Shown piece after piece: positions 1 through 64,000 of a stretch of DNA of 64,000 nucleotides. The notes beneath the pieces are model-generated. The model had not been told where the DNA came from. It made no database searches and saw only the letters and a program-made list of their open reading frames with translations. The stretch spans positions 34,278,033 through 34,342,032 of the forward strand of contig OY720344.1 in the NCBI GenBank assembly GCA_963082975.1, in the 5' to 3' direction. The DNA comes from Labia minor (lineage: Eukaryota > Arthropoda > Insecta > Dermaptera > Spongiphoridae). Position 1 is the first letter of the stretch. Every line of letters starts with the position of its first letter. Both the position numbers and the translations under genes were made by a program.

Positions 1-685
1 TTCTCCTGGCTCTCAAGAGGTTATGGAGATCTGCGCTGTTTAATCTGTTCGAAAACTCTTCTATTAGATGTTCTTTAAGTTGATTAAATGTCATAATGCC
101 TTTGGTGCCTTGGATAAAGAGTTTTGCTAGCCCTGACAAGGACTTTTTGCCATAAATTAGTTTTTCCAAGTCGCACCAGCCCATAAGTTGCGATATTTCT
201 TCAAAATCACTTATCCACGTTTTGATTTGATAAGAATTATCTCCAGAAAACGGTCGAATAGAATCTTGAAGGTCTCTAAAGCTCATGGCCACTTTGGGTA
301 TTGATGATGAGTGAGTTGAATGATCTTCTTCAACTTCTTCATCAGTGGTATAATCCTCTTCGAAACTTTGCTCCATAAGGTTGGATAAATCGGATAAACC
401 TGAGCAAAGTCTATTGGCCAATTCATTTACATCACCGTCAGTACTAATATTAAGTAAGTGGCAACAGTTTATTAGTTTTATCTTGGAAAAATCATTAATG
501 ATTTGAGCGCACTTACTTGTAAATTCTGTGGATTGGTCATCATAGCCAAATCCTTCGAATTTTAAAATTTTTCCTCTGTTTAACCTTTGTCCTTTTCCAA
601 AAAGCAGTGTGAAAAGGTCAGAGGCAATTTCTGGTGATGCATTCTTGATAAGTTTTTTAACAAGTTCGTAGTCGCCTAATTTCAT
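1..685 (-). CDS. Gag-like protein of a Ty3/gypsy-type retrotransposon, partial (C-terminus beyond the left edge)
   Basis: An open frame of 228 codons runs on the minus strand from an ATG at 685-683 to the left edge without a stop, which is exceptional in DNA this AT-rich. The first ~125 residues hold an acidic stretch (EEDYTTDEEVEEDH). After it comes a typical retrotransposon gag core: IRPFSGDNSYQIKTWISDF, then W-C-x-L-E-K-L, and a helix-rich block ending LHNLL. This arrangement (target 'pfsGd', then W..dFe, then G.A..w...) is known from capsid regions of Ty3/gypsy gag proteins. No zinc knuckle is visible because the frame is cut. The presumed upstream region is interrupted at 816 by another LTR element. 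I chose this start as the first ATG of the long frame. Gag assignment is by eye. Confidence 0.7.
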   Translation of the reverse strand, partial: MKLGDYELVKKLIKNASPEIASDLFTLLFGKGQRLNRGKILKFEGFGYDDQSTEFTSKCAQIINDFSKIKLINCCHLLNISTDGDVNELANRLCSGLSDLSNLMEQSFEEDYTTDEEVEEDHSTHSSSIPKVAMSFRDLQDSIRPFSGDNSYQIKTWISDFEEISQLMGWCDLEKLIYGKKSLSGLAKLFIQGTKGIMTFNQLKEHLIEEFSNRLNSADLHNLLRARR

Positions 686-815
686 ATTGAAAATTGCACG
701 GGTTGATTAAAATATTTTTTTTTAATCAGTACCCCACACCTGATAAATTGTAAGAAAAATATTGGCGACTAATAATCGAATGAAAATATTTACGGATTAA
801 ATATAAAATTATATT
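686..815 (-). other. Leader region of the minus-strand gypsy-like element, left of the nested insertion
   Basis: This stretch lies between the minus-strand gag start and the LTR element inserted at 816. Read on the minus strand it contains a TTACA at 753-749 that could be the end of a 5' LTR, followed by a G-rich TGTGGGG that could belong to the primer-binding region. Neither was confirmed, because the partner LTR is outside the window. Confidence 0.3.
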
Positions 816-1681
816 TGTAACGGACAAAGTATTTATATTCTTAGTTATTTTTTTTTATTATACATTTTATTTTGTTTATCTATTTTTTAGTTTATTTTGT
901 TTTTCTATTCCCCTATTTTATTAACAAAGTTATTTGGTCGCATTATTCTTAAAATGTAATATATATATAGATATTATATTTCACATAAGGGGAGGGACCA
1001 TCCCTCCAAGTTTTAATATTTTTTAGATAGTTGAGAATGGACAGTGGAACTAGTGATATCATCCCGATATGACCTGTACTTATCACGTCCCGTGATATAA
1101 TTATTTTGTATATAATCCTTTTTATCATCACACCCTGTGATACAGTTTAACTAGTGATATCATCCCGATATGACCTGGTATTTATCACGTCCCGTGATAT
1201 AATCATTTTGTATATAATCATTTTTATAATCACACCCTGTGATACAGTCGAACAAGTGATATCATCCTGATATAACCTATACTTATCACGTCCCGTGATA
1301 TAATTATTTGTGTATAATCCTTTTTATCACCCCCTGTGATAATTATTTCTGCTAATTCCAGTGACAATAGTGAATTACATTTTCTTATTTTTTTCTATTT
1401 AAAATTTGTATATTTAATTTGTTAATTTTTTTATCTATTTAATTAAAGTAAATTAATGTGAACATTATTATTGTGTTTTCCCTTTTCCCTTAATTTTTCA
1501 ACACTCTTTTATACTTTGGGATATCCAAAGTTGGCGCCCATCATTAACTTAACATAATTAACAATTCACGGTCATCGTGGATCATTACAAGTGCCTCATA
1601 CTTAGATCCCCTTATAAATTGGCACCCAACATTAGAGGATCGTCTACAAAGTGACCCCAACTTGAAACGGTCCTCCTTACA
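816..1681 (+). repeat. 5' long terminal repeat (866 bp)
   Basis: It starts TGTAACGGAC and ends TCCTTACA, so the termini form a short inverted repeat (TGTAA/TTACA). The same sequence recurs 3,477 bp downstream. The central part (about 1048-1350) has three imperfect ~100-bp tandem units, each with ATCAC/GTGAT mini-palindromes. TTGGCGCCCA at 1532 resembles a primer-binding site but lies inside both LTR copies, so it is not the functional one. Confidence 0.93.
1048..1350 (+). repeat. Three tandem ~100-bp units inside the 5' LTR (second set at 4525-4827)
   Basis: Units start near 1048, 1148 and 1252 with ACTAGTGATATC or ACAAGTGATATC. Each then repeats a CCGATATGACC-like block, TATCACGTCCCGTGATATAAT and CACACCCTGTGATA. 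The two palindromic blocks (TATCAC...GTGATA) recur in every unit. Repeated motifs in the U3 part of an LTR often act as promoter or enhancer modules. That role is inference here. Confidence 0.8.
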
Positions 1682-1684
1682 AAG

Positions 1685-1702
1685 TGGCAGCCCAACGTTT
1701 GG
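1685..1702 (+). other. Putative primer-binding site
   Basis: Three bases after the LTR end the sequence TGGCAGCCCAACGTTTGG begins. TGG is the expected complement of a tRNA 3' CCA end, and the block resembles the TGGCGCCCAAC-type sites of retroelements. A near copy (TGGCAGCCCAACCTGAGG) follows at about 1725. The tRNA was not identified. Confidence 0.5.
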
Positions 1703-2346
1703 CTCGATTAGTTCTCTTTACAAAGTGGCAGCCCAACCTGAGGCCCGATTAGTACACCACGGCTCCTGAGAAAAGTACATTATTCATCTTTGGTGAGCAG
1801 TATCATCACTTTTTCATCTCAACGGACTTATAGTACAATTTAATATTTAATTAATAAAATAAAAATTTAAAACTTTTACTTTTATACTTTAAATTTAAAT
1901 AAATCATATCTCCTTGTCTATTATAATAATATATTTAACACTTGTTAATTATTTTTTTTTATTTTTAATTTTCACATTTATCTAACAAATAGAATATTTA
2001 TCTATTTAATTCTAATTCAATAAAAATAGTTTGAATATATTAATATTATTATTAGTTATAATTAATTAATTTATATGTTTAATTTGTAATTTTTTTTTAA
2101 AAAACTTTAAATTTTATTCTACTACATTATATTTAAATTAATGAATTAATAAAATTGATAAAATATCACAATATTTTCAAATATTTAAATACTTTTTACA
2201 TATTTTAAATTATATTACAATTATCTTATTTTATAATTAAACATTGTATAATTCAATTGTACGCGACTAAATAACTTTTAATTTTGATTAATTAATTAAT
2301 TTTTTTTTCTCTTTGGTTAACATTAAATTTAATTATCCTATTAAAA

Positions 2347-3543
2347 ATGTCCTTTTTCGGCAAAGGGAAAAAGGAGGATCTTATCCTTTTAGCACAGGAA
2401 TTAGGAATAGTTATGAATTTAGATTCTCGTAGGATCGATATAAAAAATGACATCACGTCATTGCCTGATTATGATGAAGACCTTACACGGGAATTACTTA
2501 TGACCATCATAGAGGATAGGAAGGAGAAAGAAGAAAGAGAGCGGGAAAGGGAGAAAGAAGAGAGAGAGAGAGAAGAAAGAGAAAAGGAGAAAGAAAGACA
2601 ATTTGAACTAGAGAAACTCCGAATTCAAACCGTAGTGAACCAGGTAGAATCACCAACCCCACTTCAACCGAAAGTAGATATATTGAAATTCTTACCTCTA
2701 TTTAAAATTAACGATGACGATATTAATACGTATCTGCGTCTTTTCGAAAGACAAATGAATTTTCTTGGCATATCTGAGGATGCATGGGTCACTTATCTTA
2801 TTTCGGTCTTACCCACAGATATTACTACTCTAATAATTAGAGAACCAAATGAAGTCGCCCAAGACTATCAACATATTAAGAAGCTCCTGCTTCACCGATT
2901 TAAATTAACTACGGATAAAATAAGAAAACTTTTCTCCACCTCCAAGAAGACATCGGAAAACACTTGGAAAGATTTTTACTTCAATCTACGCGGTTATCTA
3001 GAAGCCTGGCTATCCGATCTAAAAATTGAAAATTTTGATCAACTTAAAAATTTGATCCTAGCTGATCAAATGAAGAGAAAGTGTTCATCCGAATGCAAAG
3101 ATCACTTCCTCGACTCTTGGGAAACACTGGTAGATCCCCTCGATCTCGCAGAAAAATTCGACTCCTATGATAACTTAAGGGCCCCATTTTCAAAAACAAT
3201 CCCTTCAAATAAATCTATCGAACCCCCTAAATCGAAATATTATGATCGGAAACCCTTTAGAAACTCACAACCTCGTGAAAAACAAAAAGAAGAGACTGAC
3301 TCTTCAATAATTCGTTGCTACGGCTGCGGAACTCCAGGAGTCACCAAACCAAGGTGTCCAACTTGCAATCACAAGCAGGGAATTCCCAACGCACACGCCT
3401 TGCAGTGTGACGTCACTACAAATGGAGATACTAAACTCCCTCTAATAGAAGCCTCCATCTATGAAGCTTCTGGTTCTATTTGTGTTGACACCGGGGCCAC
3501 TCGCTCAATTGGCGGTCAGCGTCTTCTCAGCTATTTAAGATAA
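2347..3543 (+). CDS. Gag with start of retropepsin, Ty3/gypsy type (398 aa)
   Basis: The product is a structural capsid-type protein of the LTR element. Residues ~57-92 are an almost uninterrupted E/R/K stretch, predicted charged helix or coiled coil. Residues ~120-300 form a helical capsid-like region; its end (KNLILADQMKRK ... SWETLVDPLDLAEKFDSY) resembles the SCAN-like gag domain of gypsy elements. Cysteines at 324, 327, 337 and 340 make a CX2C-X9-CX2C cluster, unlike the classical CX2CX4HX4C knuckle. VDTGATRS near residues 380-387 is the retropepsin active-site motif. The frame ends at TAA (3541-3543) just after the motif. The same frame continues beyond the stop, so this is either a disabling stop or a readthrough site. 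The ATG is the first in the frame. Confidence 0.88.
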   Translation: MSFFGKGKKEDLILLAQELGIVMNLDSRRIDIKNDITSLPDYDEDLTRELLMTIIEDRKEKEEREREREKEEREREEREKEKERQFELEKLRIQTVVNQVESPTPLQPKVDILKFLPLFKINDDDINTYLRLFERQMNFLGISEDAWVTYLISVLPTDITTLIIREPNEVAQDYQHIKKLLLHRFKLTTDKIRKLFSTSKKTSENTWKDFYFNLRGYLEAWLSDLKIENFDQLKNLILADQMKRKCSSECKDHFLDSWETLVDPLDLAEKFDSYDNLRAPFSKTIPSNKSIEPPKSKYYDRKPFRNSQPREKQKEETDSSIIRCYGCGTPGVTKPRCPTCNHKQGIPNAHALQCDVTTNGDTKLPLIEASIYEASGSICVDTGATRSIGGQRLLSYLR

Positions 3544-4248
3544 CGAGGAGAACATTTTAAAGTAGAAAAACTTTCCTTAACTCTAGCTGACGGGAAAAAG
3601 CGTATACATTCCGTGTTATTAGCTACAGTTCCTGTAAAAATCAAAAATCAAATAATACATATAGAAATGATATTCCTACCCAATGTTAGTGAAAATAGAT
3701 CACTATTAGGTCTTGACTTCCTCAGAAAAGCAGGTTTAGTATTAGATATGCGAAACAATCGCTGGTATTTTCATAATTATCCTAAGAGAAAATACAAATT
3801 TATTCAAGAAAATCTCTGCACCACTGACGAAAATAATACTGTTGTTGAAAACACTATTCAGCTAACTGCTGAACAGAACATGAAACTTGCCCATTTATTA
3901 AAAGAACATGAAACTGTCTTTCAACCAGGGGGAGAGCCAACTCCTTACGCTGGACATGATATAAACACAGGCGGTTGTTTGAATGCGCTGCAAAGGGCTG
4001 TCGAAACCATGGACGGTACCAAAGTCAGCAAAGAAGATCCTGCTGTCCGATATAGACAGCTGGTGGGGTCTCCGAGAGCCCATCGGGGCCCACCAGGAGT
4101 TATGGAGCCACCACAAACTCAAAAACATTTATTTACTCAAGGACTTGTTCCCCCTCATACATCAGCATTGCGTCTAAGCCACGACACACGTTCTACTCCA
4201 GTAGTTCCTCTACGTAAGCGAGGAAGGCCAAAAATTGTCCGTTCCTAG
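3544..4248 (+). pseudogene. Continuation of protease/pol in the same frame as gag, with large internal deletion
   Basis: This stretch is in frame with gag across the TAA at 3541. The first ATG-like reading would start well inside the domain at 3613, so the real product, if any, needs readthrough. It carries the rest of the retropepsin, including LLGLDFLRKAG, which matches the conserved (I/L)LG motif near the protease C-terminus. Next comes the linker that precedes reverse transcriptase (HETVFQPGGEPTPY). At about 3975 the similarity stops and a different sequence follows, ending RGRPKIVRS before the stop at 4246-4248. The junction deletes reverse transcriptase, RNase H and integrase. No YxDD or D-D-E motif is present. 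Confidence 0.75.
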
Positions 4249-4280
4249 GGCTGATCCCTCAATCAAAAGACCTCGGAATC

Positions 4281-4292
4281 AGAGGGGGAGGA
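4281..4292 (+). other. Polypurine tract
   Basis: AGAGGGGGAGGA lies directly against the first base of the 3' LTR (4293). This is where plus-strand priming is expected in LTR retrotransposons. Confidence 0.88.
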
Positions 4293-5158
4293 TGTAACGG
4301 ACAAAGTATTTATATTCTTAGTTATTTTTTTTTATTATACATTTTATTTTGTTTATCTATTTTTTAGTTTATTTTGTTTTTCTATTCCCCTATTTTATTA
4401 ACAAAGTTATTTGGTCGCATTATTCTTAAAATGTAATATATATATAGATATTATATTTCACATAAGGGGAGGGACCATCCCTCCAAGTTTTAATATTTTT
4501 TAGATAGTTGAGAATGGACAGTGGAACTAGTGATATCATCCCGATATGACCTGTACTTATCACGTCCCGTGATATAATTATTTTGTATATAATCCTTTTT
4601 ATCATCACACCCTGTGATACAGTTTAACTAGTGATATCATCCCGATATGACCTGGTATTTATCACGTCCCGTGATATAATCATTTTGTATATAATCATTT
4701 TTATAATCACACCCTGTGATACAGTCGAACAAGTGATATCATCCTGATATAACCTATACTTATCACGTCCCGTGATATAATTATTTGTGTATAATCCTTT
4801 TTATCACCCCCTGTGATAATTATTTCTGCTAATTCCAGTGACAATAGTGAATTACATTTTCTTATTTTTTTCTATTTAAAATTTGTATATTTAATTTGTT
4901 AATTTTTTTATCTATTTAATTAAAGTAAATTAATGTGAACATTATTATTGTGTTTTCCCTTTTCCCTTAATTTTTCAACACTCTTTTATACTTTGGGATA
5001 TCCAAAGTTGGCGCCCATCATTAACTTAACATAATTAACAATTCACGGTCATCGTGGATCATTACAAGTGCCTCATACTTAGATCCCCTTATAAATTGGC
5101 ACCCAACATTAGAGGATCGTCTACAAAGTGACCCCAACTTGAAACGGTCCTCCTTACA
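4293..5158 (+). repeat. 3' long terminal repeat (866 bp)
   Basis: This LTR has the same length as the 5' copy and no difference was seen. It begins TGTAACGGAC and ends TTACA. The four bases after it (TATT) equal the four before the 5' LTR. Confidence 0.93.
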
Positions 5159-5400
5159 TATTTAATTATTTACAATATATACAAGAACATAAGTGATAAA
5201 GAAACGCATAAACAACATAAAAAATCACATAAGGGCTTAACATAAGTTTTATTATCATAAAGAGCCTATGCAATTCTTTATCATAACATAACATCTAAAA
5301 ATCTATAACGAGACAGCTTCAACTCGAAAGTTCGAGAAGGTATCCCATCATTCCGTGCGCTTTCTCCCGCACGAATTCAAATGATATATTTTTAATTTTT
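5159..5400 (-). other. Continuation of the interrupted outer element, possibly its LTR
   Basis: This is the sequence that lay next to 815 before the insertion. It has two short palindromes (CTCGAAAGTTCGAG near 5318 and a GTGCG...CGCAC pair near 5355) and a different base composition from the flanking AT-rich DNA. It may be the LTR of the minus-strand gag element, but without a second copy this is inference. Confidence 0.3.
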
Positions 5401-8400
5401 ATATATTAACAAAAAAAAGCTTACATAATAATAAAAATTTTATTAAACACATAAACTGACAAAAAAATTTTATCATGCAATAAAATTGATAGGTTAAGAG
5501 CTAAGAAAATAATATGTTATTATTTTTCACTTATATCAAAGTATGTATCAAAATTTAAAAGAATTTTTATTAAATTTACATAATATCAATCAAATCAAAA
5601 ATGATTGATTATATTAGAAGAAATAGTGTTACTTGTTAATGAAGTGTTTTAGTGTGGTATGATGTATATATATGAATAATAGCTCTATAAAGGAAGTTAA
5701 TGTCATAGAAATCAAATGAAAACTAAAAGCGCCCAACGTTTTTAGTTGAATATGAAGCAATTCATCCATAAACTTTGTCAGGCTTATAGAAAAATTATTT
5801 TATTCTTTTTAGTCCATTGGAAATGTTTTTTTTATATTAATATTATTTTATTCTTTTTATTGCAATTTTAATTTGTTAAAATTTATTTAATATATCAAGA
5901 GAAATATTTCTATTTACAAATTTCTAAAATCTATAAATTGAATAAAACAAAGAAATATATTAATCTTCCAAAATTGATTTTATGCATTTATGTTAAATAA
6001 ATGTTATTATTGAATAATAATTATTATATTAAATTTATAAATAAATAATTTTTATTAATATGAAATTTTATAAATGAATATATATAAATATATATAAGGG
6101 AATTTTGTAAATACAACCACATATTGATATTTGTTATTGTAAATTTATTCAAAAAAATACAAAAAATACACGTTTCATTGCTACTTCTGCAATCGTTATC
6201 AGGCGACTGCACTGTCCGAGCGTCCAGTGACGAAAGGTATATACATTAATATATATATAAATGTATATTTTATAAATAAATAAATAAATATATATATATT
6301 GTCTTCATAAAAATGCGGTGTGCACACTGTAAAATCGGGCTTGTGTGTGCGAGTGTGTAAGAACACTGTTTCAGAAGACTCATAAGACTGTTCCCCACCT
6401 GACTCATATTGTAAAATTTTCTCTCCGGGACATATAAAAAAAAGGTTCCTGATTGCCATTCTTCTATCCTTCTAGAGATCGATTGAAATACCTATACAAA
6501 TTTTCAAAAGACTCAATATTAAGATGATGAAAAATCGATTTCTATTTATCAAAAGAGCGAACAGACAGACAGACAGAGAGACAGACGCTAAGTGAAGTTG
6601 AGAAAAACCTTATAAAAATACGATAATACTAAGTTTTTGAAAAAAATTAATAAATATAATTATTACACACACATAAGAAAAATAGAAAGGATGATATTAC
6701 TCGCAATATTCTTAAGAACAATTCTTAAAATAATAATTCTTGATGAACCAGATATGATTAATTTATATAAACTAAAATTAATCATAACTATCTAAGAATT
6801 AGATTCTTTTATAAGAATAATCTTTAATTAAAACATAGTTTGGACTTCTTATTAACTGTTGGTGTAAAAACCGAAATGCGCATAAAGTAAATAATATAAC
6901 ATTACATTTTTTTAAATATCAAGAATCAATTAATCATTCCAAAAAAAATATTCTTTAAAATTTCAAATTATTCAAAATCGATATAAAAAGAAAAATTGGA
7001 AGATTGGAATGCAATTATTTATGCTATGTTTTATCTAAAAAAAAATCCATCGGTTAGTGATTAATTTGTTTCTTCTGATATAAATACGATCACTAATTAA
7101 TGGTTCTTATAATCTGAAACTCCTTCAATTTGTATGATTAAGAGATCGCCGGTCGAATTCGCATGCTTATTTATTAGCTGATTTATTCATCAATTGGCGG
7201 TCTCTAATGATCATCCGCGAGGCGTATGGTGTCTTTCTAAGATGTTGTTGTATGTAAGCTTGGTTGGATCTTGCGCCGTTTGCCGTTGGCAAGCTTTCAG
7301 GGAGGTCTCTCTCTCTCTTCATTTCGGAGCTGAAAGTTCAGGCCTCGTTGAGATGCATCGCCGTGAGATCATTTCATTCGCTACGCAGCCAAATGGCATT
7401 TTCTTTTAAGCTCCTAGAAACACTTTCAAGACTCGAAAATGAAAAAAAAACAACGTTGTATTTTTTTTGTTTTTGTTTCGTTTCTTTTTTAAGCAAGCAC
7501 TCAAGAGGATTCAATTACATTTAATAGGAGGTATTCGCAAATACACAAATCTAATATAAAACTTTTATTTCCACCCACTACTCAGTGAATGGCAAGCCTC
7601 AATTTGAAATTTATTTTATGAACCTATTTGAAAGTTTATAAATAATTCATGTAATATCGATATTCACTAAAATTCCCTCCTTTCGCCAATATATTATAAA
7701 TTTTACATTAAATTCAATTTATTGTAATTATTTAAAAAAAATATGGAAATAAAGATATTTCTATTTAATAATATATCAACTTTGAAATTGTTCGATTTTT
7801 TATTTATTTATTTATTTATTTATTTGAATTAATTTCCTTATTGAATGTCATTATTTCATAGAAAATTCAAGTGCTTTTATATTAAATAATCTATTTCTTG
7901 ATTAATTATTTATTTCCTATATTTTTTTTATTTGCTTGGTTTCACTTTTTTATCGATCAATGTCTATAATTCATCAAAAAAAAATATCGATTGACAACTT
8001 TAATTAATGAATTAAATATTCCAATAGTAAAATATGAATTAATAAAAAAAAATCGGTTTGAGATCAATATATAAATATGTATATTGAAATTAATCAAAAA
8101 TACAAAACGAAGATAATAATTATTTAAATACTAGTTTCAATTTGATTTCTTTTTTTGTGAAGAATATTGATAATTTTAAAAATTAAAAAAAGATTTTTTT
8201 TTATTGATATATTTATCTTGATTTTTTTTTATTTTTGACTATGTAATTATATTTTTTTTTTTTAAATTTCAATTAGGAAAATTTAAATGCGATGCATAAA
8301 TATAATGTCTAATTTATAATTGATATTCAAATATTCCATTTTTTTTTTATGGAAAAGTTTAATTATATATTTTATCTTTATTTTAAGAATAAATTCAAAC

Positions 8401-9144
8401 CATAAATAATAACCACCTTTAAATAATGTTTAGATTCTTACAAACTAAATAATGTAACGAGATTTTCTTTCATAATAATTATTTTAAAATAATAAATTTA
8501 TATTAATTATTCTGAAACAGCTTTATTAACATAAGAAAAAAAAATGAAAGATAACACCTTAAAGCTTAAAGACTAATTAGGTAGTTTAACCAGGGATGTA
8601 AAATCCATTCTCTAACAGTGTTCCTAAACCTTTCAATATTCGCGGCCCAGTTTTCAATTTTAATTTTACGATAAAATGTTTACAACAATAATGTATATTG
8701 TGTATTTTGGATTCTGTTTTCAAATTATTTTTAACTAATTCCCAAATCAAGAGCTTTTCTATTATTCAGTTAATTATTTTTTTTTAAATAATACTTTTCC
8801 TTTTTCTTTGATATTTTCGCCCCACAGAATTATATTTTATTTAGAAATAAAATTGATTTAAATAAATATTTGTATTTCTGGAAAATTTAAAAATCTGCTT
8901 AATAAAATATTAAAAACATTAACCAAAATAGATATTAAAATATTTTTCTTTCTTTATACCATTAAACGGAGTAACAATTCAATTATTAGGATCAATCGTT
9001 ATATTTTCTATTTTATAAACTATTATAGAATTACTTTATTTAAAATAAATTAGATTGAAAAAAATGTATCAAGATTCAACATTTCAATTCATTCCAGTTT
9101 TCTCAAAGCAAAAGTGAACAAAATTGTGATATAAAATTAAATAA
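5401..9144. other. AT-rich non-coding stretch with one repeat tail and one GC-richer island
   Basis: No supported gene is present. It consists mainly of A/T homopolymers and short TA or TTTA runs. About 6480-6620 has an AAATTTTC block followed by (ACAG)n, the style of tail seen on several transposons in this window. About 7140-7420 is less AT-rich and is listed separately. Confidence 0.6.
7140..7420. other. GC-richer complex island, candidate conserved non-coding DNA
   Basis: Surrounding DNA is mostly A/T runs, but this stretch is complex and appears single-copy in the window. It has AT-rich homeodomain-type cores (TTTATTAGC, GATTTATTCATCAATT) next to GC-rich blocks. A 71-codon frame covers part of it but shows no recognisable domain. 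A regulatory role is inference. Confidence 0.35.
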
Positions 9145-9762
9145 GTTGACCTGTGGCCAGGTCCGAACCGACCTACGGTTTGAAATAAATTAATTTCCAG
9201 CTACAGAAACAATTTCAAATAATTTTAATATATCTATTAATGTAATAAAAAAACAGATATGGATATAATATAAATATTTTTAATTTTATTTTATTTATAA
9301 TATATAAGGGCTGGCTGTGACGTCATGAAGGGCTGGGTGACGTCATATAATTTTAAATTAAGAAAAACATAATGAAGATGATTTTTCCCGAGGATAAAAC
9401 CAATACATTCGTGGTGATATGTAAAAAAATCTTCTCATGTGAAATTTGGTGTGAAAATAACCCTTTCCTTCCTATCGTCGATCGCTAATACTACCACTTC
9501 CGGTTTCCGGATTTGCACAAAAGTTGATCAATTCATCCCACTGATGCATTAAGTAAATATACCAAATTTCATCAAAATCCGTTGAGCCGTTCAGGCTGTA
9601 CACATCTATACGGACGGACAGACGGACGGACGGACAGACATTATGCTAAAAATACTTTTTTCTGTTAAGAAAATCCATAATTCGTGGTGATATGTAAAAA
9701 TCTCCACATGTGAAATTTGGTGTGAAAACAATACCTCCCTTACTATCGTCGGTCGGTAAAAA
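9145..9762 (-). mobile_element. HL-1 copy: Helentron-associated, DINE-1-like non-autonomous element
   Basis: Read on the minus strand it starts TTTTTACCGACCGACG. It then carries CCACTTCCGG (as the complement), a CCAAATTTCAT block and a GTCY-type tetranucleotide run (GTCTGTCCGTCCG). It ends with CGTAGGTCGGT, which is complementary to the start, followed by the hairpin GACCTGGCCACAGGTC and CAAC before a T. This order of short subterminal repeat, GTCY microsatellite, complementary repeat and 3' hairpin is the known plan of DINE-1/INE-1. No ORF is present. One base in the end repeat differs from the perfect copies at 33.8 and 43.3 kb. Confidence 0.72.
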
Positions 9763-11727
9763 TTATATTAATAAAAGTAAATATTATTAAATTTTTTATA
9801 ACCTACTTTAAAATAAAATAAAATACATCATTCAGAGTGATAAAAATTAAGAATAAAATAACTATTGTATATTAATATAGAATAATATATATATATAAAT
9901 ACTATTAATATATATTAGAAGTGTATTATTATAAATAATTTTTTTTCGAGATTAATTGAATAGAAGTTAAAAATATTAAAAACTATTTTAGACGAAAAAT
10001 TATTAATAAATTAAATAATATAATAATATATGAATGTACTAAATTATGGACCATGTATAATCCTATTCAAGCGTGGTACTAATATAAAAATAACAAAAAT
10101 TACTAAAAACCAAACAAAAATTGAAAATAAATTAATTTTATATTATTATTATTATATTTAATATTAAAATAAACACTTCAAATAAAAATAAAATACCCTC
10201 TTATTGAAGTGAAGCTGTGAATATCAATTCCTATAACTTTCTTCTAGATTCCAAGCGAAATAACACCGGTTTGGGTCCGGGGTAAATTAACTCAATTATA
10301 GCATCAATAAACTCATGATTCATGATCCATTTTTGAAAAGTTATTTTCTATAAACTATTATAATATTTTTATTATAATCAACTTTTCCAACAATTCAAAA
10401 TCATGTGTCTCTTTACAATCAGTTAATCAATCAATTTTTTACCGACCGACGATAGTAAGGGAGGTATTGTTTAATTAATATTTTTGAATTCTAGTGTGTT
10501 AGTGTCTCATTAGGAGGGTGTACTCACAGGGATAATACGAGTAAAATAATGTATTTGTAGTATTGATTAAATAATTATTAAAATACTTTGTAGTTAATAA
10601 TTTGTAACCCTAGTTTTTTTTTAAGATAATTCTAAACATAAAAAACAATGATTAGAGTTGACAACTGGTGGTGAATGCTTATTATTTATTTATTTATTTA
10701 TTTTAATACCTATGTAAAGAAATGTATTTAACTATTTAAGCTAAGAATGAGAAAAAAAACAAACAGATGAGTTTCTTTTTATCTGAGAGTTCGACAGATG
10801 CTAGCAGTTACTTTCTATAGTGCAAAATAATAATTAGCTAATGATATACACCAAGGTGTCTGGAAACCACCAATTAGACTGCTTCTCGCATGATTGAGTT
10901 CTCAAACTTTCAACCTTTATGAAGGTTTGAGTGACATACAATTATAGAACATATATATCACCGAGATATTCAGTTATCAAGATATAAATTATTTATCCAA
11001 TCATAAATAAGTATAATAAATTTATTAATATTAGAATATACAATACTATAATAATAAGCCAGAGAATATGAATAGTGTTGTTTTGAAGAGAGGGAAATTA
11101 AAAGAAATTGTTGTGCTTCAGAAAAACCCTAAAATTTAAATAACATATTATTATTTATTTATCTTTATGTAATTTTGAAATAAAAAGACTCTAAATTTTG
11201 CATAGATAGTTGTTTCCAAAGATAATCAATTATGAGTCATATTCAAAAGTTTGATAACAAATGAGAATTGATTCTTTAAAAAATATCTCTATGGAGTATA
11301 ACCCCAGACTGCAGAGTTGGCATATGCAAAATCACAGCTTTTGCAATATCAAAAAGGATGTAGAATAAAATTTAGTAGAAGATTAAATATTAGAGTAATT
11401 GGTTCTCGAAAGACATCCTACTTATATACCTAGACACTAACAATGTAAAGAAAATATAAGGGAATTAGAAGAAGAATAAAATTGGATGGAGATGGTAAAT
11501 AATGACAGATGCAAAGAATGTGGTTACTACGCCCAAGAACGTTCCGTTTCAATAGTTTACATACATAGATTGATAGATAGTTAAATAATTACTTTTAAGA
11601 ATATTCAAGGGCTAAGTTTTGTTTAAAATTTAATTGTAGAATTTATATTATGTATTTATCACTTTAAATAATATTAAAATGATTTCTATCACTCAACTTA
11701 TTTTGACTTCAATCCAACAATATTTAC
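9763..11727. other. AT-rich non-coding stretch
   Basis: No supported gene is present. It contains a 37-bp fragment of the HL-1 start at 10435-10471 and TTA/TTTA runs. A few less AT-rich lines at 10850-10930 and 11280-11530 could not be assigned. Confidence 0.6.
10435..10471 (+). repeat. Isolated 5' terminus of HL-1
   Basis: TTTTTTACCGACCGACGATAG and the next ~15 bases match the start of HL-1, then the match stops. No other part of the element follows. It could be a deletion remnant or an aborted insertion. Confidence 0.7.
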
Positions 11728-12018
11728 TCGTTACGCATACTTTTGTACAACCTACGCAAGGACAGCGCCTTTCAAGTCGGTTAGGGTACCTATAATCAGT
11801 AGAACGGGTCCTATCAACCCTTATCTTGATTTGCTTGATCGGAAGCGCTTTTTATCAAGTAACTTCCCAATTTTGATCCCGGAAATTGGGTTTACTCCGT
11901 TTCATAGACCCCAGCAAGAAAAATTTCCTTGCCAGGCCCTGGACTTAAACTAGAGACCACAAGAATGTGAGCCAACGCTGTTGCCTCCCACCCTGTGACG
12001 CCTTATCGTTACACATAC
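11728..12018 (-). mobile_element. tRNA-derived SINE with target-site duplication
   Basis: This is a diverged minus-strand copy of the SINE at 16518-16842. The shared blocks are the tRNA-like head (at the right end here), the GGGTCTATG block and the GGTTGATAGGACCCGT block. Its B box is weak (GTTTAAGTCC). The 13-bp flanks TCGTTACGCATAC (11728-11740) and TCGTTACACATAC (12006-12018) differ at one base and are read as a target-site duplication. Confidence 0.8.
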
Positions 12019-13159
12019 ATACATTTAAAAAAATAAAAGTATAAGAAACTCCTGCATGTTTAACAATAGAACATGTTTAATACTTAAAAAAATTTTCAAA
12101 CAAATCTATTTGTTATTTTAAATAATTTGAAAATTTTCATGTAATCATAAAGTTGTTGTAAATTGATGTAAATGTAAAATAAGACATAATTAGATTTGAA
12201 TTTGAAAATCAATTATTTATCATAAGGTCACATGAACTTCGCAAATCAAAATTCATAAATCGATCTTTATAATATTTTTGTATGCTGCAAAATGTTAACG
12301 CCTAAACATCGCACTTTTTCTTGCCTCTATAATCATTATTATTTATTTAGAATTTTTAATTTCTTAACACATAAAAATCTGTTAAACCTCCCTCTTCTTT
12401 CATAGATGCAAAACCCGTTTTTATCTAACAAAGCTTTCTTTATTTTATTTATTTCTTTCTTTTACTTCAAGTTCTTAAAGAATGCACTTTGTTTTTTCGG
12501 TTTACCGCAATTTTTTCTCAAAAACAGCCGGATAAGTTACAATGCAAAACATAATGGTAGGCCACAGACAATGATATCTGCGGTTCTGTGAAATGATCCC
12601 CTTAAGACGTTATTTGCGCTCTTCCTTTCAACATTCTGTTTCTAAAGGTGTTGATAATATAATACAACCTGATAATAACATGTCTAATCGAAATAAAAGA
12701 ATTAATTATTTGTTCTTCTTTAAAATAATAAAGAAATATTAATTATACTTTTCATAAATTATTTTCTGTGGTTTGGTGCCTCGAGTGAAAATTATCACTT
12801 TTATTTTGAGTTGACAAAAAAAATGAAAAAGACAAAGATTAAACCATCAGTTATTTTTTTATATATTTTAAACAAAAGAGGAATAATAAGTACAATTAAA
12901 ATAAAATTGTAAAATAAAAAAAGAAGAATGAGTTTGTTAATTATTAGTTTGGGATTTTCAATAATAATTTAAATAATAATATAGGAATATTTATTTGAGA
13001 ACTTGCAATGAAATCAAGTCAGATGGTATAAAAATTAAAAAAATAATAAATTTTAAATATATATATAAATTTTTCTTTAGAAATATAAATTCAACAAATT
13101 ATTTGTTGAATAAACAATAACAAATACTACAAAAAATATTTAATTTTATTGGAAAAAAA
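12019..13159. other. AT-rich non-coding stretch
   Basis: I see no gene or repeat that can be named here. A 61-codon frame at 12406-12591 is mostly F, L and I from A/T runs and is not supported. Confidence 0.6.
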
Positions 13160-14005
13160 GAATCTATTTCACTGGCTCTACGGAACTCCAAAGTTCTTGG
13201 CCAGAACAAGCACATTTCTCCCTATCCTGAGCTATAACCATCCAACTCCCACCATCTTCCGTCTCTCTCACGTCCCTTCCTAGATTGTGCACCCACCGCG
13301 TTCTTGGACTTTCAAGCGGACGTTTCCCAATCGGTCTCCCCATCAATATATTTTTCGCTTTTCTTTCCTCTCCCATTTTAGCTACGTGCACTGCCCATCG
13401 CAGCCTTCTCGATTTTATAACTCTAATTATGTCTGAAGATGCATGGGGTCATGCAATTCCCCATTATCCAGTTTCCGCCATTCCCCGGTGACCTCAGCCT
13501 TCTTGGGCCCATAAATGCTGCGAAGAATTCTATTCTCAAATACTCTATAATCAGGGGTGAGCAACATTTTTAATCAAAGGGCCAAACGACAGTTCAACAT
13601 TACTTGGCGGGCCTCAGACAAAAAATATAACTTAATAAATTATCAAACCTTAAATATTTAATGAATAATTCACATGATACCAACATGTCTCTTTCATTGT
13701 TATAGCGATTATTATAATATATATTTGACTTAATAGTAATCAAGTAGCCCGAAAATGTTTAAGATACAATTAAAATGATATTGTACTATTATGCTTGGAG
13801 GGTCGCAAAAATCTGTTCGGCGGGCCTCATGCGGCCCGAGGGCAGCGGTTTGCTCATCCCTGCTTAAATCTACTCTCGTCTCCCAGGGTTATACCATGCC
13901 TCACACCCATATAATACATCAGGCACAATAATTGTTTTATATATTTTAATTTTGATCTGCTTTGATAATAATTTTGACGTAATAAGCCCCTTTACTGCAT
14001 GATAA
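13160..14005 (-). pseudogene. 3' end of a non-LTR retrotransposon (LINE) reverse-transcriptase ORF, interrupted
   Basis: On the minus strand, in order, are IIVPDVLYGCEAW, then NPGRRE, then (after an inserted hAT element at 13552-13862) FENRILRSIYGPKKAEVTGEW. A frameshifted stretch follows, then HVAKMGEERKAKNILMGRP, the block PRTRWVHNLGRDV and the terminal end. This order (LYGCE.W, R.LR.iyG, W.GHv.RM, GRP.tRW.d) is that of the C-terminal region of arthropod LINE endonuclease/reverse-transcriptase proteins. At least two frameshifts and several stops show it is dead. The clade cannot be decided from the tail. Confidence 0.82.
13552..13862. mobile_element. Non-autonomous hAT element inserted in the LINE
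   Basis: The termini CAGGGGTGAGCAA and TTTGCTCATCCCTG form an imperfect inverted repeat of hAT type. Inside are GGCCCG-rich blocks typical of hAT MITEs. It is 311 bp with no ORF. The expected 8-bp target duplication is only weakly visible (TCTATAAT and CTTAAATC), so the insertion is old. The LINE reading resumes on both sides. Confidence 0.82.
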
Positions 14006-15391
14006 CATTAATTTAATTTTGGTATAAAACATTTTATAAGAATTTATTAATTACTTTGCACTGTTCATTTGAATCTCTTATCTCGGTTCAAAGAAATTGT
14101 TTTCAAAATATTATAAATAATATGTTAACAATTATAGTTATATATGAATAATTATTTAAGGGAGGAAAAAACGTACTAGAAAATAAATAAAAAATTGTTA
14201 TAGACGGGAGAAAAAAAAATTCATTGAGAAGTAAGATAAAACATAAATATATCTATTAATTGTTATATATATATGTATAAAAATATAAAAACATATATTA
14301 AAAAAATAAATAAATAAATAAATAGAGATATTTATAATTGTCATTAAAAGAAAACTAACCTCAATACACACAAATAGGAATTACGTATAAATTTAGACGT
14401 TTATAAAATTAAATGATTTTCAACGATTTTTAAAAGGAAAGTGAAATAAAAAGAAAAATAATGAAAAATAATGAGAATAACTTCTGATGACACACCTAAT
14501 CAGTCACAGCGTTTGGTAATATTAAAGGATAATTGAGGAAGAAGAAAAATTTTATTTTATTTTATTGTATTTTTTTTTTTTTTTGGCGAAATATATCCAG
14601 CATTTGTTGAAATAAAAATATCAAATCTAATCAAAAGAGTATTACTAATTGAACTAATTATATTAAATGTTAAAATTGAACTCTTTATTGATAAAAAAAA
14701 ATTATAAATTTTATTCTTTAATAAAATACGTCTTAAATTTATTTCCTTGGTGTTTCATTAATTTATATTTGTAATTTAAGAGTAATTTTCAAAATAATAA
14801 TTATTACTAAATCATTTGGATATAAAACTAATCACTGGTCACGATTTCAAAGACTAAGTAATTAAATTAATTTGAAAAAAAAATCTCTTTTTAGTAGAGT
14901 CATTCTATAAATTAAATAGTAAAATAAATAAAAATAGAAAAAAGAAAGTCAATAAGGTTAAGATATGTTAATTATGGTTTGTTTATAAATTATGATAGAA
15001 TTGTAGTTCAACTGAATTCAACCCCTCCATACTAATTAATTTAAAATGTAAAAAAATAATAAAATTTACAATAGAAATGGAAATGTCTAGGTGAAAGTGT
15101 CTTATTAGTTAGTTTCTCTCACACAAAAGGCTTTAAAATACAATTCTCCCAATCCTTCACTCATTTTTGTAATTCTTGAATATAATTATTATTTTATATG
15201 GGAATTAATTTTATAAATCGAATTAAAAATGTACATATGACAAGAATTAAAAAAAATTAAAAACAAGGAATTGGAATCTCTGTCAAATTTATTAATTGCT
15301 AGCCTCTAGTAAAATATAGCATAAAAACCCATTTGATTTATATTTTAACCAGCATTTATTTAAATTTAGGTATAATTGTTTTATTAAATAA
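14006..15391. other. AT-rich non-coding stretch
   Basis: No gene or recognisable repeat is visible. It has long T and A runs (for example 14568-14584) and many TAAT motifs. Confidence 0.6.
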
Positions 15392-15471
15392 GCGGGAGTG
15401 TCCTCCCCTAGACTTTCCCGCATATAAATAGGTATATTTAGAATGTAACTTCCGGTTAACTGATATTTTAA

Positions 15472-15997
15472 ATGTAAAAAAAAACAGATATGGATATAAT
15501 ATAAATATTTTTAATTTTATTTTATTTATAATATATAAGGGCTGGCTGTGACGTCATGAAGTGCTGGGTGACGTCATATAATTTTAAATTAAGAAAAAAC
15601 TAATGAAGATGATTTTTCTCGAGGATAAAGCCAATACAAAGTGCATAACACGTGGAGATATGCCTTCACGTGAAATTTGATATGAAAATAACCCTTCACT
15701 TCCTCTCTTCGATCGGCAATACTAGCACTTCCGGTTTCCGGATTTGCACCAAAAGTTGATCCATTCATCATACTGATACATTAAGTAAATATACCAAATT
15801 TCATCAAAATCCGTTGAGCCGTTCAAGCTGTACACATCTCTACGGACACACATCGGACGGACGGACAGACATCATGCTAAAAATACTTTTTTCTGTTAAG
15901 AAAATGCATTATTCGTGGAGATATGTACCTAAAAATATCCATAGGTGAAATTTGGTGTGAAAACAATACCCCCCTTACTATCGTCGGTCGGTAAAAA
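15472..15997 (-). mobile_element. HL-1 copy nested in HL-3, lacking its hairpin end
   Basis: It starts on the minus strand with TTTTTACCGACCGACG (15997) and follows the HL-1 sequence to a point within the AT-rich region before the complementary repeat. About 90 bp including the hairpin are missing. Its GTCY run is short. Confidence 0.75.
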
Positions 15998-16292
15998 GGA
16001 AACGCTACTTGTATAGGTAAAATGTCACTTCCGGTAGTCAGATCATGATGAAATTTGGTATCTGAATTTTTTTCATATTTTTAAATCTATATACAAAATA
16101 TGAAGCAAATATCTCGAAGCAAACTGGTACTTTACTTGAAAGGTAAACGCAACCAGAGTAGGTAAAGTACCACTTCCGGTTAACCGATTTTGACGAAATT
16201 TTGATAGAAATCTACAAACTGTGAATAATATCGGTGTACCAAATTTCGAAGTCCTAGCTTGATTAGTTTTTGAGTAAATTTGCTTACAGACA

Positions 16293-16293
<1 letters not shown>

Positions 16294-16323
<30 letters not shown>

Positions 16324-16381
16324 CATACATACATACATACATACATACATACATACATACATACATACATACACACACACA
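16294..16381 (+). repeat. Microsatellite (TACA)n followed by (CA)n
   Basis: About 19 units of TACA run from 16294, then five CA units. It occupies the same place in HL-3 as the GTCY run does in HL-1. ORFs reading YVCMYVCM or THTYIHTYI come from this tract and are not genes. Confidence 0.95.
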
Positions 16382-16517
16382 GACATAATTCCAAAAATGG
16401 TATTTTCCGACTCAGGTAGGTCTAAAACGTCAAGATCTATCAAAATCTCGAAGTCGAAATTTTTTACGATTCCAATACTTCCCTTATACGAAGTATGCGG
16501 GAAAGTAAAAATAATAA

Positions 16518-16842
16518 TTTTAAATATAACGGTAAGGCGCCTCAGGGTGAGAGGCTAGCGTCGCTGACTCACATTCTCGTGGTCCCGGGTTCAATTCCCG
16601 AGCCTGGCAAGGGAATTTCTCTAGCTGGGGTCTATGGGACGGAGTCAACCCAGCCTCCGGGATCAATATTGGGAAGCTACGTTATAAAAACTAGCGCCTC
16701 CAATCAAGAAAATCAAGGCAAAGGTTGATAGGACCCGTTATCATAGGACTATCATAGGACACCTAGTTGATATAACCGACTTGTTAGGCATTGTCCTTGC
16801 ATAGGACGTACAAAAGTCAGGTTTTTTTAAATATAACGGTAA
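16518..16842 (+). mobile_element. tRNA-derived SINE with 18-bp target-site duplication
   Basis: The body (16536-16824) starts with a tRNA-like head. GAGAGGCTAGCGTCGCTGAC resembles an A box, and GGTTCAATTCC is one base from the B-box consensus GGTTCGANNCC. A non-tRNA tail follows with GGGTCTATG and GTTGATAGGACCCG blocks and ends in a short T run. The flanks TTTTAAATATAACGGTAA (16518-16535 and 16825-16842) are identical. SINEs are moved by LINE enzymes, and the identical duplication suggests a fairly young insertion. Confidence 0.88.
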
Positions 16843-18557
16843 AGAACTAATTAATAATAATTAAATATATTTTTTAAATAATAAATTTATAAATAATTTG
16901 TGAAGCATGATAAAAATTGAAAGAATGGATGTAGGGAGTATTGTAAGAAAGCCATTTCTAGTGATAATTCAAAGTCTTAATTAGTTTATGTCAAACTCAG
17001 AATCTTACAACATTTATTTATATAAATCATTCAATGTATAGGATTGCTTAAATGTCAAAAAAAAATTATCAGTATCAATTATATTCTTAAGTAATTAATG
17101 AATTCACTTCTAAGCTCGTTTTGAAATCTATAAAAATAGACAAGATAATTTATTAAAGGATAAATTGTCAAAATGATTAAGAACAATAAATCTCAATGTA
17201 GGAATATGTTATCGCAATTGGCAACTGTCTGAGGTCTGAATGGCAAGATCCGCAAACGACAACCGAAACGATGAGCCTCGGACCAGGCTGGCAGCTGTCA
17301 GGTGTGGGGGCTCTCCTCCTGCTGCTGCACGCACTCTATTAACGCTTAAATTGATCGTGTTTAATAGCAACCTTCGAGATTGAAGTCACGATCACGCAAA
17401 AGGATGTCTCTTTTATGAGTGGCCGTTTTCCCAGACTTTTCATTCTATTTTTTGGACATAATTTTTTTATTTATTTGGAAATGAAAACGATATTTATTCT
17501 TCAATTCAATTTTTATTAATTTAATAATTAAGGTCTTAAAAAAATTAAATTTAAAATAAAATTATTTATATTATAGAATATATTATATATATATATGTAA
17601 ATTCAAAATAACAATCTTCTTCTCCAGTGGAAATCTAATCATTTAATACAAAATACTTTCTAAATTTGTCATTCCATTGCCACAAACAAACAACTAAACA
17701 AATGTATCTGAAACATCTGCGATGAAAAATAAAAATATTTTTTTTTTCAAAAAGTCCCGACAACCAAAACGTGTAACCTAATTTGACATGTCTGAAGACC
17801 AAATGGTTAGATCGCCCCTAAATTTTTGGTTAAACAAATTCTTATCTAATTGACAACCACAATTTTGCAATACCAAATTCTTGATTGCTTTAACATGATT
17901 TTCATTAGTAGGCATCGAATGACAACCCGAGCCGTATCAATAAATCAGTCTTTCTCTTTGTCATGAGACATTATATTGTAACTAAACACCTTTTCATACA
18001 TTTCCAACATTTAGGAAGCCAAAAAAATAATTTTTGTAATAAAATTTAATGCAACCTCTTTGTTTAATTTTTAAAAAATCGAAAAAACAACTTTTAGAGG
18101 CAAGTTTCAACAAGCGAAACTTATATTCCAAAATGAGACTCATGTCAGTAAATGTTGTTCTTTGTTTTTACTACTTTGTATTTATGTGCCACCAGAAGCC
18201 AAAGCAATTAACTCCACATTTAAAGAAACTGAGAAAATGAAGCCCAAAGTTCACAGCTTCTAGGAAATTCAGGTTTATTGATTACAGAAAAATATATATT
18301 GCATTAAGATTATCAAGTTCATTATTCACTTCATATGTTGCAGATTACATTAATTACATTACATGACGAGCAAAATTTTAAAAATTGGAGTTAATCTGTT
18401 TAGCTTCTGAGTGACACATAATATATATATATTAATATTTATTTTATATTATCTATAATTTAGAATGAGTTCAATTCACCTGATTTTGATTAGTTATTTG
18501 AAAGATAGAAAATATATGAATTTATTATATAATTATTTCAAAAATAGTAAAGTATAC
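16843..18557. other. AT-rich non-coding stretch with a GC-richer island at 17200-17430
   Basis: No supported gene is present. Apart from the island, it consists of A/T runs and a (TA)n tract near 17583. Confidence 0.55.
17200..17430. other. GC-richer complex island with paired E-boxes and a short signal-peptide-like frame
   Basis: This is the most complex sequence within several kilobases. It has CAGCTG (17292) and CAGGTG (17299), two E-box motifs seven bases apart. A plus-strand ATG near 17273 opens a 23-codon frame reading MSLGPGW...GALLLLLHALY, which resembles a secretion signal but ends at TAA. A second frame from 17240 runs about 47 codons. A splice donor-like CAG|GTGTGG occurs at 17301. 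Neither frame shows a domain. It could be a first exon, an enhancer or chance. Confidence 0.35.
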
Positions 18558-19062
18558 GTAATTATATAGAACGGTCATCCAGTCATGGATTTGGATAAAA
18601 CTTTGCCAGTGGGTTCCTTTTCTCATGCAATTTTTTGCGGGTGGCTTCTAGTTTACGAGACAAAAATTATTAAAGTTTGCATGTAAATCCATTGATATTC
18701 TATTTAGCTACCATCTTTTATTAATTTGACCACCACTAATTTTCATGTTTTTTTCACTTTGGATTGAATCTAGAAAAATTAAAAAATTAATTAATTAAAT
18801 AATTTTCCTATATCTAAACCGAACCGAAAAAATCGAAAATTAGTGATTAAGTGAATAATTTGTGAATTAATCAATAAAACATTACTTAATGGCACATTTC
18901 ATAACCAGTTAATCTGTCAAACTTAAAAAATCTTTATTTATCTCGTAAACTAGAAGCGTCCCGCAAAAATTGCATAAGAAAAGTTTATTTGGAATTAAAA
19001 AAGGAACCCACTGGTAAAGTTTTATCGAAATCCATGACTGGATGACCTTTCTATATAATTAC
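18558..19062. mobile_element. 505-bp MITE with long terminal inverted repeats
   Basis: The first ~60 bases (GTAATTATATAGAACGGTCATCC...) are repeated inverted at the end, with few mismatches. The arms include CCAGTCATGGATTT and the GTGGGTTCC block. Further inside, arms remain related (TAGTTTACGAGA near 18648 and TCTCGTAAACTA near 18941). No ORF is present. A diverged relative is at 48187-48653. Confidence 0.8.
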
Positions 19063-20344
19063 CCAAGTATGTTTATTTTATGGGAAAATTTTCATTTACC
19101 AGTCAAGTATATTAGATATATATATATATAAATATTGTATCATTAATTAGTAAATGATTAATTAACATTTTGATATAGAGTGAAAAAAATAAATTAACTC
19201 AGATTTTCTTTTTATAATATTCGAAGATCTTTTAGTTTTCGAGGCTAACAAGTTAGTTAAATGTGTTAAATTAAAGTAGAATTTATCATGTAATATGATT
19301 AATAATGGGTTGGTAGGTAGGTGTTATTATTACAATTTCTTTTTTTTTTTTTGCGGTAGCAAAATTGATCTAGACTACAATTAATCTCCTTTAAATATAA
19401 ATCGAAATGGAAATAGAAAAAAAAAATTGTAAGTCGTTGGAGCCTATGAATAAATTAATAATCTTTAATAATTCTAAATGAAAGAATTGGATTGTATAAG
19501 AATATTAATAATACAGATTGGGAAAGGGATCACTCTATTCTTCAGGTGGCCTTCGGTTATTTTTAAACACACATCAATAAGTCTTTGGTTTGATTTATTT
19601 GTTCAATATTTCTTCAGTCTAATCTAATTTGCAAGACAAGTTGAAATGTAATTATGTTTTATTTCATTTTTGTTTTGTTTTTTATTAACATATAAATATA
19701 TCTGATAGATGGATACCAATGGAATGTAAAGTGTTTGACACTTACACACATAATAAAATAATTGTTAATGTGTATGGTTGGTTTAGTCATTATTATAGTC
19801 AAAACCATTGCGACCTGCAATCAAAGAAGTCATCGTTTGATTAGGATAGTAGCAAAGTATCAAAGAAAGCGCAGTTGAAAATATTTATTGAAGTTATTAT
19901 CAGTCTTATGCTAAACTAAACACACACTATATACCTTATATATAGAGATAAATATAAACACTTTAGGAAATGTCTTGGAAATAAAATCTCTCTTCTTAGT
20001 TAAAAGTAAAATTAAATCAATGGTCTTTTTATAAATGAGAGTTTAATTTAGAAAGACAAGCTCATTGAATTAATAAGAATTTGTATTCTTTATAAAAAGA
20101 AATATTATAGTTAATTCATAAAATATATTAAAAACACCTATCAATGAAAGATTGCAATTCACCTTCTTAGAATATATAAAAACAACATGAGACTTTTTAA
20201 TTATTCATACTAATTTCAATAAATACCTAAATAACTAATATAGAAGAATTTTTATTGTCATTCATTTTTATATAAGCCAATTGTATACATTTTACATTTA
20301 GAATTTTCTCAAAGAAAAATGACTTTATTTAATCTTTCAAAAAA
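19063..20344. other. AT-rich non-coding stretch
   Basis: No gene or repeat that I can name is present. There are simple (TA)n and T runs. Confidence 0.55.
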
Positions 20345-21199
20345 AAGAACTGTGGCCAAACACAGTACCGACCGATGATTTAAAACTAATTAAAAACAAC
20401 ATTATATATATTATTTCACAGTTAGTTTAATGTAATAGTTAATAATGGATTAGGGTCGAATTAAATTTTATATCATTTTTAATTCGACCTATACATATAT
20501 ATATATAATTATTATTATATTTAAGCCTCGACCGGACGCATGGAAAGCGAGCGCCAGGTACATAGTAGCAGCTCGCACGCTGGCTGCGTCATTGTGCCGG
20601 GATAATAAGCTATTTTGCGCGAGTTTAAAATTTTTAAATTCTTTATTTTTTTTTTTCTAAATCGCCCGCTTTAAGATGTCGATCGCCCACCAATCTCTTA
20701 GCGCTAGTATTCCATGAGTGTAATTTGAAATATTACATATATCGATTTTTTAGTAAAAATCAATTTTATGTAGAAAGTATAAAAAAATTTTAAAACTTGA
20801 ATTAAAATGACTAAATTATATTATCTTGGTTTTTATTTTTAGTTTAATTACTCAATTAATTATTAATTACTACTATATTTTAAGTGAAAAATTTCCGTCA
20901 ATGAATATAAAATTAAGTCTTTGTGAACTACCACTTCCGGTTTCCAGATATACACCAAAAGTTGATGAATTCATGTTACTGATGCATTAAGTAAATATAT
21001 CAAATTTTATCAAAATCCGTAGAGCCGTTCAAACTATACACTTCTATACGAACACACAATGGACAGACGGACAGACATCATGCTAAAAATACTTTTTTCT
21101 GTTAACAAAATGCATGATTCGTGGAGATATGTAAAACTCTTCACATGTGAAATTTGGTGTGAAAACTATACCTTCCTTTGTTATGATCGATTGGAAAAA
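20345..21199 (-). mobile_element. HL-1b copy, a diverged HL-1 subfamily, with internal insertion
   Basis: At the left is a hairpin (CTGTGGCCAAACACAG) followed by TACCGACCGATGA. At the right is a CCACTTCCGG block, a CAAATTTTATCAAAATCCG block, a GGACAGACGGACAGACA run and a degenerate end TATGATCGATTGG. Comparison with the minus-strand relative at 38825-39321 suggests about 330 bp (roughly 20430-20770) were inserted or deleted between the two copies. Confidence 0.65.
20454..20640. other. Hairpin and GC-rich structured block inside HL-1b
   Basis: GGTCGAATTAAA and its complement TTTTAATTCGACC (20454-20490) form a hairpin. Just after it, a GC-rich block has three complementary pairs: GACGCA/TGCGTC outermost, and GCGAGC/GCTCGC with GCCAG/CTGGC in interleaved order. 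The interleaving would make a pseudoknot if transcribed. It resembles no ribozyme I can name. Confidence 0.45.
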
Positions 21200-21810
21200 T
21201 TTAAAAGAACGGAAAAAAATCTAGATTAAATTCCATTCACAAAAAATAATAAATATTGTATCAAGGAAGAGTTTTAGAAGACTTGATTTTCTAGTACAGA
21301 GATTGTGTCATTGATTTTAAAATCATAAATAATTTTTATTTAATAATTTTTAGTGAGGTTTGAACCCTCGACATTTAGGTACTTTAAATTTAAAACCCGT
21401 TTTTCCAGAAATGTGTTTTAATATTTCTCCCCTCCTACTCTTCCTTCCCCTGTTCTATAAAATTTGCTACTTATAGACATAATTCAAACAAGTTGATTAG
21501 CATTGATATTCGTTTAATTCTCATTTGTGTTATTAATTAGTTAAAATGTATTTAACAATAAATTCCAATTAAAATACTTAATTTATATTTAACAACCCAA
21601 ATTTAAATGATTATTTTTGACTTCAATTGTCGAAACTAAAGATTATTATTTGATCTAAAATTTTCAAATAAGTTATATACTAATAAGTGTAAAATGATAT
21701 TGTATATTTATTCAAAATGTAATAGAATATATATATATATTAGAAATCAATTTATTATTATTATCCTCCTATATATATATATAATGATGTTTATTATAAT
21801 TATTTATTAT
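21200..21810. other. AT-rich non-coding stretch
   Basis: No gene is visible. GGTTTGAACCCTCGAC at 21357-21372 resembles the complement of a tRNA-type B box and could be a SINE remnant. There is no other support. Confidence 0.5.
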
Positions 21811-22022
21811 TAGGAATCCGAATTACTCTAAAATGCAGAGAATTATATTAATTTAATTTAATAATATACAAAAATGTACATAAAATGTATAATAAAATAT
21901 GCCTTCCTAAAATGCAGAGAAATCGATTTTAAAGTCCTTATTCGATGCAAACCAATTTCTGCATCTTAGATAAGTCATAATTAATATATTTTCTTAGGTT
22001 AACCATCAGAAGCGCTGTTACA
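21811..22022 (-). repeat. 3' LTR of the decayed gypsy element
   Basis: It matches 24219-24436 over its length, including GGAATCCGAATTACTC at the left and CAGAAGCGCTGTTA at the right. The internal ends near TAGGAATCC do not show a canonical CA, so that boundary is uncertain by a few bases. Confidence 0.82.
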
Positions 22023-22046
22023 TCTCCTCCCCTCCCCAATTTTGAT

Positions 22047-23177
22047 TCACTGGGAAAACCTTCTCCTTTCTCTTTTTCCACAAGAAACTTCATAAATACT
22101 ATTAGAGATACGGCTTATAATCTTAGCTGGTCCTATTCTTATTTCATCAAGTTTATTTCGATTGGTTTTATTTCCATTTTCCATATATACCATATCGCCA
22201 ACAGAAAATACATAGTCCTTCCGGTGTTTATCACATCTTAATATATTTCTATCATGATATGATATAAAATTTCTCATTGCTTGTGCCCGATCAGAATTTA
22301 AATCGTACTTCCAAGAAATCCCTATTGGAACAATATTAGGTTCATGCTCTCCTAACAGAAGGTATCTGGGTGTGAATTTTGTTAGACTATGAACTGTGCT
22401 GTTATATTCTGATGTGCATTCTTCTGCTATTTTTGTCCATGTTCGTTTCCTATCTTGACTGTTTATTTTACATTTGATACGATTAATCAATGTTTGAACT
22501 AATCGTTCATTCAAGCCATTTGATTGTGGACAATCTACTGATGTAAAGATTAAACTAACACCTTTTGAATTTAAATACTCTTTAAATTCCGTAGATTTAA
22601 TTCCGGCATATTGGTCGGCTAAAAGTATCTTCACGCTATTTTCCTTTAACACTGGATCTATAAAACGAATCAAATCTGTTGCAGTTTGTTCACTGGCTGC
22701 ACTCGTAAAAGCATATCTTGAGAAATGATCGGTGAAAATATGAAAATATTGTTTTGTCGAATTATTTCCCGCTAAATTCACCCACTGTATCGATGGACAT
22801 AATTTCATACGGTCTTGTTGCTGGACCTAAGTGCGATAACAACCCAATTGATCGTCCTCTTTTCAACTTATTTTTTTTTACATATTAGGCAGAAATTACA
22901 ATAGTCCATTACCAGTTTGTCCATTCTGAAAAAATAATAGTGAGGGCGTATCTGTAATACGATTTGATGCGAAACCAATATGTCCAAGCTGCCAATGTAC
23001 TTTGTTTATTAATTTGTGACCCAAATTTTGAGAAATTATAATTCTCTCGTTTCCTTTAATTTTCTTAAAAATCAATTCACCTTTCTTCTTTGTATGAGTT
23101 CCTTTTCTTATTTTATTTTCATTTTCTATTTGGCCACTTAAAATTTCCTGTAAAGTTATTAAATTTACAACTTTCAA
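22047..23177 (-). pseudogene. Integrase region (zinc-binding, catalytic core, GPY/F module) of the gypsy element
   Basis: The integrase would join element DNA to the genome. On the minus strand the zinc-binding half shows KVHWQLGHIGF, then a frameshift, then CNFCLICKK. The catalytic core follows: FTDHFSRYAF (first D), ILLADQYAGIKS (second D), then exactly 35 residues to GLNERLVQTL (E), so the D-D-35-E triad is intact. EIRIGPAKIISR near the C-terminus is the GPY/F module of this family. A frameshift just before NNSTKQYFHIF separates the uninterrupted 253-codon frame (22047-22808) from the upstream part. No chromodomain is visible. Confidence 0.88.
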
Positions 23178-23179
23178 AG

Positions 23180-23709
23180 CATCTTCATCGTTTTCAAAAT
23201 TTTCCAGAACTGGGTTTCTTGATAACGAGTCAGCTTCTACATTATCCTTCCCTAGACGATAGATTACTTTGAAGTTATATTATGACAGATAATAAACAAG
23301 ATCCCCAAGTTCCTCATCAGTTCTTGCTTTTATTCTTAGATTTTCTAATGGTTTGTGATCTATCATGACGCAGAATTTCCTGCCCAACAACCAATATTGC
23401 CAATATACAATTGCTTCTTTTATTGCCAAGCATTCCAAATAAATTGCCTTTTTCTTTTTCTGTGAGGGATTTAGTTTTTTGAAAAAAAGCTACTGGTTGT
23501 AACTCATTTTGATTATTTGGCTGTTTCAATACGGCTCCAAACCCTTCGCCACTAGCATTGGTATAAATATACACCGGTTTTTCCATATTGTATATTCCCA
23601 ATATTGGGCTGGAGCATAAGTAATTTTTTACTTTTTTAAAAGCTTCCTCACAAGTCTCCGACCATACAAATTGAATTTTTCTTTCAACCTCAAGAATGCC
23701 ATGGCGCAT
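23180..23709 (-). pseudogene. RNase H region of the gypsy element
   Basis: The minus strand reads FVWSETCEEAFKKVKNYL, then YIYTNASGEGFGAVLKQ. The motif is normally T-D-A-S, so the first catalytic aspartate is replaced by asparagine. After a frameshift near 23440 the RNase H signature continues in another frame (EAIVYWQYWLLGR, then DHKPLENL) and then the link toward integrase (LGKDNVEADSLSRNP). The mutation and frameshifts indicate a non-functional domain. Confidence 0.82.
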
Positions 23710-24128
23710 ACATTCTTTATCGAAATCATTAAGCTATACTTTTGCATCTTTATTTCTTCCCGTAAATTTTTCTAAAACAAATACCTTTTCGACTTGATTT
23801 AACGATATATTCTTTATTGATAGTGGTCTATCTTCGATTCCTGTCACTAATTTCAAGTCCTTTTCTCTTCTAAAACGAAATCCTTAAAGATAAAATTTTC
23901 ACCTTCAACTATATATAGTTTTGCAAATTCTTCTGGTATAGTCACTTTAATATTTCTAAATTGATTTTCCTTATCTAAAATAGTGCTTGCTGATTTTAAC
24001 GTTTTTATTTTACCAAATAATTTACGATGATTTTTTTCATTTTGATACTTTTTCGGAAATAAATATGTACTGTTTGAGTTTTGAAATTTGATCGTCTTGA
24101 TTTTTGTAACAAGTATATTATTTTCCAT
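23700..24128 (-). pseudogene. N-terminal gag fragment fused to RNase H by deletion
   Basis: The 91-codon minus-strand frame (23853-24128) is followed, after a frame change, by LNQVEKVFVLEKFTGRN and LNDFDKECMRHGI. This is the F.G....W...FE.EC pattern of gypsy gag proteins; a stop replaces the expected tryptophan. It then runs directly into the RNase H sequence. Capsid C-terminus, protease and reverse transcriptase are therefore deleted between the two. Confidence 0.65.
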
Positions 24129-24218
24129 TTTTTTTTAGATATAATTCGATTTACATTTTGTAAAAAATTGATTTATAAAGATTATTATAATTATTTAAGG
24201 TTAGGTTTTGTATAAATT

Positions 24219-24436
24219 AGGAATCCGAATTACTCTAAAATGCAGAGAATTATATTAATTTAATTTAATAATATACAAAAATGTACATAAAATGTATAAT
24301 AAAAAAGGCCTTCTTAAAATGCAGAGAAATCGATTTTAAAGTCCTTATTCGATGCAAACCAATTTCTGCATCTTAGATAAGTCATAATTAATATATTTCC
24401 TTAGTTCAATGTTTCACCATCAGAAGCGCTGTTATA
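24219..24436 (-). repeat. 5' LTR of the decayed gypsy element
   Basis: This is the partner of 21811-22022. Differences include AAAAAGGCC versus AAATATGCC and a TTCAATGTTTCACC versus TTAACC indel. Confidence 0.82.
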
Positions 24437-25488
24437 TATATATAGTAGATAGATAGATATTTTCCCTTAATAACTAAAATATAATATTTGTATCTTTTAA
24501 AAATAATAATACTTAAATAAAAATAAAATTAGAGTCAAAACACATAAGATAAAATTAATTGAGAATAAAATACATATAAATAAAACAATTGCAATATTTC
24601 AATGGCATCTTAATTAGGAATAGCTAAGCTCTCTAAGAATATCATTATTCTATTTAAAGTTAATTATATTGAATAAATATGATGGTGTTTATTTAAAAAG
24701 TTATAGATTAAATTTTCCGATATAATCACTATACTTGTATAATGTAACCAGTCAATTATTCCATTCATTATATACCTTAAAATTTTATTTTAAAGATAGA
24801 AAAAAAAAATTTAAAACCAAGACTAAATTAATTTAAATTGTTTTAATACTACCGGTTTTATAAACATATACTAGTCAAAATTGATTAAAAAAATAATGAA
24901 AATATCAATGACGGTCAGTTTCCGTTTAAATGTATATTAATTCAACATATTAGTAAACATTTTATTTAAAAAATTACTATTCCCGGTAAAACAACTCTGA
25001 ATTTTAAAAGAATTTATTAGTAATTATAGATTATACAAATATATGATTTGCCACAGATATGTAAATTTCATAAACCAACTTCCTTTTTACTTGACCATGT
25101 TTATATATAAATATATATTATGTTGTTTTTTTGGTAACTCAGTTAATTGGATTTTTAATACCTTATTTGAATACAAATAAGTTTTTGCTTAGATATTTAT
25201 TATAAAATAAAATTCAAGTTATAAGGTATATAAGTATAGGGTAAAAAGGGAGAAATATATATATATATATAGTTTTTTTCAAAATGTATTAATAATAAAC
25301 AATATATATATATCAAGATAAATTTAAATTCAATTTTAAAATAAATTAAGAATAATTTAACTGTTTTATAAATATATAATTTTTTAATGTAAATAAAATT
25401 TATTTTTTTAATATATTCCAATTATTTCAAATAAAAAAAAATTATAACAATAATGTGAATTTAACAAAAGTTGGCACGGATTTATTTT
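24437..25488. other. AT-rich non-coding stretch
   Basis: No gene or recognisable repeat is visible. The 73-codon frame at 25200-25421 is built from TA-rich runs (Y, I, K, F) and is not supported. Confidence 0.6.
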
Positions 25489-27082
25489 ATCTTATCTTAT
25501 TATGCTAGCTAAAATTGTATATATGTATTTATCTATATATATTGGTTCTCAAAAACCGCTCTAACGATTTTTTTCAAATTCACACTAGATATAGTATTTA
25601 TAAAGAAAAATTAAGTTTTATTGATGATATCTCTTGAAACATACAGCTTCATTATTAATTTCTTAATTGAAAATTATATATGGAAAACGTCAAAATTTTT
25701 AATACTGCCTGCTAAGACAGTAAAAAAATGACAATTTTTTATCTAAATACATATAGTCCAGCGGTTGGACTGATGTTTTAACGAGTGGATTTCGTCGGTT
25801 CGAAACTCGCCGGGTGAATCGTTATTTAAAAATGAAAATAATGATTTTGTTATTTTTTTTTCTTTTTATCTATTGTTTACTTTTTAATAAATTACTATTC
25901 TATATTTATTTATTCATTGTTCTTTTATTAATAAAGTTTTAGATAGTTTTATAAGTTTTAATATTTTTTCAATAAAATATTATTCAATATATTTATTAAT
26001 ATTATTTTATTTATTATTATTGAGTACCCGAAGTTCCATTCATTTTAATCAGATTGATGCAATGATGCAACAGTTAATAATTGTAATATTGTAATAAATT
26101 TCTATCTTGAAAATTGTTACATATTATTCAGGATATTTTAAAAACTATTTCTTTCTTTAATTAATATTCATTTTTTCTATAAGTCAGATATATTTCCAAA
26201 TATTAAATAATTTTTGAAGTGAAAACTTCTTTAGCGGCGTTGAGCACTTTTGCGGGATGGGGAAAAAGTATAGAACTCGCGTGATCGTGACCAACACCAT
26301 GAAACCATCTGCTTTCAAATTTCTTATAACAGAGCGCGAAATTTGAATTGTCATTAGAACTGTTTTATAAATTATCTCTAACATATAAATATATATTTAT
26401 TATGTAAAGTTCATTTCATATATACATATATAATCAAAATTATACGAAATGAACTTCACATAATAAATATATATTTTATGTTAGAGATAAGAATTATAAA
26501 ACAGTTCGTATTGCAATATTTTAAACAAAGTTGTGTATTTATATATATATAAATATAAGTTACAAATTTGTTTAAAATATATGTTTAAAATAATATATAA
26601 GTTATATATATATACATGCATATGAAATTCATCTTTCTCGTGAAATAGCGCGAATTTCGTCTGTTTTAAAATTTCTTACGCAGAAGTTTTCACTTCTGTC
26701 GGCCAGTCCCACGACTGCCAATTTTGCTTTTTTAATTCCGAAAAGCTGCAAAGCACGTTTTTTTGTCTTTAGTTTGTTTTATAACCACTTGGGGCGCTAA
26801 ACAGTTTTTCAAAAAAACACTATAGAAAAAAAATATATGTACCTATATATTATATATTTATGTATTATTGAGGAGCACAAGTTCATTAATTTTAATCAGA
26901 TTGATGCAAATGTGTAACATTTAATAATTGTAATAAATAATTAAAGAATTGTGTATCAATATTTTTTAAAGGGTAGAGCGAGAGCTCGGTGTCCCAGGTA
27001 TTAATATTACCAGCCAAATCCAATAATAATGAATCATTTTTTTTAACTTAAGTACCGAGCCGAGGCTCGGGGTCCCGGTACT
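25489..27082 (+). repeat. Left arm of a 1,594-bp long inverted repeat
   Basis: It matches 35343-36936 inverted; both ends give the same coordinate sum (62,425), so the arms have identical length. No mismatch was seen in the parts compared. Contents: a tRNA-like block (25751-25820); two related ~75-bp direct repeats (near 26021 and 26870); a local hairpin with ~60-bp arms (26360-26505); and an end block with AGTACCGAGCC ... CCCGGTACT. That end block has a similar partner 80 bp earlier. A 66-codon frame (26184-26384, minus) is not a recognisable protein. Confidence 0.92.
25751..25820 (+). repeat. tRNA-like block, probable SINE head or tRNA pseudogene (second copy at 36605-36674, minus)
   Basis: AGTCCAGCGGTTGGACT can form a D-arm-like hairpin. 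ACGA and TCGT flank a seven-base loop in the anticodon position, and GGTTCGAAAC fits a B box. There is no matching acceptor stem upstream, so it is not a functional tRNA. Confidence 0.4.
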
Positions 27083-29147
27083 TTTCTAAATTATATAACC
27101 AGATTAGCTTGAAGGTAAATTGAAAAATAAACACTTAAAGGGTTGTAGGAGTATAAAAAAGGGATTTATATTACTAAAAATTATTGTTCGTTATAAAATA
27201 ATATTATATTATTATATTACAGTTGAAATGAAGCAATATTTCAGGTTCTCAAGTCAGGTAAATTTTATAGGAATAAAAATAATCATTGTTTTCCTTGAGC
27301 TATCTTTCTTTTTTTGAAGTTTTAATTTTTTTTCTTATAAAATAGAGAATTTCTTTGTACCGAACTCGCAGCTGCTTATTTAGAAATCTCATATCAAAAA
27401 CTACATCAAATTTTCCAATATTTATATAAATAAAGAATATTAATAAAGTAAATAAATAAAAAAATATAAAAAAATAAAATTTAACTAAATTGAATAAATT
27501 TAAAAATAATTAAAATTAGTTTGTTTAGAAAATTATTGGTGCATTTACCTTGTATAGAATTTCGAATTAGATTTATAAATTATATACTGACAGCTCTCGT
27601 TGAAAAATTGTGTCTATTTGGAAATTTAATCTTAATTTTTTTTTTAACAATTTTCAATTTATAAATTGAACTCCAAAATAAATAACAAACTCACTAGGGT
27701 AAAGGTAATTAAAAACACTCAGTAAGACGTTTCAAAATAAATTTCAAAGAAACTTTAAACAAAAGAAATATCTTGGTTGCATAAATACCTAATTTTACCC
27801 TTAATACTACTAAAATCTAATAAAGCTAAAAAAAACAATAAAATAAGGTTCATTTAAATAAATTTTCTTTTCATCCAAAATAGAATACTAAAAGATGAAA
27901 TAATCCGTTTGAAATTATCAATTGTTTATAAATGTTTAAAAATGAAATGAAAATATTATTAGTTATGCACGAATCATGTCTACTTTATCTCTAGTTTCGT
28001 GATTGTAACAAGTCCATGAAATTTCTTTAGAGTTTTTACAAAAAAATCTTTTGTCTACGTTCTGGGATGATTCTATCTGTAAATTATAAATAAGTGAAAA
28101 ATTGAGATTTATTAACAACAGTATTTTTTGAGGGGGATTTTTATTAAATAAAAAAATAATATAAAAACAGGATATTAAGTGAAGTTAAAAACGGGAAATG
28201 TTAGGGACGAATCGACAAAAAAAAAATAATAAATTAAATAAATAACAATTTTTCAAGATTGTTTTCATGGGTATTTTTTCGGTTTCAGTCATTAATTCGA
28301 TAAAGGAATAATAATTTGATTATATCCAGTTAAAAATTTTAATATTTATTTTTTATTTTAAATATTATATATTTAATATGTGAAGAAAAACTTTGTTGAT
28401 GTTATAAATAATAATAAAAAAATGTTATGTAATGCTTGATTAATAGGTTCACAAGGAAAAGTTAATTTAATATTAATGTTATCATCTCAGGTAAATTGAA
28501 TTTAATTTTTTTTTTACAGAATAGAATAGAATGATATTTATTACATTGAAAAGTAATCACTGCCGATTTCATTAATTGTATGTATTTTTATGCTAATTTT
28601 CAGCCTCGCGTAGATAAGATCTTTTGATAGGTTATTACATGACTCTACGAAATATTAAGTAGTAAAATCATTGATCTACTAAATAGGGTGCGTGAGAGTG
28701 TAATGGGCTTAAGAACTGGAGAACCTAAATGAACATTTTTACCATATTGTTATTATTTTTTATTTATTTTCATAAAATAGGAAATGCAACACCAGTTTCA
28801 TAATGTGTTGTGTAAGGTGATAAACTGATAAAATATTGAAAGAAGGACATTGTCAGAAGTCAGAACTTATTAACTGAATTCTGTACTGATTTGTATTTAT
28901 TAAAAGAAAACTAAAAATAAAAATGCCAAGAATAATTATTTAGTTCATCAATTACTTGAATAAATTCGACTCTTAAACCTAACATCAGCAACCACTTAGA
29001 AGAGTCGTCCTGAATATTGAATAAAAAATTGTTTTTTTTTTCAAATTTTTTGATCTATTCGGAAATATTTGTGTAATTTAAAATATAATCTTCTTTGTAA
29101 AACTTGCTAAGAGAAATAATAATTCAAGAGTATAAATTAAGTACAAA
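27083..29147. other. AT-rich spacer DNA between the inverted arms
   Basis: No supported gene or repeat is visible. Frames such as 27120-27317 are of AT-rich composition only. Confidence 0.6.
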
Positions 29148-29376
29148 AAATTTAAGTAAAAAGAAATCTTTTTAAAAAACACACTTTACTTAAAATTGCA
29201 CTAAAAAGTAAAAAATAAAATCACTGTAAAGTGTGTGCGCCCAATAGTGGAAGCAAATGTTTTACGGTGTTATTATAATTTGAGCGCACACACTTTACAG
29301 TGATTTTATTTTTTACTTTTTAGTGCAATTTTAAGTAAAGTGTGTTTTTTAAAAAGATTTCTTTTTAGTTAAATTT
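29148..29376. repeat. Near-perfect palindrome, 93-bp arms with a 43-bp loop
   Basis: Arms 29148-29240 and 29284-29376 pair with one mismatch (29156/29368). Within each arm ACACACTTTACTT and ACTGTAAAGTGTGTG are themselves inverted, so the motif CACACTTTAC occurs four times in alternating orientation. No ORF is present. It looks like a foldback or palindromic MITE. Confidence 0.9.
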
Positions 29377-29399
29377 ATTTTATACTTTTTAGTAGAACT

Positions 29400-29700
29400 G
29401 CTATCGCCATCTATGATTGAAATAGTGAACTATTCCATATTCCGCATATGAAAGTTTAGTTAATTAATTACCACTAATAGATAAATAATTCAGTGGATTT
29501 TTCAATTGATTCGTGTATTATTAGCATTAGCAAGCGCGTATGCAAAATTTCAAGTTGATTGAATGACGGGAAGTTGTTGAAATATCGATTATAAAATGCC
29601 GCGGACAAACCGCGTACAAACAAACGGACAACCAGACAGTGTGAGTTAAGTAAAGTGTATTAAAAAATAGCGATTTTCATATAATAATGATATTCTCTGT
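29400..29700 (+). repeat. Transposon tail-like sequence
   Basis: It has AAATTTCAAGTTGATTGAATGACGGG, then TCGATTATAAAA and an ACAAACAAACGGACAACCAGACAG run. This is the same style of block as in the HL families and many arthropod repeat tails. The family is not identified. Confidence 0.45.
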
Positions 29701-30972
29701 TAAGGATATTGCTGAAAAGGTTAATTTTATATTTTTGTAAATTTTAGTAGTTCTTATTTTCAGAATATAAAGTTACATTAACACTGATAATTATGTTATA
29801 ATAGGTCTTAGTCTTTGAGATTTGGCAAAAAACCCGAAGTGTGCGTCATATCCCTCTGTTTTGCCTTATTTTATAATATTACCATTATATTTTAAATTTA
29901 TAATTATTTTTAATGTCTTTTCAAATATTTTTTTAATCATCTCCTATGAAAAGATTTAAATTGATATTAAAAAAATATTATAAAATTAAATATAAAAATT
30001 CCGTGATGAAGAGATCAATATATATATATATATATACTCTATTTTTAATATAATATATTAATTCTCTTAATTAAGTGTTGAGACATAAAAAGAATTACAT
30101 TTAAATAAATTATATAATAAATAATTAAAATTAGGTTTTATATTTATAACTAGTAAATTTCAAATACAATTTCGTTGTCTGGACCAAATTTTTTTTATGC
30201 CTAGAGCCTCATATCATCTTAATCTGCCAGTGGTTAACCATATAAAATTTTGTGTAATTTGCATACCGGTATTATTGATTAATGGAATAAGGAATTCGGT
30301 GAAATCAGAAATTTAGATTTAATGCAAAACAGAGGTCATATAATAAAAAAAATTCACCATGTTAATGTTTTTTATCGTCTTTGTTTTAATTAAGCATAAT
30401 ATACAATTAAATTAATTAAATTTAAAATTTTTTATGAAGATGTTCGATGGCATATTATTATTTAAAAAAGTGTGTGCACGAAATTATATAAAGCTTGACT
30501 TTTTTTCTCATAAAGACAAACACAGTAACATAAAAAAATAGACATATATCAGGCGTCTGTCAAGGACTTTAGGCTCTTTGACATTCAACGATAATACTTT
30601 AAATCTATTCTGACAGAAACAAATCATCTGTCCTATTTCTATTCTACTTAGAATTAGTGGAAAAAATTTTATGTCTAAATAGCAATGATTTTTTAATACA
30701 AACATTTTAATACAAACAAAAAATAAAAAATAAATTAATAAATTCGATTTTAAAGGCATGGATATGTAAAGAAATTGTAAAGTGTTTTATAAGTTATAAT
30801 AAATAATCAAAATGAAAGTATAGATTTGTTTTAATTTAATTGTTTAAATGATTTTCTATACAAAATCAGTATAAATCGATAGTGTGCATATTCTATTTTT
30901 CTTTTATTACTATTTATTTTCTCCAGAAAAATAAATTAAGATATTTAAATTGATTTATTCGTATAAATGGTA
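29701..30972. other. AT-rich non-coding stretch
   Basis: No supported gene or repeat is visible. The 83-codon minus frame at 30508-30759 shows no domain. Confidence 0.55.
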
Positions 30973-31499
30973 CAAGGGCAGGTCTCAAACAAAAACTAAA
31001 AGACCCAGATGGTCTGTGACTTTTTGAATGAAACGCAGGTTTTTGAATAAAAAATTATTATTTTTCAACGTCTCCTTTAAGCTCTATTATACACTTTGTC
31101 CAACAAGTTTCTCCAATTTTTATATCACTTCCAAAAAATAAGATTTGTCGAGGACATCTTTGGTGTCAATTCACTCAGAGAAACCCACTATTTTGACTGC
31201 TGTTTGTTTTCGGGTGTGTTGTGGTGGATCCACGTTTCATCCACGGTTACGAAACGGCGCAAAAACTCGGTTTGAGTGATAGTTTTTTCAAAAACAATGC
31301 TTAATTCACTTTTTTCCATTTTCTTCTTAAATCACGAGCTAGTCTGATATTTATAGATGTCAAACAAAAACTAAAAGACCCAGATGGTTCAAATTTCAAC
31401 AGGAGACAGCTGACAGTTGCCTGCTGTCAGGAGCAATGTTGGCATTTCAATTAAGAGACGAGAAATTCAAAAAATCAGGGACTTATTGACCTGTCCTCA
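30973..31499 (-). mobile_element. mariner remnant, family also present at 54960-55483
   Basis: The ends CAAGGGCAGGTC and GACCTGTCCTCA are inverted and lie between TA dinucleotides. The minus strand encodes RFVTVDETWIHHNTPE (about 31205-31255), the first catalytic aspartate block of mariner transposases. The rest of the transposase is deleted. A 28-bp block (TCAAACAAAAACTAAAAGAC...) found near 31360 is duplicated inside the left terminus at 30984, splitting the terminal repeat. Confidence 0.86.
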
Positions 31500-32967
31500 T
31501 ATTTATACATTTTGATCAGTTTTAGAAAGTATTTTATAAAAATAAATGAATGAAAGGTGTATAAATATGATTTTAAAGAATTTATTTTAAAACTATAAAT
31601 TTAAAAATAGGACATAAATGGCTGAATACAATAACATAATAAACAAAATACTAAAATAACAATACCATACTAATGCTAATATTAATATAATTAATCTTAT
31701 GATCAAAAGTATCTATATTAATAAATATTTTATACAAAAATGGAGGGGGAGAGAGAGAAAAACTTATGGAAAATTAAATTTTTGTATATTTTATGTTAAT
31801 ACTAGCTATATAATATTATGTTCAAATACTAATACAATATTTTATAAAACAGATCTAATAGTTTGTGTGTTTTTTATGTTGCCTTTTATTATATGCATTT
31901 CAATCAAGTATCATAAACATTTATTTATATAATAAATTGATAAATCGAATCGTTTTTTTTTTGTTATATTAGAACCGAAATCATTTTTTTTTTTCGAACT
32001 CAATCCCTCCATCTCTCTGTCTCCCTCTTTCTCTTTTAATTTCAGGATAATGAATCCATCGAGTTATACGAACTGAAAATGAGGTGACAGCTTTACAAAT
32101 GGCCGCCTCGATCATTTTTGGAGAGACTAATAAATGGTTCTCCGAAGAAGGAAGGCCTCTCTAATAGGCTGATATTCTTATAGTCTTTATAACTTGTTAT
32201 TCAATCCATTGAATAAATTTTTATAATGCAGGCCTATGTTGGTGGTCTGGCGTTCAGAGTATCGGATAATAATGATCGAGGGTTCGAGGGGCCAATTTAA
32301 TATGAAGGATATCTTAAATGGGTATATTAAGAGATGACCACCATGATAAGACAATAAATTAATCTCAATTTTAATAAAGTGAACTTAGTTTTTGAAACAC
32401 GAAATTTTATTATTTTTTTGTTTTTTAGGTGATAAGACATGGGGGGGGGGGAAATGGACAAGTCAATTAGAAAATTATTAAGAGATTTTAATGATTTGGA
32501 GATTAACAGTTTAAAAAGGTACGAAAATTGGTGAATACATTCTTTTTAATAATATTAGGTTAAAAGTGAAAATTAAATAACAATGAAAAAAAAACAATTT
32601 GTTTCTTTAACAATAAAATAGAAATTGCTTGATTACGTGCTTCAACAAATTTAACAACAGAATAGAGAGGGTGTTTTTCTTAAAACGGACGAAAAGTAGT
32701 TGAAGCATAAAAAAAAGAGAAAAAGAGAAAAAAGAGATTTGTAACAAAATGTTTTTAATGATTAAAATACCTATAAACAAAATTGTGTATTTCATTCATT
32801 TATTAATAAACAATATTTTAAATAAATTTTTTCACAGATAAATAACAGAATTATTTATGATAGATGATCTATTCATCAAATTCTAATTTATTTAAATAAA
32901 TAAATCTTTCCAAATATCTATTAACTATAATTTTTCTTGTTATGCATGGATTCGTTTAAAAAAAAAT
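31500..32967. other. AT-rich stretch with small complex blocks
   Basis: No supported gene is present. 32040-32165 is GC-richer and complex. 32235-32300 has a B-box-like GGGTTCGAGG downstream of GGTCTGGCGTTC, possibly a SINE remnant. A run of eleven G lies at about 32441. Confidence 0.5.
32040..32165. other. GC-richer complex block, candidate conserved non-coding DNA
   Basis: The run from TGACAGCTTTACAAATGGCCGCC to AAGGCCTCTC is single-copy here and unlike the flanks. It has no open frame of note. Confidence 0.3.
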
Positions 32968-33157
32968 CTGGGTTGTCTCCACTCGACTCTCTCGCAAATT
33001 TGAATTGGATTAATTAACATATATTATATTTAAATTAAATTTAATTAAATATAAATTATAAATTAAAATTAATAAATAATACTTATTAAACCAGGATCTT
33101 TGTTGATGACACCATGTCACGTGCTGGTGCGGGATTGGCAGTCAACATGTTAAATAA

Positions 33158-33752
33158 GCTGGAGTGTCTCCACTCGACTATCTCGCAATTTGAATTGGAT
33201 TAAATAACATAATATATTATATTTAAATTAAATTTAATTAATTATAAATTATAAATAATAAATATTAAACCATCGCATGTTTGGCTTTTTATTGATGGCA
33301 CCATGGCACGTGTTGGCGCGTGAGATTTGCAGTATTAAAAAATTAATTCTGGTACTTTCAGCAATTCAATCAAGCTGAAATTCTATATATAGCAGTTTTA
33401 TACAATTATTAATCATGTGAAAAATTATCAAACATATATTTTTATTTTTACGGTCACTTTAGAGGAAAAAAAATCAAAACGTTGTAGGTAATGACCCTCT
33501 TCCGGTTGAGCTACATTTCTCAAAAGTTGAAAGAAAACTATGAATTTTAAATAATGTCCATGTACCAAATTTCATCATTCTAGCTCAAACCGTTTTTGCG
33601 TAATCTTGTCTACATACATACACACGCACACAGACAGTTTTCTCAACCTTAATTGAAATGATTCAGGAATCTTCAAAACGTATAAAAACATCAAAATCTC
33701 GACATCGAAAATTTTCGTGATCTCAATACTATCTCTTACGAGATAGTAAAAA
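33158..33752 (-). mobile_element. HL-2 copy nested in HL-2
   Basis: On the minus strand it starts TTTTTACTATCTCG and ends GCGAGATAGTCGAGTGGAGACACTCC. The last part holds the terminal hairpin (GAGTG/CACTC). It splits the outer copy at the GTTAAA/TTTAAG point. Confidence 0.78.
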
Positions 33753-33820
33753 TTTAAGAAATTTCGGTATTTTCTACTATTCAATCAAGCTGAAATTCTA
33801 TATATAGCAGTTTTGTACAA

Positions 33821-34464
33821 TTTTTACCGACCGACGATAGTAAGGAAGGTATTGTTTTCACACCAAATTTCACATGTGGAGATTTTTACATATCTCCACG
33901 AATCATGCATTTTCTAAACAGAAAAAAGTATTTTTAGCATGATGTCTGTCCGTCCGTCCGTCTGTCCGTCTGTCCGTCCGTCCGTATAGATGTGTACAGC
34001 CTGAACGGCTCAACCGATTTTGATGAAATTTGGTATATTTACTTAATGCATCAGTGGGATGAATTGATCAACTTTTGGTGCAATTCCGGAAACCGGAAGT
34101 GGTAGTATTAGCGATCGACGATAGGAAGGAAAGGGTTATTTTCACACCAAAGGAGATTTTTTTATATATCACCACGAATCATGCACTTTGTATTGGTTTT
34201 ATCCTCGAGAAAAATCATATTTATTAGTTTTTTCTTGATTTAAAATTATATGACGTCATCCAGCCATTCATGACGTCACAGCCTGGTCTTGCATATATAT
34301 TATAAATAAAATAAAATTAAAAATGTTTATATTTATTATTTATGTATCCATATCTGTTTTTTATTACATTAATAGATATATTAAAATTATTTGAAATTGT
34401 TTCTGTAGCTGGAAATTAATTTATTTCAAACAGTCGGTCGGTTCGGACCTGGCCACAGGTCAAC
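33821..34464 (+). mobile_element. HL-1 copy nested in the outer HL-2
   Basis: It starts TTTTTACCGACCGACG. The GTCY run is well preserved (GTCTGTCCGTCCGTCC). It ends CGTCCG-type repeat GTCGGTCGGTTCGG, hairpin GACCTGGCCACAGGTC and CAAC. The HL-2 empty site reads ATACAATTATTAATC; the filled site reads GTACAA|TTTTTACC...CAAC|TTATTAATC. No target duplication is seen. Confidence 0.85.
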
Positions 34465-34831
34465 TTATTAATCATGTGAAAAATTATCAAACATATATCT
34501 TTATTTTTACGGTCATTTTAGAGGAGAAAAAATCAAAACGTGGTAGGTAATGACCCTCTTCCGGTTGAGCTACATTTCTCAAAAGTTGATAGAAAATTAC
34601 GAATTTTGAATAAATCCCGTGTACCAAATTTCATTATTCTAACTCAAACCGTTTTTGCGTTATCTTGCCTACATACACACACACACACACAGATACACAC
34701 ACAGAGTGACAGATATTTTTCTCAGCCTTAGTGAAAATGACTCAGGGATCTACAAAACGTATAAAAACATCAAAATCTCGACATCAAACATTTTCATGAT
34801 CGCAATACTATCTCTAGCGAGTTAGTAAAAA

Positions 34832-35342
34832 CAACATCCACCCAAATAAGTTTATTTAAAATAGATAAAACATTTATAACTGTAATATTAGTAAATATTA
34901 GAATTCATAATTAATGTAAATGAATTCAAAAAGGGCCACCCGAGTGACCTATGAAGTCATTTGAGTTGATTAGCAAATTAATGGATCGCTGCCGGTACCT
35001 CTCGTCGAGTGACCCGAGGGTTATTGAAAACAGGAGGTCAGTCAGAGTGAGAGAAAAAAAAATGTGTCCATTTAGTAATGTGACAGACATATGGGGTCGA
35101 GAAAAAGACCACCAAGACTTTATAAATTTCAAATGAAACAAGAACAAAACAAAACATAAATAGAAATTTGTTCCCTCATTTAGAAATATATTATTCTTAT
35201 TATTTATTTACAAAATCTTCATGGGTGGTTTAAAACTTTTAAATAAATAAAAAAATTTGATACTCTTTAAGAGGTTAATTTAAACCTAAAATAAGTGTCA
35301 ATTTACTAAAATAACATGAAAATTATTAGAGCTTTATTAATT
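34832..35342. other. Stretch with a GC-richer island at 34925-35135
   Basis: The island has complex sequence (GGTACCTCTCGTCGAGTGACCC and a TTTATAAA box near 35119) and two short overlapping frames on opposite strands without a domain. It is a candidate for regulatory DNA. The rest is AT-rich. Confidence 0.35.
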
Positions 35343-36936
35343 AGTACCGGGACCCCGAGCCTCGGCTCGGTACTTAAGTTAAAAAAAATGATTCATTATT
35401 ATTGGATTTGGCTGGTAATATTAATACCTGGGACACCGAGCTCTCGCTCTACCCTTTAAAAAATATTGATACACAATTCTTTAATTATTTATTACAATTA
35501 TTAAATGTTACACATTTGCATCAATCTGATTAAAATTAATGAACTTGTGCTCCTCAATAATACATAAATATATAATATATAGGTACATATATTTTTTTTC
35601 TATAGTGTTTTTTTGAAAAACTGTTTAGCGCCCCAAGTGGTTATAAAACAAACTAAAGACAAAAAAACGTGCTTTGCAGCTTTTCGGAATTAAAAAAGCA
35701 AAATTGGCAGTCGTGGGACTGGCCGACAGAAGTGAAAACTTCTGCGTAAGAAATTTTAAAACAGACGAAATTCGCGCTATTTCACGAGAAAGATGAATTT
35801 CATATGCATGTATATATATATAACTTATATATTATTTTAAACATATATTTTAAACAAATTTGTAACTTATATTTATATATATATAAATACACAACTTTGT
35901 TTAAAATATTGCAATACGAACTGTTTTATAATTCTTATCTCTAACATAAAATATATATTTATTATGTGAAGTTCATTTCGTATAATTTTGATTATATATG
36001 TATATATGAAATGAACTTTACATAATAAATATATATTTATATGTTAGAGATAATTTATAAAACAGTTCTAATGACAATTCAAATTTCGCGCTCTGTTATA
36101 AGAAATTTGAAAGCAGATGGTTTCATGGTGTTGGTCACGATCACGCGAGTTCTATACTTTTTCCCCATCCCGCAAAAGTGCTCAACGCCGCTAAAGAAGT
36201 TTTCACTTCAAAAATTATTTAATATTTGGAAATATATCTGACTTATAGAAAAAATGAATATTAATTAAAGAAAGAAATAGTTTTTAAAATATCCTGAATA
36301 ATATGTAACAATTTTCAAGATAGAAATTTATTACAATATTACAATTATTAACTGTTGCATCATTGCATCAATCTGATTAAAATGAATGGAACTTCGGGTA
36401 CTCAATAATAATAAATAAAATAATATTAATAAATATATTGAATAATATTTTATTGAAAAAATATTAAAACTTATAAAACTATCTAAAACTTTATTAATAA
36501 AAGAACAATGAATAAATAAATATAGAATAGTAATTTATTAAAAAGTAAACAATAGATAAAAAGAAAAAAAAATAACAAAATCATTATTTTCATTTTTAAA
36601 TAACGATTCACCCGGCGAGTTTCGAACCGACGAAATCCACTCGTTAAAACATCAGTCCAACCGCTGGACTATATGTATTTAGATAAAAAATTGTCATTTT
36701 TTTACTGTCTTAGCAGGCAGTATTAAAAATTTTGACGTTTTCCATATATAATTTTCAATTAAGAAATTAATAATGAAGCTGTATGTTTCAAGAGATATCA
36801 TCAATAAAACTTAATTTTTCTTTATAAATACTATATCTAGTGTGAATTTGAAAAAAATCGTTAGAGCGGTTTTTGAGAACCAATATATATAGATAAATAC
36901 ATATATACAATTTTAGCTAGCATAATAAGATAAGAT
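35343..36936 (-). repeat. Right arm of the 1,594-bp long inverted repeat
   Basis: This is the reverse complement of 25489-27082, of equal length. The short frame at 36041-36241 equals the minus-strand frame of the left arm residue for residue. In both arms the bases outside the ends differ and show no shared target duplication. Confidence 0.92.
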
Positions 36937-38824
36937 ATTATAAAATTTTTTTACTTCAAACTATTCTTTTTTAAAAATAATAAAAATTATTATTATTATT
37001 ATTATTTTATTTTGGATCCATATTTTTTTCATTAGCTTTTAAAGAATATATTCTATTAATCTTTTTGATGATAATAAAAATTTAAAATGGTACATTAGTG
37101 GCCAGCTACTGATTCAGCAGTTAATTAATTAACTAATTAATTTAATCTGTCAAGACCTTTGCATTTATAATGATATAAAAAAAAGAAGAGAACACACTCT
37201 CTCTCATTAAGGTCTATCGCTCAATTATTCCGATATGCACGCAGATTAAATGAATGAAGAAAGGAAGCAGAAATATCATAATTTAAAAAAAAACATGTCT
37301 AAATAATATTCTTCATTAATACATTAACCATTAAAATCCTTTTTAAATAATGTTAGTTAATATGGTTTCAATGTGGGGTATTTATACAAGTACTTATTGT
37401 GTACTTAACACTATTATAGCGAGCACAAGACTAATTTTTGAGAATATTTATATCCACAATTTTAATAAATAATTCTTTTTAATATAATAAATTAACAATT
37501 CCAATTAAATGATTTATTTATAAAGTATTACATTACAATTATTATAATTAATTTAAATTATTCAATTAAAATCAATAAACCAAATTAGGGAAGTTATATT
37601 TATATATTAATAATATTAACAAGACGAATATTCAATACAAGCACCTAAACTTGGTACTCGGTATTGGTAAATATTCGTTACCTATTTGACAAACACCGCT
37701 TGTGTGGAGCCGGCATAAGATTTAGAATAAGGAATCAAATTCAAAATTTAAAATGATATCGTATCTATTGTATAGGCATATAAAATACATAATAAATATT
37801 TGTAATCACTTAATATATACACATGATGAAGAGAATATTAAAATATTAAAATATTAGTAGATAAACGGTTTGCATGTCGTTTGGATTGAGATTAAATGAT
37901 TTTAATCAGAAAAAAACATAAATAATTTTTAAATATTTATATGAAAATTATAGAAAACAAATAACTATTACTAATTTATATGAATTTGTATGAATAATTA
38001 ATTAGAAATAATAAAATAATTATTAATTTCTTACCAACACACACGCTCAGGTTACTTTGCGTCTTTTCTTATTCACTATGAAAAGCAAACTAAAAAAAAA
38101 ATGTTTAATTTTTTATTTTTATTTTTTTTTAACTTATCTATTTCCAATGAAATGGCCGAGGGGCTTATCGATGGAAAAATATTTATTTTTTCCAGTTATT
38201 CTAGAGTTCCGTTCACGTCTTATATATATTTTTTAGCTGCCGAAAATAGTATAACATTAATAGATAGATTATTATTAATATTTTGATCAAAATAATATTT
38301 ATATAAAAATTAAAATTATCTATTGAATTTCTTAGTAAAAAGCATTTAGTAATAAGCGCATATAATTTTATCAGTTATTTTATTTTAATTTATTTATAAT
38401 TAAATTATTTTAAACTAGAAGATATGGAAATTTTTATTAAGTTGACTGAAGACATAAACGACTTAAATCTATAATAATTATATATATATATATATATAAT
38501 TATTTATAATTTATAATTATTATTATTATTAGAATATTTTCAATATTATTTTACTGAATCTCGTCGAATTTACTACATATGTATGTTTAACTAATATTTT
38601 ATTATACATATTTTATATGATTTTTATTTCTTTTATGTCTAGACCAGACATAATCAACTTCCAATTTAGATTGGAATATTAAAATTGTAAAATTATATCA
38701 CACATATTAAATTTAATAAATATTTTTTGATAATAAAAAAAAGCCTGGAAAATAAAGAGTTAAATAGATTCTCGAATTGATTTTAATATATAGTATGTTT
38801 TTGCTTAATAAAGACATCTACGAT
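36937..38824. other. AT-rich non-coding stretch
   Basis: No gene or recognisable transposon is visible. There is a (TTA)n run near 36990. Confidence 0.6.
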
Positions 38825-39321
38825 ATTATTACCGACCAACGATAGGAAGGGAAGATATTGTTTTCATTTTTACATATCTCCACGAATCATGCATGCATTT
38901 TGTAAACAAATAAAAGTATTTTTAGCATGATGTCTGTCCGTCTGTCCGCCTGTCCATTGTGTATTCGTGTATAACTTGAACGGCTCAACAGATTTTGATA
39001 AAATTTGGTATATTTACTTAATGCATCAGTACAATGAATTCATCAACTTTTGGTGTATATCCGCAAACTGGAAGTGGTAGTTTACAAAGTATTAATTTTA
39101 TATTCATTGTCGGAAATTCTTCACTGAAAAATATTATATTAATTAATAATTAATTGAGTGATTCAACTAAAAATAAAAAGCATGATAATATAATTTAGTA
39201 ATTTAAATTCAAGTTTTATTTTTTTTTTTTTTTTTTTTTGATACATTATATATATTTATAATGTTGTTTAGAAATTAATTTATTTCAAATCGTGGGTCGA
39301 TTCTGTGCATGGCACTAGTTC
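38825..39321 (+). mobile_element. HL-1b copy
   Basis: It starts TATTACCGACCAACGATAGG. It has the GTCTGTCCGTCTGTCCG run, the complement of CCACTTCCGG, and ends GTGGGTCGATTCTGTGCATGGCACTAG, the diverged complementary repeat and hairpin. It pairs with 20345-21199. Confidence 0.65.
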
Positions 39322-39639
39322 ATTTTCATTTTTTTTATTAATTTAGTATTTATTTAAAATATAAGAGTTAACATTTTTTTTCTTTCAAACACTCGCTATA
39401 TTTACAAGTCAATTGATATATTTGTTTGTTTTATGCACATTTCGTTTGTTACACCATCATCAGAATTATTCTTAGTTTAATTTACATAACAACTAATTTC
39501 AATTAATGCCTCAGGTTAAATCTATTAATTTATATAAATATATTATATATATTGATATATATAAGATGTCAAAGAATTAGTTTTAATTTAATTTTAAATA
39601 ACAAACTTAAATGAAGTAATCAATATGAAATGAAAATTT
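39322..39639. other. AT-rich non-coding stretch
   Basis: I see nothing that can be named here. Confidence 0.5.
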
Positions 39640-40030
39640 GGTTGCTACCTTCCATCAAGGATGGCAGAGTGAGGAATGAAAAACGGAGGCGATTGCTGCC
39701 TGTCCTGTTCACTGTGGATTGAAATGAATTGGAATTATGAATTGATGGTGGGTGAATGAGTTGGCCAGAAGTAGGAAGCATGATGTCAGGATAGCCATCT
39801 GCCTGGAGAGGCTTTCTTCCTGGGCCGATACCTTTGGCCAGCCTGGTTTTAATTAATCAGCCCGAGAGCCATGATGGCGGCGCGGACCGCACACCAAGCA
39901 GGCAATCAATCGTGCTGTGCGGGCGGAAGGCGGAGCCTACGCCACTAGCTACGCCAGCTAAATGAAACCTACAAAGCGGCCCAAGTACTATTCAAATTAA
40001 GCCCCAGGTGAACCGGTGACATTTTCAAAA
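39640..40030. promoter_or_regulatory. GC-rich island, candidate regulatory element with GCCAT motifs
   Basis: This is the most GC-rich non-transposon stretch of the window. TAATTAAT (39850-39857) is a homeodomain-type core. GCCATGATGGC (39868-39878) holds two inverted GCCAT cores, with another GCCAT at 39794; GCCAT is the core bound by Pleiohomeotic/YY1. GAGAG occurs nearby twice. This combination resembles Polycomb response elements or developmental enhancers of insects. No open frame of note. The role is inference. Confidence 0.35.
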
Positions 40031-40412
40031 TAATAAGAATAAGAATAAGAATAATATCACACCTTGACACCTTTCCATTGATCTTTTATAAAAATCCGGT
40101 ATAGTCAATATAAGACCATTTTTTTTCATAAAAAACAGATCATATTATAAAAACATATTATTTTATAATAAAAATAAATATAATTGAATTTACAAAAAAA
40201 AAAAAAAAAAAAAAAAAATAAATGAGAAATTTCTACTCTATTTATTTAAATATAACTCAGTCAGAATGGGAGGTGAGGATTATAAAGATTAATTCCATTC
40301 CCATCATGGTAGAATTAAATTTTATAATAAATAATATATCAATATAATCCAATAAAATAAAAAAAAACAAAATTAGTATATAATAAAAAAGTTATTTATT
40401 AATAATATATTA
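40031..40412. other. AT-rich stretch with poly-A tract
   Basis: There is no gene. It has (AATAAG)n near 40031 and about 25 A's at 40192-40218. Confidence 0.6.
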
Positions 40413-40957
40413 GGTGTGTAAATAAGTTCTCGCTGTTTTTTTTTTATGAAAATGAACGCTTTATTATAGAAAAATACTTACACTCATATCATTCAAAGTA
40501 TTGGCCATCACTAGCCACAACCTTGAGTTTGACATGAATCTTCTTCGAGCAACTTCTCTAATTCTTCATCTTCAAACTTTTTTGGGGCGCCTGGACGTTC
40601 CTTGTCTTCAAGATCAAAATCACCATTTTTGAAGCGTCGAAACCAATCTCTACAGGTAGTTTCGGATAGGGCAGCGTCTCCGTAAGTCTCAACAAGAATT
40701 CTGTGAGCTTCAGCTGCAGAATTCTTCAGAAAAAAGTAGTGCAACAAAACTCCCCGCAAAAACAGTTTATTTGGGGTAAAATCTGACATGTTCAAAGCTT
40801 TGTAAAAATTCTAATTCTAATCGGAACAAATTGAAATGAACTCTAATTTATAGCTAGGACCCTCCTGTGTTTACAAAAAAAAATCCCCAGGGGATGAGCA
40901 TGCGCATGCGCAGAAATGAGCTAAAGCGTAAAAACAGCGAGAACTTATTTACACAGC
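40413..40957 (-). mobile_element. Internally deleted mariner element keeping the transposase N-terminus
   Basis: The inverted ends GTGTAAATAAGTTCTCGCTG and CAGCGAGAACTTATTTACAC sit between TA dinucleotides. It is 545 bp against ~1.3 kb for a full mariner. The catalytic part of the transposase is gone. Confidence 0.92.
40511..40795 (-). pseudogene. mariner transposase, N-terminal helix-turn-helix domain only (94 aa)
   Basis: The reading FFLKNSAAEAHRILVETYGD followed by LSETTCRDWFRRFKNGDFDL and the KERPGAPKKFEDEELEKLL linker is the DNA-binding part of a mariner transposase. It ends in EEDSCQTQGCG just where the element is deleted. The residual protein could still bind the terminal repeats but cannot cut. 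The frame is intact, so loss of function is by deletion and not by decay. Confidence 0.9.
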
Positions 40958-40979
40958 TATTATATATATAATATATATA

Positions 40980-41363
40980 CGAGGAGTGTCTAAATAGTTC
41001 TGTGAATTGTATGATAATTGTAAATACCTTTATTAACCTTCAAAATATTCTCCACTAGCCACAACTCACTTCTGACAACGTTCGTATAACGCTTGAAAAC
41101 TTTTGGTGGCGTCTTGATGTGGAATCCTTCTCAGAATAGCCGTCACAACGTTCAAGCCGGCAATCCACAATTAGGACACCAGAAAACACTGATCGTGTAC
41201 AAGAGATGCTAACAAAAGATCCAGAATTGACTCTGCGACTAATAGCCGAAGAATTGGGTATTAGCAAAGACATAGTAAGTAGTGTTAATAAAGGCATTTA
41301 CAATTAACATTCTCTTTTTATGTTTTTATCATACCATTCACCGAACTTTTTAGACATACCTCG
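40980..41363. mobile_element. Rearranged mariner deletion derivative with both transposase ends in opposite orientation
   Basis: The ends CGAGGAGTGTCTAAATAG and the complement of CGAGGTATGTCTAAAAAG are inverted and flanked by TATA. The left part encodes, on the minus strand, the transposase C-terminus (AILRRIPHQDATKSFQALYE, then CQK, a stop, VVASGEYFEG). The middle-right part encodes, on the plus strand, the second helix-turn-helix region (RTPENTDRVQEMLTKDPELT, then LRLIAEELGISKD). In a simple internal deletion both would be on one strand, so the N-terminal piece has been inverted. Confidence 0.87.
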
Positions 41364-42120
41364 TATATATATTATATACATTTTTTATTTAAAAGTACCA
41401 ACTCATAACTCATTTCTAGTTATAAATAATTAAATTTATAAAATTCATCTTCCACAAAAAAGAAAAAATTGATAAAATAACATTTCATTTTTAACTATAT
41501 AAAAAAAGATTAAAAACTTATAATAAAATTAATTTGAATTTTGCAGAAGAGAACTGGATTTTTTTATTTTTTATTTTTTTTTTTTTGTAAAATAGTTTCC
41601 AAAATCAAACATTGATTTCGAAATATATACTATAAAATTGGATTAACATTTTATTAGTGTATAATAATTTTATTTATTTAATAGTAACTAAAATGCTTTT
41701 ATTATCTGAACCTTTAATTTACAAATGATTAGTTTTCTTAAAATCTATATATAATTCTTTTTTTTCTTTTTTTTTTTGGTTTTCCGTTCAATTTTCATAA
41801 TTATTTATGTAAATGTTTTTTTTTATTTATTTCTAAAACGTATTTTAATTAATTATTTTTATCGCCAGTAAAACTAGAAATATTTATATTGGTGGAGATA
41901 ATTATTATTAAGATATCTTGGTACCGGCATAGTTTCAAACTTGAAGAGGCGGCCTCACGCACGATTAAGACTTCATTAATTATATCGTATAAAATATGAT
42001 GAACAACAATTCCATTACTTGTTTTAATGAATTTCAAGTCTTTTAAAGATATGTTTATATTTTTCTTTCCTTGTTCATTAATATTATTTAATGAGATTCC
42101 ACTTTGTTGCATTTAAAAGT
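41364..42120. other. AT-rich non-coding stretch
   Basis: No supported gene is visible. The 87-codon minus frame at 41849-42112 has no domain I recognise. Confidence 0.5.
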
Positions 42121-42135
42121 ATGCACATATATTTG

Positions 42136-42370
42136 TTATGCCGTTATTAAAAAAAAGGAAAGTTGAAAAGTTAATTAGAGAATTAGATAAACGGGGATAT
42201 TATACCCAGGGGTATTCTGATGATTTGGTTTTACTTATCATCTGGAAATATGCCAGAATAGAATTGGAGCTTGTAAAGAAATAGAAAAATGGTGCAAAAA
42301 AGAAGACTTAAAAATTAACCCTATTTATACGAAAGTCTTTTAAGAAAGCTGAAATAAATTTACTTGAGAA
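42136..42370 (+). pseudogene. LINE reverse-transcriptase fragment
   Basis: The plus strand reads LIRELDKRGYYTQGYSDDLV, then LLI, then in another frame EKWCKKEDLKINP. Non-LTR reverse transcriptases normally have G-Y-A-D-D-L; here A is S. The order (catalytic Y-x-D-D, then W-C-x-x-x-x-L-x-I-N-P) fits. Stops and frameshifts break it on both sides, so it is a relic of about 75 codons. Confidence 0.75.
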
Positions 42371-42504
42371 TCAAAGAAATAATGTGGATCTTAAAGCACT
42401 AATCAAGAGATTATAATGGGCGAGTTGGGAAACCAAAGACTAGCAGAAATTAAAATGGTAAAGTTCTAGGACCTTCCAAACCTATTTCACTAGAAAGGGA
42501 AATA

Positions 42505-43061
42505 AGCTGTATAAATAACATATATAATATTTAAATTTAATTTAATTAATTATAAATTATAAATTAACATTAATAAATAATATGTATTAAACCAGTGCAT
42601 GTTTTGCTCTTTGTTGAGGGCACCACAACACGTGTTTGCGCGTGAGATTTGCAGTGTTTAAATAATTAATTCTGGTACTATCAGCGATTCAATCAAGCTA
42701 AAATTCTATATATAGCAGTTTTAAACAATTTTTAAAAATGTGAAAAATTATTAAACATATATCTTTATTTTTACGGTCACTTTAGAGGAGAACAAATGAT
42801 AACGTGGTAGGTAATGACCCTATTCCGGTTGAGCTACATTTCTCAAAAGTTGATAGAAAACTACGAATTTTGAATAATTCCAGTAGACCAAATTTCATGA
42901 TTCTAGCTCAAACCGTTTTTGCGTAATCTTGTCTACATACATACACACGCACACAGTTTTCTCAACCTTAGTTGAAATGATTCAGGAATCATCAATTCAT
43001 CAAAATCTCGACATCGAAAATTTTCGTGATAGCAATACTATCTCTGGCGAGAAAGTAAAAA
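42505..43061 (-). mobile_element. HL-2 copy lacking the hairpin and one subterminal repeat
   Basis: It follows HL-2 from the TATAAATAACAT block to GAGAAAGTAAAAA. About 40 bases after AAGCTG, which should hold the hairpin and ACTATCTCGC, are deleted. The outermost bases are still there. ACATACATACACACGCACAC is the microsatellite. Confidence 0.75.
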
Positions 43062-43314
43062 GGGAAATTGAAAAATTAGTATATATTATTTTCTTATGAC
43101 TTGGTTGATAAAAGGATGGAAAATCCTAACACCTTATAGTTACAAATGAAACCAATAAGAAAAAAATAACTTTACGATTTATGTTAAATCACATTTAAAT
43201 ATAAAATAATTTTATTAAATTTAAACAAAGATAAGGTTGTCATCTGATCTCCCTTTTAGAATCATATTGGTAGAGAAATGTTTTTTTTGTCATAACTCAT
43301 GGGTATATAAATAA

Positions 43315-43934
43315 GTTGACCTGTGGCCAGGTCCGAACCGACCGACGGTTTGAAATAAATTAATTTCCAGCTACAGAAACAATTTCAAATAATTTTAATA
43401 TATCTATTAATGTAATAAAAAACAGATAGGCATATAACATAAATATTTTTAATTTTATTTATAATATATATATGTAAGACCAGGCTGTGACGTCATGAAT
43501 GGCTGGATGACGTCATATAATTTTAAATTAAGAAAAAAACTAATAAAGATGATTTTTCTCGAGTATAAAACCACCACAAAGTGCATGATTCGTGGTGATA
43601 TGTAAAAATCTCCTCATGTGAAATTTGTTGTGAAAATAACCCTTCCCTTCCTAACGTCGATCGCTAATACTACCACTTCCGGTTTCCGGATTTGCACCAA
43701 AAGTTGATCAATTCATCCCACTGATGCATTAAGTAAATATACCAAATTTCATCAAAATCCGTTGAGCCGTTCAGGCTGTACACATCTATACGGACGGACG
43801 GACGGACAGACATCATGCTAAAAATACTTTTTTCTGTTAATAAAATGCATGATTCGTGGAGATATGTAAAAATCTCAACATGTGAAATTTGGTGTGAAAA
43901 CAATACCTCCCTCACTATCGTCGGTCGGTAAAAA
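43315..43934 (-). mobile_element. HL-1 copy, complete, with perfect subterminal repeats
   Basis: At the left, GTTGACCTGTGGCCAGGTC (hairpin) is followed by CGAACCGACCGACGG. At the right, CTATCGTCGGTCGG is followed by TAAAAA. The 11-bp repeats ACCGACCGACG and CGTCGGTCGGT pair perfectly. It is the best reference copy of HL-1 here. A frame of 81 codons crosses it but is not conserved as protein. Confidence 0.8.
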
Positions 43935-46073
43935 TATGTGAATATTTTTTATACCAGGCCAAAAATATAAACAGAAAATTTCTGACTGCTGAGTGACTAA
44001 AGAACATATTAAATTACCAATTTACACAGTTGGCGGAAAATTATAAAAGTGATATATAATTATAAAAAAATATATCGTGTATTGACTTTTAAAACGAAAT
44101 AAAATAAAATGACAAACTACTCCACTAAATTAGTAAAGTGAGAAGAATAAAAAAGTAACTGAAACTGATAGAGTAACATTTATATGTCCATCTGTAGTTT
44201 GTAAAGTATGTTATGTTAAACATCTACCTATCTTAAATTACAATAAAGAATATATTTTCCCAAAATATGTTTTCTTTTTTGTTTTTAATATATATGTTTT
44301 CTTATATATAATGAGATATAATAAAATATAAATAAATTCACACACACACACACACACATAATATATTCATAAATTTTAATTAAATAATATATAGTATATC
44401 ATTATCAATATTTCTAACAAATATTAATATAAAAAATAATTTATTTGACATTCTTTCTATTGTATTCTTTGAGCTACTGAATGACAACATGTACATATCA
44501 AATTTTACCAAATTAATTTCTGCGGTTATTGATTAGATATTAATAAAATTTATAGCCTATGAACAAATAGAGGAATGTAAGAATATTGTGATGTAATTTC
44601 ATCGAAATCGGTTTAGCCAATTTTGAGTCTATACGTGAGAATTTCTGGACATACAGACAGACATGAAAAATTCTAAAGTCACTTTTGGATTCTAGAGATC
44701 ATGAAACGTGAAGATATGCAAAAAAATTTTAAATCCTGAGCAATTTGCAGACTAAAACGTTATTTTTATATATAGTTTATATAAGTTTGATTGTCTATTG
44801 TTATTTTTGTTTCATTTTTTTTTATTAGATTTTCTAAAATAACTTTGAAATTAAGTTAAAAATTCTTGTTAAGCTCCTAAATATGTTTATTTTGACAAGG
44901 AAACAGGCAATAAGCCGACAAGCAGGTCTTTGGTAACCATTGGATGGGGGTGAGACATTTCCACCCTTGGGGCAATTCAAATGCGAAACCATCTTGTGTG
45001 GTCTAGACAAGGCGGCCAAGTGAGAGGCGTCCGGTTAATGCACATGTCACCTCCCCCTTCTTAAATTGCCCTTTTATTACCCAACCCCCGGTAGCAAGAA
45101 AACTGTTGGCTTATACCCTTTCAAAGACAACACATTTTTCTGATCGGTTAACTTTAATGTTGACCCACTGTTAGTTTCACGCGCATCATACAACACAAAC
45201 AACAACATCTTTGGAATCTTTAATTATAGTTATTTTCTAGTAATTACTCACAGCTAAAGAAAGATATCACATAATTGCAATTAATCTATAATAAAAAAAG
45301 TTAACATTATTACTTATATCCATTGAATTAAGATATTATAGATAATAAATTCAGTAAAAATAATAATGTGGTTTGACGAAATAGTTTCACATTTTTATTT
45401 CTATAATAAATAGGCTTTTACATGAGCAAATCAATTATAAATATAGAACAGTTCAAGGTTTTTATCTTTCGTGACATACTCAAATAAGACAATCCAATTA
45501 TATTAGAAAAAAAAATCATTGAAATTATTATGATGGCAATTTAAAACTCCTCCTTATTATAGATATTAGGGAGAATTACTCCCCTCCCTAATATCTTATA
45601 AAAATAGATTTAATACCAAGAAATCTACTTTATAAATTTAATCAGATCAAATTGCGATTGTTAGCTGTTGAAACGTTGGAGGTATTCAAGAAAACAAATA
45701 AGAGAAAATAATCATTTAGAAAATCGTCAGAGAATCAGATTTAGAAGGGTTTCAAGGGCCATTTATCTAGCGAACGAATAGGATATAAAAGTGCCTTTCA
45801 AGTCTGCAAAATGGCAGTCAAACATGCAAGAACATCTAATATCAGCTATTTCAACTTAATCATTAAGATATTACCAAAAGCTGTTGATATACATAAAATA
45901 TATGAAGTATTAAAGAACACTCTTTTATGAATGTATTACAGAGCAAAAACTAATTATATATATAATAAAGATGATTATATATATTTTTTAAAAAAATAAA
46001 TATTTACTAAATAGTTGGAGAAGGCATATTAATAGGATCCCCATTTAAATGTTACAATAAATTAATAAAATAA
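43935..46073. other. AT-rich stretch with a repeat tail, a GC-richer island and a small hairpin
   Basis: No supported gene is present. A (CA)n run lies at 44339-44358. 44560-44770 is a transposon-like tail (ATGTAATTTCATCGAAATCGG, then ACATACAGACAGACATG) that shares a CTGAGCAATTTGCAGA block with the Helitron at 57100. 44890-45200 is GC-richer. A 13-bp-arm hairpin (AGATATTAGGGAG/CTCCCTAATATCT) is at 45561-45596. Confidence 0.5.
44890..45200. other. GC-richer complex island, candidate conserved non-coding DNA
   Basis: The sequence contains CCATTGGATGG, ACATGTCACCTCC and a GTCTAGACAAGGCGG block, and is single-copy in the window. There is no significant open frame. Confidence 0.3.
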
Positions 46074-46308
46074 CTTTTTAATCAAAACTGCCCTAAAAAT
46101 AGAAAATAAAATATTAATTAAATCTTGAATATTATCCTTTGCATATAGCCAACAAAAAAGCGTAGGTGCATATGAACACATAAGTAGTAAAGAATTTAAT
46201 ATTATTAAATGCGCCCCACACTTTTTTGTTGGGCATATGTAAAGGATAATATTCAAGGTTTAATTAATATTTTATTTTCTATTATTTAGGGCATTTTTAA
46301 TTAAAAAG
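46074..46308. repeat. Palindromic element, ~89-bp arms with a 56-bp spacer
   Basis: Arms 46074-46162 and 46219-46308 match inverted with several substitutions (CATATAGCCAAC versus CATATGCCCAAC). The spacer is AT-rich. A 64-codon frame on the minus strand is a by-product. Confidence 0.82.
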
Positions 46309-48186
46309 CGTGTTTATTAAAAAGTATTTTTTATTAATTTATTTTCAATTTTTTAGTTTGTTTTTTTTATATTTTTATTTTTAATTTATTGTTTATTAAA
46401 CCATGGTGTCATACTGCCGCGTACTATGAGACACCGAGTTCTTTTTGGTATCATAGAACAACACAATCACACACACATTGTATAGAAAATGTAAAAAAAA
46501 TATAAAATATAAAAAAATTGTAAATACAAATATAAATATAATATTGTATAAACATCAATCATTTAAATTCACAAATTTTAAAAAGCCGTTTTTTTGAAAA
46601 ATTCAAAATATTTCTTTTTGATTATTCAGTGTCATCGACTTTCTATATAAGTTTCAAATGGGTTAAAATCCAATTACAAATTATTAACATTACTGACAGA
46701 CAGAAAAGTGAAGTTAATAAAAAGCGTATAAAAATAAATAAAAAATGATAATATTTGGATTTAAGGATAAGTTAATATAAGGGGAAAAGGGTAAAAAAGA
46801 TAATAATCCTAGATATAAATAGAAGAAACATTTCTTGGATTTAAACTTTTTCAGTTAATATCAACTTTTTAATTATAATTTGATTTAAATTTTACGATTT
46901 TAGCATGAGGTTAAATATTTTTAAGTAAACTAATAAAATCTCAATTTTAAAATATGTTTAGTATGTACTTAAGTAGTAAGAATAATTATCGATTTGAATT
47001 TATTCCTTTTGGATTAATTCAGTTTAATTATTTCTATAAAATTAATTTTAATTCATAAAATTTCTAAATTTCTTCTTAAACTTATAACCATATGAATATA
47101 TTTTCAAAAGGGTCATTTTCAAACAGAATATAAAAACTAAATAAATAGTGAAAAAAATAATTATAGCAGCGCTTAGAGAATATATTTGTTTAAAAAATTC
47201 AAAAATTAAATGTGTTAATTAAATTTTTAAAACTAAACTAGTTGAAATATTAACTGAATAAATATACGTTTTTGTTGTTGATATAATTAAAATAAAATCA
47301 TATTTTAATAGATTGAGAAAAGAGATAAATTCATTAAACATAGCATTTATTATTTATCAAAATTTCAAATCTATTTAATCGATTATATTACTTCAATGTA
47401 TATTTTGGAAATTTTATTAAAAATTTTATAATCATAAAATCATATAATTTTTTGCTAAAATAATAATTATAAGTTGAAGTTATTTAATATTATAAAGATA
47501 AGCTATATTTTGTTAAATTTTATAATATCACGGATGTTGATAGTTTAATGATTATTTATACGGAATTATTTCTTTCTTATATAAAAGCCACCATTTTGTG
47601 TATTTTTATTTTAAATACATATTCAGAGCCTACATCGTTACTCAACAGAATGTTAATTACTTGACTATTTTTGACAATAAAAAGGAAATCATTAATTATT
47701 AAGATGAGGAGACAATTTGTTTTATGTAAATGAATAATAACATGTATTAATAAACTATTATTGATAAAAAAAAGCACATTCTATTACTGACTATAATTAT
47801 CTTTAGTAAGTAATATAATTATTACTTCCATATTCAAATAATTAGTTTATGAAATCCTCAATCTCTTTTTAAACCATTTAATTATAGAAAGAGAATGTAA
47901 AGAGAAAGAATAATAAATATTTTTTTTATACTTTGTTTAAAACGATATATTCTCTAGAACTTCCACTATCGTCTATTCAATTATCAACAACCCATGTAAT
48001 TAATTTTCTAAATATACATTGTAAGAGAATAATTATTATAAATATTCCGATACGATATGACCTCTAATTGTGTATGTGTGGGGAGGGGGGAGGGGGAGGG
48101 GGGATCTTTACAATTTCAATCATGTTGGAATCTCGTAAATTGTTTATTTCTTTAAACTTTTTGGTAATTATTTACACAATAGGAAT
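46309..48186. other. AT-rich non-coding stretch
   Basis: No supported gene is present. There is a short transposon-like tail at about 46620-46730 (GACAGACAGAAAAG) and the G-rich run at 48078-48103. Confidence 0.55.
48078..48103 (+). other. G-quadruplex-type G-run
   Basis: Four runs of 4-6 G are separated by single A's (GTGGGGAGGGGGGAGGGGG and on). This fits a G-quadruplex with one-base loops. Confidence 0.8.
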
Positions 48187-48653
48187 CTACAGGGGTTTGG
48201 ATGAAACTTTACCTGTAGATTCCTTGTTTAATTCCAAAAAAAACTCTTCTTCTAAAATTTTTACCGGTCTTTTCTTGTTTACGAGATTGAAATTATTAAA
48301 ATTTGCATATAATTAGCCCATTAACATTCATTTTGACAGTCATATTAATAATTGTTTTAGCATTTGGTCTCAAGAATTATTCACTTATTCACTAATTTTC
48401 GGGTTTTTTTTTAGTTCGGTTTGGATATAGAAAAATTGTATTAATTAATTTTTTAATTTTCATATATCCAAAGCGAACGGCTGGCCAAATGAATAAAACA
48501 TGGTAGCTAAATACAATGTAAATGAATCTATATGGAAATTTTAATAATTTTTATCTCGAAAACTAGAAGAGAACAAAAAAATATTATAGGCAAAGTTTCT
48601 TTGGAATTAAACAAGGAATATACAAATAAAGTTTCATTCAAGTCCCTGGTGAT
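48187..48653. mobile_element. MITE related to the element at 18558-19062
   Basis: The ends CAGGGGTTTGGATGAAACTT and AAGTTTCATTCAAGTCCCTG are imperfect inverted repeats. Internal blocks (TTAATTCC/GGAATTAA, CGGTTTGGATATAG, TTTACGAGA) match the 18.6-kb element, though with many changes. Two short ORFs inside are not conserved. Confidence 0.7.
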
Positions 48654-49078
48654 TTTCATTTTGTTAATTACCAACTTTTTTAATAGAATTATATATGGAG
48701 CAATGAAAAATTGAAATTTTATCTAATAAAATTAATTATTAATCTACTCATATAAATAGGTATATAATATAGAAACTTTAATTTTTTAAGATGGAAATTG
48801 GATATTCAGAAAAAATACGAACTTTTTGAATCCACCCAAACAGAAGAAAAAAGATTTTCAAAGGTCAATCCATATCTATATAAGAGTCACAAAAAATTAA
48901 ATAAAAAAGAAATAAAATATAAAGAACACAAAATATAATCGATGTAAAAATTATTAAATTATATTGAAGAAAAAGAAATTAAAAATTGATGAACAATGTG
49001 CCACGAATAGGAAAAAAGAATAAATGCTATTAATAAATATTACTGAATGGTACTTTATAAAAGAAAAAGTTGGAGTGT

Positions 49079-49659
49079 CTCCACTCGACTATATCGCAAA
49101 TATGAATTAGATTAAATAATATATATTAATTTAAATTAAATTAAATTATAAATTAAAATTAATAAATAATATTTATTAAACCAGAGCATGTTTTGCTCTT
49201 TGTTGATGGCACCACGTCGCGTGTTGGCGCGTGAGATTTGCAGTGTTAAAAAATTAATTCTGGTAATTTCAGAGAATCAATCAAGCTGAAATTATAGATA
49301 TAGCAGTTTTATACAATTATTAATCATGTGAAAAATTATCAAACATATATCTTTATTTTTACGGTCACTTTAGAAGAAAAAAATCAAAACGTGGTAGGTA
49401 ATGACCCTCTTCCGGTTGAGCTACATTTTTCAAAAGTTGATAGAAAACTACGAATTTTGAATAATGCTCATGTACCAAATTTCATCATTCTAGCTCAAAC
49501 CGTTTTTGCGTAATCTTGGTTAGATACATACATACACACACACAGACATTTTTCTCAATCTTAGTGAAAATGATTCAGGAACCTTCAAAACGTATAAAAA
49601 CATCAAAATCTCAACATCGAAAATTTTCGTGATCGCAATACTATCTCTTACTAAAAAAG
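49079..49659 (-). mobile_element. HL-2 copy
   Basis: The left end is GTTGGAGTGTCTCCACTCGAC (hairpin) followed by TATATCGC. It then has CTTCCGGTTGAGC, ACCAAATTTCATC and ACATACATACACACACAC. The right end is degenerate: TATCTCTTACTAAAAA with the repeat deleted. Confidence 0.75.
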
Positions 49660-50937
49660 GATTAATAGAAATAGAAATTTTGGAAGAAATTGAATTTTGT
49701 TCGATAGTGAAAATAAATTATTATTATTTATCAATTATACTATTAAGATTGGAAGTTTAATTAAACGTTCTCATATGAACAAACCCTCTCTCTCTCTCTC
49801 TCTTTTAGACAAATGAATATTACTGATCATTAGAGATTTTAATAGATTCATAAATTTCAACAAAGAGTAGACCACACTTTTATTAAATTACCCAGAATAA
49901 ATTTAAAATAATAAACATACCAAAAACAACTCTTTACTTATTTTTTAATTTAACAAAAGAAATAATAGATTAAAATAATCCATTGTATTAATAAAATAAG
50001 TAAAATATGAACCGGAAGAATCCAGTGGAATACTTATTAGTTTAGATGAGATATCAAAACAGACTGTCTGAGAAATAATAATGAAGGCCTAGTGTAGGTG
50101 ATTAGATATGATTACTAGATTCCCCCCCAATCTATATAGAAAGCTATTAATCATGGCAGGCTGGTGTTGTTGTGTGAATTAATGCCGACTATTAAGTTTC
50201 CGGGTATTGTTCTTCGGGCCGGGTATAGGCTCCCTTTTTGGATATCAGGCATTGAAATCGCCAAGGAATCAAACGTAATGAAGGCATCCGAATATATGCT
50301 TAGGGAATTTCAAAATGGAGAGAAATACATACACTGTTTTTATCTGATCCGTGAATGAAAATTTGCTTGAATAGATTTTAGAAACAAAAGAAAGATTTAA
50401 ATAAAAAATGCATAAGTTGTTGAAAATTTTGTAATATTATTATTTATTTTTTTTTTTTTCTCAATTGAATAGAAGATTGCTTTTGGTTTTGTTTTTAATG
50501 ATAACGGAAAAAAATAATAACGCAGACAAGATCGATTAATTAAAAAGATAGAAAAGGATCATTTAAAAAAAGATGGAAATTTAAAAGTGGAAATTATTTG
50601 ATATTTATCAGTGAAAAAAAAATGAAAAAGTAGCTAAATATATGCAAAAATAAATAAAAACTGAATAGAGATGTTATTTTTTAAAAAAAGAATAGAATCT
50701 TGTTTTATTTTTAATTTATTATAATGATAGGATTTAAACTCACCTGCCTATACATATTCTCTTCCTATTTACATGATCTATCCAAGATCTTATTTCACTA
50801 ATATAATAATAATTTTAATTAAAAATATATTTTTAAAGAAATAAATAAAATTAAAATTTTTAAATTTTTTATGATTATTTTTTTGTAATTCTACAAAATA
50901 TATAAAAATAATTATTCCAAAATTTATACTTTATACC
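49660..50937. other. AT-rich stretch with a GC-richer island at 50050-50370
   Basis: The island holds a 64-codon plus frame (50164-50358) with no recognisable domain. It has complex sequence such as TTCGGGCCGGGTATAGGC. The rest is AT-rich, with (CT)n at 49785. Confidence 0.4.
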
Positions 50938-51060
50938 TTTTACTATCTCGCCAGAGATAGTATTGCGATCAAGAAAATTTTCGATGTTGAGATTTTGATG
51001 TTTTTATACGTTTTGAAGTTTCTTGAATCATTTTCACTAAGATTGAGAAAAATGTCTGTT

Positions 51061-51097
<37 letters not shown>

Positions 51098-51568
51098 AGA
51101 CAAGTTTACGAAAAAACGGTTTGAGCTAGAATCATGAAATTTGGTACATGGGCATTATTCAAAATTCGTAGTTTTCTAACAACTTTTGATAAATATAGCT
51201 CAACTGGAAGAGGGTCATTACCTACAACGTTTTGATTTTTTTTACTCTAAAAAGTAACCGTAAAAATAAAGATATATCTTTTATAGTTTTTTCACATGAT
51301 TAAAAATTGTATAAAACTCCTATATATAGAATTTCAGCTTGATTCAATCCCTGAAAGTACCAGATTTAATTTTTTAACACTGCAAATCTCACATGCCAAC
51401 AAGTGACGTGGTGCCATCAACAAAAAGCCAAACATACGCTGGTTTAATAAATATTATTTATTAATATTAATTTATAATTTATAATTAATTAAATTTAATT
51501 TAAATATAATATATTATGTTATTTAATCCAATTCAAATTGCGAGATAGTCGAGTGGAGACACTCCAGC
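50938..51568 (+). mobile_element. HL-2 copy, complete
   Basis: It starts TTTTACTATCTCGCCAG and ends TTGCGAGATAGTCGAG, then the hairpin GTGGAGACACTCC and AGC before T. The 10-bp repeats pair perfectly. The microsatellite is (TC)n(TG)n at 51060-51098. Confidence 0.8.
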
Positions 51569-52010
51569 TAATTTTGTTTTAAATTTATTCTTTTAATTTA
51601 TACTTTATATACTTTAAATTAAAATATTTGAATAATATTATAAAAACAATTTGATTAAATTGGATTTGTAAACATTCTTTATGCGTAGTTTAGTAGTGAA
51701 ATTTGGAACTATTGATCTTGAGGAAGAGACTTAACTATAACCTAATCAAATTTACAAAAATTTTAATAATTTCATATTCAAGTGTAAATGAACTTAATTC
51801 TCAGAGGTTAATTAAAAAAACATTCTTATTTTATTATACTTCAAATACGTTGAAAAAACAAAAGAAACAATTTTTTATTAATTTGATAAAGAAATACCTC
51901 TATTATTATTTTGAATTTTATTTTTACTAAAAAATAAATTTTAATAAGGCAAAATTTAGGCACTGTCCATCAAGTGTGAATTTATATTTATAATATAATA
52001 TTTTATTTTA
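51569..52010. other. AT-rich non-coding stretch
   Basis: I see nothing that can be named here. A 75-codon frame (51703-51930) has no domain. Confidence 0.5.
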
Positions 52011-53883
52011 AATAAGTAGTATTCATCGTGAGTAACGCATTTTCTTTTTAATGTTATGATTAATATTTTTTTTTCCTTTAAAAATAAAATTGATGAATTT
52101 GTTCCTTAGATTCCAATCTTATTGAAATAAAATAGTTTGTGTTAATAAAAATAAAACGACCCACCTCATCTGTCTAATTTATTAATTTACCTATTAAAAA
52201 TTTAATAACTGGTGAATAATATTTCATTATATTTTTTTTCTCTCATTTTGGTCTCTTTTTTTTAATTTATGCATAAGAATAATGAAAGGAATCCAACTCT
52301 ATAATCAAGTCGAGGAGGTAAAAAAAAAACTTGTAAATAATTTGTTCTTGTTTCAATTGAGATAGTAATAAACTAGGGAATAAATTTAAGTATAAATATT
52401 TAATAGGTTCTAATACGAGTTTATTAAAAATAGACAGATGCTAATATATTATATCAAGTTGCTATTTATTATTCGTATTATAAGATATGGATATCCATTC
52501 GTTTGACAGGAATATTAAATAAAAAATAAAATAAAAAAAAAACGGCTGGCTTGTTAACGTCATTAGATTTAGGCATATTTGATTATGATATTCGAAATAT
52601 TGTTTACCACATCCTGTTGTCCCACCCTTCCATCCCTCATATCTCAACGCTACGCTCACATTATTATCAAGTATCGATCGAGAACTTTAGTGATTAAAAT
52701 TTTACTAAAACTCCTAAGCAACGATTGTGAATATTTCAGGTAATGTTTTATTCAGAGCTACCCGTAAGGAGAGCAGAAGAAATGAACGAGGAGGTTTTCG
52801 AGCCCTCACCCCTCTTGAAATGAGTCATAAAATACAACCCCTAACTAGACGACCCCCTCCCGTTCCACTGGTTTATCAACATTTATATTAAAGAATATTA
52901 TTAAAGATCGAAGATCCTCCCCAGAAAAAAAGCCACCATACAGGCCTTCAAAATAAATAATTCTTTTTCAGATTATCACTCATTCATCATTTATTGCAAA
53001 TCAATTTTTATACTTCAACTTTTTCATTGTATCGAGTGTTGACTTTACATTACATATTAACTGTAAATAATTTTTTTTTGTGAATATACTTTTATGAATA
53101 TTGTATTTGCTAATAAGAGTTAAAAATCTCTTTCCATTATAAAAAAAAAAAATTATTTAAGTTGAGAAATAACCAAGAGTAGCATGTCGAATACTATTAA
53201 TAATTCTCTTCCACACTATTAGGATTAATTTGTAATCTCGAAAATACAAAGACTTGACTCATGATAATTAGAGAGATTGACAAATGCCTTCTAATCATAA
53301 TATCTGAATATTGTAACAGATTCGGCAAACCTACCTATTGCTCGGGGTCCCATGATAGTCTAATAACACTAATGCTAATTTTACATCATGCATATTTATG
53401 TACAGAAATTAGAAGAAAATAAATTGGATAATTTCTAATATTCAACAGTATATTCACTATTAGAGCATGCGCAGTTAGTAAATAAAATTAAGAATATTTT
53501 TATAGATATTCTTTACAGCTTTTCTATCAGTTTCTATCTCATAGAAAATATTAGAACCTCTCCTAAATATTCTCTACCAATTTCTTTAATTAAAGTTGGA
53601 TTCCTTTCATTATTCTTATGCATAAATTTAAAAAAAGAGACCAAAATGAGAGAAAACAAAATATAATGAAATATTATTCACCAGTTATTAAATTTTTAAT
53701 AGGTAAATTAATAAATTAGACAGATGAGGTGTGTTGTTTGGTTTTTATTAACAGAAACTATTTTATTTCAATAAGATTGGAATCTAAGGAACAAATTCGT
53801 CAATTTTATTTTTAAAAGAAAAAATAATTATCAATGATAACATTAAAAAGAAAATGCTTTACTCACGATGAATACTACTTATT
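52011..53883. mobile_element. 1.87-kb element or inverted duplication with ~290-bp inverted arms
   Basis: Arms 52011-52298 and 53594-53883 match inverted over AATAAGTAGTATTCATCGTG (outer) to AGAATAATGAAAGGAATCC (inner), with scattered substitutions and small indels. The 1.3-kb spacer contains complex GC-richer sequence at 52540-52940 but no recognised ORF. No clear target duplication is seen. It may be a large non-autonomous DNA transposon. Confidence 0.75.
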
Positions 53884-54106
53884 CGAATGAATAAGAAAAA
53901 AATATTTAATATGTAATTTTTCATATATTTATTGGTGTACATTGTATATATGTTACGGTAAAAGTAGATATTGTGGCAAATGTACACATTTTCCGGTAAA
54001 TCTGCACATTAGCCTCCTCATTTGGGTAATGTGCATTCAACTAACATTTACAATTTCAAATAAGGGAAATGTACATTGAATACGTGGTAAAACGGATCCC
54101 AAAAAT

Positions 54107-54380
54107 TTGATTTACGTTGTTTTGTCTAGAGATGACGATAAAAATTTATATAAATTAGGAACTAAACAGGGAATTTTAAACCAATCTTATTCTAGGCATG
54201 AATTCGCCATTTGTGAACAAAAGTTTATATCATACGAAGATGTTCCTCAAGATGTTGAGAAATCGGTAAGAGAAATTATAGGAATGCAGTCCCTTACTGG
54301 TGGCTAAGATTTTTAAAGATGCATCTGTAAAGGAACATGTTCCTCAAAAAAATGCAGTTGTAAAAAAGTGCCACAATAGC
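54107..54380 (+). pseudogene. C-terminal tail of a KRBA2/SCAND3-like integrase protein
   Basis: NLYKLGTKQGILNQSYSRHE, then FAICEQKF, then EDVPQDVEKSVREII and SLTGG resemble the C-terminal tail of KRBA2-like integrase proteins, in which a cysteine cluster follows. Here the stop comes after TGG. In the next frame CICKGTCSSKKCSCKK follows, so one frameshift separates the two parts. The integrase core itself is missing from the element. Confidence 0.6.
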
Positions 54381-54833
54381 AATTCTTGCTCAAATAAATA
54401 GCACTTTCTTCATTATGAAATTTCTATATGTTCCTTTATAATTTTATAAAACTTAACTGTTATAATAAAAAAAAGTATGTTAATATTATAATTATTTGAT
54501 TGATTCCCATCATATTGGTCCTAAAAAACTAGGACGAAAATAGTATTTATGAATATTGGGATCATAAGCTACGACATATTATATGTAATAAGTATGTTTT
54601 GTTTCTCATTCACATTTTTGAATTAAAATAATTTTCGTTATTAAAGCTTTTTGTATTATGTTTATTTAAATAATTTTTTTTTTACTGCAACAACATTTTT
54701 AATTTACTTGTATTCCACCTTTCCTTAAAATACGAAGGTAAGAGTATACATTTACCAAAACGTAAAGGCAGGTGTACACATTTGCCGGGAAATGTACATA
54801 TACATTATATTCAGTTTACTTATACCTAACTTT

Positions 54834-54949
54834 TGTTACGGTAAATGTACAATCTTGGGAAATGTACACATTTTACGGTAAAAGTGTACATTTTCCAAGA
54901 TTTTACGGTAAAAGTGTACATTTCCCAAGATTGTACATTTACCTTAACA
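54834..54949. repeat. Palindromic right end of the Ginger-like element
   Basis: GGTAAATGTACAATCTTGGG and ten further bases (54840-54869) are perfectly inverted at 54914-54943. The outer TGTTAC/TTAACA pair extends it with one mismatch. The 44-bp centre holds two more copies of the motif. Confidence 0.85.
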
Positions 54950-54959
54950 TATATATATA

Positions 54960-55483
54960 CAAGGGCAGGTCAATAAGTCCATGATTTTTTTAAAGAAACA
55001 CAGATTTTTGAATAAAAAATTATTTTATTTTTCAGCGTAGTCTTTTTTGAGCTCTATACACTTCATCCAACGTTTTTCCATTTTTTATCTCTTCCAAAAA
55101 ATAAGATTTGTCGGGGACATCAAATAAGATTTGTTTGTGAGATAATTTCATCGTTGGAGACAAATCTCTTTCCGCCGAGCCATTTCTTCAGGTTTTCAAA
55201 CAAGAAATAGTCACTAGGGGTTAAATCCGGAGAATAGGGTCGATGAGGAAGCCATTCGTATCCCAATTCATTGATTTTCAAAGAAATTCACTTTTTCTTA
55301 TTTTATTCTCCAACCACGAAGTAGTTTGCTATTAATGGATGTCAAACAAAAACTAAAAGACTCAGCTAGTTCAAATTTCGATACGAGTCGGCTGATACAG
55401 TTGCCTGCTAACAGGAGCAGTGTTGCCATTTCATTTAAGAGACGGGAAATTCAAAAAAATACGACCTTAATGAGCTTTCTTCG
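54960..55483 (-). mobile_element. mariner remnant, second copy of the 30973-31499 family
   Basis: The left end CAAGGGCAGGTCAATAAG follows a TA. The right end, a diverged complement, stops before TATA. The minus strand encodes YSPDLTPSDYFLFENLKKWL, then GGKRFVSNDEI, the mariner block with the third catalytic aspartate. The N-terminal and middle parts are missing. This copy retains the C-terminal catalytic block, whereas the other retains the middle one. Confidence 0.88.
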
Positions 55484-57099
55484 TATATAAATAATAAAAA
55501 TGTGGCTTAAAAATCTAATAAAAACAATTGAAGAGGTGACCAGTAGATGAACAATAGAATAAAGAAAAAATATATTTGCTAACACCTCTCAGTCTTTTAA
55601 GATATTTCAAGTTTTTTATTTTTAATATTACAATATATTCCCAAATATCATAAGACTAAGTTATTAAAATATTTCCATATTAATTTGAGATTAAAATGAT
55701 TAAAACAACATTCACCTGACCTGAATTAAAATTTTATTTATTTAATTTCAAGAAATTATTCATTTTAATTTATTTATTATTTAGAATTTCAATTTTATTA
55801 GATTGGTAAAATATTTATATTACATAAATATATATAATTTCAAGATAGAATTTATATATTGGTTATTAGTGAATAGTCTTGATTTAATAAAAATAAAAAT
55901 AAAGATGTTGATATTTTAATATTAAAACATTAAGAAAATAAAATAAGTTATTATTAATATATTCAATAAATTATTTCATGGGAATAAGATTATAATATTC
56001 CAATATTCGAAGGAAATGTTTCCAGTTAAAAAAACTTAATGTATAGTTTAATCTGTTTAAAACTATTCTTATATCCAATATATGATAATATTAAATATAG
56101 TCAATATTAGATTATATTATATTATTTTAGGTTAAATTTGAAAAATACATTTATATGTTTATTAATATCTTCTAAAGTCAGGATACGTTTTAATTTGTAT
56201 AGAATTAAAAAATTAATTTTAATAACTAATAAACTATATATAAAAAGTTGATTGAGTTATTTTATAAAACATTATACCATGACTTAGTTTTATTAATTTC
56301 ATATATATAAAAAAAAATAGAATACATTAAATTCGATTAAAATGGTCTTTTCAAGGTTATTATTAAAAATTAGTACTAATTTTTCATTTATAATAATCAA
56401 AACAAGTTTCTAATTTGGGTAAATAACAATTTTCATACTGATTTGAGGAACAAAAACAATTCTAATCTTTTAGTAAAAATTGATAATTTTTAAATAAATT
56501 AATAAAATTTTTATCAAGATTTTTTTTTATTTTTACCTTCCTTATAATTAATTTTTTTTTTTACTTTTAAATATAAATTAAGACATTTTAGTGAATTCTT
56601 TATTATACTGGTAATCAAGCATTTTTTAATTTGATTCAGGTTATATAGAAATATTAAATTATTTTCTCTTAACTAGCAATTTTTAAACTATCCACATAAC
56701 ATTTTAATAAAATAAATTATAATATATATATATATATATATATACTAAAAATATGATTCTTGGTCATGAAAAACATATTATCTGTAATATTATAATATTG
56801 ACAAAATAAATAATATTTAAATAGGAAGAATAAATGGTTGATGATATCATTCTTAAATGATACAAATATTTAATATTTATCAATCTTACATAATAAAAGC
56901 AAGTGTAATGTGTCTGTCTGTCCGTCCATTTGTCTGACCGAGCTCTCCAGCCAAATCTATCGCACGCAGGGACCTGGAATTTTTTACACGGAAGCACAAA
57001 GGGGCTGGCCACCAGACCTCGAAGCCCGATTTTCGATTTTTTATTAGAAAAATTTTAAAAAAATTATAAAGAATATAGTATAGGCGGGTAGTGGATATA
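55484..57099. other. AT-rich non-coding stretch
   Basis: No supported gene is present. About 56880-57030 is a GC-richer repeat-like block starting with GTGTCTGTCTGTCCGTCC (GTCY run) and ending GAAGCCCGATTTTCG. It may be the end of another Helentron-like family. Confidence 0.5.
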
Positions 57100-57407
57100 T
57101 CTTATATATAAAATTCCTCCGAAACGGCTGGACCAATTCTTATGAAATTTTTTATGCATATTCAGTAGGTCTCAGGGCATGTCAGACTTCTTTTATTAAA
57201 CCGCTAATTGCTAAGGTGTGTCTAGGGGTGCTAATTAATTAAAAATAGTTTAGTTACCATACTAGATCATAGAGGCGCTGGTGGCGATAATTTGGCGGTA
57301 ATTTAAATTCTGAGCAATGTGCAGATAAAAATCTTTTTATATATCTATTGATATTTACAATATCTCAATTTCGATTGGGGGGTACAGGGGGCGGAGCCCC
57401 CGTCTAG
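57100..57407 (+). mobile_element. Short non-autonomous Helitron
   Basis: It starts TCTTATATATAAAATTCC after an A. It ends with the hairpin GGGGGCGGAGCCCCC, then GT and CTAG. A TC start and a GC hairpin just before a CTRR end are the hallmarks of canonical Helitrons. The next base is A and not the expected T. It is 308 bp with no coding capacity. Confidence 0.65.
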
Positions 57408-58761
57408 ATGTGAAGAGCGACGAAGGAGCTCTGAGCAGGTAGTATAATATAATATAAAATGGTTATTTAAAAATTTAACAAGAAATATGTAATCTCATAA
57501 ACAGATATAAAAAAATAAAAAATATTTTTATTTCAATAATTAAAAATTGTAATATAATTTAGAAAATAATTTTTGAATTGAATTTGTTAAGGTAATTAAA
57601 ATAAAAAGAAGTAAATTTTATATATTCAATTACGATATATCTACGGCTTCAAATTAACTATTTAATTAGACTAAATTATAATTAAAAACATTCCTATATT
57701 CGATTTAATCATAATACATGATGGATAAAAAAATACTATTCAAGTTGAATAAAATAAAATTAAATATAATAGTTTATATTTTGGCTAATTTTTTTTTTAA
57801 TTATCAAATTAAGGTTGAATATATGAAGGGTATCAAAGTTCAATATTAACATTAATATAAAAATATTAAATAAATTAATAATTAATAAACAATAAATAAG
57901 CACAAAAATCTAAAAAAAGTATAAATTAATTATAAAAAAACTTAACAAATATTTATCTTAAATAATTCATAATTAAGGGGTTTGTTATGAAAGTAACAGG
58001 GTCTACATATTTTAAACCGTTGGTATTTTCATACAATCTTTTAATATAAAAATTAATTCTATTTTAAATCTATATAGAAGATAAAATATACAAATATAAA
58101 AATCAAATATTGAATAAATCAGTTAATAATTAACTAATTAGCAAGATCCGTAACATCATTAACACATTCTTTAATATTGTTCCTAAAGATTTTAATTACT
58201 TTTTATTTCCCATGAGAAGAATTTAAGTTTTAATGACGACAAAGATTGATGGAAGACGAATTCCAAACATTATCCACGGTATTGAAATAATGTTTTTTCT
58301 AAATAATAAAATAAATAGTATTAAAGAATTTATCTACCATATTTTATTTATTTATATTTGGTTTCTTTTAGAAGGTAATTTATGTACCCCAAAAATTAAT
58401 TAATAAAAAAAAATGAAAAAGATGATTGTTTATTATTTTAAGTATAATCGAAATAAGGTATTAGGGTATAATATAAGGATAATATTTTATAGAAGGTTAT
58501 TTTCGTTCATATAACGAATTTAGAGATTATTTTATAGTAAGATTTAATATGCTTCAGAAATTTGATTATTGATACTTAAATTTCGCTTTAAATTATTGAA
58601 TATCATTAATTAGAAACTTTAAAAAATTAAAAATAATCAAAATAGTGAGAGTGATATTTTCATATTGAATTTTAGTAACAGAATTAGAAAATAACAACTT
58701 GGTTGTATAATATGAAGATATTTTTTTATGAATCATATATGACTAAGAAAATATAAATACA
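57408..58761. other. AT-rich non-coding stretch
   Basis: No supported gene or repeat is visible. Confidence 0.55.
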
Positions 58762-59114
58762 GTGAATCTTCTATATAAGCAACCTCTATACTAGCAATTT
58801 TATCTAGTTCAACTGTTCTGTATAAGCAATTTATTTTTATAAAGCTAAATTGATAAGTTGACAGCTGTTCACAACAACATAACCTCAAATTGTAAAAAAT
58901 TATGTTAATGAATATGTTTGTGTTTTGTGCTGCCAGTATTGTAGGTAATTTCTGTAAATTAGAATAGTTACTAGAATTTCTGTTAGTTTCTGTTAGTTAA
59001 CTAATTAATTAATTAATTAGTATTTTTGTGCTTTATTCCCTATAAGCAATTTTACCCAATAAGAAACTTTTTATTGTAATTGGTTCAAATGAGTTGCTTT
59101 TATAAGCGTTTACT
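58762..59114. mobile_element. pogo/Tigger-like MITE
   Basis: The left end CAGTGAATCTTCTATATAAG and GCAACCTC, and the right end complement AGTAAACGCTTATAAAAGC and AACTC, form an imperfect inverted repeat. The (C)AGT.AA.C..(C)TATAA.GC consensus is that of pogo/Tigger elements. TA lies on both sides. No ORF is present. Confidence 0.62.
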
Positions 59115-62100
59115 ATATATAAATATAGGTTGATATGATTCATGTAAAAACCAATTTAGTGTCGATTTAATTAGGGTCACTATTTTGAGATAGTTTCAAT
59201 AACTATAATGCCGTTTTAATAATAGCTAGAGAAATGAAAATAATTTCAATTCTAAAGTTTTTCTATAATAGCATGCCTCTTTCTCTCCAATCGATATTAA
59301 ATAATTTCCTTACAATATAAAGGCTAATTATTTTCAAATCGCTAATTTGGCTGTTGATTTAATCTTCTACTAATTGACCTCAATTCCTGTTTAATGTTAT
59401 AATTTTTATATAATTTCCTGTAAATGATCAATAAATTACTTTTGTTATTAATTGAATTTCCACTTTAGGGTGGTAGAGATCAAATAGTTGGTCTCAATTA
59501 TCTCCCCAGAGTATACTAATATTGGCGACGTTTAAAAGTCAATTATCAGAAGTCAGTTTGGTGTTGTCTCGGGTTAATTGAAAAACCAACCCCCCCTTAC
59601 CCTTTACAACTTCAGGAAATTAACTTGTATTAATGTTCTCGCGGGCACTGACAGGCACGGCTGATTTGAGAAATGAGGGAAAAATGGGACAACATCAAGA
59701 AGGGCGTTAAACTATGATGTCCGTTACCTGTCACTTCATCACTAACGAAAAATGTCAATATTTGAAAAAAAACAACCCTCCTCTCTTTGTTTACGGAATA
59801 TGTTTATTATTATTTTTTTTTTTAAGAATGAAAAAGATTTAATAAAATTAATCATAGGCTATCAGTGAAAACACCCAAAAATATTAGTCACATGCATGTC
59901 TGCATATAATCAACCCCACTCCATGAATATTTATTCTTTCATCCATTTTTCACATGTTGATATCAACTATTAAGTAAATACATTAAATTTTAGCTTCTAA
60001 AATTATTATAGATATGACTGTAATAAATGTCAATTAATAGTGAAATAAAGAAAAAAAAATACAAAAAGTGAGAATGTTACAAATAAATCTATCTAGATTT
60101 ATTTATAATGGTTTAAAATAAAATAATATTTATTTTCCAAATAAATAATATCACTCATTTATGTAGATATCTATAAAATTGGTGCCTGGGATTTTCATGT
60201 TTGCCTATTGAGCGAAATCATTTTTTTTTTGCCTGTTAATTAGCCACAGTTGCCCAGCAATGCACGAGTGAGCAAACAAACAAGCTCCCAAGGTGGAGGG
60301 GATTTGGATAATTATAATTATATTATTCCCAATGACAAGCATCGCTACTTGGCCGAGCCAAATAACACATCTTGTTTAATTATAGCCAACGGACTGCTTA
60401 GAAACCAACAAGGCCTTTATTTCGTTGTGCGGCAATTATTTTTAATTTCATGTATACTAAAGGAAGGAATTGGGACCGCCTCTTATTGATCTAAATATTT
60501 TAATACAATGGTTATTACATTGAATTTATTTAATTGGTTTAGAAATTGTCCAATCATTAACAAATGCTATTAGATGGATTTTGAGTCATTTTCCATGAGT
60601 CTATAAGATCTTACTAATAAATATAAACTTAGTATATAAATAGAATTGTTTATCTTTTTTTTAGGCTGGTTATATTCAAATTATTCAAATTCATTTTTTT
60701 ATTATTACTTTTATTTTATAAACAAAATTAAAAATTTAAGAAATTTAAAAAATTATTTTTATTTGTCAATGTAAAATAATTTAAATTTATTCTTTTATTA
60801 ATTTATTATGATCATATCTACAATCCACCAATCATTTTATCCCTTAACAAATTTTCAATAATATATTTAAAATATTTAAATACTTGCTGATGATGATATT
60901 CCCATTCCATTAAATAATTCCAATTCAAAATTATTAATTGAAATTAACCAGAAAACGTTTAAAAAGATCTTTTTCATGGGTTTTTATAAATTTAATTATT
61001 GAATTATTATTAAATTAATTATTTTTGATAAATTTAATTTAATTTTTTTTTTTTAAGAATATGTATAGAATAAAATAAATGATAAGTAATAAATATTTAT
61101 TTAAAAAAAAATAAAAAAAAAATGATGGGAGAGAAAGTATTTAAAAGTATTTTATTTAAATATTTAAATTTCATTATTTATCCTGTTATATGGTCGTGAA
61201 GAATTTATTATTATTTTTATTAGTACGTTTGGTAGAATTAGTCATTTGTTAATTGAAATGCTTATCAGTATCTCTCTAGCAAAACAATCCAATTAAAATT
61301 TGATGATTTAACTAAAAAAAAGAGGGTTTGAAGAAAAAATAAAATCGAGGATTCTTCGAAGGAGAACAAATAATAAGTTTAGAGTGGAATCGTCAAAGTG
61401 AATGGATTAGTGAAGACAGAAGACCATTGGCTGAGACCCTGTGGTCTCGACTGCCATTGGCCGGGTGGGGTCCCAGGCCACACCCCAAGAGTACCAGCGG
61501 CAACAGAGAGAGCCACCGGCAAGGTACCTTCATTCAGCAACAACATTCCAGTCTAACCGAGTCATCTGCTCGGTTGTTCGAAATTTGTGGCTCCATCACT
61601 AAAATTAATCAATTAAACCAAATGATGGTTACTTTACGACAAAATTAGATTAAATCTCCATTTATTGAATTGTAAAAAAAAAAATGAGATAACATTTTAT
61701 TATCTTATAAATAAAATAAAATATTATAAAAAACCAAATACAAAAAAGGGACTGATTTTTGAATTCATAGATTGGATTTTTTAAACTTTAATAATAAACT
61801 GTTATTAACTATTATTTAAACTTTAATAAAAAATTGAGTCCAAAAAAAGGGGGTAAAGCAATTCTGGACTTTCCAACCATTGCATAAATTGATCAATAAG
61901 AAAGAAATAATTGATTTTTAAAAAAATTACAAATAATTTTCTTCAGTAATGAAAAAATCATAAAAACTTGAGACTATCTTCATTATTAAGCCATCATTCA
62001 AGTAATTTTTCTTAATTTTAATCGATTTTTCGTTATAAATAAATTTTTTGATGTCCGTTATGTAACAATATTGAAACTGATTTTTAATGTAATTTAAAAT

Positions 62101-62352
62101 ATTTTTTTGTTTTTTATTTTTTACTTTTTATTGTATTTATCTTATTTTTTATATTCGTAATTAAAATTTTACTGACAAATCGAGTGAATTGAATCATGTC
62201 TCAATTACAATCGACAATATCAGTTTAATGTTTAACCTCTAAATATTTACAAATAAGTAATTATTATTAAATGTAATTATTTTTTTAATAGTGATTATTT
62301 TGTAACCGTTAGGCAACTCATATTAATTTGATTCAAAATTGAGTAAATTTTT
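59115..62352. other. AT-rich stretch with three GC-richer islands
   Basis: No supported gene is present. The islands at about 59480-59790, 60180-60490 and 61370-61650 are complex and single-copy. The 79-codon frame at 60250-60489 and the 73-codon frame at 61427-61648 show no domain. The remainder is A/T-rich. Confidence 0.45.
61370..61650. promoter_or_regulatory. GC-richer island with two CCAAT-type boxes
   Basis: ACCATTGGCT (61422) and GCCATTGGCC (61453) are inverted CCAAT boxes about 30 bp apart. GC-rich sequence and a CAGCAACAACATTCCAG block follow. It could be a promoter or enhancer, or an exon of unknown type. No TATA box or initiator is obvious. Confidence 0.3.
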
Positions 62353-62809
62353 TTTTAAAACAAAATAGGATTTTAAGCAGAACTCACGTCGTTTGTTTTG
62401 AACCATTTAGAAGTGTTGGGGTGGATTCATGTTTGCTTTGTGTCCAAACGGAAATGTTTAGATTGTGATCCTTTATTAAGTCTTATTACTCCGTGTAAGT
62501 TAACATTGATCATCTTTGAGAAAAAGTAAAATAGGATTTTTTTGAAACATCCTTCCATGACAATAAAAGTACTAAATAAAATTGTTTTAAAACAAAATAG
62601 GATTTTAAGTAGAACTCAAATCGTTTGTTTTGAACCGTTTAGAAGTGTTAGGGGTGGTTTCACGTTTGCTTTGTCCAAACGGAAATGTTCAGATTGTCAT
62701 CCTTTTTTAAGTCTTATTACTTGGTGAAAGTTAACATGGATCATCTTTGAGAAAAAGTAAAATATAATTTTTTTGAAACATCCTTCCATGACAATAAAAG
62801 TACTAAATT
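62353..62809 (+). repeat. Tandem duplication, two ~230-bp units
   Basis: The units 62353-62584 and 62585-62809 both start TTTTAAAACAAAATAGG and end AAAGTACTAAAT. They differ by scattered substitutions and small indels. A 61-codon frame spans the second unit. The unit resembles no transposon I know. Confidence 0.9.
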
Positions 62810-62879
62810 AATTAAACAACCATGTTTTTGCATGTAATGTTTTGTCATATTTTTCTTGAATCTTTTTTTTTTTTAAAAA

Positions 62880-63280
62880 AAAAAACCGCATATTATCTCC
62901 ATCCCATTCGACATAAACAACTTGACAAGACTTTTAAAGACCAATCCATTGAGAGCACTCGCAAGTAATGATGATGAGTCACTTAATGTAGATAACCAAC
63001 CTGCATGGCGATGACACGGTGTACATTTTATTTGTTCCCCATGTAGTCGTAAAAGTGCTATGCGTGTTATCATGGTCGAGTTATCAGCTGTTACTTGCAA
63101 ATACGCCCAGAGGAAATACTATATGTCCGTCTAAATGCATTAGCAGATTTAAGACCCTTCACCTCATAATTTACTCAATATCCATCCACCTTTTAACAGT
63201 TTCACACTCTAATAGATAGGGTTTTATTTCGTCTCTCCATATCATCAAAAGCACTTGACTAATGGCCTCTCTTATATTAA
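62880..63280. other. GC-richer complex island, candidate conserved non-coding DNA
   Basis: It is single-copy, with a TGAGTCAC (AP-1-like) near 62974 and a GATAACC site. Two frames on opposite strands (75 and 66 codons) show no domain. Confidence 0.3.
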
Positions 63281-63717
63281 TGAACTCGTTCGTTTAATTT
63301 TATTTTCTATTTGCTGCTATGGCATTATTTTTCCCAATGAGATGAAAGCTTTTTTGCATATAAAAGAATATCTTTCCTTTCTATTAACTTATTTAATTAA
63401 ATGTTTTTATCTTTTTAAAAAGAACATTAAATTGATAGATTTTTTACTTATCGCGTAATCAATACAAGATTTTTAAATTTAATTATTTTTATTTTTTTTT
63501 TTTTTTTTTTTTTAATAAATTTATTATTATTATTATTATTATCTTATAATAAACGATTAATATAATGTTTTATTTGTGATTTTGATCAGGGGGAGGATGG
63601 CTTAAGTCTTGTAAAATTATTAAAGTTAAAATGTCTAATTAGGGATTTTATTTTATTAAATCATTTAATAAATGATACCTATAATATATATTTTAAATTA
63701 AACAAAGAAAAAATAAG
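63281..63717. other. AT-rich non-coding stretch
   Basis: There is nothing beyond a poly-T tract (63490-63513) and a (TTA)n run near 63520. Confidence 0.55.
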
Positions 63718-64000
63718 CTGGAGTGTCTCCACTCGACTATCTCGCAATTTGAATTGGATTAAATAACATAATATATTATATTTAAATTAAATTAAATTAA
63801 TTATAAATTATAAATAATAAATATTAAACCAGCGCATGTTTGGCTCTTTGTTGATGGCACCACGTCGCGTGTTGACGCGTGAGAATTGCAGTGTTAAAGA
63901 ATTAATTCTGGTAATTTCAGCGAATCAATCAAGCTGAAATTATATATATAGCAGTTTTATACAATTATTAATCATGTGAAAAATTATCAAATATATATCT
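63718..64000 (-). mobile_element. HL-2 copy, cut by the right edge
   Basis: It begins GCTGGAGTGTCTCCACTCGAC and then TATCTCGCAATTTG, and follows HL-2 up to the GTGAAAAATTATC block. The other terminus is outside the window. Confidence 0.78.

Follow-up and report, generated by a model that had tools for sequence, protein, structure and literature searches.

HL-1, HL-2 and HL-3 are three families of short repeats that are very probably non-autonomous Helentrons, HINE/DINE-1-like rolling-circle elements moved in trans by a Helentron protein. We analysed them in a window of 64,000 nucleotides and across the genome to which it belongs. Their match to DINE-1/Helentron elements, proposed in a first-pass annotation, is well supported by two-ended anatomy, copy number, insertion before TT, empty sites free of target-site duplications (TSDs), and a resident Rep-helicase element with HL-2 ends. 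Against this reading stand the weak endonuclease match of that element, which lies below the Pfam cut-off, and the finding of only one element with HL-2 ends. The HL families are further families of a known principle.

The structures of all three families are real. They follow a common plan of a TTTTT-AC start, a 10–13 bp pair of subterminal inverted repeats (subTIRs), a terminal stem-loop with CT[TA]A, and then TT, so that subTIRs stand at both ends and a stem-loop at the 3′ side, the HL-2 hairpin being ambiguous in register. The three subTIR pairs and the hairpin arms listed in the first-pass annotation are all present in the sequence. Sixteen HL-related pieces, together ~6.9 kb, lie in the window, bearing out an earlier count of at least 13 copies or fragments. 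Read from TTTTT, HL-3 runs through ACTTTCCCGCATA, GGGAAGT, the microsatellite, the GAAATTTGG and CCGGAAG blocks, a piece of HL-1, TATGCGGGAAAGT, the hairpin, GCTTA and TT; on window coordinates, ACTTTCCCGCATA is found at 15412 and its partner at 16494. HL-3 shares its outer plan with HL-1 (33821-34467) and HL-2 (50937-51571). The middle blocks had been annotated in reverse: from TTTTTAC, HL-2 and HL-3 present the subTIR, the microsatellite, the complement of CCAAATTTC, the complement of CTTCCGGTT, the 3′ subTIR and the hairpin.

Two features had gone unreported: HL-2 and HL-3 each have a 5′ inverted repeat (GAGATAGT and GGGAAGT, respectively) next to the subTIR, and HL-3 contains an HL-1 fragment. 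Judged from the alignment, HL-3 is a chimera carrying the 5′ 550 bp of HL-1, and the piece starts at HL-1's TTTTTACC. Among the HL-3 match rows, 38 of 41 align over positions 1-1120 or 1-1117 of the window copy at 91% or more; these rows come from the top 40 of 3,826 scored candidates, ranked on similarity to a query containing the HL-1 piece, and may therefore over-represent copies that carry it. Adjoining HL-3 at 16526-16840 is a tRNA-like repeat, a SINE by eye, with a 14–18 bp direct repeat TTTTAAATATAACGGTAA; ARAGORN found no tRNA in it. Relatives of this repeat occur at 11739-12011 and in loci L030, L044, L050, L051 and L058.

Folding predictions differed between the ends. As DNA, the HL-3 5′ end gave a fold equalled by 1 of 200 shuffles and the HL-2 5′ end one reached by none of 200, and the HL-1 5′ end folded no better than shuffles. 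At the other side, the fold of the last 24 nt of HL-1 was equalled once in 200 shuffles and that of the 32-nt HL-2 3′ end 26 times in 200. When the whole HL-3 3′ end is folded, its subTIR is predicted to pair with the right arm of the hairpin, instead of the hairpin forming as annotated. The HL-2 hairpin had been given as GAGTG/CACTC, which is one valid register (−3.1 kcal/mol alone); a second, TGGAG/CTCCA, is near-equal (−2.7 alone), is preferred in the longer 3′ end and aligns with GGGAG/CTCCC of HL-3. We withdrew a constant GNNA loop in all families (GCCA, GAGA, GACA), the HL-2 loop being ACA in the HL-3-aligned register, and dropped the 4-letter words common to hairpin and subTIR, of which roughly one per family is expected by chance. 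In HL-1, the pair annotated as 11 bp is present with 10 usable bp; position 11 is frequently altered in the 3′ copy. The HL-1 microsatellite is GTCC/GTCTGTCC. The HL-1 copy at 33821-34467 repeats its own 5′ 90 bp internally at 288-372 (76%), with a second subTIR-like word.

We scanned the window and loci L001-L077 by structure only (TTTA[CT] start, subTIR pair, hairpin, CT[TA]ATT). The 75 matches comprised 72 HL-1, HL-2 or HL-3 elements or mutated copies and three strays; the loci are mostly flanks of HL copies, and the scan says little on other families. Reversing the same sequence yielded no match. Across the genome, we counted 3,261 HL-3 3′ ends (1,655 + 1,606; ≤3 mismatches), 23,574 HL-2 3′ ends (11,634 + 11,940; ≤2 mismatches), about one per 25 kb, and 19,508 exact HL-1 5′ ends (9,757 + 9,751), a figure that omits ends having a G seven bases before TTTACC and includes some inside HL-3 copies. 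Genome-wide controls with the reversed end patterns gave zero for each family. The pattern TTTTTACR...YGTATTG, used to seek further sister families, returned 10,760 matches against 275 in the control; among the 100 matches listed, none was a new family and most were one internal HL-1 motif. The window also holds a 1,602-bp inverted repeat (25481-27082 and 35343-36944, 99.9% identity, 8.3 kb apart), a 259-codon open frame (22050-22826, minus strand) that by eye is retroelement integrase-like, and 866-bp identical direct repeats (816-1681 and 4293-5158) around two open frames (415 and 234 codons; 2296-4245), which look like a young LTR element.

Table 1 Positions of the window, the HL elements and their parts, and the autonomous element with its protein domains.
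Feature	Location	Strand	Remarks
Window	G000:C1:34278033-34342032		part of 604-Mb genome, 71 contigs
HL-3 element, complete	15389..16511	-	TTTTT start at high coordinate
HL-3 5′ T run TTTTT	16507..16511	-	T run ≥5 in 7/8 HL-3 copies
HL-3 5′ subTIR ACTTTCCCGCATA	16494..16506	-	
HL-3 5′ inverted repeat GGGAAGT	16477..16483	-	pairs with 5′ subTIR
HL-3 microsatellite	16285..16387	-	(TACA)n on + strand
HL-1 5′ fragment embedded in HL-3	15471..15997	-	HL-3 515-1041 vs HL-1 1-550, 85%
HL-3 3′ subTIR TATGCGGGAAAGT	15412..15424	-	
HL-3 3′ hairpin GGGAG-GACA-CTCCC	15394..15407	-	best fold of last 23 nt
HL-2 element, complete	50937..51571	+	
HL-2 5′ subTIR and inverted repeat ACTATCTC-GCCA-GAGATAGT	50942..50961	+	
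HL-2 3′ subTIR GCGAGATAGT	51540..51549	+	
HL-2 3′ hairpin	51551..51566	+	two registers, GAGTG-GAGA-CACTC or TGGAG-ACA-CTCCA
HL-2 copy	33747..34830	-	interrupted by HL-1
HL-2 fragment	32968..33142	-	3′ part
HL-2 copy	33154..33751	-	
HL-2 copy	42512..43060	-	
HL-2 copy	49068..49648	-	
HL-2 copy	63713..64000	-	cut by window end
HL-1 element, complete	33821..34467	+	inserted in HL-2 copy
HL-1 5′ subTIR ACCGACCGAC	33826..33835	+	
HL-1 3′ subTIR GTCGGTCGGT	34433..34442	+	
HL-1 3′ hairpin GACCTG-GCCA-CAGGTC	34446..34461	+	
HL-1 copy	9140..9762	-	
HL-1 copy	43310..43934	-	
HL-1 fragment	20927..21178	-	
HL-1 fragments	38826..39303	+	two pieces
HL-1 5′ stub	10436..10472	+	
Autonomous element	G000:C1:47862609-47874782	-	12,174 bp (12.2 kb)
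Open frame of autonomous element	L072:392-6889	-	2,165 aa
DUF6570	residues 324-454 of 2,165-aa protein		
Helitron_like_N	residues 634-760 of 2,165-aa protein		84.6 bits
PIF1	residues 1233-1452 of 2,165-aa protein		109.8 bits
Exo_endo_phos_2, weak	residues 1827-1912		E 0.0013 whole protein, 6e-5 on piece; both below Pfam cut-off

Comparing the families revealed how closely two of them are related. The subTIRs had been described as different in each family, yet HL-2 ACTATCTCGC and HL-3 ACTTTCCCGC differ at only two of ten positions (4 and 7), and their 3′ words, GCGAGATAGT and GCGGGAAAGT, differ at exactly the paired positions, so that both changes from HL-2 to HL-3 are compensated. The 5′ inverted repeat tracks these changes with one base missing. 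In the TGGAG register of HL-2, which aligns with HL-3, the two stems have GGAG/CTCC in common, so that the change between them reduces to a single compensated pair at the outer end rather than a new stem. Stretches common to HL-2 and HL-3 at 78% (41 bp) and 71% (135 bp) make these two sisters. HL-1 is more distant; its hairpin is unrelated in sequence to theirs and folds well.

Within families, we found no such signal. Across 28 HL-2 copies (280 subTIR cells), 15 cells had changed on the 5′ side only, four on the 3′ side only and one on both, the last being a CpG transition pair. Eight HL-3 copies showed no subTIR change. The 78 scanned HL-1 rows held one cell changed on both sides, unpaired; the HL-1 5′ differences come mostly from its internal repeat, which inflates the pair counts. 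Compensated hairpin cells numbered zero in the scanned copies of all three families. Genome-wide, a change at base two of the originally annotated stem, with the pattern otherwise intact, occurs in 124 HL-2 3′ ends; among the 41 listed, the partner was unchanged in 39 (nine forming a G-T wobble), changed and unpaired in two, and compensating in none.

The earlier claim that both partners change together thus holds between families and not within them, and the covariation reading is half supported. Between families, covariation is partly built in because subTIRs are defined as inverted repeats. Within families, missing compensation neither proves nor refutes selection on pairing because immobile copies are not expected to compensate; dead copies decay uncompensated, and therefore any signal would come from a few active lineages and amounts to three families. 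Selection on pairing itself cannot be separated from protein recognition, as one Rep reading both repeats predicts the same pattern. Direct base pairing in transposition, between the two subTIRs or between a subTIR and the 5′ inverted repeat, is possible as an alternative to one protein reading both, if on the doubtful side. Speaking for it are the two substitutions that separate the HL-2 and HL-3 5′ subTIRs, each with its counterpart in the 3′ subTIR and for the most part also in the 5′ inverted repeat, and the well-folding 5′ ends of HL-2 and HL-3; the uncompensated changes within families, an HL-1 5′ end that folds no better than shuffles and the equal prediction from a shared binding site speak against it.

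The first-pass annotation had called for an autonomous Helentron with the ends of one of these families, and we found one such element, with HL-2 ends. Our Rep search (Pfam PF14214) gave 104 matches; we examined sequence around six of the Rep loci, limited at two of these to the downstream side of the gene, and 600 bp by one decayed protein copy. Rep and helicase lie in one 2,165-aa protein, in which PHEHIFLWL and YVLKYVSK, read by eye, are what we take to be the Rep HUH and tyrosine motifs. An endonuclease-like region occupies the expected C-terminal place, its best PDB sequence match being an unrelated protein at E 0.87. Taken alone, the last 155 residues match Peptidase_C48 weakly (E 0.001, below cut-off) and PDB sentrin-specific protease 8 at E 0.007, with a QQNxYDCG stretch; Peptidase_C48 was not listed in a whole-protein scan to E 1. 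The HL-2 5′ 520 bp (87%) starts 4.4 kb upstream of the open frame and the HL-2 3′ end (41 bp, 100%) lies 1.3 kb downstream; a piece of HL-1 sits in the 5′ part of the element. At seven Rep loci, the pieces we read contained neither an HL-1 nor an HL-3 pair of ends and yielded only this HL-1 piece; L075 and L076 had no HL ends at ≤2 mismatches. Decayed relatives of the protein occur on C1 (near 44.69-44.70 Mb) and C60 (90-98%) and on C10 near 37.19 Mb (77-90%), with distant ones at 31-60%, among them relatives at 52% and 38% (C2:66.56 Mb and C63), and a 97% stop-free copy of residues 2020-2165 lies at C1:44694181-44694618.

We considered whether this arrangement is a chance neighbourhood, in which an unrelated Helentron gene happens to be flanked by two independent HL-2 pieces, a truncated 5′ one and a 3′ one. 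HL-2 pieces are everywhere, and the 600 bp downstream of the second, decayed protein copy contained no HL-2 end, both of which favour coincidence. The two pieces are nonetheless correctly oriented, and each lacks exactly the opposite end. At just 41 bp and full identity, the 3′ piece is unlike 48 of the 51 HL-2 3′ ends in the pool, in which HL-2 body extends upstream for 100 nt or more. (Among the remaining three, two are HL-2-like by eye and the third belongs to the 12.2-kb element itself.) Coincidence is improbable on this evidence.

Other Rep loci bear on whether the HL families are canonical Helitrons with 5′-TC, 3′-CTRR and insertion at A^T. We set aside L069, L070 and L071, whose Rep-helicase proteins have no endonuclease match, one of them being cut short. 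The L069 frame (926-5884; 1,652 aa) shares its profile score of 195.7 bits with six other places, and this same-scoring set suggests a recently active Helitron. Downstream of this frame, at L069 7212-7868, lies an HL-2 inverted dimer of two 3′ halves head to head, which we did not count as the end of the L069 element. A canonical identity would fit the many HL-2 copies in which the 3′ hairpin is followed by CTAA, a form of CTRR, as well as the seven places where a Rep match comes with an open frame of 1,651-1,655 aa; the one scanned has Rep and helicase and no endonuclease. It is very unlikely, however, for elements that start with TTTTTAC, end in CTTA as well as CTAA followed by TT, carry inverted subterminal pairs and share HL-2 ends with a protein that has a C-terminal endonuclease-like region, albeit by a weak match; the canonical combination of ends and target was not found in the HL families.

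Insertion sites are consistent with Helentron movement. TT followed CT[TA]A in all 66 two-ended copies (39/39 HL-1, 19/19 HL-2 and 8/8 HL-3), a count confined to copies with a recognisable CT[TA]A end. At the 5′ boundary, a T run of at least five was present in 36/39 HL-1, 11/19 HL-2 and 7/8 HL-3 two-ended copies, and in 99 of 100 HL-1 ends listed genome-wide. Abutting direct repeats in two-ended copies were distributed as in shuffles, giving no general TSD; the exception was a 7-bp abutting repeat at a single HL-2 copy, against 0.05 expected by shuffling. Testing 70 insertions for empty sites gave 26 with a junction-spanning match, of which we discounted roughly half as A+T-rich and low in identity. 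The good matches (84-94%), including six HL-1 copies and one HL-3 copy inside HL-2, showed no TSD. Consistent TSDs, named in the first-pass annotation as what would refute its reading, were not found in these copies or at these empty sites. MITE-like cut-and-paste elements with subterminal inverted repeats, which the short, non-coding, high-copy form, the inverted repeats near both ends and the single 7-bp repeat might recall, are scarcely credible given ends that are asymmetric with CT[TA]A on the 3′ side only, a Rep-helicase element with both HL-2 ends, the lack of TSDs above shuffled expectation or at empty sites, and the failure to find terminal inverted repeats with a fixed TSD.

Individual sites resolved the junctions further. 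The window HL-1 interrupts HL-2 at TACAATT, where an uninterrupted window HL-2 copy has TACAATTATTAATC. A second repeat, empty at 3,760 places by pattern, has GATAYACAATTCTTTAATT in 97 and ACAATT at the site in 98 of 100 listed; at L021 it carries HL-1 as ACAATT[TTTACC...CTTA]TTTAATT. This filled site is without the C, which means the loss or replacement of one base, or of as many as three under other assignments of the Ts. One to three T-rich bases seem to be lost at some insertion sites, blurring target edges; in passages of PMC4067079, the T-rich targets of HINEs likewise leave boundary bases ambiguous. In a first HL-1 sample, ACAAT preceded TTTACC in 21 of 40 copies, and one body deletion was present in 19 of these 21 versus 5 of the 19 others. 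We ruled out ACAATT as a 5′ transduction from HL-2, as empty sites natively carry it. We also rejected a 6-bp target preference as mostly ascertainment, because the sample query began with TACAATT and only 5 of 100 unselected HL-1 ends listed have ACAATT, one of these with six Ts.

Under the Helentron reading, a protein with fused HUH-type Rep, PIF1 helicase and endonuclease would act on HL elements in trans. Rep would recognise the T run, the subTIR and the 5′ hairpin and would nick; the helicase would then peel off one strand, the 3′ subTIR with stem-loop and CT[TA]A may act as the stop signal, and the endonuclease would open a T-rich target. The subTIRs of each family most likely stay complementary because one protein reads both ends, the alternative being that the two pair. 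By analogy, a role of the HL hairpin as stop signal is supported by experiments on Helraiser, a canonical Helitron: in passages of PMC4778049, the 3′ hairpin is the termination signal, a foreign stem keeps ~90% of activity and an altered loop does not. Helraiser/Helibat differs in its TC/CTAG ends, and those passages make no mention of subTIRs or an endonuclease.

Known Helentron relatives share much of this anatomy. As described in parts of Yang and Barbash (2008; PMC2374699), who published the compensation argument for DINE-1, the Drosophila element has subterminal inverted repeats with a partial inverted repeat beside the 5′ one, a variable microsatellite in the 5′ block (GTCY-rich, compared with GTCC/GTCTGTCC in HL-1), a 3′ stem-loop whose sequence differs between species with pairing kept, and the same TT preference without TSD. 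Its 13-bp subTIRs are of the ATACCCGTTACTC type, unlike ACCGACCGAC, ACTATCTCGC and ACTTTCCCGC of HL-1, HL-2 and HL-3, and, going by the same parts, three families side by side in one genome set the HL elements apart. Sections of Thomas et al. (2014; PMC4067079) define Helentron families by subTIRs with at least 11 bp identical and pair HINEs with autonomous elements; in Metaseiulus, Culex and Drosophila, non-coding elements share ends with a Rep/helicase/endonuclease element, with a variable T run at the boundary and no target modification. Relative to those sections, HL-3 differs in carrying an HL-1 piece, and the HL-2 partner in its weak C-terminal Ulp1-like (C48) match, where the paper speaks of OTU-type proteases; it uses the term 'Helentron' and does not mention 'Ulp1'. 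We did not find the Helentron domain set with an Ulp1-like part in the literature searched, which is no proof of absence, and works naming both 'Helitron' and 'Ulp1' exist.

We tentatively suggest, as a reading that is rather unlikely as it stands, that one Helentron lineage switched its end recognition naturally and that HL-2 and HL-3 preserve the trace of this switch, two bp of a 10-bp word having changed together in the 5′ and 3′ subTIRs and nearly so in the 5′ inverted repeat, along with a compensated outer pair of the hairpin, and that the HL-2 master would be a Rep-helicase-endonuclease-Ulp1-like fusion. For annotation, the HL families explain a large repeat load: HL-2 contributes more than 23,000 ends and HL-1, partly within HL-3 copies, about 19,500. 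Together, three non-coding families, of which two have almost the same recognition word, and a single candidate driver whose reading frame is open form a matched set that lets protein contact versus pairing at Helentron ends be tested directly.
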